DNA from: Pseudooceanicola marinus
GTDB lineage: Bacteria > Pseudomonadota > Alphaproteobacteria > Rhodobacterales > Rhodobacteraceae
DNA: 64,000 nucleotides
NCBI RefSeq assembly: GCF_002786295.1
Contig: NZ_PGTC01000009.1
Coordinates: forward strand, 310,001 to 374,000
Direction: 5' to 3'
The notes beneath the pieces were generated by a model, which was not told the origin of the DNA, did not search any database, and was given only the letters and a program-made list of their open reading frames with translations. Within the stretch, counting starts at the first letter, position 1. Every line of letters starts with the position of its first letter. The position numbers and the translations under genes were made by a program. Positions 1-64,000 of the stretch are shown here, one piece after another.

Positions 1-267
1 TATACCGCGACGAAGATCGTAATTTCATCGCGGATCTCTGTGCGGAAGACATTCAGCGCTTCGGATACGATCGGTTGGAAGGTTGAAAACGACACCTTTG
101 ATCCCATTCTGGGGACAAATTTACTAAATTTAAATAACTGTCGCCCGAAATTGCGGATTGCCCCTTTCCTGCCTGATTTCGCCCCAAGACCCGTCTTAGT
201 TGTGTTGCGAAATGCACGTCATAAGCGAGCTGCAGAAGCAGCGAATGCGAAATCGGGAAACGACAGA
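1..267. other. Gene-free left edge, AT-rich promoter-like stretch
   Basis: No convincing gene begins here. A frame open from base 40 reads through, but its first 76 residues look like untranslated DNA and its base composition is poorer in GC than the downstream gene. Bases 115-140 are strikingly AT-rich and probably contain the promoter of the Hint-domain gene. Confidence 0.5.
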
Positions 268-1002
268 ATGTTTGACATCAAGACACGGCGCGACGCGTCG
301 AGAAGATCCGAGGAGGCCGAGGTGGGATACGGCTCCGACACGGATCTCGGGCCGGAAACGGCGTTGTCCGGGATCGTCGCAGGGACACGCGTGGCCACCG
401 CCGTCGGCTGGCGCAATGTCGAGGACCTTGAAGCCGGCGATGCCGTGCTGACCTTCGACAGCGGCCTGAAGACCGTTCAGAACATCAAGCGCAAGGCGCT
501 GTGGGATGGCAACGGGGCCTGCCCGTCGCGCTTCCAGCCGCTGCATGTGCCGCGTGGGGCCATCGGCAACCGCGAAGAGATGCTGTTGTTGCCGCGCCAG
601 GGCGTCCTGGTCGAAAGCGACATCGCCGAGGAAGAACTGGGCGATCCCTTTGTCCTGATCCGCGCCGAGGCGCTGGACGGGGTCTGCGGCATAGCCCGCC
701 GTCGTCCGATTTTCGCGCCCGAAGTCTTCGTTCTGGAGTTCGAGGAAGACCAGGTGATCTTCGCCAGTTCCGGGGCGCTCTGCGTCTGCCCTGCAGCCGG
801 CGACATGTTCAGCCGCCTGTTCAGCCGCAGCCAGGAAGCCACCAGCGATTACACCATTCTCAGCCAGGAAACCTCCCGCGAGCTGATCGAGAAGATCACC
901 TGGGAACTGGAAGAGAAATGGGCCTTCGCCCTGGCCCGCAGTGGGCAGGCGGAAGGGGGCCGCAGCGCGGCACGTCAGCAGGAAATGCGCACGTCCCGCT
1001 AG
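268..1002 (+). CDS. Hint-domain (Hedgehog/intein-like) protein
   Basis: The 244-residue protein carries a Hint_2-type domain beginning near residue 34 with the motif VAGTRVATAVGWRNVEDL and then AGDAVLTFDSG. This family is abundant in Rhodobacteraceae, often in secreted or RTX-type proteins, but the cellular role is not established. The residue where an autoprocessing Hint domain has its Cys or Ser nucleophile appears to be Gly (SGIVAGT), so self-cleavage is unlikely. There is no signal peptide or RTX repeat. I chose the ATG at 268 because the upstream in-frame sequence is not protein-like. It stands alone, followed by 271 bases without a gene. Confidence 0.8.
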   Translation: MFDIKTRRDASRRSEEAEVGYGSDTDLGPETALSGIVAGTRVATAVGWRNVEDLEAGDAVLTFDSGLKTVQNIKRKALWDGNGACPSRFQPLHVPRGAIGNREEMLLLPRQGVLVESDIAEEELGDPFVLIRAEALDGVCGIARRRPIFAPEVFVLEFEEDQVIFASSGALCVCPAAGDMFSRLFSRSQEATSDYTILSQETSRELIEKITWELEEKWAFALARSGQAEGGRSAARQQEMRTSR

Positions 1003-1273
1003 GCCGGGAGGTCATCACCGCCACGTCCGGGTCGCTGGGGCCGGGGCGTGCGCGACGACATCAGGCCGGGGGGCTGCCGATCGGGATCCGGAAGGGATCC
1101 AGCCGCCATCTGCGGCGCCGGCCCCTTGCGAATGGCGGGGCCCGGCATCTTCCCGTCAGACAAGCTCACCGTGGGCCGCATGGCCCGCATGAACCTCGCC
1201 CCGTCTGCTGACCGGGTGCCCTGCGTGACCGGATGTGTCCCCCGTCCGGTTCGTTTCCCCAACAGGGCCTCGG
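1003..1273. other. Intergenic region between convergent genes
   Basis: This GC-rich stretch separates the ends of the Hint gene and the RcnA-like gene, which converge on it. Only shadow frames are open, and no clear T-tailed terminator was recognised. Confidence 0.4.
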
Positions 1274-2314
1274 TTAGAACACGTGCAGTGAAAGGCCAGT
1301 GGCAGCGGAGGCGATGAGCGTGCCGGCGGTCAGTTCGACCAAGGCGAGAAGCGGAGCGGACCCTTTGTCCCAACTGTCCTGCTCCGTGGATCTGTCGAGC
1401 GCGCCGGTGCGCAGAAATACCGAGGCCAGCGCCACCGTCACGGTGACGCTGGCCACACCCAGCCCCATGGCGAAGGCCCCGGCCACGCCAGAGGCGAAGA
1501 TATCCATCCGCCAGGTCAGGATCAGCAGGAAGAGCGCGCCGGTACAGGGCCGGATTGCCACCGCGCCGATCAGCAGCAGTGCATCACGCACCGAGCTTAG
1601 CCGGGCGGCCTCTTCCACCGTTGGCCCGTGACGGTGCCCGCAGGCGCAGGTGCCCTCGGCGCCATGGTCGTGGGTGTGATCGTGACCACGGTCCTGCCCT
1701 TGGCCCGCGGTCTCGGAGGGAGTGGGCCGATCTTGCCGCAGCCGACGCACCGCCTGCCACAGGTGCCGCAGCCCGCGCAGCGCCAGCCACAGGCCGACCA
1801 GCCCGATCGCCGCGTAAGAGAGCGGCGCCAGCCATTCCTCGGCCATGCCCACCATATGGGCCCGGCTCCAGTCGAACAGCAGCACGCCCGCACCCACCAT
1901 GAGGACGGCGGTGGCCGATTGCGCCAGCGAAGAGGCCAGTGCCAGTCCCGACAGGCGCAGCGCGGTGACACGCTGCGAGACGCCGTAGCCGCCGATCAGG
2001 ATCTTGCCGTGGCCCGGTCCCGCCGCGTGGAAGACGCCATAGGTGAAACAGATCCCCATCAGCAGCAGCCAGGCGCCGGGTTCGCCGGCCCGCAGGGCGC
2101 GCAGGGTCCCGGCCATGGCGTTCTGCGCGTCGCGCTGCCCCTCGGCGGCCCAGCCTTCCAGCGTGCGCATGCCGCCCCACCCCCAGAGGTAGGCCGCCAG
2201 CGCGATGAGGCCGGCCAGCAGCAGCGCCGGCACGGCAGTCCGGGCCAGGCGCCAGAGGCGCAGCGCCAGCGGGCGGTGCCCGGAGAGACCGGAAGAGGCG
2301 GTGTGATCGGTCAT
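1274..2314 (-). CDS. RcnA/NicO-type nickel/cobalt transporter
   Basis: The 346-residue protein has several hydrophobic helices and the family motif HAAGPGHGKILIGGYG, followed by a histidine-rich hydrophilic loop (GHDHTHDHGAEGTCACGHRH) typical of RcnA/COG2215 metal transporters in the inner membrane. The His/Cys loop probably binds metal before transport. Its start overlaps the stop of the DUF1007 gene by 4 bp (ATGA), so the two are translationally coupled. Such pairs are predicted to move nickel, cobalt or another divalent metal; the direction and the metal cannot be decided from sequence. Confidence 0.85.
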   Translation of the reverse strand: MTDHTASSGLSGHRPLALRLWRLARTAVPALLLAGLIALAAYLWGWGGMRTLEGWAAEGQRDAQNAMAGTLRALRAGEPGAWLLLMGICFTYGVFHAAGPGHGKILIGGYGVSQRVTALRLSGLALASSLAQSATAVLMVGAGVLLFDWSRAHMVGMAEEWLAPLSYAAIGLVGLWLALRGLRHLWQAVRRLRQDRPTPSETAGQGQDRGHDHTHDHGAEGTCACGHRHGPTVEEAARLSSVRDALLLIGAVAIRPCTGALFLLILTWRMDIFASGVAGAFAMGLGVASVTVTVALASVFLRTGALDRSTEQDSWDKGSAPLLALVELTAGTLIASAATGLSLHVF

Positions 2315-2994
2315 TCCGAACCTCCGCAGCGGATGCGGATCGTATCGGCAAAGGTCTCGCCCACCTCCGGGTAGCCTGTGGCATCGGGAGGCAGCTCCGC
2401 CAGCTCGGCGGCCAGCTCCTCGTAGGCGTCGTCGACCTCGGGCGGGGTCACGTTCAGCTCGCAGGCCGAGGCCCCCGGGCCGCTCAGCGACACGCCGCCT
2501 TGCAGGTCGTAGGCGGTGTAGAAGGTTGGATCATAGGCCTTCACCACCAGCCCGTCCGCCTCCGGCAGGGCCTCGGGGCGGCGGCGGTGACGGCTGGCAT
2601 AGACGCCGTCGTCGAAGGTGACGCCCAGCCCCTCGGGCGGCCCCAGGGCCAGGTCCTGCCCGTCCGGCGCGGTGACGTAGAGATCGCCCGCGAAGCCCTC
2701 CATCCAGTTCAAGTCGTAGCCGTCCAGTTCCTCCAGTTCGGCGTCGGTCAGGATGCCGTCGAAGTCGGGATCCAGCGACAGCTCGTCCAGCAAAAGCATG
2801 GAGTACATCTCGTCATAGGCCCAGGTGACGTCGATCCCCGTCAACTGGCCTTCCTCGTCGATCTCCAGCGCCAGCGTGGTGGAGATGAAGATGTGCGGGT
2901 GCGCCCGCGCCGCGGTGGCGGGCGCCAGCAGCGCCAGCGCGCCAAGCAGAAGGGCAGGGCGGGCGCCGCGACGCCGGAGGATCAGATGCATCAT
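2311..2994 (-). CDS. DUF1007 family periplasmic protein
   Basis: The 227-residue protein starts with a basic stretch and a hydrophobic signal segment ending ALLAPATAARAHPH, so it is likely exported. The mature part opens with HPHIFISTTLAL, the usual beginning of DUF1007/COG3683 proteins, whose N-terminal His residues would become exposed after cleavage and could bind metal. It is the first gene of a two-gene unit with the RcnA-like transporter, suggesting a periplasmic partner for metal transport. The family is uncharacterised biochemically. It contains four Cys or fewer and no other recognised domain. Confidence 0.82.
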   Translation of the reverse strand: MMHLILRRRGARPALLLGALALLAPATAARAHPHIFISTTLALEIDEEGQLTGIDVTWAYDEMYSMLLLDELSLDPDFDGILTDAELEELDGYDLNWMEGFAGDLYVTAPDGQDLALGPPEGLGVTFDDGVYASRHRRRPEALPEADGLVVKAYDPTFYTAYDLQGGVSLSGPGASACELNVTPPEVDDAYEELAAELAELPPDATGYPEVGETFADTIRIRCGGSE

Positions 2995-3337
2995 GGCTGC
3001 AATCTAGACGTCTCGCCGCGCTTGGGAAAGTGGGCTCGCAAAGCTGTGTGGACCGCGCGCGACGCGGTGCCGATCCCGACCGGCGCGGAGGCGTCGCGTC
3101 ATCTATCGACCCGTGTCGAGCCGATGCCTCCGGCGGGGATACCTGTGGCAAGGAGAAGAGCAGGGGGCGCGTCGCGCAAGCCGGAGCCGCGCCCTGACTG
3201 CAAAGGCCGCCAACGGGGCCGGGGGCGCGAGGCGTCTGATCGCGCGCTGTGCCCTTCCCATTCTCTGGCTGGGAAATATCCCGGGGGAGTCTCCGGCACG
3301 GAGACGGGGGCAGAGCCCCCCTCTTGAGGGTCGCAGG
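2995..3337. other. Intergenic region with short hairpin/repeat material
   Basis: No gene is supported here. Bases 3306-3320 form a perfect small hairpin (GGGGGC, AGA loop, GCCCCC), next to an ATATTTCCC-containing stretch (3265-3290, minus strand). This resembles the short intergenic repeats seen elsewhere in the window near 7.7, 8.0 and 16.7 kb. Confidence 0.4.
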
Positions 3338-3370
3338 AAAAAGGCCGCCCGGGATCTCTCCCGGACGGCC
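3338..3370 (-). terminator. Rho-independent terminator of the fadJ-like gene
   Basis: Read on the minus strand, an 11-bp stem (GGCCGTCCGGG with CCCGGGCGGCC, one mismatch) and a 6-nt loop are followed by five T residues, 25 bases after the stop codon at 3395. Confidence 0.85.
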
Positions 3371-3394
3371 CTGCGTCTTGCGCTGTGGCGTGGC

Positions 3395-5584
3395 TCAGGC
3401 GGCCTTGGCTTCGGGGCCGAAGCGGCCGTAGAAGCTGTGGTTCTTCTCTGCCATCTCGCGCAGCAGGGCGGGGCAGGCGAAGCGCGGGCCATAGGTGGCT
3501 TCCAGATGGTCGCAGCGCTCGGCGGCATAGGCGGCGCCCAGCATGTCGAGCCAGCCGAAGGGGCCGCCGGACCAGGGGGCGAAGCCCCAGCCGAGGATCG
3601 CGCCAACGTCGCCTTCGCGGATGTCCATCAGCACGTTCTCTTCCAGCGCGCGGACCGCTTCCAGAACCTGGGCGAACATCAGGCGATGCTGCACCTCGAT
3701 CAGGTCGGGCTGGTCCTCGGCATGGGGGTATTTCTCCTCCAGGCCCGGCCAGATGCCGGTGCGCTTGCCCTTCTCGTCGTAGTCGTAGAAGCCGGCATTC
3801 GACTTGCGGCCCTTTCTGCCGAGATCGAACATCCAGAACATCAGGTCATCAACGCCCTTAGCATCCGCCGGGTAGGCATCGCCCATGGCTTCCTTGGTGG
3901 CCTTGGCGATCTTGACCCCGAGGTCGATCGAGGTCTCGTCGATCAGCTGCAGCGGGCCGACGGGCATGCCCAGCAGACGCGCCGCATGATCGACCAGAAC
4001 CGGGCTGACGCCCTCGCTGACCATCCGCGCCCCTTCGTTCAGGTAGGGGATGATGCAGCGGTTGGCGTAGAAAAACCGCTCGTCATTGACGACGATCGGC
4101 GTCTTGCGGATCTGGCGCACGTAGTCCAGCGCCTTGGCCACAGCACGGTCGCCGGTCTCCTTGCCCTTGATGATCTCCACCAGCAGCATCTTCTCCACGG
4201 GGGAGAAGAAGTGGATGCCGATGAATTGCTCGGGCCGCGAAGACGCCTTCGCCAGGTCGGTGATCGGTAGGGTCGAGGTGTTCGACGCAAAGATGCAGTC
4301 GGCGGGGATCACCGCCTCGACGGCCTTGGTGATCTCGGCCTTGACCTTCGGATCCTCGAAGACGGCCTCGATGATCAGGTCACAGCCGTCCAGCTGCGCG
4401 TAATCGGTCGTCGCCGTGATCTGGCCCAGCACCTTCTCCTTCTTCTCGGGCGTGGACTTGCCGCGCTTGATGCCCTTGTCCAGGTAGGCCTCAGTGTAGG
4501 CCTTGCCCTTGTCCGCAGCCTCCTGGGTCTGGTCGATCAGCACGACGTCCATACCGGCCTGGGCGGAAACCAGTGCGATGCCCGCGCCCATCATGCCGGC
4601 GCCCAGAACACCCAGCTTCTTCACCGTCTGGTCCGGTGCCTCGGGGCGGTTTGCGCCCTTCTCCAGCGCTTCCTTGTTGATGAAAAGCGACCGGATCATG
4701 TTTCCCGAAGACGGGTTCATGATGACATTGGTGAACCAGCGCGCCTCGATCTTCAGCGCGGTGTCGAAGGGCACCATCAGGCCCTCATAGACGGCCGACA
4801 GCATCGCCTTGGGCGCGGGATAGGCGCCCCAGGTGTTGGCCATGATCATCGCGTTGGCGCCGACCATGGTCTGGAACCCCGCCGGGTGATAGGGCGCGCC
4901 GCCCGGCAGCTTGTAGCCCTTGGCATCCCAGGGTTTCACGATGTCGGCGTCCTTCGCCTCCAGCACCCAGGCCTTGGCGGCGGCCATCGGGTCCTCGGAG
5001 ACCTCGTCGATGATGCCGGCCTTCACGGCGCCCTTGGGGTCGCTCAGCTTGGCCTGCAGCAGGAAGGGCGAGGCGCCCATGACGCCCAGCTTGCGCACCA
5101 GGCGCGTGGTGCCGCCCGAGCCGGGGAAGATGCCCACCTGGATCTCCGGCAGGCCGATCTTGGCCTTGGGGTTGTCGGCGGCGAAGACGCGGTGCGTCGA
5201 CAGCGGCAGTTCCAGCCCGATGCCAAGGGCGGTGCCCGGCAGAACGGTGGCGATCGGCTTGCCGCCCTTCAGGGTCTTGGGGTCCATGCCCGCGCGTTCG
5301 ATCTTGCGCAGCAGGTGGTGCAGGGACATGACGCCCTCGAAGACGCCCTCGGCGCCCTGCTCCTTGAAGCCGGCCAGCACGTTCAGGTCCATGCCGGCGG
5401 CGAAAGTGTCCTTTCCGGAGGTGATGACGATGCCCTTCACGGCCTCATCGGCCAGCGCATCGGTCACGGCGGCGTCCAGCTCGCCCGCGCCCTCCATCGA
5501 CAGCACGTTCATCGACTTGCCCGGCACGTCCCAGGTGATCACGGCGACGCCATCGGCGCCTTTTTCCATGGTGAATTCAGCCAT
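3395..5584 (-). CDS. fadJ: Bifunctional enoyl-CoA hydratase / 3-hydroxyacyl-CoA dehydrogenase
   Basis: The 729-residue protein is the alpha subunit of a fatty-acid beta-oxidation complex in the cytoplasm. Residues 1-190 are a crotonase domain (FAAGMDLNVL, then PGTALGIGLELPL), performing trans-enoyl-CoA hydration. From about residue 328 a Rossmann domain begins (LGVLGAGMMGAGIA) with the HADH signature ASNTSTLPITDLA and FFSPVEKM, followed by the two C-terminal HADH domains. Length and order fit FadB/FadJ. The thiolase gene lies 15 bp upstream on the same strand, so the two form the usual fadA-fadB type operon. FadB and FadJ cannot be separated firmly here; fadJ is given as the closer architecture. 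Confidence 0.92.
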   Translation of the reverse strand: MAEFTMEKGADGVAVITWDVPGKSMNVLSMEGAGELDAAVTDALADEAVKGIVITSGKDTFAAGMDLNVLAGFKEQGAEGVFEGVMSLHHLLRKIERAGMDPKTLKGGKPIATVLPGTALGIGLELPLSTHRVFAADNPKAKIGLPEIQVGIFPGSGGTTRLVRKLGVMGASPFLLQAKLSDPKGAVKAGIIDEVSEDPMAAAKAWVLEAKDADIVKPWDAKGYKLPGGAPYHPAGFQTMVGANAMIMANTWGAYPAPKAMLSAVYEGLMVPFDTALKIEARWFTNVIMNPSSGNMIRSLFINKEALEKGANRPEAPDQTVKKLGVLGAGMMGAGIALVSAQAGMDVVLIDQTQEAADKGKAYTEAYLDKGIKRGKSTPEKKEKVLGQITATTDYAQLDGCDLIIEAVFEDPKVKAEITKAVEAVIPADCIFASNTSTLPITDLAKASSRPEQFIGIHFFSPVEKMLLVEIIKGKETGDRAVAKALDYVRQIRKTPIVVNDERFFYANRCIIPYLNEGARMVSEGVSPVLVDHAARLLGMPVGPLQLIDETSIDLGVKIAKATKEAMGDAYPADAKGVDDLMFWMFDLGRKGRKSNAGFYDYDEKGKRTGIWPGLEEKYPHAEDQPDLIEVQHRLMFAQVLEAVRALEENVLMDIREGDVGAILGWGFAPWSGGPFGWLDMLGAAYAAERCDHLEATYGPRFACPALLREMAEKNHSFYGRFGPEAKAA

Positions 5585-5599
5585 TGTCCTGATCCTCCC

Positions 5600-6811
5600 T
5601 TACACCAGTTCGATGACGGTCGCGGCACCCATGCCCGAGGCGACGCAAAGCGTGGCCAGGCCGGTGGACTTGCCGGTGCGTTCCAGCTCGTCCAGCAGGG
5701 TGCCGATGATGATGGCGCCCGATGCGCCCAGCGGGTGACCCATGGCGATGGCACCGCCGCAGGTGTTCAGCTTGGAATGATCCACGTCGAAGGCCTGCAT
5801 GAAGCGCAGCACGACCGAGGAAAACGCCTCGTTCACCTCGAAGAGGTCGATGTCGCCGATCTCCATGCCTGCGGCCTTCAGCACCCGCTCGGTCGCGGGG
5901 ACGGGGCCGGTCAGCATGATGGTCGGATCGGTGCCGATCTTGGCGGTGGCGCGGATGCGGGCGCGGGGCTTCAGCCCGTATTTCTCGCCGAATTCCTTCG
6001 ACCCCACGAGGATGGCCGCCGAGCCGTCCACGATGCCCGAGGAGTTGCCTGCGTGGTGCACGTGGTTGATCGCCTCCAGGTGCGGATACTTCAGCATGGC
6101 GACCTTGTCGAAGCCGGGCATGGTCTCACCCATGTCCTTGAAGGCGGGCTTCAGACCGCCGAGCGTTTGCATGTCGGTGCCCGGGCGCATGTATTCGTCA
6201 TGGTCCAGGATCGGCAGGCCGTTCACGTCGCGGATGGTGATGATCGACTTTTCGAAACGGTTTTCTTCCCAGGCGACACCGGCGCGGCGCTGGCTTTCCA
6301 TGGCGAAGCTGTCGACGTCATCGCGCGAGAACCCGTATTCGGTGGCGATGATGTCGGCGCTGATGCCCTGGGGGACGAAGTAGCTTTCCATCGCCACGGT
6401 CGGGTCGATGGCCACGGCGGCGCCGTCGCTGCCCATGGCCACGCGGGACATGCATTCCACGCCGCCCGCGATATAGGCCTCGCCCGCGCCGCCCTTCACC
6501 TGGTTGGCGGCCAGGTTCACGGCTTCCATGCCGGAGGCGCAGAAGCGGTTGATCGACAGGCCCGGGATGCGTTCGTCCAGCTCCGAGGCCAGCACGGTGG
6601 TCCGCGCCAGGCAGCCGCCCTGCTCGAACGCCTGGGTGGCATTGCCCCAGATCACGTCCTCGACCGCATGGCCGTCCAGGCCCGAACGATCCTTGATCGC
6701 GTTCAGCATCTGCTTGCCGAGCGCGACCGAGGTCACCTCGTGCAGGCTGCCGTCCTTGCGGCCCTTGCCGCGCGGGCTGCGCACGGCATCGTAGATATAG
6801 GCTTCGGTCAT
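5600..6811 (-). CDS. fadA: Acetyl-CoA C-acyltransferase (thiolase)
   Basis: This 403-residue thiolase cleaves 3-ketoacyl-CoA at the end of each beta-oxidation cycle. The acylated Cys lies at position 91 (INRFCASGMEAVNL), the His of MGHPLGASGA is near residue 353, and the second catalytic Cys is at about 389 in CVASGMGAA, a slight variant of the common CxGGG. It is the first gene of the pair with the FadJ-like enzyme 15 bp downstream. TGACGT-type dyads 110-135 bases upstream may bind a MerR regulator. Biosynthetic acetoacetyl-CoA thiolase is less likely because of the operon partner. Confidence 0.92.
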   Translation of the reverse strand: MTEAYIYDAVRSPRGKGRKDGSLHEVTSVALGKQMLNAIKDRSGLDGHAVEDVIWGNATQAFEQGGCLARTTVLASELDERIPGLSINRFCASGMEAVNLAANQVKGGAGEAYIAGGVECMSRVAMGSDGAAVAIDPTVAMESYFVPQGISADIIATEYGFSRDDVDSFAMESQRRAGVAWEENRFEKSIITIRDVNGLPILDHDEYMRPGTDMQTLGGLKPAFKDMGETMPGFDKVAMLKYPHLEAINHVHHAGNSSGIVDGSAAILVGSKEFGEKYGLKPRARIRATAKIGTDPTIMLTGPVPATERVLKAAGMEIGDIDLFEVNEAFSSVVLRFMQAFDVDHSKLNTCGGAIAMGHPLGASGAIIIGTLLDELERTGKSTGLATLCVASGMGAATVIELV

Positions 6812-6923
6812 GGGATCCTCAGCTCCTTCCTTGAAATGCGGGCCGGCTCCTCCGCCTCCCGTTCGCGTGCAGTCTCAGGGCAGAGGCCGCGTATTTCCAT
6901 CGCGACGTTGCGTGAGTTTCGCT

Positions 6924-6947
6924 GACGTGCCGCCACGTCCACGTCAA
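6924..6947. promoter_or_regulatory. Putative MerR (LiuR-like) operator upstream of fadA
   Basis: GACGTG (6924-6929) and CACGTC (6934-6939) form a dyad. Overlapping it on the minus strand is TTGACGTGGACGTG (6934-6947), which resembles the TTGACGT/ACGTAA-type sites reported for LiuR-family MerR regulators of acyl-CoA catabolism. Binding is inferred. Confidence 0.45.
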
Positions 6948-7005
6948 CCGTGGGCGGCGCGAGGGGCTTTGCCGGGCAGGGGAGCCCCGCCCGGCGAAGC
7001 GCGGC

Positions 7006-7644
7006 TCAGCCCGCGCGGTCGGACGGGTGGCCGGGCATCAGGTCATAGGGATGCTTCCAGCCCGGCAGCGCCTCGATATTGCCCAGCCAGCGGTCGATCT
7101 CCGGCCAGTCCTCGCGGACGAAGGTGAAGGGCTCGGGATAGAACAGATAGCCGCAGCAGGAGAAATCGGCATTGGTCGGCCCGTCGCCCACGAGCCAGTC
7201 GCGCCCCTGCAGCGCCTGGTTCAGTGTCTGGAAGACGGCCTTCAGCCGCGCCCCCATGAAGGCGATGACCTCCGGGTTGCGCTTGTCCTCCGGCAGGAAA
7301 TTCATCTGGAAGCGCAGCATGCCGGCCTGGCTGGACAGCTTGTGATTGTCCCAGAAGCACCAGCGCATGACCTCGCGCGCCTCTTCCGGCGTGCTGCCGC
7401 CGAACTTGCCGGTCTTCTCGGTGATATACATCTGGATCACCCCCGACTGGGTCAGGGTCAGATCGCCGTCCTGCAGCACCGGCGCCTCGGCCATGATGTT
7501 CAGATCCGCATAGGTCGGGCTGCGGGTCTCTCCGCCGAAGAAGTCGACCTTCACCGGCTCCCAGTCCAGGCCCGACAGCTCCAGCGGCAGGGCCGCCTTG
7601 TAGGCGTTGCCGCTTTCTCCGAAACAATGCAGCTTCATGGTCAT
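7006..7644 (-). CDS. Glutathione S-transferase family protein
   Basis: The 212-residue protein has an N-terminal thioredoxin-like half (KLHCFGESGNAYKAAL, then AEAPVLQDGDLTLTQS, whose cis-Pro and Gln-Ser bind glutathione) and a helical C-terminal half with GRDWLVGDGPTNADFS, the GST N-capping region. Substrate is unknown; such enzymes detoxify electrophiles in the cytoplasm. I use the ATG at 7644 rather than one 14 codons earlier because AAGGAGGAG lies six bases before it. It stands between the thiolase unit and a small protein gene on the same strand but is separated from both by more than 190 bases. Confidence 0.85.
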   Translation of the reverse strand: MTMKLHCFGESGNAYKAALPLELSGLDWEPVKVDFFGGETRSPTYADLNIMAEAPVLQDGDLTLTQSGVIQMYITEKTGKFGGSTPEEAREVMRWCFWDNHKLSSQAGMLRFQMNFLPEDKRNPEVIAFMGARLKAVFQTLNQALQGRDWLVGDGPTNADFSCCGYLFYPEPFTFVREDWPEIDRWLGNIEALPGWKHPYDLMPGHPSDRAG

Positions 7645-7702
7645 CTGCGTCTCCTCCTTGCAGTCGTTTCGCCGCGGGGGTTTCACACCCCCGCACCCCC
7701 GT

Positions 7703-7732
7703 GGAGTATTTCAGACGAGATGAAGACAGGGG
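7703..7732 (+). repeat. Intergenic repeat element, copy A
   Basis: The 30-bp element starts GGAGTATTTCAGACGAG and ends GAAGACAGGGG. It matches 26 of 30 positions with copy B in the opposite orientation 240 bases away. Such elements are widespread between genes in this bacterial family. Confidence 0.7.
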
Positions 7733-7971
7733 GGCCTCCACCGTCTTCACTCTCTCTTAACGACGTTCGCCCAAGACTGGATCCCGCGCAACAGGCTGGA
7801 GAGCCGATGGGCGCACGAGGTGAAGCCCCGGTCCGACAGATCCGGTCACCAATCCGGTGGAGCGGGCCGGGGTGGATCACGCGCGGCGCCGGGGTGTGGT
7901 GCGGCGGACTTTGGACAGGGGCGGGTCCCCCGGGCCGAGTTCGCGCCGCGGTGGCCCGCCTGCGCCTGCCG

Positions 7972-8001
7972 CCCCTGTCTTCACGTCGTCAAAAATACTC
8001 C
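7972..8001 (-). repeat. Intergenic repeat element, copy B
   Basis: On the minus strand it begins GGAGTATTTTTGACGACG and ends GAAGACAGGGG, differing from copy A at only four positions grouped in two dinucleotides. Confidence 0.7.
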
Positions 8002-8055
8002 CGCCGGAGGCGTCGATCCCGCGCCACAGGCGCGACACTGCGGCAGCGCGGCGCC

Positions 8056-8268
8056 CTAGCGCTTGCGCGATTCCAGCTCGGAGTTGAAAACCCGCAGCCG
8101 GTGGGTGAGGTTCTCCTCGTCGGTCACGCTGTCGAAATTCTCGAACAGGAAGGAGAGGGCCTCGCCCTCGTCCAGCCCGGCCTCGCGGGCAAAGCGGCGC
8201 AGGCGGCGGTAGCCGTCCTCGGTCATGGCGGCGGGAAAGCGGCGGGTCAGGCGGAAACGCTTTGGCAT
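8056..8268 (-). CDS. Small conserved basic/helical protein of unknown function
   Basis: The 70-residue protein begins MPKRFRLTRRFPAAMTED and continues with YRRLRRFAREAGLDEGEALSF. It is predicted to be helical with a basic N-terminus and more acidic middle, with no Cys, membrane segment or known motif. I recognise it as the kind of short hypothetical protein conserved beside acyl-CoA genes in Rhodobacteraceae, but no function is known. The charged, coding-like composition and a standalone frame ending in TAG support it as real. The basic N-terminus might contact nucleic acid; this is speculation. Confidence 0.65.
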   Translation of the reverse strand: MPKRFRLTRRFPAAMTEDGYRRLRRFAREAGLDEGEALSFLFENFDSVTDEENLTHRLRVFNSELESRKR

Positions 8269-8460
8269 GGTCCAGACCTAGCGCAGCGGGCGCGGGCTGT
8301 CTTCCCTCGATCGTCACGACCCGATCCGGGGGAGGGGGCTTCCGGCACGCGATCAAAAAATGAGGGCGCGCGGCCATCCCCGGTCGCGCGCCCTCGCCCG
8401 TGAGTGGGCTTGGTCGTGGTGGATTGGCCCGCGCCCCCGGACGGGAGGCGCGGGGCCGGA

Positions 8461-10239
8461 TCAGAAGGCCTCGGCGTCCAGCGACATCACCGTGTCGGCG
8501 CCCGACAGGATGCGGCTGAGGTGCATGGAGCAGGCCGGCAGGCGGCGCGCCATGTAGTAGCGGCCCGTGACCAGCTTGGTCTCGTAGAACTCGGCATTGC
8601 CTTCACCGGCGGCCAGCTTGGCCTTGGCGGCCAGCGCCATCTGGGTCCAGACGTAGCCCAGGCAGACATGGCCGAACATGTGCATGAAGTCATAGGACCC
8701 GGCCAGCGCATTGTTCGGCGTCTTCATCGACTGCATGAAGTACATCGCCGCTTCCTGCAGCTGCTTCGAGGCGGTCTTCAGGGGCTCGACGAATTCCTTG
8801 GCGATTTCCTCGTCCTGGGCCGCGGCCTCCTTGCAGAAGTCCTTGATCATCTGGAACAGCGCCATGGCAGGCTTGCCGCCGCCCGATGACAGTTTCCGGC
8901 CCACAAGGTCCAGCGCCTGCACGCCGTTGGCGCCTTCGTAGATCTGGGTGATGCGCGCGTCGCGGGTGAACTGCGACATGCCCCATTCCTCGATGTAGCC
9001 ATGGCCGCCGTAGACCTGCTGGGCCTGCACGGTCATGTCGAAGCCCTGGTCGGTCAGGAAGCCCTTCAGCACCGGGGTCAGCAGCGAGATCAGCCCCTCG
9101 GCCTCGTCGTCCTGGTTGCGATGCGCGCGGTCCAGCATGGTGCCGCCCCAGAGGCCAAAGGCGCGGGCGCCCTCGATGAAGCTCTTCTGGTCCATCAGCA
9201 TGCGGCGCACGTCGGGGTGCACGATGATCGGATCGGCGGGGCCGTCGGGGTTCTTCACCCCGGTCACGTCACGCCCCTGCAGGCGGTCCTTGGCGTAGAT
9301 CACGGCGTTCTGATAGGCGGCCACGGCCTGGCTAAGGCCCTGCATGCCGACGCCCAGGCGGGCCTCGTTCATCATGGTGAACATGGCGCGCATGCCCTTG
9401 TGGGCCTCGCCCAGCAGGTAGCCTTCGGCCTCGTCGTAGTTCATCACGCAGGTGGCATTGCCGTGGATGCCCATCTTCTCCTCGACCTTGCCGACGGAGA
9501 CACCGTTGCGGGCGCCGATGGTGCCTTCGTCATCGACGAGGAACTTCGGCACGATGAAGAGCGAGACACCCTTGATGCCGTCGGGGCCGCCGGGGATCTT
9601 GGCCAGCACCAGGTGGATGATGTTGTCCGCCATGTCGTGATCGCCGGCGGAGATGAAGATCTTCTGCCCGGTGATCTTGTAGGTGCCGTTGTCCTGCGGT
9701 TCGGCCTTGGTGCGCATCAGGCCCAGATCCGTGCCGCAATGGGGCTCGGTCAGGTTCATGGTGCCGGTCCATTCGCAGCTGACCATCTTCGGCAGCCACT
9801 TCGCCTTCTGCTCATCCGTGCCGTGGGCGTGGATGGCGGAATAGGCGCCGTGGGTCAGGCCCGGGTACATCATGAAGGCCTGATTGGCGGCCGAGAACAT
9901 CTCGCCGGTGGCCACCTGCATCAGGTAGGGCATGCCCTGGCCGCCGTATTCGGGGTCGCAGTCGAGCCCGGTCCAGCCGCCCTCGCGCAGCTGGTCGAAG
10001 GCCTCCTTGAACCCGGTCGGCGTGCGGACCACGCCGTTCTCCATGGTCACGCCTTCCTGGTCGCCCACCGTGTTCAGCGGCGCGATCACCTCGGAGGAGA
10101 TCTTGGCGGCCTCCCCGAGGATGGCGCCGGTGAACTCGGCATCAAGCTCGTCATAGCCCGGAACATCCTGTTCCGAGATCTTCAGGACCTCGTGCAGAAC
10201 GAACTGCAGGTCCTCGACGGGGCCGGTATAGCTGGGCAT
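8461..10239 (-). CDS. Acyl-CoA dehydrogenase, DmdC-like long form
   Basis: The 592-residue flavoenzyme oxidises an acyl-CoA to its enoyl-CoA. It has the N-terminal helical domain, the FAD-binding middle ([30 protein letters not shown]), the C-terminal helical domain and an extra C-terminal extension found in the approximately 590-residue subgroup that includes FadE-type and 3-methylmercaptopropionyl-CoA (DmdC) dehydrogenases. Glu435 in [14 protein letters not shown] is the likely catalytic base. A MerR regulator gene lies 50 bp upstream on the same strand, so the two are probably cotranscribed. Location near FadA/FadJ favours general fatty-acid oxidation over dimethylsulfoniopropionate degradation, but substrate chain length is not decided. 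Confidence 0.9.
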
Positions 10240-10289
10240 GTTCTCTCTCCCTTCGCGTTCCCACCCGGATGCAGGCGCAGTCCGGGCGT

Positions 10290-10694
10290 TTACTCAGCGG
10301 CGTCGCTTGCCTTCATCGAGGCAATCACGTTTGCCACCCAATCCATCTGCTCTTTCAGCTCGCCGATCGCCAGGTTCAGCTCATCCCGCTGCGCCTCCAT
10401 GGAATGCAGCCGCTCGCGCGCCACTTCTAGGGTCTTGGTCAGCTGGGTCTGTTGCTGGTCGCCCATGTCGTACAGGTCGAGCAACTGCCGGATCTCCTCC
10501 AGGCTGAAGCCAAAGCGCTTGCCGCGCAGGATCAGTTTCAGCCGGGCCCGGTCGCGCCGCGTGAAAAGCCGTTTCTGGCCCTCACGGATCGGAAAGAGCA
10601 GCTCCTTCGCTTCATAGAACCGCAGCGTGCGCGGGGTTACCTCGAAGGCATCGCACATGGCGCGGATCGTCATCAGATCATCGGTGTCCGTCAT
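10290..10694 (-). CDS. MerR family transcriptional regulator (first of two)
   Basis: From the ATG at 10694 the protein has 134 residues: a MerR winged helix ([22 protein letters not shown] then [20 protein letters not shown]), the [14 protein letters not shown] effector-region start, and a coiled coil to residue 134. Unlike metal MerR proteins it lacks ligand Cys residues, like LiuR-type regulators of acyl-CoA metabolism. It precedes the acyl-CoA dehydrogenase gene by 50 bp and probably controls it together with its own promoter, where a 19-bp dyad lies 77 bases upstream. A longer frame begins at 10823, but that part is AT-rich promoter DNA. Confidence 0.85.
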
Positions 10695-10770
10695 CTCCAC
10701 CCACTCAGAATTTTTTATCATTTGGTAGGAAATGCCGGGGCTTTCCTCTCGATACAACGCTGATCTAAGT

Positions 10771-10789
10771 TGACGTAAGTGATACGTCA
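10771..10789. promoter_or_regulatory. Perfect TGACGTA-N5-TACGTCA dyad, putative MerR operator
   Basis: The arms TGACGTA and TACGTCA are separated by AGTGA; a further TGACGTAA half-site is at 10804-10811. It lies 77 bases before the MerR start and fits autoregulation. Confidence 0.6.
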
Positions 10790-10962
10790 CGTCACTTGCC
10801 AAATGACGTAAGATAAGCCGCATCGGCGCTGTCGCCGCGCAATTTCCTTCCCCGGCCTATCGGCCCATTGGCGCTCAGGCACCTGCCGGGCAGGCGCATG
10901 CCGCAGCCTCACGGATGCAGTTCGATTCGAACCAAGGGAGCTGGGCGGCCGGGCCGATGGGG

Positions 10963-11382
10963 TCAGCCGGGGTCCAGTTCTGACTTGGTGGCGTCCCGCA
11001 GCTGGCGCAGCTCGTCCATCGCCTCGTCGATCTGGCGACGCTGTTCGGCCAGTTCGGTCATCTGGCGGTCGGCCATCTCGATCCAGACGCGCATTTGCGC
11101 CTCGGATCCCTGCTGTTCGCGCATCTCCAGCCACTGACGGATTTCCTCCAGGCTGAACCCGAAGCGGCGACCGCGCATGATCAGGGTCATCCGCGCGATT
11201 TCCCGCGCGGTGTAGAACCGTGATCGGCCCTCGCGCTCGGGCTGCAGCAACTCGATGTACTCGTAGTAGCGCAGGGTACGCGGTGTCACCTCGAATTTCT
11301 CGCACATCTCCTTGAAGCTGAGACGGGCGTCGGCATCGGCGGCGGAGCTGTCGGAGGCGAACTGATGGGTCATCGGGGCCAT
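10963..11382 (-). CDS. MerR family transcriptional regulator (second of two)
   Basis: The 139-residue protein is a paralogue of the neighbouring Mer[57 protein letters not shown] and a C-terminal coiled coil. It lacks Cys metal ligands. It lies 268 bases upstream of the first MerR, on the same strand, and diverges from the thioesterase genes starting at 11547, so it may control both directions. The start is uncertain: ATG codons at 11382 and 11373 both lack a good ribosome site. Tandem non-identical MerR genes beside an acyl-CoA dehydrogenase suggest separate effectors within one acyl-CoA network. Confidence 0.83.
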   Translation of the reverse strand: MAPMTHQFASDSSAADADARLSFKEMCEKFEVTPRTLRYYEYIELLQPEREGRSRFYTAREIARMTLIMRGRRFGFSLEEIRQWLEMREQQGSEAQMRVWIEMADRQMTELAEQRRQIDEAMDELRQLRDATKSELDPG

Positions 11383-11546
11383 GCGGTATGGAATTGTCTA
11401 CTCCCGAAACTATGCGTCGCCGGGGCGAAGGGCAACAGCGCGGTGCTTGCCCCCGGCGCGGATCGGAGGTTTGATGCCCGCCGTGGCCCCAGGGCGCCGG
11501 CGATCGGCGCCTGTCTTCCTCGGGGCCAGAGGCACGAGAGGACCCC

Positions 11547-11984
11547 ATGGACGAGACCCAGGCGCTTGAGATCGCGCGGCAATTCATTTCCAGCCTGCCC
11601 CATGCCCGGGCGCTCGGCATGTCGGTGGTACGGATCGGGCCCGGCAGGGCCACCTTCTCCATGCCGTATGACGAGCGGTTGATCGGCGATCCCGAGACGG
11701 GGGTGATGTCGGGCGGGGCCGTTTCGGCCTTGCTGGACACGACCTGCGGCGCTGCCGTCATGAGCCATCCCGAAATGGCCGGGCTGACGGCGACCCTGGA
11801 TCTGCGCATCGACTACATGCGCCCCGCCGTGCCGGGCCAGGCCCTGCGGGCCGAGGCGGAATGCACCCATGTCACACGGTCGGTGGCCTTCGTGCGGGCG
11901 CGCGCCCTGGATGACGACGACGACAATCCGGTGGCCACCGCCGCCGGGGCCTTCACCTTTACCAAGCGGGAGGACATGGCATGA
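11547..11984 (+). CDS. PaaI-type hotdog thioesterase 1
   Basis: The 145-residue hotdog-fold protein hydrolyses an acyl-CoA thioester. It has the PaaI pattern LPHARALGMSVVRIGPGRA, SGGAVSALLDTTCGAAVM and TLDLRIDYMRPA. A GAGGA ribosome site lies before the ATG. Its stop overlaps the next thioesterase start by 4 bp. It diverges from the second MerR gene, hinting at control by that regulator. Substrate is unknown; aryl- or medium-chain acyl-CoA are typical for the family. Confidence 0.85.
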   Translation: MDETQALEIARQFISSLPHARALGMSVVRIGPGRATFSMPYDERLIGDPETGVMSGGAVSALLDTTCGAAVMSHPEMAGLTATLDLRIDYMRPAVPGQALRAEAECTHVTRSVAFVRARALDDDDDNPVATAAGAFTFTKREDMA

Positions 11985-12520
11985 GCCCGCATCGTCCCCC
12001 CGAACCCGTCCAGGTCATCAAGCAGCGGCGCGATGCCGCACTTCAGGCGCTGGTCTCCGCCGTGCCCTACATCGGCTTTCTCGGTCTGCATTTCGACCGG
12101 CGCGGGGATGAGCTGACGGCCGTGATGCCCTTCGACGAGAAGCTGATCGGCAACCCCGAGCTGCCCGCCCTGCACGGTGGCGCCACCGCCGCCTTCCTGG
12201 AGGTGACGGCGGTGATCGGCCTGGCCTGGGCGCATTACTGGCCGCAGTTCGAAAGCGGCGTGCTGGACCCTGAGGCGGTGGCCGGCGGGCAGTTGCCCCG
12301 CCTGCCGAAGACCATCGGCATTACCGTCGACTATCTGCGCTCCGGCCTGCCACGCGATGCCTATGCCCGCGCCGAGGTGACCCGCTCGGGCCGCCGCTAT
12401 GCCTCCGTCCGGGTCGAGGCCTGGCAGGACAACCGCACCCGTCCCATCGCCCAGGCCACGGCGCATTTCCGCATGCCCCTCCCGCCGCGTGACACCCCCC
12501 AGGGTGAGGGCGCCGCGTGA
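11981..12520 (+). CDS. PaaI-type hotdog thioesterase 2
   Basis: The 179-residue hotdog protein resembles its neighbour (AVPYIGFLGLHFDRRGDEL, LHGGATAAFLEVTA, ITVDYLRSGLPRD) but has an insert of about 15 residues between the central helix and the following strand. The pair may act as a heterodimer, since translational coupling through ATGA overlap keeps the products equimolar. It also overlaps the MATE gene by 4 bp. It probably acts on acyl-CoA in the cytoplasm; substrate is unknown. Confidence 0.83.
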   Translation: MSPHRPPEPVQVIKQRRDAALQALVSAVPYIGFLGLHFDRRGDELTAVMPFDEKLIGNPELPALHGGATAAFLEVTAVIGLAWAHYWPQFESGVLDPEAVAGGQLPRLPKTIGITVDYLRSGLPRDAYARAEVTRSGRRYASVRVEAWQDNRTRPIAQATAHFRMPLPPRDTPQGEGAA

Positions 12521-13872
12521 CGCCGCTGCCCGGCGCGGATGTGCTGCCGGAGGGCGAGAGCCCGCGTCAGCTGACCCATGCGCGCGTGCTGAAGATCGCC
12601 GTGCCGGTGGTGCTGTCAAATGCCACGGTGCCGATCCTGGGCGCGGTGGACACCGGCGTCATCGGCCAGATGGGGGAGGCCGCGCCGATCGGGGCCGTGG
12701 GCATCGGGGCCATCGTGCTGGCCGCGCTTTACTGGATCTTCGGCTTCCTGCGGATGGGCACCACCGGGCTGACGGCCAATGCTGCCGGGGCCGGGGACCG
12801 GGCGGAGGTCGCGGCCCTGCTGACCCGCGCCCTGATCATCGGGCTGGGCGCCGGGCTGGCGATCATCGCGCTGCAGCTGCCGCTGTTCTGGCTGGCCTTT
12901 AAGGCCTCGCCCGCCAGCGCCGAGGTTGAGGAGATGGCCCGCGCCTACATGGCGATCCGCGTGCTGTCGGCGCCTGCGGCCATCGGGATCTATGGCGTCA
13001 CCGGCTGGCTGATCGCGCAGGAGCGCACCACGGGCGTGCTGGTCCTGCAGGTGGGGATGAACCTGATCAACATCACTCTCGATCTGATCTTCGTGCTGGG
13101 TCTGGACTGGGGCGTCGAAGGGGTGGCGGCCGCCACCTTCATCGCGGAATGGTCGGGACTGGCCCTGGGGTTCTGGCTGTGCCGTGCGGCCTTCCGGGTG
13201 CCGGCCTGGCGCGACTGGGCGCGGGTCTTCGATCCGAGGCGCCTGCGCCACATGGCCCTGGTCAATCGTGATATCCTGCTGCGGTCGCTGATGCTGCAGG
13301 GGATCTTCATTTCCTTCATGTTCCTGGGCGCGGATTTCGGCGACGTGCAGCTGGCGGCGAACCAGGTGCTGTTGCAGTTCCTGGAAATCACCGCCTATGC
13401 GCTGGACGGTTTCGCCTTCGCCGCCGAGGCCCTGGTGGGCCAGGCCATGGGGCGGCGCGACCGCACGGGCCTGCGCCGGTCGGTCCTTCTGTCGGGCACC
13501 TGGGGCGCGGCGATCGCGGTGCTGATGGCGCTGGCCTTCGCCCTGCTGGGCGGTGCAGTGATCGACCTGATGACCACGGCGCCGGAGGTCCGCGAGGCCG
13601 CGCGCCGTTTCCTGCCCTGGATGGTGGCCGTGCCTGTTCTGGGCTTTGCCTCATGGATGCTCGACGGGGTCTTCATCGGGGCCACCCGCGCCCGCGACAT
13701 GCGCAACATGATGGCGCTGAGCCTTCTGGTCTATATCGCCGCCGTGATGGTGCTGGTGCCGGTGATGGGCAACCACGGTCTCTGGGCCGCCTTCCTCGTC
13801 AGCTTCGTCGCGCGGGGGATCACCCTGGGCCTGCGCTACCCGGCGCTGGAGGCGGAGGCGGCACGAGGCTGA
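12517..13872 (+). CDS. MATE family efflux transporter (DinF-like)
   Basis: The 451-residue protein has about 12 membrane helices and the MATE pattern in both halves (VPVVLSNATVPILGAVDTGV near the start; LDGFAFAAEALVGQAMG in the second half). DinF-type MATE proteins exchange Na+ or H+ for organic cations in the inner membrane. Translational coupling to two acyl-CoA thioesterases is unusual and may point to export of a free acid or other product released by them, or merely to shared regulation. N-terminal residues 1-20 are hydrophilic. Confidence 0.88.
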   Translation: MTPLPGADVLPEGESPRQLTHARVLKIAVPVVLSNATVPILGAVDTGVIGQMGEAAPIGAVGIGAIVLAALYWIFGFLRMGTTGLTANAAGAGDRAEVAALLTRALIIGLGAGLAIIALQLPLFWLAFKASPASAEVEEMARAYMAIRVLSAPAAIGIYGVTGWLIAQERTTGVLVLQVGMNLINITLDLIFVLGLDWGVEGVAAATFIAEWSGLALGFWLCRAAFRVPAWRDWARVFDPRRLRHMALVNRDILLRSLMLQGIFISFMFLGADFGDVQLAANQVLLQFLEITAYALDGFAFAAEALVGQAMGRRDRTGLRRSVLLSGTWGAAIAVLMALAFALLGGAVIDLMTTAPEVREAARRFLPWMVAVPVLGFASWMLDGVFIGATRARDMRNMMALSLLVYIAAVMVLVPVMGNHGLWAAFLVSFVARGITLGLRYPALEAEAARG

Positions 13873-13987
13873 ACCAGACCGGGGCGTCGCGGTGCCCATT
13901 TGCACAGCGGCGGCGACAGGGCGCGATAGGGTGCGGCAGGGCGATGGATTGACCTCGCCCGGAGCGGCGCTAAAGCTGGGCGGGCCG

Positions 13988-14018
13988 CCGGCGCGGGGCC
14001 GCTTCAGCCCCGCGCCGG
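13988..14018 (+). terminator. Perfect 12-bp hairpin between MATE and aminotransferase genes
   Basis: CCGGCGCGGGGC pairs perfectly with GCCCCGCGCCGG around a 7-nt loop. No T-run follows, so it may be a T-less terminator of the MATE operon or part of the aminotransferase leader, 31 bases before its start. Confidence 0.5.
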
Positions 14019-14049
14019 ACGTGTATTCCAAAGCTCGAAAGGACAAGAG

Positions 14050-15261
14050 ATGAGCCTTGCCCATGGCCGCCCCTATCTCGCCATTCCCGGCCCCTCGGTT
14101 ATGCCCGATGCCGTGCTGCAGGCCATGCACCAGCCCGCGCCGAATATCTACGAGGGCGACATCGTCACCCTGGTCGAAGGCATCGTGCCCGACCTGAAAC
14201 GGGTGGCGAAAACCGACGGCGAGGCGGCGATCTACATCTGCAATGGCCATGGCGCCTGGGAAGCGGCGCTGTCGAACCTCTTCCAGCCCGGCGACCGGGT
14301 GCTGATCCCGGCCACGGGGCGGTTTGCCCATGGCTGGGCCGACATGGCCGTGGGCCTTGGGATCGTGCCGCAGATCGTCGATTTCGGCACCAAGTCCACC
14401 ATCGACGCCGACCGCATCGAGGAGGTGCTGCGCGCCGATACAGAACGCCAGATCAAGGCGGTGATGTTCAGCCACGTGGACACCGCCACCTCGATCCGCA
14501 ACGATCCGCGCGCCCTGCGGGCCGCGCTGGATGCGGCCGATCACCCGGCGCTGCTGATGGCCGACTGCATCGCCTCCATGGCCTGTGACGAGTTCCACAT
14601 GGATGCCTGGGGCGTCGACGTGGCGATCACCGGCAGCCAGAAGGGGCTGATGGTGCCGCCGGGCCTGTCCTTCGTCTTCTTCAATGACCGCGCGAAGGAG
14701 TTTCGCGCCGCCAATCCGCGCGTGTCGCGTTACTGGGACTGGGTGCCGCGCACCGAACCGGAAGCGGTCTATCAGTACTTCGGAGGCACCTCTCCGACGC
14801 ACCACCTCTTCGGTCTGCGCGCCGCGCTGGACATGCTGCACGAGGAAGGGATGGAGCGGGTCTGGGCGCGTCACGCCACGCTGGCCCGCGCGATCTGGGC
14901 GGCCTGCGAACGCTGGGCGGAGGGCGGCGCCATGGTGATGAACGTCAGCGATCCGGCCCTGCGCAGCCATGCGGTGACGGCTCTGGGGCTGGGCATCGGC
15001 AATGGCCAGAAGCTGCGGATCTGGACGGCGGAGAACGCCGGGCTGACCCTGGGCATCGGACTGGGCATGTCGACCGAGGACGATCCCGACGGCACCGGCT
15101 TCTTCCGCATCGGCCACATGGGTCACCTGAACGCCCACATGGTGCTGGGCGCCGTCGGCGTGATCGAGGCGGGGCTTCAGGCTCTGCAGATCCCGCACGG
15201 GCATGGCGCGCTGGAAAAGGCGGCCGAGGTGGTGGCCCAGCCCGGTGCCGTGGCCTTCTGA
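14050..15261 (+). CDS. Class V PLP aminotransferase (alanine/serine-glyoxylate type)
   Basis: The 403-residue enzyme belongs to the class V aminotransferase group containing alanine-glyoxylate and serine-glyoxylate aminotransferases: IPGPSVMPDAVLQAM at the N-terminus, the phosphate/cofactor segment NGHGAWEAAL, the Asp of LLMADCIASM and PLP Lys198 in ITGSQKGLM. It probably acts in the cytoplasm on serine or alanine with glyoxylate or a related ketoacid. It differs from the usual SgaA start and its substrate is not fixed. It has its own leader with a strong hairpin and ends in a T-tailed terminator, so it looks monocistronic. Confidence 0.85.
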   Translation: MSLAHGRPYLAIPGPSVMPDAVLQAMHQPAPNIYEGDIVTLVEGIVPDLKRVAKTDGEAAIYICNGHGAWEAALSNLFQPGDRVLIPATGRFAHGWADMAVGLGIVPQIVDFGTKSTIDADRIEEVLRADTERQIKAVMFSHVDTATSIRNDPRALRAALDAADHPALLMADCIASMACDEFHMDAWGVDVAITGSQKGLMVPPGLSFVFFNDRAKEFRAANPRVSRYWDWVPRTEPEAVYQYFGGTSPTHHLFGLRAALDMLHEEGMERVWARHATLARAIWAACERWAEGGAMVMNVSDPALRSHAVTALGLGIGNGQKLRIWTAENAGLTLGIGLGMSTEDDPDGTGFFRIGHMGHLNAHMVLGAVGVIEAGLQALQIPHGHGALEKAAEVVAQPGAVAF

Positions 15262-15287
15262 GGTCACGAGGCCATAGCGACATGAGA

Positions 15288-15317
15288 GGGGCGCCGCCGC
15301 AAGGCTGGCGCCCTTTT
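15288..15317 (+). terminator. Rho-independent terminator of the aminotransferase gene
   Basis: GGGCGCC (15289-15295) pairs with GGCGCCC (15307-15313), followed by TTTT. It lies 27 bases after the stop codon. Confidence 0.75.
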
Positions 15318-15451
15318 CAGGCGCGGCGGGCGCGGTGGCGCCGCAGCGCCTCGATCGCCACATGCAGGGCGTAACCGGCGGCCACCACGGCGCCGAAGCC
15401 CCAGGCGGCCCAGAGGGCGAAGAAGATCCACAGCAGGTTGACGCCCGCCAT
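15317..15451 (-). CDS. 2TM-domain mini-protein
   Basis: This frame encodes 44 residues from an ATG 35 bases after the aminotransferase stop codon at 15486. It reads MAGVNLLWIFFALWAAWGFG then a second hydrophobic run and a basic tail EALRRHRARRA. Upstream in the same frame RHRAATAAVLV also fits the start of a 2TM domain, so the true start may be a GTG at 15454 or further upstream inside the preceding gene. Two short helices with a basic end indicate a small inner-membrane protein of unknown role. Short length makes the call tentative. Confidence 0.5.
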   Translation of the reverse strand: MAGVNLLWIFFALWAAWGFGAVVAAGYALHVAIEALRRHRARRA

Positions 15452-15485
15452 CACCAGGACGGCGGCGGTTGCGGCCCGGTGGCGC

Positions 15486-16601
15486 TCAGGCGACGGGATC
15501 GAGGCGTGCCAGCGCCCGGGGCAAGGCCGCTTCCAGCGCGTCGAGATCGGCCGAGGGGCCGCAGGAGATGCGGATGCAGCGATCCTGGGGCGCTACAAAG
15601 GGCATGCGCACGAAGACGCCTTCCTCGGCCAGGGCCGCGACCAGGGCGCGGGCGCGTGCCCCGTCGCCGCCGCAGTCCAGCGCGACGAAATTGGTGGCCG
15701 AGGGCAGGGCGGTCAGCCCTTGGGCTGCGCCGATGCGGGCGATCTCGTCCCGGGCGCGGGTCACCTCGTCGCGCACATGGGCCAGCCAGTCCTGGTCCTG
15801 CAGCGCGGCCAGCGCGGCGGCCTGGGCGCCGCGGTTCATGCCGAAATGGTTGCGGACCTTGTCGAAGGCCGAGATCAGCTCGGGCGCGGCCAGGGCATAG
15901 CCCACGCGGGCACCGGCCAGGCCGTAGCCCTTGGAGAAGGTGCGCATGCGGATCACGCGCGGGTCGTCCACGGCCAGGGGCACGCTGGCTTCCTCGGGGG
16001 CGAACTCACCATAGGCTTCGTCGAGGATCAGCAGGCAGCCCTCGGGCAGGGCGTCGAGTGCGGCGGCCACGTCCGCGCCGCGCTGCCAGCTGCCCATGGG
16101 ATTGTCGGGGTTGGCGAAATAGACCAGCTTGGCGTCCACTTGGGCGGCGCGCGCCAGAAGGGCCGGCAGGTCCTCCGCGTCGTCGCGGTAGGGCACCGTC
16201 TCGATCCGGCCGCCGAAGCCCGCGACGTGGTAGTTGAAGGTCGGGTAGGCGCCCAGCGAGGTGACGATCGCCTCGCCCGCGCTAACGGTCAGCCGGACCA
16301 GTTCCCCCAGCAGGCCGTCGATGCCGGTGCCGACGACGATATTGTCCACTCCGCAGCCCCAGTGGGCGGCCAGCGCCTGGCGCAGGTCATGGCTGGCGGG
16401 GTCGCCGTATTGCCACATCTCGGTCGCCGCCGCCTGCATCGCGGCAATGGCGCGGGGGGAGGGGCCGAAACCGTTTTCATTGGCGCCCAGGCGTGCCGCG
16501 AAGGGCGCGCCACGGCGGCGTTCCATCTCCTCCGGGCCGGTGAAGGGCACGGTCGAGGGCAGCGAGGCGGCAAGCGCCGTGAAGCGGGCATTCGTGGTCA
16601 T
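15486..16601 (-). CDS. Histidinol-phosphate-type aminotransferase (class I/II PLP)
   Basis: The 371-residue enzyme shows the HisC-family pattern: LGANENGFGPSPRAIAAM, YGDPASHDLRQALA, YFANPDNPMGSW, the Asp-Tyr pair ILDEAYGEF and PLP Lys224 in TFSKGYGLAGARVGYA. It transaminates histidinol phosphate or an aromatic/related amino acid. No histidine genes are nearby, so a broader aromatic aminotransferase role is equally possible and I give no symbol. I chose the ATG at 16601; another lies at 16613, and the long frame upstream to 16976 is not protein-like. The small 2TM frame follows on the same strand. Confidence 0.85.
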   Translation of the reverse strand: MTTNARFTALAASLPSTVPFTGPEEMERRRGAPFAARLGANENGFGPSPRAIAAMQAAATEMWQYGDPASHDLRQALAAHWGCGVDNIVVGTGIDGLLGELVRLTVSAGEAIVTSLGAYPTFNYHVAGFGGRIETVPYRDDAEDLPALLARAAQVDAKLVYFANPDNPMGSWQRGADVAAALDALPEGCLLILDEAYGEFAPEEASVPLAVDDPRVIRMRTFSKGYGLAGARVGYALAAPELISAFDKVRNHFGMNRGAQAAALAALQDQDWLAHVRDEVTRARDEIARIGAAQGLTALPSATNFVALDCGGDGARARALVAALAEEGVFVRMPFVAPQDRCIRISCGPSADLDALEAALPRALARLDPVA

Positions 16602-16730
16602 GGCGCGGCTCATAATCCGCGGTTGCAGCGCGGCGCAAGAAGAATCGAACGCAGCGGAATGCGGCACCGGCGCGCGCCCTTTCGGGCCCGTCAGAAGCCG
16701 CCCGGGGCATGTCGCAATTGCGACTTTCCG

Positions 16731-16761
16731 GGAGGGTTTTCCGACGCGATGAGGAGGTGGG
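16731..16761 (+). repeat. Divergent copy of the intergenic repeat element
   Basis: GGAG..TTTTCCGACGCGATGA aligns with the 7.7-kb copies (GGAGTATTT.GACGAGATGA) with one insertion and several mismatches, and lies in a gene-free spot. Confidence 0.4.
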
Positions 16762-16954
16762 AGGAGCCTGCGAGAAGGGAAGGGGGGTAGGGCCACCCCC
16801 TGTCCGCTGGACCGTCCAGTGGGCCCCCGATCAGCGGCACGACGGGCACGTGTCGGCCGTGACGTTGCGTAGGCAGGTGCCGCTGCCGCCGCGCCGCCCC
16901 TCGACAGGCGCCGGACGGCACCGGATGATCCCGGCAACAGAGGAGGGAGTATCC

Positions 16955-17779
16955 ATGAGCGCAAACCAGATGACATTCGGCGCCGAGGGCAGCCCGCGCG
17001 TCACGGTCGAGATCCGCGATCACGTGGCCCATGTGACCCTGGTGCGGTCGGACAAGATGAATGCGGTCGACACCCCCATGGCGGAGGCCCTGGCGGCGGC
17101 GGGCGAGGCCCTGATGGCGCGCACCGAGGTGCGGTGCGTGCTGATGCGTGGCGAGGGGCGCGCCTTTTGCGCCGGGCTGGACGTGGCCAGCTTTGCCGAA
17201 TTTGCCGGCACGGACCCGGAGGCGCGGGTGATGCCGCGCACCCATGGGGACTGCAACCTCTACCAGCAGCTCTGCCTGGTCTGGCGCGCCCTGCCGGTGC
17301 CGGTGATCGCCGCGCTGCACGGGGTGGCCTTCGGCGCCGGGTTCCAACTGGCCATCGCCGCCGATGTACGGATTGCGCATCCGGAGACGCAGCTGGCGAT
17401 CATGGAGGCGAAATGGGGCCTGGTGCCCGACATGGGCGGCATGGTGATCCTGCCGCAGCTGATCCGGTCCGACGTGCTGCGCCTGATGACCTATACCGCC
17501 GAGCCCGTGGAGGCGGCGCAGGCGCTGGACTGGGGGCTGGTGACCGAACTGGCCGAAGATCCCCTGGCGCGGGCTGAGGCGCTGGCGGCCTCCATTGCCG
17601 GGCGCAGCCCTTCCGCCACCCGCGCGGCGAAGCGCCTGATCGGGCTGGCCGAAAGCGGCGCTTCGGCGGAAACGGTTCTCTATGAGGAAAGCCGGGAACA
17701 GGCCGCGCTGATCGGCGGCAAGGACCAGAGAGAGGTCATCGCCGCCAACATGCAGGGCCGCGCGCCGACCTTCGACTGA
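16955..17779 (+). CDS. Crotonase/enoyl-CoA hydratase family protein
   Basis: The 274-residue protein has the crotonase fold: GRAFCAGLDVASFAE forms the CoA oxyanion hole and HGVAFGAGFQLAIAADVRI the second part. The position of the first catalytic Glu of enoyl-CoA hydratase is Gln131, while the second Glu is kept (Glu151, IMEAKWGLVPDMGG), so plain hydration is not assured; isomerase or another CoA chemistry is possible. The ATG at 16955 follows AGGAGGGAG. It is a single gene between divergent and convergent neighbours. Confidence 0.82.
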   Translation: MSANQMTFGAEGSPRVTVEIRDHVAHVTLVRSDKMNAVDTPMAEALAAAGEALMARTEVRCVLMRGEGRAFCAGLDVASFAEFAGTDPEARVMPRTHGDCNLYQQLCLVWRALPVPVIAALHGVAFGAGFQLAIAADVRIAHPETQLAIMEAKWGLVPDMGGMVILPQLIRSDVLRLMTYTAEPVEAAQALDWGLVTELAEDPLARAEALAASIAGRSPSATRAAKRLIGLAESGASAETVLYEESREQAALIGGKDQREVIAANMQGRAPTFD

Positions 17780-17899
17780 GGGCGTGGGCCGTCCTGTGGC
17801 AGTCGCAGCCTGGCCCGTCCCATGGCCGGACGGTGACGCTTGCAAGCGCCGCCGCCCAAGCCTGGCCATCGCGCCGGGGCGATGACAGGGGGCGGGGCC

Positions 17900-18241
17900 T
17901 CAGAGCAGGTCCTGCGCCTTTTCCGGCGGGCGGGCGATAATGGCGCGGTCGGCCGTGATGACGACGGGGCGTTCGATCAGCTTCGGATGGGCGGCCATGG
18001 CGGCGATCAGTTGATCCTCGGGCGTCTCCCGGGTCAGACCCAGCTCCTTGAAGAGGGCCTCCTTGGTGCGCATCATCTCGATCGCGGGCAGGCCCAGCTG
18101 GGACTGCAGGGCGCGCAGCTCCGCTTCGCTGGGCGGCTCGTCCAGGTAGCGGCGGGTGGTGAAATCCACCCCGGCCTCTTCCAGCAGGGCCAGCGCCTGG
18201 CGGGATTTCGAACAGCGGGGATTGTGCCAGATGGTGATCAC
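17900..18241 (-). CDS. ArsC-family (glutaredoxin-type arsenate reductase-like) protein
   Basis: The 113-residue thioredoxin-fold protein has the ArsC active-site motif [11 protein letters not shown] with Cys10, [11 protein letters not shown] and [17 protein letters not shown]. Family members reduce arsenate with glutathione and glutaredoxin, but many chromosomal copies away from arsenic genes have other or unknown roles. No arsR, arsB or acr3 is near. Its start overlaps the stop of pyrD by 4 bp, and it ends a nine-gene minus-strand chain. Confidence 0.85.
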
Positions 18242-19350
18242 AGCCAGTCCTTTCGGCCCGTGCCCACGGCCTCCGCCACATTGGCGAAACCGTCCCGGGC
18301 GAGCAGTTGATGCAGGCCTTCGGCGATGCGCGGCACCAGCGACAGACCTTCGTAGACCAGCGCCGAGTAGAGCTGCACCGCCGAGGCGCCGGCGCGGATC
18401 TTCTGGTAGGCCTGCTCAGCCGAGGAGACCCCGCCCACGCCGATCAGCGGCACGCGGCCCTCGGTCAGCTCCGACAGGCGCGCCAGGACGCGGGTGGACT
18501 TCTCGAACAGAGGCGCGCCGGACAGGCCGCCGGTCTCGCCCCCGTGGGCCGAGCGCAGGCCTTCGCGCGCCAGCGTCGTGTTGGTGGCGATGACGCCATC
18601 GAGGGAGAGCGCGGTGGCAACCTCGGCGATGTCCGACAGGCCCTCGGCGTCGAGATCGGGGGCGATCTTCAGGAAAATCGGGATGCGCCGGTCGAGGCTG
18701 TCGCGGGTCGCCAGCACCCCTTCCAGAAGGGCAGTCAGCGCCGCCTTGCCCTGCAGGTCGCGCAGTTTCTCGGTGTTGGGCGAGGAGACGTTGACCGTGG
18801 CGAAATCCAGGGTGCTGCCGCAGCGGGCCAGCACGGCGGCGAAATCGCCCGCGCGGTCGGTGCTGTCCTTGTTGGCGCCTAGGTTCAGGCCGATCACCGC
18901 GTCGCGGGGGCGGGATTCCAGCCGGGTGGCGATCGCCTCTATCCCCTCGTTGTTGAAACCGAAGCGGTTGATCACGCCCCGGTCCTCGGTCAGGCGGAAG
19001 AGGCGCGGCTTCGGGTTGCCGGGCTGCGGGCGGGGCGTGGCCGCGCCCACCTCGATGAAGCCGAAGCCCGCGCGCGACAGCGGCGCCAGCGCCTCGGCGT
19101 TCTTGTCGTATCCAGCGGCGAGGCCCAGCGGGTTCGCCAGGTTCAGCCCCGCGACGGAGGTGCGCAGCCGGTCGGAGGTGACCAGCCCGGGCAGGGGCGC
19201 CAGCCCGCTGCGCAGGGCGAAAATCGACAGCCCGTGGGCGCGTTCCGGGTCCAGCCGGTGCAGGGCCATCAAGCCCAGCTTTTCCACGCCCCGGTCCCAG
19301 GCGCCGGGAATATCGCTGCCGGTGGTGCTGGTCACGCCGCTGGCTTTCAT
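18238..19350 (-). CDS. pyrD: Dihydroorotate dehydrogenase (quinone), class 2
   Basis: The 370-residue FMN enzyme oxidises dihydroorotate to orotate at the inner membrane in pyrimidine synthesis, passing electrons to quinone. Visible features are the N-terminal helical quinone site ([16 protein letters not shown]), [16 protein letters not shown], the catalytic Ser segment [15 protein letters not shown], and the FMN phosphate site [16 protein letters not shown] with [15 protein letters not shown]. Class 2 is indicated by the N-terminal extension. The chosen ATG at 19350 overlaps the DUF952 stop by 4 bp. Placement downstream of a Liv-type transporter is unusual for a pyr gene. Confidence 0.93.
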
Positions 19351-19685
19351 GCCATGTCCTCGGGGAAGACGTGGGCGCCGTCCTGCAGGGGCAGCGGCCA
19401 GTGGGTCTGCACCTCCGACAGTTTCAGGCGCCGGTAGAGGTGGGGGAAGAGGGCGCCGCCGCGCGACACCTCCCAGGTCAGGGCCTCGCCCAGTTCGTCG
19501 GTGTCGCAGGCGGCCAGCACCAACCCCTCGACCCCGGCGAAGTGTTTCGCCGCCGTCTCGGCGGCCTGCTCGGCGGTGGAGAAGTGGATGAACCCGTCGG
19601 CCAGGTCGATGGGGGCGCCGGCGGTCTCGCCCGCCGTCACCAGGTCCTGCCATTCGGCATCGCGGAAGATCTTGTAAATCAGCAT
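19347..19685 (-). CDS. DUF952 family protein
   Basis: The 112-residue protein starts [15 protein letters not shown] and has [20 protein letters not shown] and a C-terminal [13 protein letters not shown], the standard DUF952 layout. The family is cytoplasmic, found beside pyrD in many Rhodobacteraceae, and has no known reaction; structural relatives resemble ADP-ribosyl-transfer folds, which is suggestive only. It overlaps pyrD by 4 bp and starts 59 bp after the hydrolase gene. Confidence 0.85.
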
Positions 19686-19744
19686 GGGGTGGGGATGCCC
19701 CGAAACGCGGCGCCGGTCAACGGCGCCGCGCGATCCCGGGCGGT

Positions 19745-20596
19745 TCAGCCGCCCAGATCGGTCAGGATCTGCCGGATCATGGCGATGTCCTGCGGCCGCG
19801 ACAGGGTGGGGGCATGGCCACAGCGAGCGATCTCGGTGGTGGCGGCGCGCGGGCCATCGGCGGCCATGCGGGCCGCGACCCCGGTCGGGAACAGGTCGCT
19901 GTCGGCGCCGCGGATGGCGTGCACCGGAATCGCGATGCGTGCCCAGCGGTCCCAGGTCGTCAGTTCGTCGGGCGAGGCGGAGAACTGGATCGTGATCCGT
20001 GGATCGTAGTGTAGGGTGAACATGCCGTTGCCCTTGCGCCGGACGGAGGTGCGGGCCATGCGCCGCCAGAAGGCATCCGTGGCCGGGCCGAAAGGCTGGT
20101 AGGACTGGCGGAACCAGACCTCGGCCTCGGACATGCTGCGCCATTCGGGGGCCGAGCCCGCATAGGCCAGGATGCGGTCGATGGCGGCCTGGGGGATCTC
20201 CGGGCCGATGTCGTTGACGATCAGGCACGACAGCCGCTCGGCCAGCGGCCCGGAGGCCATGCGCATGCCGATCAGCCCGCCCATCGAGGTGCCGATCCAG
20301 GCCACCCGGGTAATGCCGTAGCGATCCAGAAGGTCGCCCGCGATCCCGGCGTAGTATTCCACCGAATATTCCGCCGCCGGGTTGCTCGACCAGCTGGACA
20401 GGCCCCGCCCGATGGTGTCGGGGCAGAGGACGAAGTAGCGGTCCGAGAGGGCACGGGCCAACTCGTCGAAGTCGCGGCCCGTGCGGGCCAGCCCGTGCCA
20501 CATCACCAGCGCCGGGTTGGCCGGGTCGCCCCATTCGGTGACGTGCAGTTCGTGGTCCAGAACGGGTACGAAGCTGAAGCGGGGATCGGAACTCAT
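19745..20596 (-). CDS. Alpha/beta hydrolase
   Basis: The 283-residue cytoplasmic hydrolase has the oxyanion segment VMWHGLARTGRDFDEL, the nucleophile elbow IGTSMGGLIGM with Ser104, an Asp in HAIRGADSDLFP and the His of IARCGHAPTL. Its ATG at 20596 overlaps the livM-type stop by 4 bp, so it belongs to the Liv transporter operon and could act on the imported compound or a derived ester, amide or ring. The substrate is not identifiable. Confidence 0.85.
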   Translation of the reverse strand: MSSDPRFSFVPVLDHELHVTEWGDPANPALVMWHGLARTGRDFDELARALSDRYFVLCPDTIGRGLSSWSSNPAAEYSVEYYAGIAGDLLDRYGITRVAWIGTSMGGLIGMRMASGPLAERLSCLIVNDIGPEIPQAAIDRILAYAGSAPEWRSMSEAEVWFRQSYQPFGPATDAFWRRMARTSVRRKGNGMFTLHYDPRITIQFSASPDELTTWDRWARIAIPVHAIRGADSDLFPTGVAARMAADGPRAATTEIARCGHAPTLSRPQDIAMIRQILTDLGG

Positions 20597-21657
20597 GCGC
20601 CTTTCCCCCGGGCCGAGAGCGTGCCTGCGATCCCTTTCGGGAAGAAGTAGACCAGCAGGATGAAGACGATGCCCAGCCACAGCAGCCAGCGGTCGGGCGA
20701 CAGGATGTCGGGCAACACGGGCAGGCCGGCCAGCGCCTCGGAGGCGGAGCCCATCAGGTCGCGCAGGTAGTATTGCGCCAGGACCATCAGCGTGGCGCCG
20801 ATCACCGCCCCCCACATGGTGCCCATGCCGCCGATCACCACCATCAGCAGGATGTCGATCATGATGTCGAAGCTGAGCGCGGTTTCCGGCCCGGTGTATT
20901 TCAGCCAGACCGCATAGACCGTGCCCGCAAGCGAGGCGATGACGGCCGCAATGCAGAAGACGAAGGTGCGATAGGCCACGACGCGATAGCCGATGGCCTC
21001 GGCTCGGGCTTCGTTTTCGCGGATCGCCTTCAGCACCGTCCCGATGGGGGAGGCGACGAGGCGCAGCATCGCCAGGAACAGCACCAGCGAGCTGACGAAG
21101 ACGAAGTAGTAGGCCGCCAGCTTGCCGTTCAGACGCACGCCGAAGAGGCTGGCCACCTTGCCCTCTTCGTCCACCAGCAGCTTCGTTGCCGGTTTGAACA
21201 GGTCGGGCGCGCGGTAGGTGATGCCGTCTTCGCCCCCGGTCAGGCCCGACAGCTGCGAGGCCAGCACCAGCGCGACGGAGGCCGCCGCCAGGGTGATCAT
21301 GGCGAAGAAGATCGCCTTCACGCGCAGCGACAGCAGGCCGACGGCCACGGCCACCACCAGCGACACGGCGACACCCGCCAGACCGCCCAGCAGGACAGGG
21401 GTCCAGCCCGCGCCCATGCGGTCCAGCGCGATGGCCGCGCCATAGCTGCCGAAGCCGAAGAACATGGTGTGGGCAAAGCTGACGATACCGGTATAGCCGA
21501 TCAGCAGGTCGTAGCTGGCCACCAGCACGATGAAGACGCAGATCCGCGCCGCCACCTGGATCGAGCGCACGTCCTGGAACAGGAACGGCCAGAACAGCAG
21601 CGCCGCGGCGATGGCCAGAACGGCCAGTTTCACGATGGGGGAGGTTTGGTTTTTCAT
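20593..21657 (-). CDS. livM: Branched-chain amino-acid-type ABC permease (LivM)
   Basis: The 354-residue inner-membrane protein has about 10 hydrophobic helices and the LivM signature GYTGIVSFAHTMFFGFGSYGAA plus the EAA-like region RENEARAEAIGYRV. Together with LivH, LivF, LivG and the solute-binding protein it forms one importer of the hydrophobic amino acid transporter family. A roughly 30-residue periplasmic loop near residue 130 (GLTGGEDGITYRAPD) is typical. It lies 7 bp after the livH-type gene. The imported substrate need not be an amino acid: amides, urea or aromatic acids are also carried by this family. Confidence 0.9.
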   Translation of the reverse strand: MKNQTSPIVKLAVLAIAAALLFWPFLFQDVRSIQVAARICVFIVLVASYDLLIGYTGIVSFAHTMFFGFGSYGAAIALDRMGAGWTPVLLGGLAGVAVSLVVAVAVGLLSLRVKAIFFAMITLAAASVALVLASQLSGLTGGEDGITYRAPDLFKPATKLLVDEEGKVASLFGVRLNGKLAAYYFVFVSSLVLFLAMLRLVASPIGTVLKAIRENEARAEAIGYRVVAYRTFVFCIAAVIASLAGTVYAVWLKYTGPETALSFDIMIDILLMVVIGGMGTMWGAVIGATLMVLAQYYLRDLMGSASEALAGLPVLPDILSPDRWLLWLGIVFILLVYFFPKGIAGTLSARGKGA

Positions 21658-21664
21658 CTCGGCC

Positions 21665-22657
21665 TCACTTCACCGCCGGTTTCAGGCCGTTGGGCCGCCA
21701 CAGCAGGATGACCATCATCAACAGCATGTTCGACGCCAGCGACAGTTTCGGCGCCAGGAAACCCACGTAGTTGGACATCAGCCCGACCATGATCGCGCCC
21801 AGCAGGGTGCCCTGGACGCTGCCCAGCCCGCCGATGATGACGACGATGAAGACGACGATCATCATGTCGGCGCCCAGGTGCGGGGTGATCAGCGTCTCAT
21901 ACCCCGCCCACATGGCACCGCCGAGGGCGGCCAGCGCGCTGCCCGCCATGAAGACGCCGATGAACAGACGGTCAATGCGGAAGCCGAGCGCCTCCACCAT
22001 TTCGCGGTTTTCCACGCCGGCGCGGATCAGCAGGCCCAGGCGGGTGCGGTTCAGCACCCAGTAGAGGCCCGCATAGACGATCAGGCCCAGCATGAAGGCG
22101 AAGAAGCGGTAGATCTCGATCGTGACGTCGCCGATGACGAAGGCCCCTTCGAGGAAGGCCGGGCGGCCAACGCTGAACGGCGTGCCACCCCAGATCGCCA
22201 GGATCAGCTCCTCGACCACGATCAGCGCGCCCATGGTGATCAGGATCTGGCGCAGGTGATCGGAATAGACCGGCTTGATGATGACGGTCTCGAAGAACCA
22301 GCCCGCGATCAGGCCAAAGACCATCGCCGCGCCGAAGGCCGCGACCAGGGCCGCGATGTTCAGCATCAGCGAGGGCGAGCCCAGCCAGCCGCCGAGCGAG
22401 GCCAGCACGCTGGCAGCGATGAAGGCGCCCAGGGATACAAAGGCCGAGTGGCCGAAGTTCAGCACGTCCATCAGCCCGAAGACGAGGCTGAGGCCAGAGG
22501 CCATCAGGAAGATCATCATCCCCATGGCCAGCCCCGCCACGGTCAGCGTGGCCCAGGATGATGGCGCGCCGATCAGCACGAAGCAGACCGCGGCCACGGC
22601 GACCGGCAGCAGATAGACCCCGCCCAGCCGGTCGATGGTTTCATTCAATTTGTCCAT
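21665..22657 (-). CDS. livH: Branched-chain amino-acid-type ABC permease (LivH)
   Basis: The 330-residue membrane protein has the LivH features ASGLSLVFGLMDVLNFGHSA, AIRAGVENREMVEALGF near the ATPase-contact loop, and GGLGSVQGTLLGAIMVGL. The ATG at 22657 gives a normal length; a longer frame upstream overlaps the ATPase gene and is a shadow. It lies 19 bp after livF and 7 bp before livM. Confidence 0.9.
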   Translation of the reverse strand: MDKLNETIDRLGGVYLLPVAVAAVCFVLIGAPSSWATLTVAGLAMGMMIFLMASGLSLVFGLMDVLNFGHSAFVSLGAFIAASVLASLGGWLGSPSLMLNIAALVAAFGAAMVFGLIAGWFFETVIIKPVYSDHLRQILITMGALIVVEELILAIWGGTPFSVGRPAFLEGAFVIGDVTIEIYRFFAFMLGLIVYAGLYWVLNRTRLGLLIRAGVENREMVEALGFRIDRLFIGVFMAGSALAALGGAMWAGYETLITPHLGADMMIVVFIVVIIGGLGSVQGTLLGAIMVGLMSNYVGFLAPKLSLASNMLLMMVILLWRPNGLKPAVK

Positions 22658-22676
22658 TGTCTCTCCTCGGGCCTCC

Positions 22677-23381
22677 TCACGCGGACAGGGACAGCAGGCG
22701 ATCCTGCAGGTCCTTGTCGGCCACGAAATCCGCCATGCTGCCGGTATGGGCGACGCGGCCGTCCTCGATGACGGCCATGTCGCGGCCCAGCGAGCGGGCA
22801 AATTCGAAATTCTGTTCCACCAGCAGGATCGTGGTCTTGTCCGAGATCTCGCGGAAGGCCTCGGCCATGTTGTCCACGATGGAGGGCGCCAGCCCCTTGG
22901 TGGGTTCGTCGATCAGGATCAGCTGGCGCGGTTCGATGATGGCGCGGGCCACCGACAGCATCTGCTTCTGCCCTCCCGAAAGGGCACCGGCGGGCTTGTC
23001 CCAGAATTTTTCGATGGCGGGGAAAAGGCCGTAGATCCATTTCAGCCGGGTCCTGTCGAAGGTCCCGTTGGCGGTGGCAAGGATCATGTTCTCTTCCACC
23101 GTCAGCCCGCCGAAAATGCCCATGTCCTCAGGCACGAAGGCGATGCCACGGCGGGAGATGTCGGCGGTGTGCAGGCCGGTCAGATCCTCACCCCGGAAGG
23201 TGACGGAGCCGGGGGAGGGGGACCAGAGCCCCATGATCGAGCGCAGGGTGGTGGATTTGCCCGCGCCGTTGCGGCCCAGCAGGCAGAAGACGCCGCCCTC
23301 GGGCACGTCGAAACTCACGTCGTGCAGCACATGGTATTGCCCGATGGAGGTCTTCATGTTCTTCAGCGAAAGCAGGCTCAT
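22677..23381 (-). CDS. livF: ABC transporter ATPase (LivF)
   Basis: The 234-residue ATPase has Walker A GRNGAGKSTTLRS, signature LSGGQKQMLSVARAI and Walker B LILIDEPTKGLAP, with the LivF-type spacing and a C-terminal EDGRVAHTGS. It energises the Liv permease pair in the cytoplasm. Its ATG overlaps the livG stop by 4 bp. Confidence 0.92.
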   Translation of the reverse strand: MSLLSLKNMKTSIGQYHVLHDVSFDVPEGGVFCLLGRNGAGKSTTLRSIMGLWSPSPGSVTFRGEDLTGLHTADISRRGIAFVPEDMGIFGGLTVEENMILATANGTFDRTRLKWIYGLFPAIEKFWDKPAGALSGGQKQMLSVARAIIEPRQLILIDEPTKGLAPSIVDNMAEAFREISDKTTILLVEQNFEFARSLGRDMAVIEDGRVAHTGSMADFVADKDLQDRLLSLSA

Positions 23382-24142
23382 GCGGGTTCGACCCCCTTGC
23401 CGAGGTAGACATCCTTGACCAACTGGCTCGACATCACCTCCTCGGGGTTGCCGTCGGCCAGCAGGGTGCCGTTGTGCAGGACGATGATCCGGTCGGCGAG
23501 CGCGCGCACCACGTCCATCTTGTGCTCGACCAGCAGCACGGTCTTCGAGGTGTCGTGCTTGATCTCGGCGATCAGCTCCAGCACGTCGGGCGCGTGGTCG
23601 AGGGACATGCCGGCGGTGGGTTCGTCGAACATGTAGATGTCGGGCTCCATCGCCATCAGCAGGGCGACCTCCAGCTTGCGCTGGTCGCCGTGGCTAAGTT
23701 CCGAGGCCGCCTGATGGGCGACGCCCTGCAGCTTGGTGGCCTCCAGGTAGCGTTCGGCGCGGGCGGTCAGTTCGGTCAGCGACCTGGCCGATCGGAAAAT
23801 GCGCCAGCCGTCGCCAGATCGCGCCTGCACCGCAAGGCGGATGTTTTCCAGCACCGACAGCTCGGGGAAGAGGTTGGTCAGCTGGAAGGCCCGGCCGACG
23901 CCATGATGGGCGCGGGTCGAGGGCGCCATCTTCGTCAGATCGGTGCCGTCCTTCAGGACGCGGCCCGACGTGGCGCGCAGCTGGCCGGAAATCAGGTTGA
24001 AATAGGTGGTCTTGCCCGCGCCGTTTGGGCCGACGATCACCGTCAGCTCCCCGGGGCGGAAGTCGCAGCTGACGGCGTTCACGGCCACGTGGCCGCCGAA
24101 CCGGATCGTCAGATCCTGCGTGATGAGGGATGGTTTGGACAT
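23378..24142 (-). CDS. livG: ABC transporter ATPase (LivG)
   Basis: The 254-residue ATPase has Walker A GPNGAGKTTYFNL, the LivG-type insertion HHGVGRAFQLTNLFPELS, a signature ELSHGDQRKLEVALLMA with His in place of the common Gly-Gly, and Walker B DIYMFDEPTAGMS. It pairs with LivF. It lies 108 bp after the solute-binding protein gene, with a hairpin in the gap that may reduce its expression relative to that gene. Confidence 0.92.
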   Translation of the reverse strand: MSKPSLITQDLTIRFGGHVAVNAVSCDFRPGELTVIVGPNGAGKTTYFNLISGQLRATSGRVLKDGTDLTKMAPSTRAHHGVGRAFQLTNLFPELSVLENIRLAVQARSGDGWRIFRSARSLTELTARAERYLEATKLQGVAHQAASELSHGDQRKLEVALLMAMEPDIYMFDEPTAGMSLDHAPDVLELIAEIKHDTSKTVLLVEHKMDVVRALADRIIVLHNGTLLADGNPEEVMSSQLVKDVYLGKGVEPA

Positions 24143-24205
24143 GGGAAACCTGGGGTCTGCCGGGGCGCGGGGATACGTCGCGCCGGCGGTCTGTCTTGGG
24201 AAAAT

Positions 24206-24234
24206 CCCCGGGCCGGGGATGGACCGGCCCCGGG
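24206..24234 (-). terminator. Intra-operon hairpin after the solute-binding protein gene
   Basis: A GC-rich stem (CCCGGGCCGG with CCGGCCCCGGG, one bulge) lies 17 bases after the stop and is followed on the minus strand by GATTTTC. It probably gives partial termination, so the binding protein is made in excess of the permease. Confidence 0.6.
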
Positions 24235-24250
24235 CAGTGGATCGTCGCGG

Positions 24251-25447
24251 TCAGTTCTCGCGGCCGATCGGGATTTCCATCTCTTCCGGCTTGATCTCAC
24301 GGACCAGTTCCGGGATCGCCCAGTCGACGTCCTCATCCACGCGGATCTTGAAGTGGTACATGGATTGCAGCGCCTGGTGATCCTCGGGGCGGAAGGTCAT
24401 GGTGCCCTTGGGCGTTTCCCAGGACATGCCTTCCATGGTCTCGATCAGGGTCTCGGTGTCCCACTCCTCGGCTGTCTCCAGCGCCTTCACGACCGCCAGA
24501 GCGGCGGACATGCCACCGGCGGTGAAGAAGTCCGGGGGCGTCTCGAAACGTTCCATGTGGGTGTCGACCAGCCAGTCGTTCACCTCGTTCTGAGGCGCCT
24601 CGTAATAGTAGTAGATGGCGCCTTCCATGCCCGGGACCCGCTTGTAGGTGGGCAGGACGGGTAGGATGTGACCGCCGGTCGAGATCTCGATGCCATAGCG
24701 TTCGGGCTGCATCGCCTGGATCTTGCCCATCGGGTCACCGCCGCCGGCGACGTAGATCATGATGACCTTGCGGCCCTCGTGATCCTTCAGGGCGTTGAAC
24801 ATCCGTTCGGCGGAGGCGGTGAAATCAGTGGTGCCCTGGGGGATGTATTCCTCGGTCACGACCGTTGCGCCGGTGCCGTCCAGCGCGGACTTGAAGGCGG
24901 TGATGCCGTCGCGGCCAAAGGCGTAATCCTCGGCCAGGGTGGCAACGTAAAGGTTTTCATCAGGGGCCAGCGCCAGAGCCTGGGCCTGCATGTCCATCGA
25001 CGAGTTGCGCGACGTCTTGAAGACGTAGCGGTTGCTGTCCTCGCCGGTCAGCCCGTCGGCCACCGCCGGTTCGACGATCAGGATCTTCTCGTATTCCTCG
25101 GCAATGGGCAGCATCGACAGGGTCACCCCCGAAGAGGTGGCGCCGACGGCCAGCAGCACCTCGTCATCGCCATAGGCCTCTTCCAGGGCGGCGCGCGCCA
25201 TGTCGGGCTTGAACTGGGTGTCCTTGTGGATGATCTCCACCGGGTGGCCGTTGATCTCATTCGTGCCGCCGGTGGCATATTCGATGCCCAGCTCGAACCC
25301 GGTCTGCGACTGCTTGGAAAACGCCTCCAGCGCTGAGCCGGACATGCCGTGGATAAGGGCGATCTTCACCGGGTCCTGCGCCTGCGCAGCCCCCGTGACG
25401 CCCAGGCCGAACGCAAGCGCGCCGACCAGTGTGAACACTGATTTCAT
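24251..25447 (-). CDS. ABC transporter substrate-binding protein (Liv/amide family)
   Basis: The 398-residue protein has a signal peptide ending GVTGAAQAQDP (residues 1-23), then the periplasmic binding protein fold of the Peripla_BP_6/LivK type: VKIALIHGMSGSALEAFSKQ, GATSSGVTLSMLPIAEEY and YAFGRDGITAFKSAL. The GSA near residue 35 is where ligand carboxylates are often held, but the ligand is not recognised. ATG at 25447 has a GGGAGGGAGG ribosome site. It is the first gene of the nine-gene chain and is divergent from the PAS-LuxR regulator. Confidence 0.88.
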   Translation of the reverse strand: MKSVFTLVGALAFGLGVTGAAQAQDPVKIALIHGMSGSALEAFSKQSQTGFELGIEYATGGTNEINGHPVEIIHKDTQFKPDMARAALEEAYGDDEVLLAVGATSSGVTLSMLPIAEEYEKILIVEPAVADGLTGEDSNRYVFKTSRNSSMDMQAQALALAPDENLYVATLAEDYAFGRDGITAFKSALDGTGATVVTEEYIPQGTTDFTASAERMFNALKDHEGRKVIMIYVAGGGDPMGKIQAMQPERYGIEISTGGHILPVLPTYKRVPGMEGAIYYYYEAPQNEVNDWLVDTHMERFETPPDFFTAGGMSAALAVVKALETAEEWDTETLIETMEGMSWETPKGTMTFRPEDHQALQSMYHFKIRVDEDVDWAIPELVREIKPEEMEIPIGREN

Positions 25448-25471
25448 GGGTCCTCCCTCCCTTAAGTCAGG

Positions 25472-25500
25472 CAGACGGTCGCATTGCGCGGGGCCGTCTG
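25472..25500. promoter_or_regulatory. Inverted repeat in the divergent promoter region
   Basis: CAGACGG (25472-25478) and CCGTCTG (25494-25500) are perfect arms whose starts are 22 bases apart, about two helical turns. It lies between the divergent transporter and PAS-LuxR genes and is the best candidate operator for the LuxR protein. Confidence 0.45.
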
Positions 25501-25556
25501 TTTCAGTATCTCCTTGCGTCAGGAAGATCCCATTGCCCGGGATCGGGAGCAATATC

Positions 25557-26153
25557 GTGGAACTACTTATCGACGAGGCCTACCGTTCCGGACGGTTCGA
25601 GGAGATCGCGTTCCTGCATGCGCCCGTGGGCCTTGTGGTGACCGAGGACCGGGTGATCCGCGACTGCAACATCGCCTTCGCGGAGATGTTTCGGTACGCC
25701 CGCGACCAGCTGCGCGATCAGACCTTTTCGATCCTCTATCCCTCGCGGGAGGAATTCGTGAACATCCGCGACCGGGGCATCCGGACACTGGCGGAAAAGA
25801 ACGTCTACTGGGACGAGCGGATCATGGCGCGCTCTGACGGCACGCTGTTCTGGTGCCGGGTGCGTGGCCATTCCTTCACCCCCGACGAGCCGCTGGCACG
25901 CGCCGTCTGGTCCTTCGCCGACCTGTCGTCGATCCGCCCCTACAACGAGCTGACCCGGCGCGAGCGGGAAATCATTTCGTTTCTGGCCGACGGGCTGACG
26001 TCGAAGGAAATCGCGCTGAAGCTCGACATCTCGCACCGCACGGTCGAGGTCTACCGGGCGAAGCTGCTGAAGAAGTTCGGGGTGGTGAACACCTCCTCCC
26101 TGCTGCAGGCGCTTGGCCACATCGACGCCGATCACGTGGTCGACCGGGCCTAG
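25557..26153 (+). CDS. PAS-LuxR transcriptional regulator
   Basis: Starting with GTG at 25557 (GGGAG seven bases before), the 198-residue protein has a PAS sensor (residues about 18-115: FLHAPVGLVVTEDRVIRDCN, GTLFWCRVRGHSF) and a LuxR helix-turn-helix (130-190: LTRREREIISFLADGLTSKE, ISHRTVEVYRAKLLKKFGV). It lacks a receiver domain. It diverges from the Liv operon 110 bases away and is its likely regulator, sensing a small ligand or the imported compound through PAS. A longer frame starting at 25200 overlaps the binding protein gene and is a shadow. Confidence 0.85.
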   Translation: MELLIDEAYRSGRFEEIAFLHAPVGLVVTEDRVIRDCNIAFAEMFRYARDQLRDQTFSILYPSREEFVNIRDRGIRTLAEKNVYWDERIMARSDGTLFWCRVRGHSFTPDEPLARAVWSFADLSSIRPYNELTRREREIISFLADGLTSKEIALKLDISHRTVEVYRAKLLKKFGVVNTSSLLQALGHIDADHVVDRA

Positions 26154-26522
26154 GCCGGCAGGACAGGCTGTCGGCGCGGCTTTCATGCCGGCGACAGGGG
26201 ATGGCAGGAATGTGGCGGTCACGCTGCGATTGGTGTCTCTTTGGAACCAATTTAGGGTCTGGCGCTGGGATAGTTGCCGGATCGCCCCCTAACCTGCCGC
26301 ACTTTCGCCACGGTTGATCGCCTTAAGGTTGTGCCTCCGGGTGGCCTGCTTGGCCACCCAGGCTGCCGAGACACCGCGAATCTTCCGGGCTGTGAAGATG
26401 TCTTCTGGACGGCTGACAAAGCCGCCCTATATCCATCCGGTATAGTATTGCGACCAATGTCTAAGGTCCGCCTCCGGTCTGGCCCGCCAGATCGGGCTGA
26501 AATCTGCCAGGAACATTCATGC

Positions 26523-26536
26523 TGACGTGAACGTCA
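26523..26536. promoter_or_regulatory. Perfect TGACGT-GA-ACGTCA palindrome
   Basis: A 14-bp dyad with the same TGACGT arms as the sites near the MerR and thiolase genes, about 600 bases before the RTX gene start. Confidence 0.45.
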
Positions 26537-26786
26537 ATTTTGGCGTTTGGCGGGAAATATTCCCGGTTTTGGCGGCCTTCCTCCCCTGTTTGTCTGAAAG
26601 TCGGCTCGAATCACCTATCGGAAGGCGGGCGTTCGGGCGCGTGTGTTGGCTGTGATCCGCCGACCGCGGAAAACCCAATAAAATCTACCAAAAACGGATC
26701 GTTTTGGACTAAGATGGGGTCAGGATACAGCTTTGCTCCGTCACCCTGACACACACACACCCGATGGTCATTGAGTGTATCTCGGC

Positions 26787-26817
26787 AGTGAGAGACCCCA
26801 TTCAGGGGTCTCTCACT
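26787..26817. terminator. Perfect 13-bp hairpin (terminator or regulatory)
   Basis: AGTGAGAGACCCC pairs perfectly with GGGGTCTCTCACT around a 5-nt loop. No long T-run follows (CGCCTTTAAGG), and no gene ends nearby, so it may be a small-RNA or attenuator structure. Confidence 0.5.
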
Positions 26818-27128
26818 CGCCTTTAAGGTGAAAATCTAAACAGATTCCGGGCTGCGCGACTCCTGCAGGGGCAGCGTTGCATTTTTGTGCTCTCCCTAGA
26901 ATTGTATCGATCCGCTTTATGGATCGTTAATCTACGTCTTCGGATTTTCCCAACGCGCCCAATGACTTGCCTGGATAACTTGCTGTTTCCAGGCGGTATG
27001 AAGAGCGCTGTCGTTCGTATTCACTCAACTTAAACGTAAAGCTGTCGTTGCACGTATTTCGGTTCACTGCCCTGAATTTTGCGTCAAGCTGTTCTTGTGT
27101 GTGTCAGTAGTGAGTGCGGAGTTTCAGA

Positions 27129-30100
27129 GTGGAACCGTTATTAGTGTCGCTCTTCGGCATGATGGCCTCGGGCTATGTCGCCGAAGACAGTACTTTGGGT
27201 AAACTCCTCGGTGTCGAGGGAGAAGCAGAGGACGGAGAGGACGAGATCGCGGAAGAGCAGGCGCCGGCGGAAGACGGCACCAGCATTCTCGACTTCGCTT
27301 TCCCCGAGGACGCTTCGTCCGACGACGGAGGACAAGAAGAAGGGGAGCCGGCCGACCAGGCCGGTTCCCCCGATAACCAGGCCGCGACGGGAGAAGCCGC
27401 GGTAACCGATCCGACGCTGGGCCAGCAGGCTGCCGGCGCGGAGGATGCGATCACGGCTGACAGCCTGGTCGACGAGTTGGACGACACGGTGAAGTTCGAT
27501 GTCGTCACGGGCCTGGCAGGCGCCGCGCCGGCGCTGATCTCGGGCTTCGACAATGCCAGCCATGATCCCAGCCTGAAATCCGACCAGGTCTATCTCTACG
27601 ACAGCGAAGGCAACCTGATCCCCGAAAGCGATTTCGTCGCGGGTGACCGGATCCTGTCCATCGTCGACATGGAGGACGGCAGCGGGGCTGCGCTCTACCT
27701 GGATGACGAGCTGGTGGCCGTGGTGGAGGATTATACCGCCGACGAACTGGCCGCCGATACCTCCTGGGTCGGCAATTTCACCGGCGATGAGGGCGAGGTG
27801 GTCGAGATCACCGAGCCGGAAACCACCAACATCTTTGCCGATCTGGACGAGGACGAGGCCCCCGAAGCGGAGGAGGCGTCCGCCGAGACCCCCGAAGAGG
27901 AGCCCGCAGAAGAGGCGGCGCCCGAGGAGCAGGTCGAGGAGCCGGAGCTTGCCGCAGCCGAGCCGGAGGAAGACGCGGCCCCGGCAGAGGAGGCCTCTGC
28001 AGCCGAGGCGACCGAAACGGCAGCGGCGGAGCCGGCCCCCGAGGCCGAGGACAGCCTGGCGTCCGGCGCGGGTGAGGACAGCCTGGCCGGTGCAGCGGGC
28101 GAAGACAGCGTCGACGCGGCGCAGGATGAGCCGGTCGCCGAAGCGCCTGCCGAGGCCACCGAGGAGACCGCTGGCGAGGCAACGCCCGAGCCCACGATCT
28201 CCCTCACGGTCGAAGGCGCCACGGCAAGCGGCAACAGCGTCAACCAGGCGATGTTCGGCGGCAACGTCATGTTCGGGATCAATTCCGAAGGGGGCGCGCT
28301 GAATGACAATATCCAGGACGCGCTGGATGCCACCGACATCGAGAACATCCGCTTCCCCGCCGGCAAGGGCGACGGCATCGCCGCCGAAGAGGGCGAGAAG
28401 TGGCTGAACATCGTCGACCTGGACTACGACGAGGAGGGCAATGCCACCCTGTCGCAGGAGGTGACCGAGCTGCTGGACTGGGCACGTGATCCCAACGGCG
28501 ACGGCGATCTGTCGGATGGCAAGCAGGTCACGCTGGTCATCCCGACCCAGCACCTGTCGCTGGAGGAATACGAGGAATTCGGCACCGACATCGAGATGTT
28601 CTCTCAGCTGGTGATGGAGCAGTACGGCGATGTCGTCGCGGGCTTCGAGGTGGGCAACGAATACTGGACCACCATCGGCGAGAGCGAATACGGTGCAAAG
28701 GCCAACATCGCGGTGAAGGCCCTGGCCGACGGGATGGAGGCCGCCGGTGTCGAGGCCGAGGATCAGCCGCACATCGTAGTGCAGATGGCCACGCCCACGG
28801 GCGCGTCGGACTTCCACGTCTCCGTCGCCGACGGCTCCTGGATCGAACGTCTGGAGGGCGCCAACGAGGCGATCATCGCCGAGCTGGACGAGGAGGCGCG
28901 CGCGGACCTGGATGGGGTGGTGGAACATTACTACTACCGCCAGGACCACGACACCTACGAGGACAGCCTGGAGGAGTTCAACTACATCGAGAAGGACTAC
29001 GACGTCTGGGACGCGGCCTTCGACAAGGAGTTGGATCTTCACATCACCGAGTGGAACATCAAGACCTCCAACACCGCAGAGACCGGCATGAAGGCCGCCT
29101 CGACCATGGTCGAGCAGTTCGAGAACATGATCGAACAGGGCGTGGATCACGCCGATGCCTGGGCGGTGATGCACAACACCTCCACCGATCTGGCGGGCGA
29201 CCGCGACGGTGAGGTGACGACCGACGATCAGGGTCGGGTGACCACCTCGATCAACGGCGCCACCTTCGATCTGATGTCCTCGGCGCTGCCGGGCAAGGAG
29301 CTGCTGGAGCTGGACATTCCCGGCGACGACGGCACCATCGAGGTCAACGCCTATGCCGACCAGGACGAGACGGTGGTCTACCTGTCGTCCCGCTCGCTGG
29401 AGGTGGAAACGATCGAGATCGACCTGCGCGAGCTCGTGGGCGGCGATGTCGAGGGCGCGACCGGCGTCAAGATCGGCATCGACCAGAGCACCTCGAATGG
29501 CTGGCACTGGGTGTCCGGCGAGGGCCGCGTGGATGCGGACTTCGTCGAGATCGACGGCGAGAAGTACTACTACAACGAGCATGACGTCGGCGCCGAGCTG
29601 ACCGACTATACCTACGACAGCTCGGTCATCACCGTGACGCTGAAACCCTATGAGGTCCTTCAGGTGACGATCCCCGGCTCCGACCTCGCGGTCGGGGCAG
29701 GGGAGGACGATCTGGCCGGCTCGGCCGGCAGCGACGACCTGACCACGCCCGACGCGGGCTCTGTCACCGCCCCCGATGGGGCGACGGAGGCCCCGGTGGA
29801 AGACCCCGCCGAAGAACCTGTCGAACTCGAGGCGCCCGAAGACACGGTGTCGCTCGACGATCACCTGGTGGGGTCGGGCTATGCCGACTACCTCAAGGGG
29901 TTTGAAGGGGATGACACCATCGACGGTGGCCGTGGCGATGACACCCTGGCCGGCTCGGAGGGCAATGACCTCCTTGAAGGCGGCGCCGGCGAGGACCTGA
30001 TGAACGGCGGGCAGCAGGATGACCGGCTGTTCGGCGGCTCTGGCGACGACGAGATGCTGGGCTGGACCGGCGAAGATTACCTCAAGGGCGGCCACGGGCA

Positions 30101-30542
30101 TGACGTCATCGACGGTGGCGAGGGCAATGACACCCTGGCCGGGTCCCAGGGCAACGACTCCATGTATGGTGGCGAAGGCGCGGATGAGATGAACGGCGGC
30201 AAGGACGACGATTACATCTCAGGGGGCGAAGGCGCCGACACGCTGACCGGCTGGTCCGGCAACGACACCTTCGCCTTCGCCGAGGGTGACACGGTCGAGG
30301 GCGATGTCATCACCGACTTCCAGCCCGCCAAGGATGTGATCGAGCTGGACGTGCCCGGCCTGACCTCCATCGCCGACCTGGTGTTCACCCAGCGGGAGCA
30401 GGGCGGCGTGCTGATCGAGATCCCCGGGCAGGGCACGGTCCTGCTGGAAGGGGAACTGACGGTGGCCGACGTGGCAATCGACGAGAACTTCATCTTCCTG
30501 GCAGGGGCCAAGACCACGGCCACCACTACGGCGGCTGCCTGA
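27129..30542 (+). CDS. Secreted RTX protein with glycoside hydrolase-like (clan GH-A) domain
   Basis: About 1137 residues from a GTG at 27129 (GGAG upstream; GTG 27114 is an alternative). Layout: short hydrophobic N-terminus (LLVSLFGMMASGYVAE); acidic region; very acidic Ala/Glu/Pro linker about 238-356; TIM-barrel-like domain about 360-760 with GFEVGNEYW (Glu511, acid/base candidate) and HITEWN (Glu641, nucleophile candidate), as in GH-A glycosidases such as arabinofuranosidase relatives; beta-sandwich-like region; then about nine RTX nonapeptides from residue 914 (GGRGDDTL, GGAGEDLM, GGSGDDEM) and a C-terminal secretion tail. RTX repeats indicate calcium-dependent folding and type I secretion; no exporter genes are in this window. 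It probably cleaves or binds a polysaccharide. Extreme Asp/Glu content fits a marine host. Confidence 0.82.
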   Translation: MEPLLVSLFGMMASGYVAEDSTLGKLLGVEGEAEDGEDEIAEEQAPAEDGTSILDFAFPEDASSDDGGQEEGEPADQAGSPDNQAATGEAAVTDPTLGQQAAGAEDAITADSLVDELDDTVKFDVVTGLAGAAPALISGFDNASHDPSLKSDQVYLYDSEGNLIPESDFVAGDRILSIVDMEDGSGAALYLDDELVAVVEDYTADELAADTSWVGNFTGDEGEVVEITEPETTNIFADLDEDEAPEAEEASAETPEEEPAEEAAPEEQVEEPELAAAEPEEDAAPAEEASAAEATETAAAEPAPEAEDSLASGAGEDSLAGAAGEDSVDAAQDEPVAEAPAEATEETAGEATPEPTISLTVEGATASGNSVNQAMFGGNVMFGINSEGGALNDNIQDALDATDIENIRFPAGKGDGIAAEEGEKWLNIVDLDYDEEGNATLSQEVTELLDWARDPNGDGDLSDGKQVTLVIPTQHLSLEEYEEFGTDIEMFSQLVMEQYGDVVAGFEVGNEYWTTIGESEYGAKANIAVKALADGMEAAGVEAEDQPHIVVQMATPTGASDFHVSVADGSWIERLEGANEAIIAELDEEARADLDGVVEHYYYRQDHDTYEDSLEEFNYIEKDYDVWDAAFDKELDLHITEWNIKTSNTAETGMKAASTMVEQFENMIEQGVDHADAWAVMHNTSTDLAGDRDGEVTTDDQGRVTTSINGATFDLMSSALPGKELLELDIPGDDGTIEVNAYADQDETVVYLSSRSLEVETIEIDLRELVGGDVEGATGVKIGIDQSTSNGWHWVSGEGRVDADFVEIDGEKYYYNEHDVGAELTDYTYDSSVITVTLKPYEVLQVTIPGSDLAVGAGEDDLAGSAGSDDLTTPDAGSVTAPDGATEAPVEDPAEEPVELEAPEDTVSLDDHLVGSGYADYLKGFEGDDTIDGGRGDDTLAGSEGNDLLEGGAGEDLMNGGQQDDRLFGGSGDDEMLGWTGEDYLKGGHGHDVIDGGEGNDTLAGSQGNDSMYGGEGADEMNGGKDDDYISGGEGADTLTGWSGNDTFAFAEGDTVEGDVITDFQPAKDVIELDVPGLTSIADLVFTQREQGGVLIEIPGQGTVLLEGELTVADVAIDENFIFLAGAKTTATTTAAA

Positions 30543-30557
30543 CGAAGATCCCGGGAG

Positions 30558-30578
30558 CGGCCCGCCGGTGGCGGGCCG
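30558..30578 (+). terminator. Hairpin after the RTX gene
   Basis: CGGCCCGCC pairs with GGCGGGCCG over a 3-nt loop, 16 bases after the stop codon. It lacks a T-tail, so termination is inferred from position and strength. Confidence 0.5.
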
Positions 30579-31125
30579 TCCCCCCAAGCCCCGTGGCCAA
30601 AGGCCCTGGGCGCAGGACGATGGACCGATGCAGAACTGACCCGAACCGGCATAGCGCCGCGCCCCGGGTCCAACCTGGAAAGGATGGAAAGGACATCTCA
30701 TCTTTGGCCCGCCCGGACGGCACCCCGGGACCGGGCCTTCATACTTGCGGGAAGAGACACGGTTCCACACACCTCTTCCCGCAGGTGCGGGCGAGCCCGG
30801 CACGGCTCGCCCGCGGCTTGCGGCGGCTGACGGCACTCACACACACACCAGCCGCCGCAAGCATCCCCGCGCGCCTCGGGCCTGTGGTCCGGGGCGCGCA
30901 CCCGTTTCGGGCCCGGCCACGCGCGCAGCGCGCTGTTTCCCGACGGGTATCGACCGATGCCGATCTGAATGAGTCCCAACAGGGATGACTATAGTCCAGG
31001 ATGTGACGCGGAAAAGGTGCAGCATGCGCAACCGTGCGGTCACCCCTGCGTCGTGGGCCGTCCGGCCTTGCCATTTCCCCGCGGCTCCCGCAGCCTCGGG
31101 GCAAGCAAATCCAAGGACGCCTGCC
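30579..31125. other. Gene-free region with hairpin array
   Basis: No gene is supported between the RTX gene and the M20 hydrolase. It contains four consecutive hairpins (30746-30899) and CA-repeat tracts, then a GCGCGCAGCGCGC palindrome near 30921-30933. Confidence 0.55.
30746..30899. repeat. Array of four consecutive inverted repeats
   Basis: Arms are 30746-30756/30773-30783 (11 bp), 30787-30797/30804-30814 (11 bp), 30816-30828/30850-30862 (13 bp, loop holding a CA repeat) and 30869-30879/30889-30899 (10 of 11). The arms differ from one another, so these are four separate stems packed end to end. Confidence 0.75.
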
Positions 31126-32313
31126 ATGCCCACCACTGCCACCCCCTCCGCCGTTGCCCGTTTCCTCGCCGATCATTTCGACGATCACCAGGCCCTGCGC
31201 CGGGACATCCACGCGCACCCCGAACTGGGGTTCGAAGAGACCCGCACCGCCGCCCTTGTGGAGGAGCGGTTGCGCGCCGCGGGCTTCGAGGTGACGACCG
31301 GCATCGCCCGCACCGGCATGGTGGCGACGCTGAAACGCGGCGAAGGGCCGGCCATCGGGATCCGGGCCGACATGGACGCCTTGCCGATGGATGAACAGAC
31401 CAACCTGCCGCATGCCTCGAAGGTGGCGGGCAAGATGCACGCCTGCGGTCATGATGGCCACACCGTCAGCCTGCTGGCCACTGCCGAGGCGCTGGCGGCC
31501 GAAGGCAACTTTTCCGGCACTGTGCACCTGATCTTCCAGCCCGCCGAGGAAGGGCTGGCCGGCGGCGCCAAGATGGTCGAGGAGGGGCTGTTCGAGCGTT
31601 TCCCCTGTGACCGCATCTTCGGCTTTCACAATGAACCGCGCATGATGCTGGGCCAGGCGGCGACGCGCAGCGGGCCGACCATGGCCTCGGCGGATGAATT
31701 CCGCGTCACCTTCACCGGCAAGGGCGGCCATGCCGCCGTGCCGCATATGGCCAAGGACAGTGCCCTGGCCCTGTCGGAACTGGTGGTGGCCCTGCAACAG
31801 CTGGTCTCGCGCCGCATCGACCCGCTGCATTCGGCGGTCGTGTCGGTGACCCAGATCCACGTCGGATCCGCTCATAACGTGATCGCGGGCGACGGCTGGA
31901 TCGGCGGCACCGTGCGCTGCCTCGTGCCCTCGGACCGCAAGGTGCTGGAGGAGGGGATCCGCAGCATCGCCCAGGGCCATGCCGATGCCGCCGGGGTCGA
32001 GATGACCTTCGAGTGGTCGGGGGGCTATCCGCCGCTGGTCAACGACACGGCGGCGGTGGCCGACGTGGCCGTGGCCCTGTCGTCCGACGCCGCGCCGGTG
32101 ACCTATTCCGAGGCGACGCCGATCATGGCGGGGGAGGATTTCGCCTTCATGTTGCAGGAAGCGCCCGGCGCCTATGTCTTCTTCGGCATGTCGGAGGAGG
32201 GCGCGCCCTCGCCGATGGTCCATGACCCGGCCTATGACTTCAACGACAAGCTGATCCCCATCGTCGCCGAAAGCATGGTGGCCCTCGTCGAGGCCGAGCT
32301 GCCGGCGAAATGA
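31126..32313 (+). CDS. M20-family amidohydrolase (hippurate hydrolase/aminoacylase-like)
   Basis: The 395-residue metallopeptidase-fold enzyme has the M20D features: HAHPELGFEET, GIRADMDALPMDEQ, the metal site MHACGHDGHT, QPAEEGLAGG and the dimerisation domain near 185-295, ending ATPIMAGEDFAFMLQ. It hydrolyses N-acyl amino acids, hippurate or related amides in the cytoplasm with two Zn or Co ions. AAGGA precedes the ATG at 31126 by about eight bases. It is transcribed alone, downstream of the hairpin array; the neighbouring Pho-box belongs to the next gene. Confidence 0.9.
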   Translation: MPTTATPSAVARFLADHFDDHQALRRDIHAHPELGFEETRTAALVEERLRAAGFEVTTGIARTGMVATLKRGEGPAIGIRADMDALPMDEQTNLPHASKVAGKMHACGHDGHTVSLLATAEALAAEGNFSGTVHLIFQPAEEGLAGGAKMVEEGLFERFPCDRIFGFHNEPRMMLGQAATRSGPTMASADEFRVTFTGKGGHAAVPHMAKDSALALSELVVALQQLVSRRIDPLHSAVVSVTQIHVGSAHNVIAGDGWIGGTVRCLVPSDRKVLEEGIRSIAQGHADAAGVEMTFEWSGGYPPLVNDTAAVADVAVALSSDAAPVTYSEATPIMAGEDFAFMLQEAPGAYVFFGMSEEGAPSPMVHDPAYDFNDKLIPIVAESMVALVEAELPAK

Positions 32314-32422
32314 TCCCGCGCGGCGGGACTTGCAGGGGCGGTCTGAGCCCCCACAGGCTCCCGCCGGCGACCGGGTCCAGGGCGGCTTTCAGGCTGCCCT
32401 AGGGGCAGCTTTCCCCTCATAT

Positions 32423-32440
32423 GTGACAGTTTTGTGACTA
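32423..32440 (-). promoter_or_regulatory. PhoB-box-like direct repeat
   Basis: GTGACAG and GTGACTA are repeated at exactly 11-bp spacing with T-rich spacers. The complementary strand reads TAGTCACAAAACTGTCAC, agreeing at 14 of 18 positions with the classical Pho box. It lies 135 bases before the nucleotidase start, but in inverted orientation. Confidence 0.55.
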
Positions 32441-32574
32441 TTTTGATCGTCTGGTCAGACTCCGTTGCGCGGGGCGCCGGTGTCATGGCCCTGACGCAGA
32501 GTTCGGCTTTGACAGGTGGCATGCGCCGGGGCAGCATCCCGGTATAAGAATTGACCTTAGAGGGGAGAAACCCA

Positions 32575-34134
32575 ATGTCCGTCCGTCTGCTGACGAGCGT
32601 GGCCGCCCTGGCGCTGAGCGCCGGCACCGCCATGGCCGATTATTCGCTGACCATTCTTCACACCAATGACTTCCACGCCCGTTTCGAACCGATCTCGAAA
32701 TACGATTCCGGCTGCTCGGCCGAGGACAACGATGCCGGTGAGTGCTTCGGCGGTTCCGCCCGCCTGGTGACGGCGGTGGAAGAGGCCCGGGCCCGCGCCG
32801 AGAACTCCATCCTCGTGGATGGCGGCGACCAGTTCCAGGGCACGCTCTTCTACACCTACTACAAGGGCAAGCTCGCCGCCGAGATGATGAACAAGATGGG
32901 CTATGACGCGATGACCGTGGGCAACCACGAGTTCGACGACGGCCCCGAGGTTCTGCGCGGCTTCATGGATGCGGTTGAATTCCCGGTGCTGATGTCCAAC
33001 GCCGACGTCTCGGCCGAACCGCTGCTGGCCGACACCCTGCTGAAATCCACCACCATCGAGGTGGGCGGCGAGACCATCGGCCTGATCGGCCTGACGCCGG
33101 AAGACACCGACGAACTGGCCAGCCCGGGCGACAACATCACCTTCACCGACCCCTCCGAGGCGGTGCAGGGCGAGGTCGACAAGCTGACCGCCGAGGGTGT
33201 GAACAAGATCATCGTCCTGTCCCACTCCGGCTATGGCGTTGACCAGACGGTGGCGGCCAACACCACCGGCGTCGACGTGATCGTGGGCGGTCACTCCAAC
33301 ACCTACCTGGCCAATGACGACGAGGACGCCGAAGGCCCGTACCCGACCATGGTCGGCGAAACCGCCATCGTCTCGGCCTATGCCTACGGCAAGTTCCTGG
33401 GCGAGCTGAACGTGACCTTCGACGACGAGGGCACGGTGATCTCCGCCGAGGGCGCACCGCTGATCATGGATGCCGCGGTGACCGAGGATGACGCCACCGT
33501 CGCCCGTATCGCCGAAGCCGCGGAGCCGCTGGACGAAATCCGCAATACCGTGGTCGCCGAGGCCTCGGAAGAGATCATCGGGGCGCGCGACGTCTGCCGT
33601 GCCATGGAATGTTCCATGGGCAACCTGATCGCCGACGCCATGCTGGACCGGGTCGCCGACCAGGGCATCGAGATCGCCATCGAGAACAGCGGCGGCATCC
33701 GCGCCTCCATCGACGCGGGCGAAGTGACGATGGGCGAAGTGCTGACCGTGCTGCCCTTCCAGAACACCCTGTCGACCTTCCAGGTGACCGGCGCGACCTT
33801 CGTCGAAGCTCTGGAGAACGGCGCCAGCCAGATGGAAGAGGGCGCAGGCCGCTTCCCGCAGGTGGCCGGGGTGACCTTCACCGTCGATCCGGCGGCCGAG
33901 CCCGGTTCGCGCATCTCCGAGGTCATGGTGGGCGGTGAGCCGATCGACCCGGAAAAGGTCTATGGCGTCGTGTCCAACAACTACGTCCGCAACGGCGGGG
34001 ACGGCTATGCGATGTTCAAGGATGCCATGAATGCCTACGACTTCGGCCCCGACCTGGCTGACGTGACGGCGGAGTACCTGGCCGAGAACGGGCCCTACAA
34101 GCCCTACACCGACGGCCGCATCACCGTGAAGTGA
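32575..34134 (+). CDS. 5'-nucleotidase / UshA-family metallophosphatase
   Basis: The 519-residue protein has a signal peptide cleaved near ALSAGTAMADY, so it acts in the periplasm. The metallophosphatase domain has LTILHTNDFHARFEP, VDGGDQFQGTLFYTYYKG, GNHEFDDGPE, LSHSGYGVDQ and GGHSN; the C-terminal 5'-nucleotidase domain has ENSGGIRASIDAG for nucleoside binding and YGVVSNNYVRNGGDGYAMF. It releases phosphate and nucleosides from nucleotides. An AGGGGAG ribosome site precedes the ATG. A Pho-box-like site upstream suggests induction by phosphate starvation. Confidence 0.92.
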   Translation: MSVRLLTSVAALALSAGTAMADYSLTILHTNDFHARFEPISKYDSGCSAEDNDAGECFGGSARLVTAVEEARARAENSILVDGGDQFQGTLFYTYYKGKLAAEMMNKMGYDAMTVGNHEFDDGPEVLRGFMDAVEFPVLMSNADVSAEPLLADTLLKSTTIEVGGETIGLIGLTPEDTDELASPGDNITFTDPSEAVQGEVDKLTAEGVNKIIVLSHSGYGVDQTVAANTTGVDVIVGGHSNTYLANDDEDAEGPYPTMVGETAIVSAYAYGKFLGELNVTFDDEGTVISAEGAPLIMDAAVTEDDATVARIAEAAEPLDEIRNTVVAEASEEIIGARDVCRAMECSMGNLIADAMLDRVADQGIEIAIENSGGIRASIDAGEVTMGEVLTVLPFQNTLSTFQVTGATFVEALENGASQMEEGAGRFPQVAGVTFTVDPAAEPGSRISEVMVGGEPIDPEKVYGVVSNNYVRNGGDGYAMFKDAMNAYDFGPDLADVTAEYLAENGPYKPYTDGRITVK

Positions 34135-34183
34135 CGCAGCCCGGGCCCGCGCTCGCGCGGGTCCACCCGGTGCCTAACGCAAG

Positions 34184-34209
34184 ACGCCCGCCGGTTCTCC
34201 GGCGGGCGT
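34184..34209. terminator. Bidirectional terminator between convergent genes
   Basis: ACGCCCGCCGG pairs with CCGGCGGGCGT around TTCT. It lies 50 bases after the nucleotidase stop and 27 before the stop of the opposite-strand gene, and can serve both. Confidence 0.7.
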
Positions 34210-34235
34210 TCGCATGTGGTCTGGCCTCTGCGGGA

Positions 34236-34628
34236 TCAGCCGGGCTGCTGCTGGCCCGGATCCATCGGCGGCGACGGCGGGGCCGCAGGCTCGTCATCCT
34301 CGGTATCTGCCGCGCCGAGCGACAGGCCGGCGTCGAAGCCGCCACCGTTCAGCTTCACGCCCAGATCAGCCCCGATGTAGGAGCCGTCCATCAGCTGCGC
34401 CACGCCGGCGGTGGCGCGCCAGCTTTGCGAGGTGAAGAGATAGTCCATGCCGACCGAGGCAACGGTGCTGTCTTCCTCGTCATCGGAAAAGACCCGCAGG
34501 CCGACACCCACATCGGTGCCGCCGCCTCCGAAGGCGAAGCTGAGGCCGAAGCCGATCAGCGGGTCTGCGCTCGCCGGGGCGGCCAGGCCAAGGGCCAGGG
34601 CCGCGGCAGTCAAGGCTTTGTATTTCAT
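34236..34628 (-). CDS. Secreted small glycine-rich protein of unknown function
   Basis: The 130-residue protein has a clear signal peptide (MKYKALTAAALALGLAAPASADP) and a mature part rich in Gly and small residues with alternating strand-like pattern (GFGLSFAFGGGGTDVGVGLRV, VASVGMDYLFTSQSW), ending in an acidic Pro/Gln tail (DDEPAAPPSPPMDPGQQQ). The alternating pattern resembles a small outer-membrane beta-barrel or autotransporter-like strand set, but no family is recognised. I chose ATG 34628 so that the signal peptide is at the start. It converges with the nucleotidase gene. Confidence 0.7.
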   Translation of the reverse strand: MKYKALTAAALALGLAAPASADPLIGFGLSFAFGGGGTDVGVGLRVFSDDEEDSTVASVGMDYLFTSQSWRATAGVAQLMDGSYIGADLGVKLNGGGFDAGLSLGAADTEDDEPAAPPSPPMDPGQQQPG

Positions 34629-34841
34629 GAGATTCTCGTCCTCTTCGTGTTTGCGCAAGAGCAAAGCCGCTTATGGGGGAACCGGCAACTCCCCTAACTA
34701 GGGGGGGGCGAAGGCAAAGCTAGGGCCGAAACCGGCGGTCGGGTCTGGCAGATCTTGCAGGCGCTGCGCGACCGCAGGGCCCACGCCCGCCTCTTGCAGT
34801 GCCCGGGGTGCAGGACCTATCTTTGGGGAAAGGAGCGCGCC

Positions 34842-35150
34842 ATGGATCACCCCCTGATCGACCTCATCAACAGCCGCATCTCCGAGGCCGAGGCCAGAGG
34901 GGATTTCAAGGATCTGCCGGGGTCAGGCAAACCGCTGCCGGCGGTCGACGATCCCGAAAACGCGCTGTTGAACCGGATGGTGAAGGAGGCCGGGGGCGAG
35001 CCGGAGTTCGTCACCCTGTCGCGCCAACTGCGTGCCCTGCGCGCGGAGTTGAGGGAGACCGGGGACCGGACACGGCGCCAGGAGATCCTGAAGGAGATCT
35101 CGATGATGGACGCCCGGATCGACATCGCCCGCAAGGCTTTCTCGCGCTAG
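34842..35150 (+). CDS. DUF1992 (DnaJC28-type) domain protein
   Basis: The 102-residue protein has the conserved DUF1992 pattern: LIDLINSRISEAEARGDFKD, LPGSGKPLP, then NRMVKEAGGEPEFVTLSRQL. The family is named after a region of human DNAJC28; bacterial members are stand-alone, cytoplasmic and uncharacterised. AAGGAG lies before the ATG. Its TAG stop is two bases before the SRAP gene start, so the two are likely cotranscribed. Confidence 0.85.
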   Translation: MDHPLIDLINSRISEAEARGDFKDLPGSGKPLPAVDDPENALLNRMVKEAGGEPEFVTLSRQLRALRAELRETGDRTRRQEILKEISMMDARIDIARKAFSR

Positions 35151-35152
35151 CC

Positions 35153-35839
35153 ATGTGCGGGCGCATCGCCAATACGCTGCCCCATGATGCCATGGCCCGG
35201 CTGTTCGGCGCTCGGCCGGACAATGATCTGCCTCAGGTGCCTCAGTACAATCTGTGCCCGACCCAGCCGCTGGCCGTCGTTCGGTCGGACGGCGGGGTAG
35301 AGGCGCGCCGGTTTGTCGCCATGCGGTGGGGGTTCCTGCCTCGGTGGTACCACTCCCCGACAGACGGCCCGCTGCTGATCAATGCCCGGGCGGAGACCAT
35401 CGCCCAGAAGCCGGCCTTTCGCGAGGCCTGTCGGCAACGCCGCTGCCTGGTGCCGGTGACCGGATTCTACGAATGGCATCGGGCCGGGGACCGCAAGCTG
35501 CCGTGGTTCTTTTCCCGCGCGGACGGGGCGCCCCTGGTGATGGCCGGCATCTGGCAGGCCTGGGGGGAGGGGCCGGACAGCCTGCAGACGGTTGCCGTGG
35601 TCACCACCTCCGCCAATGCGCTGATGGCGCCGGTACATCACCGCATGCCGGTGGTGATCGAGGAACCGAACTGGCCGCTGTGGCTGGGCGAGGCGGGCCA
35701 TGGGGCCGCACCGCTGATGCGTCCGGCGGCAGAGGGCGTGCTGCAGGGCTGGCGCGTGGGGGCAGAGGTCAACTCGAACCGCGCCAGCGGGCCGGAGCTG
35801 ATGGAGCCCCTCGTCGAGGATGACGCAGAGCCGATCTGA
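35153..35839 (+). CDS. SOS response-associated peptidase (SRAP, YedK/HMCES)
   Basis: The 228-residue protein has the catalytic Cys2 (MCGRIAN), the Asn of LLINARAETI, the Glu of VTGFYEWH and the His of APVHHRMPVV. SRAP proteins form a covalent thiazolidine crosslink with abasic sites in single-stranded DNA at replication forks, protecting them. All active-site residues are kept. Exact start is fixed because Cys2 must follow the removed Met. It follows DUF1992 by two bases. Confidence 0.92.
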   Translation: MCGRIANTLPHDAMARLFGARPDNDLPQVPQYNLCPTQPLAVVRSDGGVEARRFVAMRWGFLPRWYHSPTDGPLLINARAETIAQKPAFREACRQRRCLVPVTGFYEWHRAGDRKLPWFFSRADGAPLVMAGIWQAWGEGPDSLQTVAVVTTSANALMAPVHHRMPVVIEEPNWPLWLGEAGHGAAPLMRPAAEGVLQGWRVGAEVNSNRASGPELMEPLVEDDAEPI

Positions 35840-35866
35840 GGGGGCGACAGCACAGGGCCGACGGGA

Positions 35867-36514
35867 TCAGCCGCCGGGCGCGCCGTTCAAGATATTGCCC
35901 TGCGTGTCGACGGTATAGACGTGCTGACGGGTCGTCTCGATCCGACGCACGGCTTCGGTGATGTTGAACCGCTCCGCCAGGCTGGTGGCGACATAGGGAT
36001 AGTCCTTCGGATCCGTTTCACTGTCGTGGGGGGCGTCCAGCGCGCGCCCGTCGAAGGTGGTCTCGTAAGTGCCCCAGTAGCTGTAGCTGTAGGTCGTGCC
36101 GGTGAAATCCCAGTCCGTCTCATGGTCCAGCATGATGGGGTAGGTATTGTGGTAGCCCAGCGTCCCGGAGGCCCAGCTGCCGTCATTCGCCTCGATCAGC
36201 TGGTTGCTGTGGGTCAGGTTCACGAACATCAGAGTGTCGCCCAGCTGGGCGTGCACCTCTTCCGGGAAAAAGTCGCTGCCGATCAGGTAGATCACATGGG
36301 TGATGCCGGTCGGCTCGACAGGTTCCGGTTCGGGCTCCGGCTCCGGATCGGGGTCCTCCCAGCCGCCACCCCAGCCGCCACCCCAACCGCCGCCCCAGTC
36401 CCACTGGGCCGCCACGGGCGAGGGCGCGACGCTCAGCCCGGCAAAGGCCGACAGCATCAGGCCCGCCAGCAGGGGGCGGGTCGGGAAGGCGCGAAGGAAG
36501 GCACGGAACCACAT
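35867..36514 (-). CDS. Secreted cupredoxin-like protein of unknown function
   Basis: The 215-residue protein has an N-terminal signal peptide (FRAFLRAFPTRPLLAGLMLS ending PVAAQWD), then a GGGWGGGWGGGW stretch and an acidic PEPEPEPEP linker before a cupredoxin-like sandwich (VHAQLGDTLMFVNLTHSNQL). There is no Cys in the domain, so a type 1 copper site is absent, and the fold may be structural or bind another ligand. It ends with a region rich in aromatic and acidic residues. ATG 36514 is used; a GTG lies three codons upstream. It converges with the SRAP gene, 27 bases away. Confidence 0.72.
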   Translation of the reverse strand: MWFRAFLRAFPTRPLLAGLMLSAFAGLSVAPSPVAAQWDWGGGWGGGWGGGWEDPDPEPEPEPEPVEPTGITHVIYLIGSDFFPEEVHAQLGDTLMFVNLTHSNQLIEANDGSWASGTLGYHNTYPIMLDHETDWDFTGTTYSYSYWGTYETTFDGRALDAPHDSETDPKDYPYVATSLAERFNITEAVRRIETTRQHVYTVDTQGNILNGAPGG

Positions 36515-36614
36515 GGCTCTCACGGGTTAACGGAATCAGGTCTTGAGTATCCCTACGGTCAGAATGCGGCTGTTTTTTGGCCGGCCTTCCTTGGATTTTC
36601 ATGTCGATTTTCAT

Positions 36615-36640
36615 GGAACCGGGCGGCGGCGTAATGGGTT
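36615..36640 (+). promoter_or_regulatory. EcfG-type general stress promoter candidate
   Basis: GGAAC at 36615-36619 and GGTT at 36637-36640 are separated by 17 bases, close to the alphaproteobacterial EcfG consensus GGAAC-N16/17-CGTT. It lies 45 bases before the DUF883 start, in a family often stress-induced. Confidence 0.45.
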
Positions 36641-36684
36641 GATACCCAGAGAATTCCCGTCGATTCATCGCAAGGAGATCCGAC

Positions 36685-37047
36685 ATGGCGACCGCAAAAT
36701 CCTCCACCGGTAGCAGCGCGAGCACCGAAAGCACCACCAAACCGACCGATCCTTCGGATCCGGCGGCCATCCAGGCGCAGCTGGATGCGGTGCGTGCCGA
36801 TATTGCCGAGCTGACGCGCACTCTCGGTGCCTATGGTCAGGCCCAGAAGGATCAGATGACCGCCTCGGCGCGCGCCCGTGCGGAGAAGCTGAAGCGGGAC
36901 GCCCAGGCCGGACTGACCGAGGCCGAGGCACGTGCCCGGGGAGCCTACGACCAAGCCGAGACCGCCGTACGCGAAAATCCCGCCTCGGCCATGGCCATCG
37001 CGGGTGGCGTCGGCTTCCTGCTGGGTCTGGTCCTGTCGCGCCGCTGA
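36685..37047 (+). CDS. DUF883 (ElaB/YqjD-like) membrane-anchored protein
   Basis: The 120-residue protein has a low-complexity Ser/Thr start, a central amphipathic helix rich in Ala/Arg/Glu (AQLDAVRADIAELTRTLG, ASARARAEKLKRDAQ), and a C-terminal membrane segment GGVGFLLGLVLSRR. This matches ElaB/YqjD/YgaM proteins, tail-anchored in the inner membrane and associated with ribosome hibernation in E. coli. AAGGAGAT precedes the ATG. The next gene starts 11 bases after its stop. Confidence 0.82.
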   Translation: MATAKSSTGSSASTESTTKPTDPSDPAAIQAQLDAVRADIAELTRTLGAYGQAQKDQMTASARARAEKLKRDAQAGLTEAEARARGAYDQAETAVRENPASAMAIAGGVGFLLGLVLSRR

Positions 37048-37057
37048 GGGGGCGCAG

Positions 37058-37462
37058 ATGCTGACCTGGTTCTCATTCGCCCTGCGCCGGATGGCGCTGC
37101 GCGCCGGCGCTTCGATCGTCGGCGCGATCCTCATGCTCGTGGGGCTGGGCTTCTTCACGGTGGCGCTGTGGATCCTGCTGGTCGAGATGCGGGACCCGCT
37201 GTTCGCGGCCACCGTTCTGGGCGGCATCTTCCTTGGCGTTGGCCTGATCGTGCTGGCCCTGGCCATGCGACACCCGCGGCGCAAGCTGCCCTATGGCTAC
37301 CCGCCCGCAGCGCCCGCGCCGCCCGCAGCGCCCGCGCCGCCCGCAGGCGTCGGCGCCGCCGGGGTGCCCGGGGCCACGATGCCGGGCCTCATGGGCGCGC
37401 TGATGCAGGGGGTCGGTGCCGGCATGGCTGCCGGGGCCGCGCGCAAGCGTCCGCCGGAATGA
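37058..37462 (+). CDS. Phage_holin_3_6/DUF1469-like membrane protein
   Basis: The 134-residue protein has two membrane helices (GASIVGAILMLVGLGFFTVA and FAATVLGGIFLGVGLIVLAL) after a basic amphipathic start, then a Pro/Ala repeat (PAAPAPPAAPAPPAG) and a Gly/Ala-rich tail. Such proteins routinely follow DUF883 genes in Proteobacteria and, despite the holin name, are not phage lysis genes. It probably works with its neighbour in envelope or stress physiology. Confidence 0.75.
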   Translation: MLTWFSFALRRMALRAGASIVGAILMLVGLGFFTVALWILLVEMRDPLFAATVLGGIFLGVGLIVLALAMRHPRRKLPYGYPPAAPAPPAAPAPPAGVGAAGVPGATMPGLMGALMQGVGAGMAAGAARKRPPE

Positions 37463-37746
37463 GGTTTGCCTGACCTCGCCGGGCCGGCCTCCATTTCGAA
37501 GTCGGCCCGCCTCCCATGCGTGGCGACAGACCGCGGTCCTTTGACCGCTAGAATTTAACCGCTCAAAAGAGTGGTGTTGGATAAATCTTTGCCGTCGTTT
37601 GATTGTTCCTGCGCCGAAACAGCGGTCAGGGACATCTTTGGCGGCCCATTTCTGTCCGCCAGCCTCTTCCATCCGTATCCGTGCTGAGTTTTGGTGCCCT
37701 CCAGCTACCTGCACATGCGGGGCATCGGGACGGGACGTACAGCGCC

Positions 37747-38985
37747 ATGCGTATCGCCATAATCGGAGCAGGGGTCGTCGGGCTGAGCAGCGCGCTGGCG
37801 CTGATCGAGCGCGGGGCCGATGTGACGGTCTTTGACCGCGAGGGGGTGGCCGCCGGCGCCTCGCGCGGAAACGCGGGGATCTTCGCCGATTACGCGGTGC
37901 TGCCCGAAAGCACCCCGGACATGCTGCGCCAGGTGCCGCGGATGTTGCTGCAGCCCGACGGGCCGCTGTCTCTGCGCTGGCGCTACCTGCCGCAGATCGC
38001 GCCCTGGCTGCTGCGGTTTCTTGCCGCCGGGCGCCCGGGGCAGGCGCGTCACGGCACCCTCGCCATGGCGGCCCTGATGGCGCATGTGCGCGGCGACTGG
38101 GATCATCTGCTGTCGCAGATCGGTGCCGAGGACCTGCGCGTGACGCGCGGCGCCCTGCTGGCCTACACCAGCCGCCGCGCCTTCCAGGCGGATCGCGCCG
38201 GCTGGCAGGCCAGGGCCGAACACGGCGCCTGCGACGTGGAGCCGGTGATGGGCGAGCGCCTGCACGAAATGGAGCCGTCGCTGACCCGCGATCTGCATTA
38301 CGCCATCCACCTGCCCAACCTCAGCCACTGCCTGAACCCCCACGGCCTGGTCGAGCGCATGGCCCGCGCCGTGCAGCAGCGCGGCGGAGAGCTGCGCCTG
38401 CGCGAGGTGGCGGGCGTGACCCCGACCGAGACCGGTGTGCGCCTGCGCCTGCCGGAAGGGGGCGCAGTGGACTACGACCGCGTCGTGCTTTGCGCCGGGG
38501 CCCATTCCACGGCGCTGACCCGGTCCCTGGGGCTGAAGATCCCGCTGGAAACGGAACGTGGCTACAACGTCACCCTGCCGGATCCGGGCGTAACCCTGTC
38601 GCGGCCCGTGTCGATCCCGGAGAAGGGCTATTACATGACGCCGATGTCGGTGGGCCTGCGGATCGGCGGCGGGGTGGAGCTGGCCGGGCTGAAGGCGCCG
38701 CCGCGCTGGTCGCGGGTCGAGGTCATGGCCCGCCACGCCGAAACCATGCTGCCGGGGCTGAACCGGGCAGGGGAGGCGCGCTGGATGGGCTTCCGCCCGG
38801 CGATGCCCGACACGCTGCCGGTGATCGGCCCGGCGCCCGGCGCCGAACGGGTCGTGCTGGCTTTCGGCCATGGCCACCTTGGCCTGACCCTTGGCGCCAC
38901 TACCGGCCAGATGGTTGCGGGCCATATTTATGGCAGCAACAACCGGATCGATTCGATCCCCTACCTGCCCACGCGCTTCGGCTGA
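37747..38985 (+). CDS. FAD-dependent D-amino-acid dehydrogenase-like oxidoreductase
   Basis: The 412-residue flavoprotein has the N-terminal dinucleotide fold MRIAIIGAGVVGLSSALALI, the second FAD motif DYDRVVLCAGAHS and the C-terminal FGHGHLGLTLGATTGQMVAG, as in DadA of the DAO family. It oxidatively deaminates D-amino acids, coupling to an electron acceptor at the membrane. Similar proteins also oxidise hydroxyproline or other amines, so the substrate is open. The start at 37747 coincides with the dinucleotide fold; the longer upstream frame is non-coding. A class V PLP enzyme follows in the same direction 219 bases later. Confidence 0.85.
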   Translation: MRIAIIGAGVVGLSSALALIERGADVTVFDREGVAAGASRGNAGIFADYAVLPESTPDMLRQVPRMLLQPDGPLSLRWRYLPQIAPWLLRFLAAGRPGQARHGTLAMAALMAHVRGDWDHLLSQIGAEDLRVTRGALLAYTSRRAFQADRAGWQARAEHGACDVEPVMGERLHEMEPSLTRDLHYAIHLPNLSHCLNPHGLVERMARAVQQRGGELRLREVAGVTPTETGVRLRLPEGGAVDYDRVVLCAGAHSTALTRSLGLKIPLETERGYNVTLPDPGVTLSRPVSIPEKGYYMTPMSVGLRIGGGVELAGLKAPPRWSRVEVMARHAETMLPGLNRAGEARWMGFRPAMPDTLPVIGPAPGAERVVLAFGHGHLGLTLGATTGQMVAGHIYGSNNRIDSIPYLPTRFG

Positions 38986-39204
38986 CTGCTTGGCCGCCCC
39001 GTGGTGCGGCGCCTGAGGGCCCAAACTGCGCGCATCCCGCCCGGCAGAGCATTCACTGCTGCGGTTGGTCCGATCCGTGGAAACGGATTGCAGGTCTGGG
39101 CCGCGTCCTTCCCCAATTTGGAACCGGCTTGCGCCCGGGGGCTGGTAGATTTGCGGCGACGCCACCGCGGCGCCGTTTCCTCTCCCCAATCCCGGACCTC
39201 CGCC

Positions 39205-40638
39205 ATGACCCCTTCCGATCCTGCCTCCCTCCTGTCCGCCTTCCGCGCTGCCTTGCCGCCGGTATCCGCGCTTGCCAAGGACCTGGTGGGGAAGGACGCG
39301 ATGGTCGAGGGCCCCTTCGGGCCGAAGCCTCTGGTCTATGCGGATTATGTCGCCTCCGGCCGGGCGCTGCGCACGCTGGAGATGTTCATGCTGGAGCGGG
39401 TGCTGCCCTTCTACGCCAACAGCCACACCGAGGCGTCCTACTGCGGCGGCGTCATGACCCGGCTGCGCAATGCCGCCCGGGCCACCATCGGCGCCCATTG
39501 CGGGGCGACGCAGGACCATGCCGTCATCTTCGCCGGCAGCGGGGCTACGGCCGGCCTCAACCGCCTGGTCAGCCTGCTGGGCGCGGACCGGGGCCGGGTG
39601 AAGGTCATCATCGGCCCCTACGAACATCATTCCAACATCCTGCCCTGGCGCGAATGCGGCGCCGAGGTCGTCGAACTGCCCGAGGCGGCCGACGGTGGGC
39701 CGGATCGCGCGGCGCTAGCCACGGCCCTGGCCGATGCGGGGGCCTATGACCGGGTGATCTGCGCCTTTTCGGCGGCCTCCAACGTCTCCGGCCTCATCGC
39801 CGACGTGGCCGGGCTGACCCGCCAGGCGAAGGCGGCAGGGGCGCTGATGGTCTGGGACTACGCCGGGGGCGGCCCCTACCTGCAGATTGACATGCAGCCC
39901 GCCGAGGGCGCGGGCATAGACGCGCTGGTCTTCTCGCCGCACAAGTTCATTGGCGGCCCGGGCGCCTCGGGCGTGCTGGTGCTGCGCCGCGACGCCGTGG
40001 TCTCCGACCGGCCCACCTGGGTCGGCGGCGGCACCGTGCGCTTCGTCTCGTCCCAGGGGCACGACTATTCCGATGCGCTGGAGGCGCGCGAGGAGGCCGG
40101 GACGCCCAACGTCGTCGGCGACATCCGCGCAGCCCTGGCGGTGATCGTGAAGGAACATATCGGTGAGGCCTTCATGACGGCGCGCAACACGACGCTGTCG
40201 GCCCGGGCCATCGCCACCTGGGACGCCGAACCGGGGGTGGAGCTTCTGGGGCTGACCGGCCCCGCGCGCCTGCCGATCCTGTCCTTCCGGATCCGCAACC
40301 CGCGCGGCGGCTACATCCACCAGCAGCTGGCGACCCGGATGCTCAGCGACCGCTACGGCATCCAGGCGCGCGGCGGCTGTGCCTGCGCGGGGCCCTATGT
40401 CCTCGACCTGCTGGGCCATGATGCCGAGGCGGTCGCGCGTATTCGCGGCGACATCCTGTCGGGCAAGGAGCTGGAGAAGCCCGGCTTCGTGCGCCTTAAC
40501 CTGTCGGTCCTGATGTCCGACGCCGAGGTGGAGTTCATCCTGCAAAGCGTCGCGGCGCTCTCGCGCGAGGCGCATGAGCTGGTCGACCTCTACGAGGCCG
40601 ATCCCGCGCGCGCGGTGTTCCGCAGCACGGCCGCCTGA
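39205..40638 (+). CDS. Class V PLP enzyme (cysteine desulfurase-like)
   Basis: The 477-residue enzyme has the cysteine-desulfurase-like motifs: YADYVASGRALRTLEMFM near the start, HHSNILPWRE, the Asp of LMVWDYAGGGPY, PLP Lys247 in FSPHKFIGGPGASGVL, and Cys392/Cys394 in RGGCACAGPYVLDLL. The CxC places it in the group of IscS/SufS-like proteins, but with extra insertions (about 60 residues beyond SufS); its true substrate is unknown. No iscU or suf genes are near. It is in the same direction as the DadA-like gene and converges with lrp. Confidence 0.82.
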   Translation: MTPSDPASLLSAFRAALPPVSALAKDLVGKDAMVEGPFGPKPLVYADYVASGRALRTLEMFMLERVLPFYANSHTEASYCGGVMTRLRNAARATIGAHCGATQDHAVIFAGSGATAGLNRLVSLLGADRGRVKVIIGPYEHHSNILPWRECGAEVVELPEAADGGPDRAALATALADAGAYDRVICAFSAASNVSGLIADVAGLTRQAKAAGALMVWDYAGGGPYLQIDMQPAEGAGIDALVFSPHKFIGGPGASGVLVLRRDAVVSDRPTWVGGGTVRFVSSQGHDYSDALEAREEAGTPNVVGDIRAALAVIVKEHIGEAFMTARNTTLSARAIATWDAEPGVELLGLTGPARLPILSFRIRNPRGGYIHQQLATRMLSDRYGIQARGGCACAGPYVLDLLGHDAEAVARIRGDILSGKELEKPGFVRLNLSVLMSDAEVEFILQSVAALSREAHELVDLYEADPARAVFRSTAA

Positions 40639-40677
40639 GGCTCCGGTCCCTGTCCCCGGCGCGGTGCCGTGCCGGGG

Positions 40678-41139
40678 TCAGATATAGTCGAGGGGCAGTT
40701 CGGTGCTGGACCGGATGGTCTCCATCGCGAACATCGAGGAGACGTCCTGGATCTCCACCTTCTCGATCAGCCGCTGGTAGACCTTGTCGTAGGTGGCGAT
40801 GTCCGGCACCACGACGCGCAGCATGTAGTCGACGTCGCCAGCCAGGCGGAAGACATCCACGATCTCGGGAATGTCGCGGGTCGCCCTGACGAAGGCGCTG
40901 GACCATTCGCGGCTGTGCTGGTTGGTGCGGATCGCCATGAAGACAGAGACGCCGACATTCAGCTTCTCCTCGTCCAGCAGGACGACGCGCCGCTTGAAAT
41001 AGCCCTGCTCCTCCAGCTTGCGGATGCGACGCCAGCAGGGGGTCGTGGTCAGGCCGATCTCCGCCGCGATCTCGGCGATCGGCATCTCGGCGTTCTTCTG
41101 GAGCAATCCGAGGATCTTCTTGTCGAAGGAATCTAGCAT
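40678..41139 (-). CDS. Lrp/AsnC family transcriptional regulator
   Basis: The 153-residue protein has an N-terminal winged helix (LDSFDKKILGLLQKNAEMPI, EIGLTTTPCWRRIRKLEEQG) and a C-terminal RAM/ligand domain (YMLRVVVPDIATYDKVYQRL). It binds an amino acid effector and usually regulates nearby amino acid genes. It lies 64 bases downstream of the bisC-like gene on the same strand, so it could be the last gene of that unit or have its own promoter, where a palindrome sits. The class V PLP gene converging on it and the DadA-like gene are other candidate targets. Confidence 0.9.
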   Translation of the reverse strand: MLDSFDKKILGLLQKNAEMPIAEIAAEIGLTTTPCWRRIRKLEEQGYFKRRVVLLDEEKLNVGVSVFMAIRTNQHSREWSSAFVRATRDIPEIVDVFRLAGDVDYMLRVVVPDIATYDKVYQRLIEKVEIQDVSSMFAMETIRSSTELPLDYI

Positions 41140-41164
41140 GGGCCTGACCTGATTGGTGTCGAGG

Positions 41165-41179
41165 GGGAATTATATTCCC
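41165..41179. promoter_or_regulatory. Palindromic operator candidate of lrp
   Basis: GGGAATTATATTCCC has perfect GGGAAT/ATTCCC arms around TAT, 25 bases before the Lrp start. The AT-rich centre is typical of an Lrp/AsnC site, so autoregulation is likely. Confidence 0.5.
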
Positions 41180-41203
41180 ATCCTGTCGGGAAGTGTAGGT
41201 GCC

Positions 41204-43456
41204 TTATGCTCCGCCGGCGCTCTGGGCCACGCCCAGATGCTCCGGCGCGGGCGCCGGTTCCAGGCGCACCCGGGCGCCGCCCGCACTGGGGCCCTGCGAC
41301 AGCTCCGAGCTGCCGCTATCGCGGGTCAGGGTGTTGGGATTGCCGCCGCAGTCGATCCAGCGCCCGTCGATCCGGCGCGGGGCGTACCAGCCGCCCGTGG
41401 GCAGCTCCACATGGCCCGGGGCCAGCCGGTTGTCGGCCTCGATCATCACCAGAACGGCCCCGCGTTCATTGCTGAGAAGGGCGGGCGCCCCGGCAATCAG
41501 GCCAGCGGCACGGATCTCGTCGGGATGCGCACGGGCAACTTCCAACCCGTCACGCCGCGCGTCCTCGGCAATCGGCGCGCCGTCGAGCTGGCTGTGCAGC
41601 CGTTGCGCCGGTTGCGGCGACAGCAGGCGCAGGGGCAGGGCGGGATCCTCGCCCGCATCGCTGACGACCACGCGCGTCAGCGGCGCGCCCAGACGGCTGT
41701 CGGCGGCGCGCAGCAGGGCCGGCATCAGCTCGATCCGTCCGCTGGGCGTGGCCAGGGGGGAGGCCTGCGGGTCGGCGCGGAAGGCCTCCAGCGGCTGGAT
41801 CACCTCCTCGGGCACGGGATCGGACAGGCGGGCATGGCCGGTGGCGCAGAAGGTGTCCCAGTCCGGCAGCTCGGGGAAGGCGGCGCAGTAGCCCGCGTAA
41901 AGTTGGGCGATCCACTCGGCCTCGCTGCGCCCCTCGTGGAAGGCCTCGGCCAGGCCAAGGTGTTCGGCGATCCGGGACAGGACGGCGTGGTCGGTTTCGA
42001 CGCCCGCGGGCGGCTCGGTCACCTTGCTGGACCGGATGATCCAGTCGTCGCGGGAGGCGGCGGCGATATCGTCGCGTTCGCTCGGCAGGGCAGAGGGGAA
42101 GACCAGATCGGCGTGCTGTGCGGTGGCGGTCCAGACGCTCTCCTGCACGATGACGGTCTCGGGGCGCCGCCAGGCGCGGGCCAGGCGGTTCAGGTCCTGG
42201 TGATGGTGGAAGGGGTTGCCACCGGCCCACCAGATCAGCCGGATGTCGGGCAGGGTCAGCGACGCGCCGTTGTAGGCGATCGTCTCGCCGGGGCGTTCCA
42301 GCATCTCGGTGATGCGGGCCACGGGGATGAAGTCGCTCACCGGGTTCGTGCCCTGCACGAACGCCGGGCCGCGCAACCGGCGCAGCGGGTTGCCGACGGA
42401 GGAGACAGCCGAAAGTCCACAGGCCAAGCCGCAGCCGGGCTGCCCGATCTGGCCCGACAGCACCGCAAGAACCAGCGCGGCCCAATAGGGTTGTTCACCG
42501 GCCACGGCGCGTTGCAGCGACCAGGCAAGGTTGATCAGGGCAGGGCCCGCGACCAGCTTGCGCGCCAGCTGCGTCAGGGTCGCGGCCGGGATCCCGGTCA
42601 GCGGTGCGGCCCAGTCCGGCGTGCGGGCCGGCCCGTCGGCCTGCCCCAGGATCAGCGCCTTCAGCGCGTCATAGCCCGTGGTCAGGCGACGCACCGCAGC
42701 CTCGTCCACCAGGCCCTCGTGGATCAGCACATGGGCCATGGCCAGCATGGCGCAGGCATCGCTGCCCGCGTGGATCGCCAGGTGATCGCCCTGCGGCGCG
42801 TCGCGGCGATCGGGCGACAGGGTCAGCATCTCGCCGCCCGCTTGCGCGAAGGCGGTCAGCCAGCCGCGCGTGCGATGCGCGCCGGTGCCCCCGGCCTCGA
42901 CCTGGGCGTTGGACAGGCGCATGCCGCCGAAGGACAGGATAAAGGGACGTTCGGCCACGATCCGGTCCCAGGTCGGGTTGAACGCGCCAGGGTCGGAATA
43001 GGCGGGGCCCACCAGATGCGGGATCAGCACCTTGGCGGTGCCGTAACTGTAGGTGTTGCGGGCCGAAACGAAGCCGCCGGCGAGGGTGAGGAAGCGTTTC
43101 AGCTGGCTTTGCGGGTGATGGAACCGCCCCGCGGAGCCCCAGCCGTAGGAGCCGCCGAAGATCGCGCCGTTGCCATGGGTCCGGCGCACCCGGTCCAGTT
43201 CGGCAGCTGCCAGTTCGCTGGCCCGTTCGATGGAAAGCGGGACGAAACTGTCAGCGCCGCGCGCCGCGCCGCCATCCCCGTCCAGCCAGCCGCGACGCGC
43301 CATGGGCTGTCGGATCCGCGTGGGGTGATCGGACAGCGCCAGGAACCCTTCGCCAAGGGGCGACGGGGCAGGGTCGTGACGGAAGGGGCGCAGGCGGGGT
43401 GTCTCTCCCGTGCGGTCGATCTCGTAGGTCCCGAAATGGCTGGCGAACAGCTCCAT
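41204..43456 (-). CDS. BisC-like molybdopterin oxidoreductase (S-/N-oxide reductase type)
   Basis: The 750-residue enzyme is of the DMSO reductase family type III: it starts without the N-terminal [4Fe-4S] Cys cluster, has the molybdenum-ligand Ser137 region ARNTYSYGTAKVLIPHLVG, molybdopterin sites (GGNPFHHHQDL, VTATAQHADLVFPSALPSER-like segment) and the C-terminal beta-barrel domain (PTGGWYAPRRIDGRW). There is no Tat signal, which fits cytoplasmic biotin/methionine sulfoxide reductases rather than periplasmic TorA/DorA. It would reduce an S- or N-oxide, taking electrons from an unidentified partner. It is the tenth gene in the train, 67 bp after the binding protein gene; ATG 43456 has CAGGAG upstream. 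Confidence 0.85.
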   Translation of the reverse strand: MELFASHFGTYEIDRTGETPRLRPFRHDPAPSPLGEGFLALSDHPTRIRQPMARRGWLDGDGGAARGADSFVPLSIERASELAAAELDRVRRTHGNGAIFGGSYGWGSAGRFHHPQSQLKRFLTLAGGFVSARNTYSYGTAKVLIPHLVGPAYSDPGAFNPTWDRIVAERPFILSFGGMRLSNAQVEAGGTGAHRTRGWLTAFAQAGGEMLTLSPDRRDAPQGDHLAIHAGSDACAMLAMAHVLIHEGLVDEAAVRRLTTGYDALKALILGQADGPARTPDWAAPLTGIPAATLTQLARKLVAGPALINLAWSLQRAVAGEQPYWAALVLAVLSGQIGQPGCGLACGLSAVSSVGNPLRRLRGPAFVQGTNPVSDFIPVARITEMLERPGETIAYNGASLTLPDIRLIWWAGGNPFHHHQDLNRLARAWRRPETVIVQESVWTATAQHADLVFPSALPSERDDIAAASRDDWIIRSSKVTEPPAGVETDHAVLSRIAEHLGLAEAFHEGRSEAEWIAQLYAGYCAAFPELPDWDTFCATGHARLSDPVPEEVIQPLEAFRADPQASPLATPSGRIELMPALLRAADSRLGAPLTRVVVSDAGEDPALPLRLLSPQPAQRLHSQLDGAPIAEDARRDGLEVARAHPDEIRAAGLIAGAPALLSNERGAVLVMIEADNRLAPGHVELPTGGWYAPRRIDGRWIDCGGNPNTLTRDSGSSELSQGPSAGGARVRLEPAPAPEHLGVAQSAGGA

Positions 43457-43523
43457 CCTGCGCTCCTGGGGAATAAAAAGACGGGCGAACAGCCGAAGCC
43501 GTCCGCCCGCAGTCGGGGAGGTC

Positions 43524-45011
43524 TTAGTCCGCCGGGGACATGTCGAAGGCACGCAGCCAGTCGTCGCCGCGACCCTCGTAGGTGACGCGGGTGGAGGCGC
43601 CGAAGGTGGCGGGCTGCGCGTAGAGGAAGACCACGGGGGCCTCTTCACACATGATCTCCGTCGCCTTCTTGTAGGCGGCCTCACGCTCTTCGGGGTCGGT
43701 GGTGGCGATGCCGGCGACCAGCTGTTCGTCGAAGGCCTCGTCGTTCCAGTAGGAGTACTGGTTGCCCGGCTTGAACAGGGTCAGCAGGCCGTCGGCGTCG
43801 ATCGTGGCCCAGGCCTGGCCCAGCAGGGACAGGCGGCCCAGGTCATGGGCGGCGCGGTACTTGTCGAGGTAGGCGCCGAATTCCATGGTCTGGATCTCGG
43901 TCTTCACGCCCACGTCGCCGAACATCTGCGCCACGGCCTGGGTGACTTCCTCGCCCTGCAGGTAGGTGGCGGCGGGCAGCTCGAACTCGATGGTCTGGCT
44001 CAGGTCGACGCCGGATTCCTCCAGCAGCTCGCGCGCGCGCTCGGGGTCGTAAGGGTAGGCTTCCAGGTCGGGGTTGTAGCCGAAGTAGTCGGGCGTCATC
44101 ACCTGGCAGTTCGACACGGTGGCCAGCCCGTCGAAGAGGGCATCGGCGATCAACTCCTTGTCGACGGCGTAGTTCAGCGCCTGGCGGAAGGCCTTGTTGT
44201 CCAGCGGGGCCTTCTCGGTGTTGAACTTGATGAAGACGGACCGGGTGCTGTCCACGGCGCCGGCGGTGGCGTTCGGGCTTTCCTCGATGCGGGCGATCTC
44301 GGAGGCGGGGACCTTGTTGATCAGGTCGACCTCACCGGCCATCAGCGCGGCGACGCGGCTGGCGGTTTCGGGGATCACGCGGAAGGTGACGCTGTCGAAC
44401 TGCGCGGCCTCGCCCCAGAAGTCGGGGTTGGGCGACAGGGTGATGTGATCGCCCGGCACGTATTCGGTCATCTGGTACTTGAAGCCCGACATGGTCTCGG
44501 TCACCGGGTCATGCTCGGACGCCCATTCGGGGGGCAGCAGCATGAACATCGACAGCTGCGCGGGCAGCGCGGGGTAGGGCGAGGAGGTGGTGATCTCGAA
44601 CTCGGTGGGGGAGATCACGTTCACGCCGTCGATCTGCGAGAACCAGGAGGAGATCCGCTTGGGGTTCTCGGCGTCGGTCACGCGGGCGATGTTCCAGGCC
44701 ACGGTTTCCGCATCCAGCGGCTCGCCATTGGCGAAGGTGGCGCCCTCGGTCAGGGTGAATTTCCAGGTGTTGTCGTCCACCGCTTCCCAGTCGGTCGCCA
44801 GCGAGGGCTGCAGCGAGTAGTCGGGCGCGCGCAGGATCAGCGTGGGGTAGATGTGCGACAGGACCGACAGGTCGAGGCCCACCGAGGCGGAGCCGTGCGG
44901 GTCCAGCGTATTGACGGCGGAGGTTTGCGCGATGGTCACGTCCATCGCGAAGGCCGGCAGGGCCATCATCGTGGCCGCGGCGGTGGTCGTCAGGAGTTTG
45001 GAGAGCGTCAT
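43524..45011 (-). CDS. Dpp/Opp-type ABC solute-binding protein (family 5)
   Basis: The 495-residue protein has a signal peptide (residues 1-22, ending MMALPAFAMD) and the SBP family 5 pattern: VTIAQTSAVNTLDPHGSASV, TLTEGATFANGEPLDAETVA, NFNTEKAPLDNKAFRQALN-like segment FIKFNTEKAPLDNKAFRQAL and a C-terminal GNQYSYWNDEAFD. It captures a peptide or peptide-like solute in the periplasm for the adjacent permease. ATG 45011 is preferred over one at 45038. It lies 40 bp after oppF and precedes the BisC-like gene. Ligand cannot be assigned. Confidence 0.88.
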   Translation of the reverse strand: MTLSKLLTTTAAATMMALPAFAMDVTIAQTSAVNTLDPHGSASVGLDLSVLSHIYPTLILRAPDYSLQPSLATDWEAVDDNTWKFTLTEGATFANGEPLDAETVAWNIARVTDAENPKRISSWFSQIDGVNVISPTEFEITTSSPYPALPAQLSMFMLLPPEWASEHDPVTETMSGFKYQMTEYVPGDHITLSPNPDFWGEAAQFDSVTFRVIPETASRVAALMAGEVDLINKVPASEIARIEESPNATAGAVDSTRSVFIKFNTEKAPLDNKAFRQALNYAVDKELIADALFDGLATVSNCQVMTPDYFGYNPDLEAYPYDPERARELLEESGVDLSQTIEFELPAATYLQGEEVTQAVAQMFGDVGVKTEIQTMEFGAYLDKYRAAHDLGRLSLLGQAWATIDADGLLTLFKPGNQYSYWNDEAFDEQLVAGIATTDPEEREAAYKKATEIMCEEAPVVFLYAQPATFGASTRVTYEGRGDDWLRAFDMSPAD

Positions 45012-45051
45012 GGTGATTTTCCCTGTGGTGATGGTCATGGCCGTTTGGGCC

Positions 45052-45959
<908 letters not shown>

Positions 45960-45963
<4 letters not shown>

Positions 45964-46973
45964 GGCGTCTGCTCCTTCTCGGACTGGGCGGCCAGCAGGG
46001 CGGGCAGATCGTACCAGGCGGCGACCTTGTGGCCGGGCATGTTGCCCACGTCGCGCAGTGGCGGCACCTCGCGGTGACAGCGTTCGGTGGCGAAGGGGTT
46101 GCGCGGCGCGAAGGGGTCGCCCGGGGGCGGGTTCGACATGTCGGGCGGGCTGCCGGGGATCTGGTAAAGGCGCCGCTGCGTCCGCGCGCCCTCGTCCGGC
46201 AGGGAGTTCAGCAGCCCCCAGGTATAGGCCGAGCGCGGGTCGTGAAAGACCGGGCGCACGGGGCCGCGTTCCATGATGCGCCCGCCGTACATGACCTGGA
46301 TCGTGTCTGCGAGTTCTGCCACCACGCCCATGTCATGGGTGATCCAGATGACGGTGGTGCCGAAGTCGTGCTTCAGCTGGCGCACCAGGTCCAGGATCTG
46401 CGCCTGCACGGTCACGTCCAGCGCGGTCGTCGCCTCGTCGGCGATCAGCAGGCGCGGGTTGCAGGCCATGCCGATGGCGATCATCACGCGCTGGCGCATG
46501 CCCCCCGAGAACTCGTGCGGGTACTGCGACAGCCGCGCCTCGGGGTGGGGGATGCCGACGATGTCCAGCAGTTCCACCATGCGGGCCTTCAGGGCGCGCC
46601 CCGTCAGGTTGGTGTGACGGGTCAGCACCTCCTTCAGCTGGCGCCCGACGGTCAGCACCGGGTTCAGCGATGACATCGGATCCTGGAAGACCATGCCGAT
46701 CTCGCCGCCGCGGATGCTGCGCAGGTCGCGGTCGGAAAGGGCCATCAGGTTGCGGCCGTCGAACCAGGCCTCGCCCGACACGATGCGCCCGGGCGGGCAG
46801 GGCAGCAGGCCCAGCAGGGCCAGGATATGCACGGATTTCCCCGAGCCGCTTTCCCCCACGACGCCCAGCGTCTCACCGGCCTCGACACTGTAGTTCAGGT
46901 CGTTGACCGCGTGAACGACCCCGCCCGGGGTGTCGAACTCGACCGTGAGGTTCTTGATCTCGAGAAGTGCCAC
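45960..46973 (-). CDS. Dpp/Opp ABC transporter ATPase (OppD-like)
   Basis: The 337-residue ATPase has Walker A GESGSGKSVHILALLG, MVFQDPMSSLNPVLTV, signature FSGGMRQRVMIAIGMA and Walker B LLIADEATTALDVTVQAQIL, then the C-terminal oligopeptide domain (HDPRSAYTWGLLNSLPDEG). It starts one base after the M24 protein's stop codon and overlaps the OppF-like start. With OppF-like it energises the DppB/DppC-like permeases. Confidence 0.92.
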
Positions 46974-46974
46974 G

Positions 46975-48168
46975 TCAGACCTCGATGTAGCCGCCGCACG
47001 ATTTCGTCAGGAACTCGTGGCCGTCCTCGGTGATCAGGATGGTATCGCTGATCTGAGTGGCCACGCCCTGATCGGGGACGCGCAGGTTGGGTTCCAGGGT
47101 GAACAGCATTCCCGGCTCCAGCACCACGTCGGTCTTGCCGTCGAGCGAGAAATGCTCATGCGCGCCGATGCCGATGGTGTGACCGATGCGGCCGGGGATG
47201 TTGGCGTCGTAGCCGGCCTTGATCAGGCCCGCCTTGGTGATGTTGTAAAGCTCGGCCAGCGGCGTGCCGGGTTTCATCACCGGGGTGATTTGCTCGCGGA
47301 TCTCCAGGATGGTGTCCAGCGCGCGGCGGCGCTTTTCGGGCAGGGGACCCATGGCGACGGTGCGTTCGTTCTCCGCATGGATGCCGTTGGCGACGGCCCA
47401 GATGAAGATCGCCACCGTCTCGCCCGGCAGCGGCGTGCGGGAGATCGAGTTGTCGCAGTTGCGGAACATCCGGTCGCCGGACAGGACCCAGGTGGCCAGG
47501 CCGTTGACCATGCCGCCTTCCAACCCGCCGAAATCAGCGACCTCGATGTCGTCGGGCAGGGCGTTGGTCCAGTGCTTGTTCATCGCGATCAGGGACGCGG
47601 TATGCGCCTCCCGCTCGGTCCCGCCGTCGGCCAGGGCGGCAATGGCCGCGTCCATGCCGCGGTCCGCCAGATCGGCGGCCACGCGGGCCATGGCGATCTC
47701 GTCGCTGTCCTTGATCAGGCGGCAGCGGTCGATCAGCTTCGAGCTGTCCTCGAACTTTGCCTCCGGAACCAGCGCCTGCACCTGGCTCCAGCGGGCCATG
47801 GGAGTGCTGTCGGCTTCCATGCCGATCACGGCGTTGGCCAGGCCCTTCTCGGTCAGGATCTTCTGCAGGGCCTCGGGCCAGGTCGGACCCATGGTCTTCG
47901 TCGTCGACCAGACGCCATAGGCGCGGGTGTCCTCGACGAAGCCCTCGTCGCGCCCGTGGGCATCGCGCAGGGCATGCACCAGCATGGTCGGCGCGCCCTC
48001 AGCGGGCAGGATCATGACCACCGGATGCGAGTAGAGCACCGGGTTGAAACCCGACATGTAGAAGGTGTGCTCCGGCTTGAACGTGACCAGAGCGTCGATG
48101 CCCTTCTCGGCCATCGCGGCCTTCAGGCGGGCGATGCGGGGGCGGGGGCTGTTGGTGTCGAGGCTCAT
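46975..48168 (-). CDS. M24-fold creatinase-like hydrolase lacking metal ligands
   Basis: The 397-residue protein has the N-terminal creatinase domain (MAEKGIDALVTFKPEHTFYM) and C-terminal pita-bread domain (CDNSISRTPLPGETVAIFIW, GRIGHTIGIGAHEHFS, LFTLEPNLRV). Of the five M24 metal ligands only His330 and Glu359 are kept: Asp to Trp257, Asp to Glu266, Glu to Ser375. This loss is also seen in creatinase and ectoine hydrolase, which cleave C-N bonds without metal. The residue at the creatinase catalytic His position appears to be Asp239. It probably acts in the cytoplasm on the solute imported by this operon. Its start overlaps the permease stop by 4 bp and its stop is one base from oppD. Confidence 0.82.
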   Translation of the reverse strand: MSLDTNSPRPRIARLKAAMAEKGIDALVTFKPEHTFYMSGFNPVLYSHPVVMILPAEGAPTMLVHALRDAHGRDEGFVEDTRAYGVWSTTKTMGPTWPEALQKILTEKGLANAVIGMEADSTPMARWSQVQALVPEAKFEDSSKLIDRCRLIKDSDEIAMARVAADLADRGMDAAIAALADGGTEREAHTASLIAMNKHWTNALPDDIEVADFGGLEGGMVNGLATWVLSGDRMFRNCDNSISRTPLPGETVAIFIWAVANGIHAENERTVAMGPLPEKRRRALDTILEIREQITPVMKPGTPLAELYNITKAGLIKAGYDANIPGRIGHTIGIGAHEHFSLDGKTDVVLEPGMLFTLEPNLRVPDQGVATQISDTILITEDGHEFLTKSCGGYIEV

Positions 48169-49022
48169 TTGGCGCTCCGTGTCTTGGGGTCGAAGTAGTC
48201 GCGCAGCCAGTCACCGAAGAGGTTCACCGACAGCACGGTCAGCACGATGGCGAGACCGGGGAAGGTCACGGTCCACCAGGCGGAGGAGAGGTAGACGCGA
48301 CCATCGGCCAGCATCCGGCCCCAGGACGGGGTCGGGGGCTGCACGCCCAGGCCGAGAAAGGACAGCGCGGCGTCCATGATGATGACGCGGGCCAGCTCCA
48401 GCGTGCCGACGACCAAGGCGGGCGTCAGCACGTTGGGCAGGATGTGCAGGAACATGATGCGCGCGGTCGAGGCGCCGATGGCGCGGGCGGACTGGACGAA
48501 CTCACGTTCGCGCAGGGACAGCACCTGGGCGCGGATGATCCGGGCGTAGCGGATCCAGGACGTCAGGGCGAGGACCAGCACCACGTTGCGGATCGACGGG
48601 CCGAGGGCCGCCACCACTAGCAAGGCCAGCAGCATCAGCGGGATCGCCAGCTGGATGTCGACCAGGCGCATCAGCAGCCGGTCGATGAAGCCGCCCTTGT
48701 AGCCGGCCAGGATGCCCAGCACCGTGCCCACGATGCCGCCCAGCACGACGGCGGTGGAGGCCACCATCAGCGTCATGCGGGAACCGTGGATCAGCCGCGA
48801 GAGGATGTCGCGGCCCACCTCGTCAGTGCCCAGGGGGTGCGCCCCGGGGGAGAAGAGCCCCTCCCAGGTCGGGCCGGCGAGGCGCGCGCGCAGGTCGCCG
48901 CGCGTCGGGTCGGGCAGCTCCAGCAGCGGCGCCAGCAGCGCCAGGGCGACGATCACGACCAGCAGGACGAAGCCGAACAGGCCGGCCCTGGAGCGCGAGA
49001 GATCCTTGAGGAAATGTGTCAT
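48165..49022 (-). CDS. Dpp/Opp-type ABC permease (DppC-like)
   Basis: The 285-residue membrane protein has about six helices, the DppC N-terminal domain (RSRAGLFGFVLLVVIVALAL), HPLGTDEVGRDILSRLIHGS and the ATPase-contact EAA loop VQSARAIGASTARIMFLHIL, ending in a conserved WLRDYFDPKTR. Its partner is the DppB-like permease 12 bases upstream. The stop overlaps the M24 gene start by 4 bp. Confidence 0.92.
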   Translation of the reverse strand: MTHFLKDLSRSRAGLFGFVLLVVIVALALLAPLLELPDPTRGDLRARLAGPTWEGLFSPGAHPLGTDEVGRDILSRLIHGSRMTLMVASTAVVLGGIVGTVLGILAGYKGGFIDRLLMRLVDIQLAIPLMLLALLVVAALGPSIRNVVLVLALTSWIRYARIIRAQVLSLREREFVQSARAIGASTARIMFLHILPNVLTPALVVGTLELARVIIMDAALSFLGLGVQPPTPSWGRMLADGRVYLSSAWWTVTFPGLAIVLTVLSVNLFGDWLRDYFDPKTRSAK

Positions 49023-49034
49023 CTGTCCGTCTCC

Positions 49035-49955
49035 TCAGCGGTTCGCGCGGATGCGGGGGTCAAGCACGCCGTAGAGCAGGTCGACCAGGAAGTTGATGAG
49101 GACGAAGATCGCGGCGATCAGCGTGATGCCGGCCTGGATGACGGGGAAATCCTTGGCCTCGATCGCCTGGATGATCAGCCGCCCGATGCCCGGCCAGGAG
49201 AAGACCGTTTCGGTCACCACCGAGCCGCCCAGCAATTCGCCGGTCAGGATCGCCGTCATGGTCACCACCGGGATCAGCGCGTTGCGTGCCACGTGCCAGA
49301 AGAAGACCGTGTGGCGCAGCAGCCCCTTCGCCTTGGCGGTGCGGATGTAGTCCTCCTTCAGGATCTCCAGCATCGAGGACCGCAGCAGCCGCGCGATGGA
49401 GGCGGAGACGAAGACCGCCAGGGTGAAGGCCGGCAGCACCAGATGCGCCAGGGTGCCGTAGCCGCCCGTGGGCAGCCAGCCCAAGTTCACCGCGAAGAAG
49501 AGGATCAGCATGATCCCCAGCCAGAAGACCGGCGTCGCCTGGCCCAGCAGGGCCACGGCCATGACCACCAGTTCGATCGCGCGGCCGCGCTTCAGCGCCG
49601 CGATGGAGCCGGCGACGGTGCCGATGACCAGGCCCATGGCAATGGCCGTCAGCGCCAGCTGTGCGGTGGCGGGCAGACGTTCCAGTACCACCTGCATGGC
49701 GTCGCGGCCATGCTGGAAGGAGACGCCGAAATCGCCCTGTACGGCGTTCAGCAGGAACTGTCCGTATTGCACCAGCATCGGCTGATCGAGGCCCAGCTGG
49801 CCGCGCAGGGCCTGGATGTCGGCGTCCGAGGCGCCGATGGGCAGCAGCAGGGCCGCCGGGTCGCCCAGGATGCGGGTGACGAAGAAGACGATCGTCACCA
49901 CACCCCAGATGGCCAGAAGGGATTCGCCCAGGCGGCGAAGGATGAAGCCGGTCAT
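49035..49955 (-). CDS. Dpp/Opp-type ABC permease (DppB-like)
   Basis: The 306-residue membrane protein has the DppB N-terminus FILRRLGESLLAIWGVVTIV, the periplasmic segment ALRGQLGLDQPMLVQYGQFL, an EAA loop DYIRTAKAKGLLRHTVFFWH and C-terminal VLINFLVDLLYGVLDPRIR. It forms the membrane channel with the DppC-like protein. Its ATG overlaps the hydrolase stop by 4 bp. Confidence 0.92.
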   Translation of the reverse strand: MTGFILRRLGESLLAIWGVVTIVFFVTRILGDPAALLLPIGASDADIQALRGQLGLDQPMLVQYGQFLLNAVQGDFGVSFQHGRDAMQVVLERLPATAQLALTAIAMGLVIGTVAGSIAALKRGRAIELVVMAVALLGQATPVFWLGIMLILFFAVNLGWLPTGGYGTLAHLVLPAFTLAVFVSASIARLLRSSMLEILKEDYIRTAKAKGLLRHTVFFWHVARNALIPVVTMTAILTGELLGGSVVTETVFSWPGIGRLIIQAIEAKDFPVIQAGITLIAAIFVLINFLVDLLYGVLDPRIRANR

Positions 49956-50815
49956 GGCGCCTCGCCTTCCAGGAAGGCCCGGATGCGTTCCAGCACCAGG
50001 GCATTCTGTTCATGGTGGCACGAATGGTTCGCCTCCGGCACTTCCCAGCCGGTGGCATTGGGGCAGAGCTCGGCGATCAGCCGGGTCTGGCTGGGCGGGC
50101 AGATCCAGTCCTTCTCGCCGCAGAAGGCGAAGGTGGGCACGGTCATGGTCTTCAGCGCGTCCCGCAGGTCATGTTCCTTCTCGCGGAACATCTCGTTGTG
50201 GGTTTCCGCATGCAGGTGCATCGTGCGCGTGCGTTCCAGTGCCGCGTTCGGGTCGAAGACCTCGTAGTAGAGCGGCTGCAGCGCGAACCAGATCAGCCGG
50301 AATTCGGTATCGTCGGTGATCGTGGTGCCGAACAGCTTGTCGATCATTTCCGGGCTGGCCGAGGGCACCTTGTCGATGCGCGCCTTGAAGGTCTCGATCG
50401 CCTCCGCCTCGTGGTGGTGGCTGGGGGCGGTGCCGCGCAGGATCAGGTGGGTCAGATGCTGCTGGTAGTGCACCGCAAAGGTCAGCGCGATCATCCCGCC
50501 GAAGCTGCCGCCCTGCAGGATGATCTTGCCATCCTCGCCGCAGAAGTGGCGGCGGAAGGCATCCACGTCATCGGCATACTGGCGGAAGTTCATCGGGTAG
50601 GCGATTTCCGACAGGCCGCAGCCGCGCTGGTCGAAGGCGATGACGCGGTAGCGGTCGGCCAGGGCCGCATAGGCGGTCCATTCGCCGATGTGGTCGCCCG
50701 CGCCGCGTCCGCCGTGCAGCAGGATGATCGTCTCGGCGTTCTCCTCGCCCGCGATGCGGTAGCGGAAGCGGCAGCCGTTCAGGGTGATGTAGTCTTCGCG
50801 ACCCGAGAGGCTCAT
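49952..50815 (-). CDS. Alpha/beta hydrolase (proline-iminopeptidase-like)
   Basis: The 287-residue hydrolase has the oxyanion motif LLHGGRGAGDHIGEW, FDQRGCGLSE as in prolyl iminopeptidases, the nucleophile Ser104 in QGGSFGGMIALT, Asp236 in FCGEKDWICP and His264 in EANHSCHH, a full triad. It has no signal peptide. In this operon it could split an ester made by the neighbouring flavin monooxygenase, or remove a terminal residue from a peptide-like substrate. The ATG at 50815 overlaps the monooxygenase stop by 4 bp. Confidence 0.85.
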   Translation of the reverse strand: MSLSGREDYITLNGCRFRYRIAGEENAETIILLHGGRGAGDHIGEWTAYAALADRYRVIAFDQRGCGLSEIAYPMNFRQYADDVDAFRRHFCGEDGKIILQGGSFGGMIALTFAVHYQQHLTHLILRGTAPSHHHEAEAIETFKARIDKVPSASPEMIDKLFGTTITDDTEFRLIWFALQPLYYEVFDPNAALERTRTMHLHAETHNEMFREKEHDLRDALKTMTVPTFAFCGEKDWICPPSQTRLIAELCPNATGWEVPEANHSCHHEQNALVLERIRAFLEGEAP

Positions 50816-52269
50816 TTCGCGGTCTCCATGAGGGTAGGGGTGCTGTCGACCCATTCGTCGCCCTGCAGTTCGGGCACGTCATAGGCCTGCAGCCCCTGAT
50901 AGTGGGTTTCGACATCGGCGCTGAACATCTCGGCGACGATGCCGCGCATCAGCCGGTCGGCCCCGGCGGAGATGGCGGGAATGTCGCCCGACAGCTTGCC
51001 GTGGCTCAGCATGGCCGCGTCGTTGAAGCAGTGGATGCGCGCCAGCATCGGACAGCTGCCCGGCTCCTTCTCCAGGAACTCGTAGGCGTCGCCCAGGTAG
51101 GGCGCATCGGTCATGAAGGGGATGGGCTTGCCCATCGAGGGATCATAGACGCCGTCCTTCCAGGTCTTGATGTAGGGGGCGAAGGCGCTGAACTCGTCCC
51201 GACCGGTGAAATCGTTGCGGAAACCGGTGGCGGCGATGACGAAATCACTCTCGAAATCGGCATAGGGGGTCTTCACCACGATGTGGTCGCCGGCCTCCTG
51301 CACGTCCTCGACCGGGCAGCCGAGGAAGGTGCGGGCGTTCGGGTGTTCCGTGACCCGCAGGGTGGAGCTGCGCGGCGGCGGCACCTGCTGGCTGTTGACG
51401 TAGTCGTTGAACCGGTAATTCCAGGCGTCGGGCAGGTAGCGCATGCCGTGCACCACGCCCTGGCTGCCGATGCCGGTCATCTTGTTGACCCGCGGCATCT
51501 CCTTGCGCCGGATCAGCATGTCGAGCTGGGCGGCGCCCGCCTCCAGCGCCGTGGCGGCATTGTCCATGGCCGAGGCGCCGGCGCCGATCACGATGACCCG
51601 CTTGTCCTTCAACGCGGCAAAGTCGATGTCGTCGGCGCTGTGGGCCCAGAACCGGCGATCGACATCCGACAGGAAGCCGGGCACGGCGCCGCCGCCCAGG
51701 CCCGACCGGCCGGTGGCCAGCACCAGGTGGCGGCAGTACTCGGTGCGCGTGCCCTTGGCGTCGGTCAGGGTCACGGCGATCAGGTTGTCGCCTGCGTCCT
51801 GCACGTCGCTGACACGGGTTTCATTCACCACCGGCAGGTTCAGCACGTCGCGATACCAGCGCAGGTAGTCCATCCACATGCCCTTCGGGATCTTGCCGAG
51901 CGCGTCGAAGGCGTCCTCGCCCCATTGCGCCTCGTACCAGGCGCGGAAGGTCAGGGCGGGCAGGCCCAGGCAGGGCCCGGCCAGCGTCTTGGGGGAGCGC
52001 AGGGTTTTCATCCGTGCGAAGGTGTCCCAGGGGCCTTCGAGGCCCTTGGGCGCGGCATCGTAAAGCACGATGTTGTCCACCCCCGACAGCGTCAGCCGAG
52101 CGGCCCCCGCCAGCCCGCACATGCCGGCGCCGACGAAGATCACGTCGCGCACGCGCTGGCCGGCATGCTCCCGCGCCGGCACCCAGGACTTGGAGGGCAG
52201 CTCCAGCAGGGTGAGGTCCTTGGCGAGGCGGGTTTCGAGGGCTGAAAGGCCGCTGCGTGTGTCAGTCAT
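50812..52269 (-). CDS. Flavin-containing monooxygenase (FMO-like)
   Basis: The 485-residue flavoprotein has the FAD fold VIFVGAGMCGLAGAARLTLS, the NADPH-binding fold VIVIGAGASAMDNAATALEA, ATGRSGLGG and C-terminal FVIAATGFRNDFTGRDEF. The FMO fingerprint FxGxxxHSxxY appears as RRFWAHSADDIDF, with Gly replaced by Ala. It is therefore an FMO-like enzyme that hydroxylates N or S atoms or inserts oxygen at a carbonyl. It is the second gene of the train, overlapping lysR by 8 bp. Substrate is unknown. Confidence 0.85.
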   Translation of the reverse strand: MTDTRSGLSALETRLAKDLTLLELPSKSWVPAREHAGQRVRDVIFVGAGMCGLAGAARLTLSGVDNIVLYDAAPKGLEGPWDTFARMKTLRSPKTLAGPCLGLPALTFRAWYEAQWGEDAFDALGKIPKGMWMDYLRWYRDVLNLPVVNETRVSDVQDAGDNLIAVTLTDAKGTRTEYCRHLVLATGRSGLGGGAVPGFLSDVDRRFWAHSADDIDFAALKDKRVIVIGAGASAMDNAATALEAGAAQLDMLIRRKEMPRVNKMTGIGSQGVVHGMRYLPDAWNYRFNDYVNSQQVPPPRSSTLRVTEHPNARTFLGCPVEDVQEAGDHIVVKTPYADFESDFVIAATGFRNDFTGRDEFSAFAPYIKTWKDGVYDPSMGKPIPFMTDAPYLGDAYEFLEKEPGSCPMLARIHCFNDAAMLSHGKLSGDIPAISAGADRLMRGIVAEMFSADVETHYQGLQAYDVPELQGDEWVDSTPTLMETAK

Positions 52270-53212
52270 GGTCAGTCTCTGATTTGGGAGAGGGCGTGCC
52301 GTCGATGCGGCGGACCTGGGGGATCAGGTCGAACAGGGCCGCTTCGCACAGGTCGAAGATGTCCTGCGTCGCCCGGGCGGCGTTGCCCCCGGCGGCGACG
52401 AAGAAACCGAAGGTGAAATCCACCTGTTCGACCAGCGGGCGCAGGATGACCCCGCTGGGGCAGGTGCCGTAGGCGGTCACCGGTTCGACGATGGCGGTCG
52501 CGCCGGTCAGCCGGGCGAACTGCAGCGCGGAGACCGAGGAATTGGCCCGCATGGCCCGGGCGGGGTGCACGTTCGCGGCTTCCAGCGCCTGGCGGATCCG
52601 GCCCTGCAGGCGGGTCTGGTCCAGCATGGTCACCACGGTGTCGGTGGCGACCTGCGCCAGGGACACCGGCTGGCCTTCGGGAAATTCGGCGGCGCGGCTT
52701 TCGGGCAGGGCCGCGACTAGGGGCGCAGCATAGACACGTTCGGCGGTGATGCCCGGCACGTCCAGCGGCAGGGAGGCAAAGCCGATCCGGGCGTTGCCGC
52801 TCAGCAGGTCCTGGGCGACCGCATTGGGCGCGGCCTGCATCAGGCGCACCTCCGTCGGGCGGTCGCTTTCCGGCCAGCGGGCCAGCGCGTGCGGCACCAG
52901 CCCGGTGCCAAGCGCATAGGTGGCCGAGATCGCCAGCGGCTGTTCCGTGCCCGCGGCCCGCGCCAGCGTGCGGGCGCGCAGATCCTCGAAGAGCGACAGC
53001 AGGCGGCGCGCCTCTTCCTCGAAGGCCACGCCCTCGGCGGTCAGCTGGATCCGGCGTCCGGCCCGTTCGACCAGGGGAAATCCGAGGCTCTCTTCCAGGT
53101 CCTTCAGGCAGCGGGTGACCGAGGGTTGCGACCGGCCGAGCATATCGGCCGCCAGGGTGACGGAGCCGGTCTCGGCGACTTTGAGGAAGGTGGCGAGGTC
53201 TTTGCGGTTCAT
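52262..53212 (-). CDS. LysR family regulator (head of operon)
   Basis: The 316-residue protein has the LysR helix-turn-helix (LATFLKVAETGSVTLAADML, SQPSVTRCLKDLEESLGFPL) and the substrate-binding domain (ALGTGLVPHALARWPE, LPLDVPGITAERVY). It overlaps the monooxygenase gene by 8 bp and is probably cotranscribed with the whole train, regulating it and itself. No Shine-Dalgarno sequence precedes the ATG; a palindrome abuts it, so translation may be leaderless. Confidence 0.88.
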   Translation of the reverse strand: MNRKDLATFLKVAETGSVTLAADMLGRSQPSVTRCLKDLEESLGFPLVERAGRRIQLTAEGVAFEEEARRLLSLFEDLRARTLARAAGTEQPLAISATYALGTGLVPHALARWPESDRPTEVRLMQAAPNAVAQDLLSGNARIGFASLPLDVPGITAERVYAAPLVAALPESRAAEFPEGQPVSLAQVATDTVVTMLDQTRLQGRIRQALEAANVHPARAMRANSSVSALQFARLTGATAIVEPVTAYGTCPSGVILRPLVEQVDFTFGFFVAAGGNAARATQDIFDLCEAALFDLIPQVRRIDGTPSPKSETDHD

Positions 53213-53225
53213 GAATCTAAGATTC
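53213..53225. promoter_or_regulatory. GAATC-N3-GATTC palindrome touching the lysR start codon
   Basis: The arms GAATC and GATTC flank TAA and end at the ATG. It lies where a ribosome site should be, so it may be an autoregulatory site near the promoter of a leaderless transcript. Confidence 0.4.
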
Positions 53226-53496
53226 GTGAATTAATCCGCCCAATCAATTCAAAAATGACATGAATCAAGTTGCGCCCCCAGATTTCACGGAAAACGCCGT
53301 CTTATGATGCTTGAATGGGCATCATGGAGGTCTCATTATTTCACATTGAGGGGTCTGGCTTCGGTCCGATTCCCCGGCGTCCGGCGTGGTCTTCGCTGGT
53401 TTCGGGCCCAGGCCTGCCCCGACAAACGACAGCGCGCGCCTCCGGAGGAGACGCGCGGTCCGTCGGTGCAAGGGGGCCGTTGGCCTGCGTGGCCGG
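53226..53496. other. Intergenic region between CMD gene and lysR
   Basis: About 270 bases with no supported gene, AT-richer near 53226-53290. It likely carries the promoter of the lysR-led train, including a TTCA-N9-TGAA inverted repeat at 53250-53266. Confidence 0.4.
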
Positions 53497-54060
53497 TCAG
53501 TCCGAATGGCCCAGCGGGTGCATCAGCCGGTTCGCCCAGCCGAAGATCGCGATCGAATGGATCAGGTCCTGGATCTCCGCATCCTCCATGCCCTGCGCGC
53601 GCAGCGCCTCGACATGGGACTGCTCCGCCGTCGGCGGCGTGGCGGTCAGGGCTTCGGCGAAATCCATGATCGCCGCATCGCGCGGGTTCAGCGCATCGCG
53701 GCGCCCGGCATAAAGGGCGGAGGTCGTGGCGGTGCCGGTCAGCCGGGCATGCTGGCGGGCATGCACGTTGGCGCAGTACTTGCAGCCATTGATCAGCGAG
53801 GCGCCAAGCGCGCCCAGCTCGCGGTCGGCGCGGTTCAGCCCGCCCTCGGCATACATGATGGCGTTGAACAGCACGGTGCGGGCCACGTAGCTGTCCGGGT
53901 CATGGGCCAGGGTGCGCACATAGGGCGACACCTTCTTCGCCGAGGGCGTGACCTTCATCGCCTCCAGCTGTCGGGGCGTTGCGTCCTCGATCTCCACCGG
54001 GGGCAGGTGCGGCGTCCATGTCAGGGGCTTCAGGGTGACCTGGGGGATGGTATCGGTCAT
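53497..54060 (-). CDS. AhpD/CMD-fold peroxidase-related protein with CxxC
   Basis: The 187-residue protein has the AhpD motif with Glu81, Cys93, Cys96 and His100 (LINGCKYCANVHARQH), spaced as in the alkyl hydroperoxidase AhpD where Glu lies 12 before the first Cys. It probably reduces peroxides or transfers disulfides. It resembles the Avi_7169-type alkylhydroperoxidase domain proteins that occur in pairs with CMD proteins beside peptide ABC transporters and flavin monooxygenases. It overlaps the partner gene by 4 bp. Confidence 0.85.
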   Translation of the reverse strand: MTDTIPQVTLKPLTWTPHLPPVEIEDATPRQLEAMKVTPSAKKVSPYVRTLAHDPDSYVARTVLFNAIMYAEGGLNRADRELGALGASLINGCKYCANVHARQHARLTGTATTSALYAGRRDALNPRDAAIMDFAEALTATPPTAEQSHVEALRAQGMEDAEIQDLIHSIAIFGWANRLMHPLGHSD

Positions 54061-54539
54061 GCGCGGGTTTCCTTCAGCAGGCCGAGGCCGTGGACGACGC
54101 GGATCTGGTAGCAGGCGAAGGCCAGCAGTTCCGACAGGGCGATGATCTGCGGCACGCTGAACCCCGCCTCCTGCAGGGCGCTCAGATGCTCGGGCCCGGC
54201 CTTGGCCGGGGTTTCCGCGATTAGGTCGGCGTGGCGCGCCAGGGCGGCCAGGGCGAAATCCTCGGGCATCTCGCCATCCGCCAAGGCGGCTAGGGCCGGA
54301 TCGGCGGGGCGGGGGTAGCCTTCGGTCAGGCGATCATGACCGGCCCCGGCAACGACGCGGCGGGCGATCGCCCTGCGCAGCTCGGGCGACAGGTCCAGCG
54401 TCTCTTCGGGGTCAAGCACGGCGGCGCGGCAGGCCTCTGCGCCGGAAACGAACTCGGGGCGCAGGGCCCGCAGCGCGTGCAGGGGGGAGCCGGGCGCGAT
54501 GCCGAGGGCCTGGTCGATTGCGTCGGGAACAGCGGTCAT
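54057..54539 (-). CDS. CMD-fold protein without CxxC, partner of the AhpD-like gene
   Basis: The 160-residue helical protein belongs to the CMD domain group of the Avi_7170 type (LTEGYPRPADPALAALADG, SVPQIIALSELLAFACYQ). The CxxC pair is missing: only Cys143 remains near the active-site position, followed by IRVVHG. It may form a mixed complex with the CxxC-containing neighbour, whose gene it overlaps by 4 bp. It diverges from a LysR gene 105 bases away. Confidence 0.78.
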   Translation of the reverse strand: MTAVPDAIDQALGIAPGSPLHALRALRPEFVSGAEACRAAVLDPEETLDLSPELRRAIARRVVAGAGHDRLTEGYPRPADPALAALADGEMPEDFALAALARHADLIAETPAKAGPEHLSALQEAGFSVPQIIALSELLAFACYQIRVVHGLGLLKETRA

Positions 54540-54643
54540 GAGGGGTCTTTCTGCATGGCTCGATCCATGGGAGCGTGTTAACTATGCTGAAAACGCATGG
54601 TGCGCCTCGCATCATATCTAAATAAGATCATTCGGGGGTGAGT

Positions 54644-55540
54644 ATGTCAAACGGAAATAGTGGCGCCCTTGGTATGCGCGAGCTTGAGGTCTTCGCCTCG
54701 GTGATGGCCACCGGGTCGATGACCGGGGCGGCGCGCAAGCTGGGGATCGGCCAGCCGGCGGTGACGCGGATGATCCGTGATCTGGAACAGCTGATCGGAT
54801 TTGCGCTGTTCCAGCGCAACGGGCCACGGATAACGCCCACCGAAAAGGGGCTGGCCTTCTTCGAGGAGGCGCGCCGGCTGCTGGAGTCCTACGACGCGGT
54901 GGTGCAGCGGGCGGCCGGGTTGCGCGAGGGGCGGGTGCAATCCCTGTCGCTGGCGGCGACGCCGGCGATGGCCGCCGGGTTGGTCCCCGACGTCTTGGCC
55001 CGGCTGGGCGATCTGCTGCCCGCGACGCTCAACCTGCAAACCATGGACGCCGAGCATGTGGCGCGGGCGTTGCATTCCGGGGCGGCCGCCTATGGTTTCA
55101 GTGCCCTGCCGCTTTCGCACGCGGATGTCGACTGCCTGGCCTCCGCCCGCTCCAGCCTGGTTGCGGTCCTGCCCGAAGGGGGGAACGAGGGTCCGATCCC
55201 CCTCCACATCTTCGCGCAGCAGCGGTTGCTGACGGTCGGCAACAACTACCGCATTCGCCATGCCATCGACGCAGCGCTGGAGGCGGCCGGGGTCACACCG
55301 GCGGCGGTGTTGAACACCAACAGTTCCCTGAACGCGGTCCAGGCCGCGGTGGCAGGGCTGGGCATCGCCCTGGTGGATTGCGTGACCGCCCGCGGCATTG
55401 CCGTCCACGGCGCGCGCGTCGTTCCGTTGCAGACGGAGATCCCCTACGAGTGGGGTCTGTTCCGGCGCGGGGGCGGCGGTATCCCCGAGATCGAGGCGCA
55501 GCTGGTCGAGGCCTTCGAGGCGGTCTCGAAAACCCGCTAG
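54644..55540 (+). CDS. LysR family regulator (divergent from CMD pair)
   Basis: The 298-residue protein has the LysR helix-turn-helix (LEVFASVMATGSMTGAARKL, GQPAVTRMIRDLEQLIGFAL) and the sensor domain (LAATPAMAAGLVPDVLARL, NSSLNAVQAAVAGLGIALVD). ATG 54644 is chosen with GGGGG six bases before; a GTG lies two codons upstream. It is divergent from the CMD pair and likely regulates it, perhaps with the other LysR. It is similar in size and style to the other LysR, sharing the LVPHALAR/LVPDVLAR segment, so the two may be ancient paralogues. Confidence 0.87.
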   Translation: MSNGNSGALGMRELEVFASVMATGSMTGAARKLGIGQPAVTRMIRDLEQLIGFALFQRNGPRITPTEKGLAFFEEARRLLESYDAVVQRAAGLREGRVQSLSLAATPAMAAGLVPDVLARLGDLLPATLNLQTMDAEHVARALHSGAAAYGFSALPLSHADVDCLASARSSLVAVLPEGGNEGPIPLHIFAQQRLLTVGNNYRIRHAIDAALEAAGVTPAAVLNTNSSLNAVQAAVAGLGIALVDCVTARGIAVHGARVVPLQTEIPYEWGLFRRGGGGIPEIEAQLVEAFEAVSKTR

Positions 55541-55556
55541 GGCGGCGCGCCGGCGC

Positions 55557-57455
55557 CTAGCTTTCAGATGGTTTTGCGGTCTGGTCGTCCGCCTGCGCCG
55601 CCGCCTCTTCGGCGCCGGGCTGCCGGGCGCATTCCCGGAAGATCCGCGCCTGGCAGGTGCGGCAGATCTCGGGATCGAGGTCGGGGATGATTTCCGCGAT
55701 GGCATCGCGTTTCGACAGGTGCACCCGGCTGCGCCCCAGGGTCTTCACCACGTGGAAACGGGCCAGCTTGTTCAGCGCCCGGAGGCTGCCGATCTTGAGG
55801 TGCAGCGACCCGCCCGCTTCCTCGCGCTTGCGGGCTTCCTCGACCAGCAACTGTGCGGCAGGCAGGTCCATCTCGCTGCTGGAGGGGGTCATGAACAGGA
55901 TATGCTTCTGCGACGGTCTTTCGGTGCGGAAGCGATGGAAGTCGCGCCGGATCGCCTCGACTGTCCCGAAGTAGAGCGGCCCGTGCATGGCGGTGATCAT
56001 CAGTTGCGGGCATTCCTGCAGATCGAACAGCCGGGCGCTTCGCATATGGCGGCTCGGGGCCGTGGGGTCGGGGGCGACCACGGCGATGACCGGCTGGGCG
56101 ATGCGCGCGAGGAACAGCAGCAGCGACAGGATCACGCCGGTGTAGATCGCGAACTCCAGGCTGATGAAGACCGTGCTGAAGAAGGTCGCGCCCGCGATCA
56201 CCGTCTCGACCGCGGAGGACTGCCAAATGTGGCGGATTTCCCCAAAGTCGACCAGGCGCCAGGCCACCAGCAGGATCACCCCCGCCAGCCCGGCGATCGG
56301 CACGTAGGAAAAGAGCGGCGCGATCAGCAGCAGGATGGCCACCAGCAGCAGCGCGGAGAAGATCGCCGCCAGCGGCGTGCGCGCGCCGCTGTCGTAGTTG
56401 ACCGCGGAGCGGGTGAAGGAGGCGGAAACGGGATAGGCCTGGAAGAAGCTGCCGACGAGGTTGGCGGCGCCCTGGCCGATGAACTCGCGGTTGCCATCCA
56501 GCATCTGGCCCGACTTGCCCGCCATGGCCCGCGCGATGGAGACTGCCTCCAACAGGCCGACGAAGGCGACGGCGAAGGAGCCCGACACGATGTCACGCAG
56601 CAGGCCCGGCGACAGGTCCGGCATCTTCGGCACGGGCAGGACGGAGGAGATGGAGCCCACGGTGTCGAGCTGGGCCCCTTCGTGGCTGAGCTAGCGGCCG
56701 AGCAGTGTCGCGGCCAGCAGGGCCACCAGGTAGTGCGGCAGGCGTTTGTCGATCCGCTTGACCAGCAGGCCGACGACGATGGCCGTCACGCTGAGTGCGA
56801 CGGCGGCCAGGTCGGCCTGGGGCAGGCCAAGGGCCAGGCCCCGGACGAAGGCCAGAGGGTCCTCGGGGCGTGGCAGGTCGAGGTTCAGCACATGGCGCAA
56901 CTGGCTGGTGGCGATCAGCAGGGCGGCCCCGGTGACGAAGCCGGTCATCACGGAATGGGACACGAAGTCGACCAGCGTGCCCATGCGCAGCAGGCCCAGC
57001 AGAAGCTGGAAGAGCCCCACCAGGAAGGCCATGGAAATCGCGGCTGCGATGAACTCGGGCGAGCCGGGGACGAAACCGCCGGCCAGCGCGCCGAAGACCA
57101 GCGCCGACAGCGCCGTGGTCGCGCCGGTCACCGCGTGCCAGCTGGACCCGAGCAGCGCCGCGATGATCGTCGGAACGATCGAGGCGTAGAAGCCGTACTC
57201 GGGCGGCAGCCCCGCGATGGCGGCAAAGGCAATGCCCTGGGGCAGCACCAGAGAGGCCCCGGTGAGCCCCGACAGCAGGTCGGCCCGCAGGGTCTGGCCA
57301 TTGACCAGGCGCACCCAGTCGGGGCGGGAGAAAAGCTCCTTGCGGGTCTGGCGCAGCGCCCTGCGGACCTGGGCCCCGGGCGTCAGGGTCTCCTCGCCCA
57401 GCTCGGCCCGCTGCCGCGACTCGATTTCCGATCCGGTGGCGTGCCAATGTTCCAT
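55557..57455 (-). pseudogene. SulP family anion transporter, split by an in-frame amber codon
   Basis: Two frames in the same register together give one SulP transporter. The upstream part (stop at 56691) has QTLRADLLSGLTGASLVLPQ, PPEYGFYASIVPTIIAALLG and about half the helices; the downstream part has GREFIGQGAANLVGSFFQAY, AVNYDSGARTPLAAIFSAL and a C-terminal STAS domain. A single TAG at 56691-56693 (LLGR-stop-LSHEGAQLDTVGSISS) interrupts the protein in the middle of a conserved stretch; no base is inserted or lost. It is either a recent nonsense mutation, a sequencing error, or suppressed. The tail has Cys residues (DPEICRTCQARIFREC). ATG 57455 follows AGGACC. Sulfate or bicarbonate are likely substrates. 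Confidence 0.85.
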
Positions 57456-57712
57456 CTGCAAGGTCCTGTCGACGTAGGCCGCCGGTGGGACCGGCGGAGA
57501 TGTGGGGCGCAATGCCAAAGACCCCGGCCGGGATGGTCGGGGGTATAGGGAGGTTCTAGCGGTTCAGCCCGGCTCGACAAGATGATCTGTGGTGTCATCT
57601 TTGGGGACGGGGGCGCCAAAGCGCAGGCCATCGGCGCCAGTGGTGCCACAAGGCTTTCCAACGGGGGCTGGGCGGGGTAAGCAGCGCGGTCCTTGGAAGG
57701 GGTGGGAAGATC

Positions 57713-58258
57713 ATGGCGCAGAACGCCACCATTTACAAAGTCGAGCTGTCGGTCTCCGACATGGATCGACACTACTATGAGACGCACAAGCTGACCGTTG
57801 CCAAGCATCCCTCGGAAACGGATGAGCGGTTGATGGTGCGCCTTCTTGCCTTCGCCCTGAATGCCCACGAGCACCTGGAGCTGACCAAGGGGCTGTCGAC
57901 GGATGACGAACCCGACATCTGGCAGAAAAGCCTGAGCGGCGAGATCGATCTCTGGGTCACGCTCGGGCTGCCCAGCGAGAAGATCATCCGGCAGTCCTGC
58001 AACAAGGCCGCGCAGGTCATCATCTATGCCTATGGCGGTCGGACCGCCGAGGCGTGGTGGGACAAGGTCGGAAGCGGGTTGACCCGTTTCGACAACCTGC
58101 AGGTGATCCGTTTCGCGGAGCCGGAGACCGTCGCCCTGGCCGGGCTGGCAAGCCGCGCGATGAAGCTTCAGGTCAACATCCAGGACGGCGAGGTGATGGT
58201 CAGCGCCGATGACAGCATGGTCTATCTCACGCCCGTGACCTGGAAGGGTGCGGCCTAG
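57713..58258 (+). CDS. YaeQ family protein
   Basis: The 181-residue protein starts MAQNATIYKVELSVSDMDRH and has KHPSETDERLMVRLLAFALN, LSGEIDLWVTLGLPSEKIIR and a C-terminal QDGEVMVSADDSMVYLTP, matching YaeQ along its full length. YaeQ has a PD-(D/E)XK nuclease-like fold with conserved Asp, Glu and Lys, but its role is not settled (once linked to RfaH-like transcription effects). It is a single gene on the plus strand. Confidence 0.9.
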   Translation: MAQNATIYKVELSVSDMDRHYYETHKLTVAKHPSETDERLMVRLLAFALNAHEHLELTKGLSTDDEPDIWQKSLSGEIDLWVTLGLPSEKIIRQSCNKAAQVIIYAYGGRTAEAWWDKVGSGLTRFDNLQVIRFAEPETVALAGLASRAMKLQVNIQDGEVMVSADDSMVYLTPVTWKGAA

Positions 58259-58493
58259 TCTGCGCGCGCCGTCCGGGCCTGCGATGCGAGCCGGCCCGGG
58301 GCGCCGTGACGGTCTGTCTTACTAGGGTTCGGCGAAGTCCCGGAAAAGGGAGGGCACGCCCGTCTGTCCCCCCCCTCTGCGGGATCGGGGCGATGTGGTT
58401 TTCTTTGGCCACGGGCTGACGCCGGACAAGCGCCGCGCGTCCCCCGTCCGGCCTGCAAGGGGGCTGGCGTATCGTTTTGACCTTGCGGCCGCC

Positions 58494-58519
58494 GGGGCGC
58501 CGACAGGCGGCGCCCCTTT
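58494..58519 (+). terminator. GC-rich hairpin between yaeQ and the receptor gene
   Basis: GGGGCGCC pairs with GGCGCCCC around 7 nt, followed by TTT on the plus strand. It could end transcripts from both converging genes. Confidence 0.55.
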
Positions 58520-58531
58520 GCCGTTCTCCCG

Positions 58532-61021
58532 TCAGAACCGCGTGTCGAGCGAGACCGTGAAGGTCCGCCCCGGCGTGCCGTAGTTGGGATTGCCCAGCAC
58601 ATCCGCATAGGCCAGGTCGGTCACGTTCTCGACGCCGAAGTTGACCATGGCGCTGTCGGACAGGGCGTAGCTGCCGAACAGGTCATAGACGGTGAAGCCC
58701 GACACATCTGACTGGTAGCCCGCCGCGCCGCCGTAGACCGAGTCCGAGGCCCAGGTGGCCCGCGTGCCCAGCGTCAGCCGGTCGTCCAGCAGTCGCATAC
58801 CGGCCTCCAGCGTCGCCTTCTGCTCGGGCGGCATGTAGACGAAAAGACCGCCGTCCATGTCGTAGGTGAACTCCATCCCGGCGATGACCTGGGTCAGCGA
58901 GTAGCTGGTGTCGATATCGGCATCCATCCAGGAATAGGTGCCCCCGATGAAGAAGCGCCCGGCGTCATAGGCCGCTTCCAGCTCGATCCCGTCGAAGGTG
59001 CTGGTGCCGTTCGAGTTCATGTTCGTGAAACGGAAGTCGCTGTTGTACCAGAGCGAGACGTAATCCTCGACCTCCCGGCTGAAAACGACGGCCTTCAGGC
59101 GCAGGCTGTCGCCGGGCCGCAGGGCGTCGTCGCGGGTGTAGTTGGCGCCGATCTCCCAGGTGCGGGAGGTCTCGGGGCGCAGGGCCGGGTTGGGAATGTA
59201 GAACTGCCCGCCGCTGCCAATATGGGTGCCGCTGGCCGCGACCTCCATGATCGCGGGCGGGCGGTAACCCTCGCTGTAGGACAGCCAAAGGTCGAGGTTC
59301 GGGCCGGGCTCGAAGGTCAGCTGGGCCGAGGGTAGCCAGCGGGCGCCGGAGCTTTCGATCTGCTCCTCAGAGTAGTCCTGCGTGCCCTCGTCGTAGATCA
59401 GAGCGGTGCCGGACAGGTCGTAGCTGTCGCGCCGCAGGCCCAGGTGCAGGCCGAAGCGCTCGGACAGCTGGTAATCGGCCGAGGCGAAGGCGCTGGCGAC
59501 CTCGCGGGTGCCGTCGGGCATGGTGCCCGCGTACCAGGCGCCCTGCGGGTCATCCGTCGGGTCCGAGCCGGTGGAGCGGGTCTCGGTATTGTCCTGGAAG
59601 GCCTCGACCCCGTAGCGCAGCGACAGGGGCCGCCCGGCCAGCACCAGCGCGCTGGTGTTGTCGACAGAGGCGCCGTAACTCATCATCTCGTAGCTGACAT
59701 CGAAGGCGCCGTAGTTGGTGCGCGGCGGGCGGTACTGGTCGACGCGGGTGCGGTTCGCCCAGAGATCCGCGTTCAGGTCCAGCAGGGGTGAGGCGGGGTC
59801 ATAGCTGTAGCCCGCGCGCAGGGTGTGGTTGGTGGTCTCGTTGGTGTCGATGTACTGCCCGGTGCCTGTACTGTAGTCACCCGAGAACCCCAGCCAGCTG
59901 AGGGTCAGGGTCTGGTCCTCATCCGGCGTCAGTTCGACCTTGGCCAGGCCCGACAGGGTTTCGGAACTGGTGTAATCGGCCGGCTCGCTGATCGGACCGA
60001 AGTAGCCGTCGATGTCGCCGTCATGGCCGATGTCATAGTCGCCCAGCTTGCGGCGGCTGATCCCGGCGGTCACCGCGATCTGGTCGGACAGGCGTTTGGC
60101 CCAGAAGGCGGATCCGGCGAAATCATAGCCGTTGCTGCCGGTCGCGGCGATGACCTGGCCGCCCTGGGCCGCGCCCTCCGCGATCAGATCCTCCGCGCCG
60201 AGGGTGCGGAAATCGACCTGGCCGCCCAGCGAGGCGGCGCCACCTGGCCCGGCGGTCACGGTCTTCTCCACCTGGGCGGCGCGGAACATCGACGGGTCGA
60301 GGTAGACATAGCCGGTGGAGCCGTGACCCGACAGTTGGAAGTTCTGCCGCACGCCGTCGATCGAGGTGGCAATCCGCGACTGATCCTGCAGGCCGCGAAG
60401 GTTGATGTTCAGGCCGGGATCCTGGGGGTTGTCGGCCGTGTAGACCCCGGCGACATCGTCCAGAAGGTCGTTGGCATGACGGACCCGGGCCGAGGTCATG
60501 GTGTCGCGCGTCACCTCGCTGACACTGGCGGCGGTTTCATAGATGCTGTCGGAGGCGCCTTGGAACCCCCGCCCGCCCGTTCCGCCCTGGGGCAGGGTGA
60601 CCTGGATCGGCGGCAGCAACAGGCCCGCTTCGTTCTGGCCTCCGGGCAGGCCGACCCGGGGATCGACGATCGCCACGACCTTGTCGCCCGAGGCGCGATA
60701 GCTCAGCCCGCTGGGCGCCAGCAGACGCGTCAGCGCGGCCTGTGGGGTCATCTCCCCCTCGACGCGGGCGCTGCGATGGCCGCGCACCAGGCGCTGATCG
60801 GCGAAGACCTGAAGGCCGGTGCGGTCCGAAAACTCCAGCAGCGCGGCGGCCAGCGGCTGGGCCGCGATGGCGAAGTCCTGCGCCGTCTCTGTGCCAGCCT
60901 GCGCCAGGGCTGTGGTGGGTGAACCTAGGTAGGCGCCGCCGAGGGAAAGCATCGCGCAAAGCGCCAGGTGTGACACCCGCGCGCCCGCGCGTCGGTGATT
61001 GGTCGTGTCGCAGTGGGTCAT
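58532..61021 (-). CDS. TonB-dependent outer-membrane receptor with STN signalling domain
   Basis: The 829-residue protein has a signal peptide to residue 42, an STN (secretin/TonB N-terminal) domain (about 48-119: AAQPLAAALLEFSDRTGLQV, GEMTPQAALTRLLAPSGLSY), then a plug with LNINLRGLQDQSRIATSIDG and GVRQNFQLSGHG, and a beta-barrel ending in Phe (TFTVSLDTRF). The plug motif resembles hemoglobin/heme receptors (TonB-hemoglobin/transferrin family, HasR-like) more than catecholate siderophore receptors. Ligand-bound STN contacts the FecR-like anti-sigma factor encoded just upstream. The ATG at 61021 is preferred over one 30 codons earlier because it starts the signal peptide. Confidence 0.88.
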   Translation of the reverse strand: MTHCDTTNHRRAGARVSHLALCAMLSLGGAYLGSPTTALAQAGTETAQDFAIAAQPLAAALLEFSDRTGLQVFADQRLVRGHRSARVEGEMTPQAALTRLLAPSGLSYRASGDKVVAIVDPRVGLPGGQNEAGLLLPPIQVTLPQGGTGGRGFQGASDSIYETAASVSEVTRDTMTSARVRHANDLLDDVAGVYTADNPQDPGLNINLRGLQDQSRIATSIDGVRQNFQLSGHGSTGYVYLDPSMFRAAQVEKTVTAGPGGAASLGGQVDFRTLGAEDLIAEGAAQGGQVIAATGSNGYDFAGSAFWAKRLSDQIAVTAGISRRKLGDYDIGHDGDIDGYFGPISEPADYTSSETLSGLAKVELTPDEDQTLTLSWLGFSGDYSTGTGQYIDTNETTNHTLRAGYSYDPASPLLDLNADLWANRTRVDQYRPPRTNYGAFDVSYEMMSYGASVDNTSALVLAGRPLSLRYGVEAFQDNTETRSTGSDPTDDPQGAWYAGTMPDGTREVASAFASADYQLSERFGLHLGLRRDSYDLSGTALIYDEGTQDYSEEQIESSGARWLPSAQLTFEPGPNLDLWLSYSEGYRPPAIMEVAASGTHIGSGGQFYIPNPALRPETSRTWEIGANYTRDDALRPGDSLRLKAVVFSREVEDYVSLWYNSDFRFTNMNSNGTSTFDGIELEAAYDAGRFFIGGTYSWMDADIDTSYSLTQVIAGMEFTYDMDGGLFVYMPPEQKATLEAGMRLLDDRLTLGTRATWASDSVYGGAAGYQSDVSGFTVYDLFGSYALSDSAMVNFGVENVTDLAYADVLGNPNYGTPGRTFTVSLDTRF

Positions 61022-61139
61022 GGTCCGTCCCGTTCCTGCCCCTTGCCGGGGCGTTGAGTTTCGGGCCAGGCGGCCCTTACCCTCTTCGACACCCGGGGGC
61101 GGGTGGGTCATTAAGGCGCGCCGAAGTTTTTTCGCCGCC

Positions 61140-62084
61140 TCAGGTGCGGACCAGGGTCAGCCCGCCCGGCAGCGGGACCAACGACAGGCCGAGGCTGTCG
61201 GCCACGGTGCGCAGGGCGGCGTCCGGGGTCGCGGCGTCGAATACGGCGGTCACCGGGATCTGCCGGGTCTGCGCGTCGAGGCACAGCAGCCGTCCCCCGC
61301 GATAGCGGTCCAGCGCGGCAAAGACCTCGGCCAGAGGGGCGTCGCGGAAGATCAGGCGCCCGTCGCGCCAGGCACCGATGGCCGTCGGCGGCACGGGGGA
61401 AGGCGCGGTCATTCCGCCGGCGTGAAGAGAGGTGGCCCAGCCTGCGTGCAGCGACCGTTCCGCGCTATTGCCGGCTGGGCGCAGCACCACCGCATCCCGG
61501 GCCACGGCCAGGGTCGCTCGGTCGGGCCAGAGAGCCAGGTCGAAGGCCCCGGTGGCGCAGCTGATCCCGGCGCCCGCGACGGCGACCTGCAGCGGGGCCG
61601 TGCCGTTGCGCCCGGGCCGCGCGAAGTAGGCGCCGCCCCGATGCAGGGTCAGCGGGCCGCCGTCTGTCGGAGCCTCCAGCGTCGATCTTGCCCCCAGGGT
61701 GATCCGGGTGCCGTCCGCCAGCGTCAGCTTGCGGATCTCTCCGGGGGCCGTGCCGATGCGTTCGCCCCTTGCCAGCAGCGTCCAGCCTCCGGCGCCCGCA
61801 AGCGTCAGCGCGCCCGCGCCGCGCAGGAGATCGCGCCGGGACAGGGCCCGGTCGCGCTGTCGCATTGCCTGCACCTGTGCCCGGGCCGGTTCGAAACATT
61901 CCCACAGGCGGGTCGCTTCCGCCCAGGCGGCGCGCTGGGGGGCGCCTTTGGCCAGCCAGGCCTCGAAGGCCTGCTGCTCGGCCGTGGTGGCCTGTTCGTC
62001 CCGCAACCGCACCAGCCATTCCAGGGCCTCTCGCAGAAGAGGGTCGTCCGGTCCGGTCTCATTGGTGTCAAAGCGGTCGGTCAC
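61140..62084 (-). CDS. FecR-like anti-sigma regulator
   Basis: The 314-residue inner-membrane protein has the N-terminal FecR/DUF4880 domain (ALEWLVRLRDEQATTAEQQA, AWLAKGAPQRAAWAEATRLW), a single membrane helix (LLRGAGALTLAGAGGWTLLA), and the periplasmic FecR domain (IRKLTLADGTRITLGARSTL). It holds the partner sigma factor inactive and relays receptor signals. Its ATG overlaps the sigma gene stop by 4 bp. Confidence 0.9.
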   Translation of the reverse strand: MTDRFDTNETGPDDPLLREALEWLVRLRDEQATTAEQQAFEAWLAKGAPQRAAWAEATRLWECFEPARAQVQAMRQRDRALSRRDLLRGAGALTLAGAGGWTLLARGERIGTAPGEIRKLTLADGTRITLGARSTLEAPTDGGPLTLHRGGAYFARPGRNGTAPLQVAVAGAGISCATGAFDLALWPDRATLAVARDAVVLRPAGNSAERSLHAGWATSLHAGGMTAPSPVPPTAIGAWRDGRLIFRDAPLAEVFAALDRYRGGRLLCLDAQTRQIPVTAVFDAATPDAALRTVADSLGLSLVPLPGGLTLVRT

Positions 62085-62578
62085 AGCTGTTGCCTCAGGT
62101 CGGCCAGGGCATTGACGATCTGCACCATCACGGTGTTGCGCGAGATCCCAAGCCGTGCGGCGATCTGGTCATAGGTCAGATCCTCGAACCGGTGCTGCAC
62201 GAAAATCTCGCGCCGGCGGGGCGGCAGGGTCAGGATCGCGCGCAGCACCTGTTCCAGGGACTGGCGGGCGATGATCCTGTCATCCACCGCCGGGCCGCTG
62301 TCGGCCATGGCGGCCAGCACGCTGTCCTCCACTGCGATCTCCACGCCCATGCGCAGGTGCCGCTGGTGGTTCAGCGCGAGGTGGCGCAGGACGCGGGTGA
62401 CATAGGCCTCTTCCACCGTGATCCGGTCCTCGCCCCGGCGCGACAGGACCCTCAGGAAGGCCTCCTGCACCAGGTCTTCGGAGGTGGCGGCGTTGCCGGT
62501 CAGCCGGCGGGCAAAGCGCTGCAGCCGCGCGCGTTCGCTTTGGTAAAGAGTGCTGACAGCCGAGGAGGAGAGAGCCAT
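62081..62578 (-). CDS. FecI-like ECF sigma factor
   Basis: The 165-residue sigma-70 family protein has region 2 (LYQSERARLQRFARRLTGNA, EDLVQEAFLRVLSR) and region 4 (LTLPPRRREIFVQHRFEDLT, QIAARLGISRNTVMVQIVNA), the ECF layout. It directs RNA polymerase to the TonB receptor promoter when the FecR-like protein is signalled. It overlaps the fecR-like start and is the first gene of the three. Confidence 0.9.
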   Translation of the reverse strand: MALSSSAVSTLYQSERARLQRFARRLTGNAATSEDLVQEAFLRVLSRRGEDRITVEEAYVTRVLRHLALNHQRHLRMGVEIAVEDSVLAAMADSGPAVDDRIIARQSLEQVLRAILTLPPRRREIFVQHRFEDLTYDQIAARLGISRNTVMVQIVNALADLRQQL

Positions 62579-62822
62579 GTGCGGAACCGGATCAGGGGAC
62601 TGGGTTCGCTGCAGATGACGTAGCTGCGGGATTTCTACAGGGGGCAGGGGCTCTAGGCAAGGGAAGGGATGACAGCGCGGGGACGGCGCGGCGATGATCT
62701 TCCCCGGGCGGCCCTGCCAGGCGGAACGCGGTGCGCAGACCGGACGTGGCGTACCTCCCGCCGCGAGGCGCGGGCGGGAGGGTTAGGTTTAGGGTTAGGG
62801 GCGTGCCCCCGTCACTGCGCGC
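62579..62822. other. Intergenic region with a telomere-like GGTTAG run
   Basis: No gene is supported. Bases 62780-62801 read GGGTTAGGTTTAGGG and TTAGGGG, with G-runs that could form a G-quadruplex on the plus strand, just beyond the stop of the amidohydrolase. Confidence 0.5.
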
Positions 62823-64000
62823 TCAGAGGGCGAAGAGGTCCTGTTCGACCCCTGCCGTCTCGAACAGGTGATCGCGGCTGGCGGTCAGTTCGTCGCGCAG
62901 CCGCGCGATGTCGAAGCCGACGACCTGCCCGCGCCATTTGCGGGGCCGGCCCGCCACGAGGACCGTGTCGACGTTGGAGCGTTCCATCAGCGTGACCACG
63001 GCGCCGGCTGCGTTGTTCAGCGGCGCCACGTTCAGCGCCTCGGCGTCCAGCAGCACGATGTCGGCGGCCTTGCCGGGGGTCAGGCTGCCGGTCACACCGT
63101 CCAGCTTCAGCCCCTTCGCCCCGTCGATCGTGGCGTGGCGCAGCGCATCGGCGCATTGCATGAGCGCGGGATAGTCCTCCGCGCCCGACAGCGCCGCCTC
63201 GTTCACGAACATCCGCTGCAGGGTGATCAGCCCGCGCATCTGGGTGAAGGGATCCGCGGTCATGGTGCATTCCACGTCCGACGACAGAGAGGTCGTCATG
63301 CCGAGGTCCAGCGCCTTCTGGATCGGCGGCGTGCCATGGCGCATGTGCATCTCGATCGGGACAGCGAGCGAGACATGGGCCCCGGCATCCGCGGCCCGCT
63401 GCCAGGCCATGTCCGACATGCCGGTCATGTGGATGAAGATGTTGTCCTCGCCGAATTCGCCGGCCTCGGCCAGGGCATCGAAGGTGCCGGCCATGCCGAA
63501 GGTCCCGACCACGTGCAGGGCGATCGGCAGGCCAAGTTCGCGACCGAGCGCCCAGGAGGTCTCGTACCCGGGCAGGTAGATTTCGCCCCCCATGACCATG
63601 GTCAGTAGCTGGTCGTCGGATGCGAAATACTGCTGCTTGATGCGCCGCGCGTCCTGCGGATATTGCGCCCGGTCCCCGTGGCCCTCGAAATAGCCGAAGA
63701 CGGCGCGGCGTCCCGCATCCCGCAGCCCTTCGATTGCCGCATCGGAATGTTCGGGGCTGTGGTGGATCTGGCTGACGTCCATCACCGTCGTCACCCCCGC
63801 GTCGATCTGTGCGATCCCGGCGAACAGCTCGTTGATGTAGACGTCTTCGGGCCGGTAGGCCATCGAGAAGGTCTGCAGGATCGTCTCGTAGTAGTTCGTC
63901 GCATTCGCCGCGCGCCCGTCGTTGACCAGGATCCCGTGGGCCAGCTGACTGCGCAGGGCGGTCTCGAACTGGTGGTGATGGGTGTCGATGAAACCGGGCA
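62823..64000 (-). CDS. Amidohydrolase family protein (partial, cut by window end)
   Basis: The frame remains open to base 64000, so the N-terminus is missing; 392 residues are visible. It has the metal motif PGFIDTHHHQFETALR near the visible start, a His-rich FGYFEGHGDRAQYPQD, LHVVGTFGMAGTFDAL, HMTGMSDMAWQRAADAG and SLSSDVECTMTADPF with the metal Asp. The pattern is that of AtzA/TrzN/guanine-deaminase-like cytosolic enzymes that hydrolyse C-N or C-Cl bonds in rings. An internal ATG at 63863 is not the start. Substrate is unknown. Confidence 0.85.
   Translation of the reverse strand, partial: PGFIDTHHHQFETALRSQLAHGILVNDGRAANATNYYETILQTFSMAYRPEDVYINELFAGIAQIDAGVTTVMDVSQIHHSPEHSDAAIEGLRDAGRRAVFGYFEGHGDRAQYPQDARRIKQQYFASDDQLLTMVMGGEIYLPGYETSWALGRELGLPIALHVVGTFGMAGTFDALAEAGEFGEDNIFIHMTGMSDMAWQRAADAGAHVSLAVPIEMHMRHGTPPIQKALDLGMTTSLSSDVECTMTADPFTQMRGLITLQRMFVNEAALSGAEDYPALMQCADALRHATIDGAKGLKLDGVTGSLTPGKAADIVLLDAEALNVAPLNNAAGAVVTLMERSNVDTVLVAGRPRKWRGQVVGFDIARLRDELTASRDHLFETAGVEQDLFAL

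Follow-up and report, generated by a model that had tools for sequence, protein, structure and literature searches.

We tentatively read a block of genes in the window (the whole 64,000-nt stretch of DNA that was analysed, whose numbering is used for all positions) as a modular system under LysR control that serves the catabolism or salvage of an organosulfur amino acid of peptide-like character; the likeliest substrate would be a cysteine conjugate substituted at sulfur, or the S-oxide of such a conjugate. In this reading, which we favour without great confidence, we infer the substrate, the order of the steps and all of the reactions; the gene set suggests that modified sulfur amino acids are recovered or degraded by a route not described before. 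ORF and profile analysis placed ten genes on the minus strand at 41204-53212, in the order and of the families that the original prediction had assigned to them. The boundary drawn around these ten was too narrow, as CMD1 and CMD2 (53497-54539) also belong to the unit, and the AsnC and SufS-like genes (39205-41139) are probably accessory members. The genes of the region are:

54638..55540, plus strand: second LysR regulator, divergent from CMD2, also found in L077, L078, L079 and L127
54057..54539, minus strand: CMD2, companion CMD-domain protein (TIGR04029, 78.5 bits, below the cutoff of 100.75)
53497..54060, minus strand: CMD1, AhpD-like peroxidase-related protein with a CxxC (TIGR01926, 164.8 bits, cutoff 81.8)
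52262..53212, minus strand: LysR-type regulator, first gene of the train (PF03466/PF00126), adjoining FMO in relatives with the train
50812..52269, minus strand: FMO, FAD/NADPH class-B flavoprotein monooxygenase (PF13738, PF13434)
49952..50815, minus strand: alpha/beta hydrolase, enol-lactonase/iminopeptidase-like (PF00561)
49035..49955, minus strand: DppB-type permease (PF00528/PF19300)
48165..49022, minus strand: DppC-type permease (PF00528/PF12911)
46975..48168, minus strand: M24 pita-bread hydrolase, DoeA/creatinase-like (PF00557/PF01321)
45960..46973, minus strand: OppD-type ATPase (PF00005/PF08352)
45052..45963, minus strand: OppF-type ATPase (PF00005/PF08352)
43524..45038, minus strand: SBP, family-5 solute-binding protein (PF00496; 5u4o, 189 bits)
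41204..43456, minus strand: BisC-like S/N-oxide reductase (TIGR00509, 589.7 bits)
40678..41139, minus strand: Lrp/AsnC regulator, 64 bp downstream of BisC, at the same position in P. marinus
39205..40638, plus strand: SufS-like class-V PLP enzyme of SufS/CsdA fold (5b7s, 94 bits), recurring beside FMO-CMD loci

The junctions within the train range from 8 bp of overlap to 67 bp of spacing, in agreement with the gaps of at most 67 bp and overlaps of 1-8 bp described originally. LysR and FMO overlap by 8 bp, and overlaps of 4 bp join FMO to the hydrolase (43 bp if counted from the first hydrolase ATG), the hydrolase to DppB, DppC to M24 and OppD to OppF, while DppB/DppC, M24/OppD, OppF/SBP and SBP/BisC are separated by 12, 1, 13 and 67 bp, respectively. 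The hydrolase start at 50815 was picked by eye, the first ATG being at 50854; for BisC, the ATG at 43456 was used and a longer GTG ORF was unnecessary. The importer is an ABC type of the Dpp/Opp/Nik family, with PF00496, two matches to PF00528 and two to PF00005 plus PF08352, all above their cutoffs.

The search of genome neighbourhoods called for by the original prediction found the ten genes together in several genera, with the same order and 43-100% protein identity. The full train is present in P. marinus (L077/L125), P. endophyticus (L078/L126), Stappia (L127), Pacificibacter (L079/L129), Frigidibacter (L080/L130) and Falsirhodobacter (L131), and this identical order argues that the arrangement is not due to chance; in the Labrenzia locus (L128), a hydrolase gene separating FMO from DppB was not found. 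At the same time, the train is modular. Most FMO-CMD loci among 43 mapped ones lack both M24 and BisC, a Gluconacetobacter locus lacks BisC, a Sinorhizobium medicae plasmid carries M24 alone within 12 kb, and one genome, G642, is the single case of importer, M24, hydrolase and BisC without FMO and CMD, neither FMO nor CMD1 being detected there at E 1e-20. The idea that importer, oxidation, hydrolysis and S/N-oxide reduction are welded together was thus borne out as conserved co-occurrence, but not as an obligatory set, since the parts also occur separately. A related genome with scattered genes, named beforehand as the case that would speak against the idea, was encountered in part, with G642 having importer, M24, hydrolase and BisC but neither FMO nor CMD1, and with the solitary M24 gene of S. 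medicae. G642 also counts against the role that we propose.

The original prediction had overlooked the closest partners of FMO, CMD1 and CMD2, together with a hairpin ahead of BisC and a link to cysteine-desulfurating enzymes. CMD1 was near FMO in 36 of the 43 mapped loci (fetched stretch; FMO identity of at least 45%), which are not independent, 19 of them forming one FMO clade, and which omit three class-sample loci (46-48% identity) for which longer stretches were not fetched; the PotD clade count was 18/19. When only 1.5 kb on either side was considered, 24 of 64 FMO loci had CMD1, and none of the 28 loci of the class sample (L049-L076) did. CMD1 and FMO are fused in one protein (P0029) among the 120 homologues listed, and CMD1/CMD2 directly follow BisC in Frigidibacter and Falsirhodobacter, where AsnC sits after CMD1 in the latter (L131). 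As both CMD genes track FMO, we ruled out that they are unrelated neighbours. Inspection by eye identified the CxxC of CMD1 as CKYC and found no CxxC in CMD2.

Regarding the monooxygenase itself, the GxGxxG motif for FAD was present in 28/28 aligned relatives. The canonical FMO motif is FxGxxxHxxx[YF]; it was found in none of these 28, so the protein is not a canonical flavin-containing monooxygenase. It has the class-B flavoprotein monooxygenase fold with two dinucleotide-binding domains that is typical of the FMO/N-hydroxylase superfamily, and no sequence relative in the PDB was detected at E 0.001. The AlphaFold model (pLDDT 81.2) has PvdA/KtzI and small FMO as its nearest folds, as ranked by re-comparison within the top 1000 of Foldseek; the model appears equally close to N-hydroxylases and FMOs, and the predicted fold would be compatible with SidA/PvdA.

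A Cds1-like cysteine desulfhydrase or a SufS-like enzyme was located in the fetched stretch around FMO in 24 of the 43 loci, the kinds replacing one another between loci; the fetched stretches of the other 19, including those of the full trains of P. endophyticus and Stappia, had no cysteine-sulfur gene. The Cds1-like protein (570.7 bits to NF052478, below the cutoff of 600) is accompanied by RidA in Pacificibacter and Labrenzia, lies directly 3' of CMD1 in Frigidibacter and is near CMD1 in L104. RidA fits the removal of aminoacrylate released by cysteine desulfhydrases. In a search of ten genomes chosen by us, Cds1 was single-copy in three carriers, which were known as such beforehand, and the sole copy is therefore the one at the FMO-CMD locus. 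The SufS-like gene, whose product has a Cys within a GGCACAGP motif (by eye), occurs in the window, P. marinus, Falsirhodobacter and others, and on two Rhizobium plasmids together with a TauE-family exporter and a Blh-like dioxygenase (545.7 bits, below the cutoff of 625). A universal role of the SufS-like gene was ruled out, as it is far from FMO in four of the seven genomes possessing it (G249, G014, G353 and G183). This genomic link to cysteine-desulfurating enzymes favours an organosulfur amino acid over the betaines or guanidino compounds that had been entertained as substrates.

The remaining enzymes were compared with characterised families. For the M24 protein, we used prolidase 1pv9, whose metal ligands we take to be D, D, H, E and E. 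Three of these five ligands are changed, with F255 and E266 at the two Asp sites and S374 at the last Glu; E266 and S374 were found in 120/120 of the M24 homologues listed, and Asp at position 255 in 2/120. These changes rule out a prolidase or metallopeptidase and, at the level of sequence, support the earlier label of a creatinase-like protein. Its best PDB relative is the ectoine hydrolase DoeA (6twk, 92 bits), and NF038259 was matched with 104.1 bits (cutoff 575). The hydrolase gave its best NCBIfam match to TIGR02427 (PcaD; 91.0 bits, cutoff 255.85), followed by TIGR01250 (85.1 bits, also below cutoff), and its best PDB relative is proline iminopeptidase 1xrq with 61 bits. BisC matched TIGR00509 over residues 6-734, below the cutoff of 1017.55, which makes it a relative and no curated member of that family. 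It scored 421 bits against Rhodobacter DMSO reductase, retaining the residues aligned to Y114, W116 and S147 of 1dms, presumably the Tyr and Trp of the S-oxide pocket and the Mo-ligand Ser. Since no other copy exceeded 47% identity in a sample of 198 genomes of the family, BisC may form a subgroup of its own, as suggested by identities and without a tree.

In the proposed route, the SBP-DppBC-OppDF importer would take up the conjugate, BisC would reduce an S-oxide to the thioether, and the FAD/NADPH monooxygenase would open the C-S linkage together with CMD1/CMD2, an AhpD-like pair that could deal with an intermediate bearing oxidised sulfur or a peroxide. Acyl or aminoacyl and C-N bonded parts would be stripped off by the creatinase-like protein together with the alpha/beta hydrolase, and the cysteine thus freed would lose its sulfur to the Cds1-like or SufS-like enzyme, where linked. 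Because BisC would reverse the product of an S-oxygenating FMO, it would appear pointless for the two to share a molecule, except where BisC deals with S-oxides brought in from outside.

Several other explanations were weighed against this route. Since the FMO model resembles PvdA-type folds, FMO might instead be an N-hydroxylating monooxygenase of the SidA, PvdA or putrescine-hydroxylase kind that attacks the amino group of an amino compound after its import, with CMD dealing with a hydroxylamine or peroxide and the cysteine enzymes reflecting a need for thiols rather than a product; we regard this as unlikely, yet as the foremost of the competing explanations. Somewhat less probable is a general operon for scavenging of peptides and amino acids, in which FMO, BisC and CMD would carry out redox repair of oxidised residues such as methionine sulfoxide, with no dedicated pathway. 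The Dpp-type importer, the iminopeptidase-like hydrolase, the BisC-family reductase and the AhpD-like proteins would all suit such an operon, but two prolidase ligand sites are replaced in every M24 homologue listed, the regulator is dedicated and has a conserved palindrome, and FMO-CMD recurs beside at least three importer types and is thus not tied to peptides.

A guanidino- or amidine-type substrate, similar to creatine or ectoine, that is opened by the M24 protein and trimmed by the other enzymes would agree with DoeA as nearest relative and with a ligand pattern unlike that of a metallopeptidase. The low scores to DoeA and NF038259, the lack of M24 in most FMO-CMD loci and the absence of any role for the sulfur genes make it improbable. 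The sulfur genes would be equally idle in a Baeyer-Villiger-like route, where an ester or lactone formed by FMO is opened by the enol-lactonase-like hydrolase, and a protein of the CMD family plays the part that PcaC has beside PcaD; despite the PcaD match of the hydrolase and the adjacent CMD genes, we consider this very improbable, as CMD1 matches AhpD-type peroxidase-related proteins and not PcaC.

Three sites in the region could bear on transcription of the train:

43481..43510, minus strand: hairpin resembling an intrinsic terminator, in the SBP-BisC gap, with a stem of 13 pairs, a loop of 4 nt and a T-rich tail
53228..53250, no strand assigned: candidate LysR operator GAATTGATT-N6-ATTAATTC, motif derived from an alignment
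53304..53325, no strand assigned: second palindrome ATGATGC-N8-GCATCAT, the only exact match in the window

In the 67-bp gap between SBP and BisC, the hairpin is followed by CTTTTTATT. The 65-nt hairpin segment folds with -27 kcal/mol (z -2.24; 7/200 shuffles fold equally well), and 5 terminator-like sites were observed in the region compared to 5.3 expected. Seven relatives have SBP before BisC; a hairpin is present 3' of SBP in six of these (L125-L130), with a T-tract clearly following it in just two, L125 and L126, and in L123 BisC comes after OppF instead. The hairpin and T-tract suggest that BisC may be only partly co-transcribed with the rest of the train. A single welded transcript is weakened accordingly, whereas the overlap of the SBP stop with the BisC ATG in Falsirhodobacter (L131) and a consensus scan of 40500-55000, which covered the sigma-70 type alone and found no such site (1.2 expected), count the other way. 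The candidate operator had 0 matches expected in shuffles at up to 2 mismatches; upstream of LysR, five relatives of the clade have a less strict form of it, which is absent from L130 and L131. The second palindrome has similar counterparts in L126 and L127 and a weaker one in L129, and at up to 3 mismatches 3 matches were observed in the window versus 3.1 expected.

More broadly, and with greater doubt, C-S bonds of S-substituted cysteines might be opened by a widespread, undescribed modular route that pairs a monooxygenase of the class-B FAD/NADPH type with two AhpD-like proteins. Such a route would be a counterpart, independent of them, to the CmoJ/YxeK routes of luciferase type, and different bacteria would combine it with importers of at least three families and with cysteine-desulfurating enzymes that can stand in for one another. 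The version in the window would be the one for peptide-like conjugates, equipped with a hydrolase of the creatinase-like kind and an S-oxide reductase of the cytoplasm. A literature search, in which few subscription journals were covered, found no paper on the FMO-CMD set. If true, a recurrent unnamed flavin gene pair of marine and plant-associated bacteria would gain a testable job in a poorly known part of the organic sulfur cycle, the recycling or detoxification of cysteines that have been modified; oxidative cysteine dealkylation would have another enzyme solution, and the company that creatinase-like and DMSO-reductase-like proteins keep with a peptide importer would be accounted for.

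Among known systems, the TIGR04028/04029/04030 families (KPN_01854, Avi_7170 and Avi_7169) form a cassette with a luciferase-like monooxygenase. SBP, CMD2 and CMD1 match these three, all below the curated cutoffs (144.8 bits for CMD1 to TIGR04030, cutoff 233.15), and FMO replaces the luciferase-like enzyme. With DoeA/creatinase, the M24 protein shares the pita-bread fold at low similarity, the metallopeptidase ligands being lost. BisC aligns with Rhodobacter DMSO reductase/BisC over its whole length, and no export signal was seen in it by eye. Salvage of S-alkylcysteine in Bacillus, with the gene names CmoO/CmoJ and ytm/ytn, involves an ABC importer, and CmoJ has a luciferase-like fold. The enzyme of the train is instead a two-Rossmann FAD/NADPH protein, no luciferase-like monooxygenase or N-acetyltransferase was matched by Pfam in the ten proteins, and the train has an AhpD-like pair, BisC and a creatinase-like protein. 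The part of the published account used here describes flavin oxygenation at the cysteine thioether, a reductive sulfenic-acid step and a hydrolase that frees cysteine, and CmoJ as a homologue of YxeK and DszA (PMC10863075); flavin oxygenation, a reductive step and a cysteine-releasing hydrolase are, by analogy, what we propose for the train. Likewise, the portion consulted on the scm/yxe operon of Bacillus for S-(2-succino)cysteine reports an importer, a monooxygenase, a deacylase and cysteine as product, the critical step being swapped for unrelated enzymes between loci (PMC9706529). The monooxygenase and hydrolases of the train are from other families than those of scm/yxe, and these known flavin routes of Bacillus would, by analogy, share the logic of the proposed pathway.

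The ten-gene train of the original prediction was borne out, as all ten genes lie on the minus strand (41204-53212) and belong to the families assigned to them: LysR, flavin monooxygenase (FMO), alpha/beta hydrolase, DppB, DppC, creatinase-like M24 protein, OppD, OppF, solute-binding protein (SBP) and BisC-like reductase. The start of BisC is at 43456 and that of the alpha/beta hydrolase, chosen by eye, at 50815, and the nine gene junctions range from an 8-bp overlap to a 67-bp gap. This gap, located before BisC, contains a hairpin of 13 pairs whose loop has four bases and which is followed by a T-rich tail. Seven of 200 shuffles of the segment folded equally well, and a terminator scan yielded five terminator-like sites versus 5.3 expected, i.e. 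no excess over chance, the SBP-BisC hairpin having the most pairs. A hairpin 3' of SBP was present in six (L125-L130) of the seven relatives with SBP before BisC, with a clear T-tract only in P. marinus L125 and P. endophyticus L126; in the seventh, Falsirhodobacter L131, the BisC ATG overlaps the SBP stop. In Neorhizobium galegae (L123), BisC comes after OppF. The hairpin is a possible attenuator and does not prove separate transcripts. Immediately upstream of LysR, we found the palindrome GAATTGATT-N6-ATTAATTC, for which shuffles predicted no chance occurrence, the motif being derived from the alignment itself. It occurs at the same place in the five relatives of the window's clade and is absent from L130 (Frigidibacter) and L131.

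The new findings are an FMO-CMD core, the modular way in which it is used and its genomic link with enzymes of cysteine sulfur. Beyond the window, 51 distinct FMO loci were mapped (40 genome-search stretches, 7 plasmid records and 4 named contigs; four duplicates dropped), in stretches of about 20-29 kb that usually reach upstream of FMO by 4-5 kb and downstream by 13-14 kb and are shorter at contig ends. CMD1, of the AhpD/CMD-family pair upstream of the train, was found in 12 of the 13 loci with at least 60% FMO identity, in 24 of 30 at 45-60% and in 2 of 8 below 45%; L084, scored without CMD1, has it just beyond its stretch. M24 and BisC each occur in 8 loci of the first group, and in 1 and 0, respectively, of the second. 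By contrast, when the flanks were limited to 1.5 kb, CMD1 appeared in 24 of 64 FMO loci, and in 0 of the 28 taken from the class sample. Among 120 homologues listed, one (P0029) is a CMD1-FMO fusion. The importers beside the core are of the Dpp type, as in the window, of the polar amino-acid type (Pantoea, Thioclava, Rhizobium) or PotD-like, the latter together with an opine-dehydrogenase-like gene in 18/19 loci of one clade; on one plasmid, a family-5 binding protein is the only importer part. Since the M24 label requires 4 changes on the FMO tree (52 rows), at least 3 of them by supported branches, modules were repeatedly exchanged or lost.

Genes resembling octopine/nopaline dehydrogenases are repeatedly found next to FMO-CMD or M24 modules, whose importers are of three different types:
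locus L086, 6971-8071: octopine/nopaline-dehydrogenase-like gene
locus L119, 17875-18951: octopine/nopaline-dehydrogenase-like gene
locus L162, 7737-8921: octopine/nopaline-dehydrogenase-like gene
P. endophyticus G014 has a second FMO (40%) and CMD1 (43%) about 7 kb apart (C46:189358 and C46:197542), which suggests a paralogous FMO-CMD locus.

M24 of the window type is rare (2/398 phylum-sample and 2/385 class-sample genomes at E 1e-70), and FMO is commoner (37/394 family and 28/385 class genomes at E 1e-60), the window's own genome being included in each count. Thirteen M24 loci of at least 43% identity were mapped (window, L077, L078, L079, L080, L121, L123, L127, L128, L131, L132, L133, L162), with a Dpp-type importer in 12, CMD1 in 11, and FMO and BisC in 10 each. 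M24 stands alone in L121; L132 (Gluconacetobacter) has no BisC, and its hydrolase match is split into two pieces; L133 (Streptomyces, 8.9-kb contig) lacks FMO and BisC; and L123 has its matches to DppC and to BisC each divided between frames. No FMO or CMD1 was detected anywhere in the genome carrying L162 (G642) at E 1e-20. In six more plasmid records, FMO and M24 matches lie about 1.85 kb apart on the same strand, judged by match coordinates. The interpretation in the original prediction is partly supported: conserved co-occurrence bears out the association of importer and enzymes, but a fixed single unit only in part, L162 being without FMO. The order in L133 (Streptomyces milbemycinicus) is SBP-DppBC-M24-OppDF-CMD2-CMD1, an actinobacterial version with a C45/acyltransferase-like gene (by eye) ahead. 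In G642 (L162/L163), FMO and CMD are missing from a module of importer, M24, hydrolase and BisC, and a luciferase-like flavin enzyme (by eye) about 3 kb past BisC on the opposite strand is possibly a substitute.

Regarding cysteine-sulfur enzymes, the interval between CMD1 and LysR holds same-strand genes for RidA and a Cds1-like cysteine desulfhydrase in Pacificibacter and Labrenzia; in Frigidibacter, Cds1 follows CMD1 directly, and L104 has a Cds1-like gene near CMD1. Among ten genomes of our choice, Cds1 was found in the three already known carriers and, because it is single-copy there, its only copy sits at the FMO-CMD locus. The window, P. marinus and Falsirhodobacter have AsnC and a SufS-like enzyme in place of Cds1, and on two Rhizobium plasmids a SufS-like enzyme is accompanied by a TauE-family exporter and a Blh-like dioxygenase. 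Neither Cds1 nor Blh reaches its curated score cutoff, and the SufS-like gene lies away from the FMO locus in 4 of the 7 genomes possessing one. Overall, 24 of the 43 loci with at least 45% FMO identity, which are not independent, have a cysteine-sulfur gene within the stretch and 19 have none. Other features around the cluster are:
37747-38985, plus strand: D-amino acid dehydrogenase-like FAD enzyme immediately upstream of the SufS-like gene, also present in P. marinus L077 (97%)
55557-57518, minus strand: SulP-like anion transporter (by eye) adjoining a second LysR gene, split by an apparent frameshift or sequence error into two neighbouring ORFs, 55557-56660 and 56691-57518, that differ in frame
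30985-32313, plus strand: M20-type amidohydrolase-like ORF (by eye), a few kb from the cluster; deacylases of Bacillus cysteine salvage routes share this fold
27114-30542, plus strand: acidic protein of 1142 aa that combines a glycosidase-like part with C-terminal RTX-like glycine-rich repeats (by eye)

The likeliest working reading is a route for import and breakdown of S-substituted cysteine, every reaction of which we infer; its strongest rival is N-hydroxylation of an amine. In the S-substituted cysteine route, the importer would take up a peptide-like S-substituted cysteine or its S-oxide, and BisC would reduce the imported S-oxide. FMO may oxygenate, CMD1/CMD2 may handle an oxidised sulfur or peroxide intermediate, and the alpha/beta hydrolase and the creatinase-like protein would hydrolyse, so that the cysteine released could then be desulfurated. 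The Bacillus CmoO/CmoJ pathway (PMC10863075) proceeds by N-acetylation, sulfoxidation, C-S cleavage to a sulfenic acid and an aldehyde, reduction and deacetylation. Its logic is that of the route proposed here, but the enzyme families differ, and the same applies to the Bacillus scm/yxe pathway (PMC9706529).
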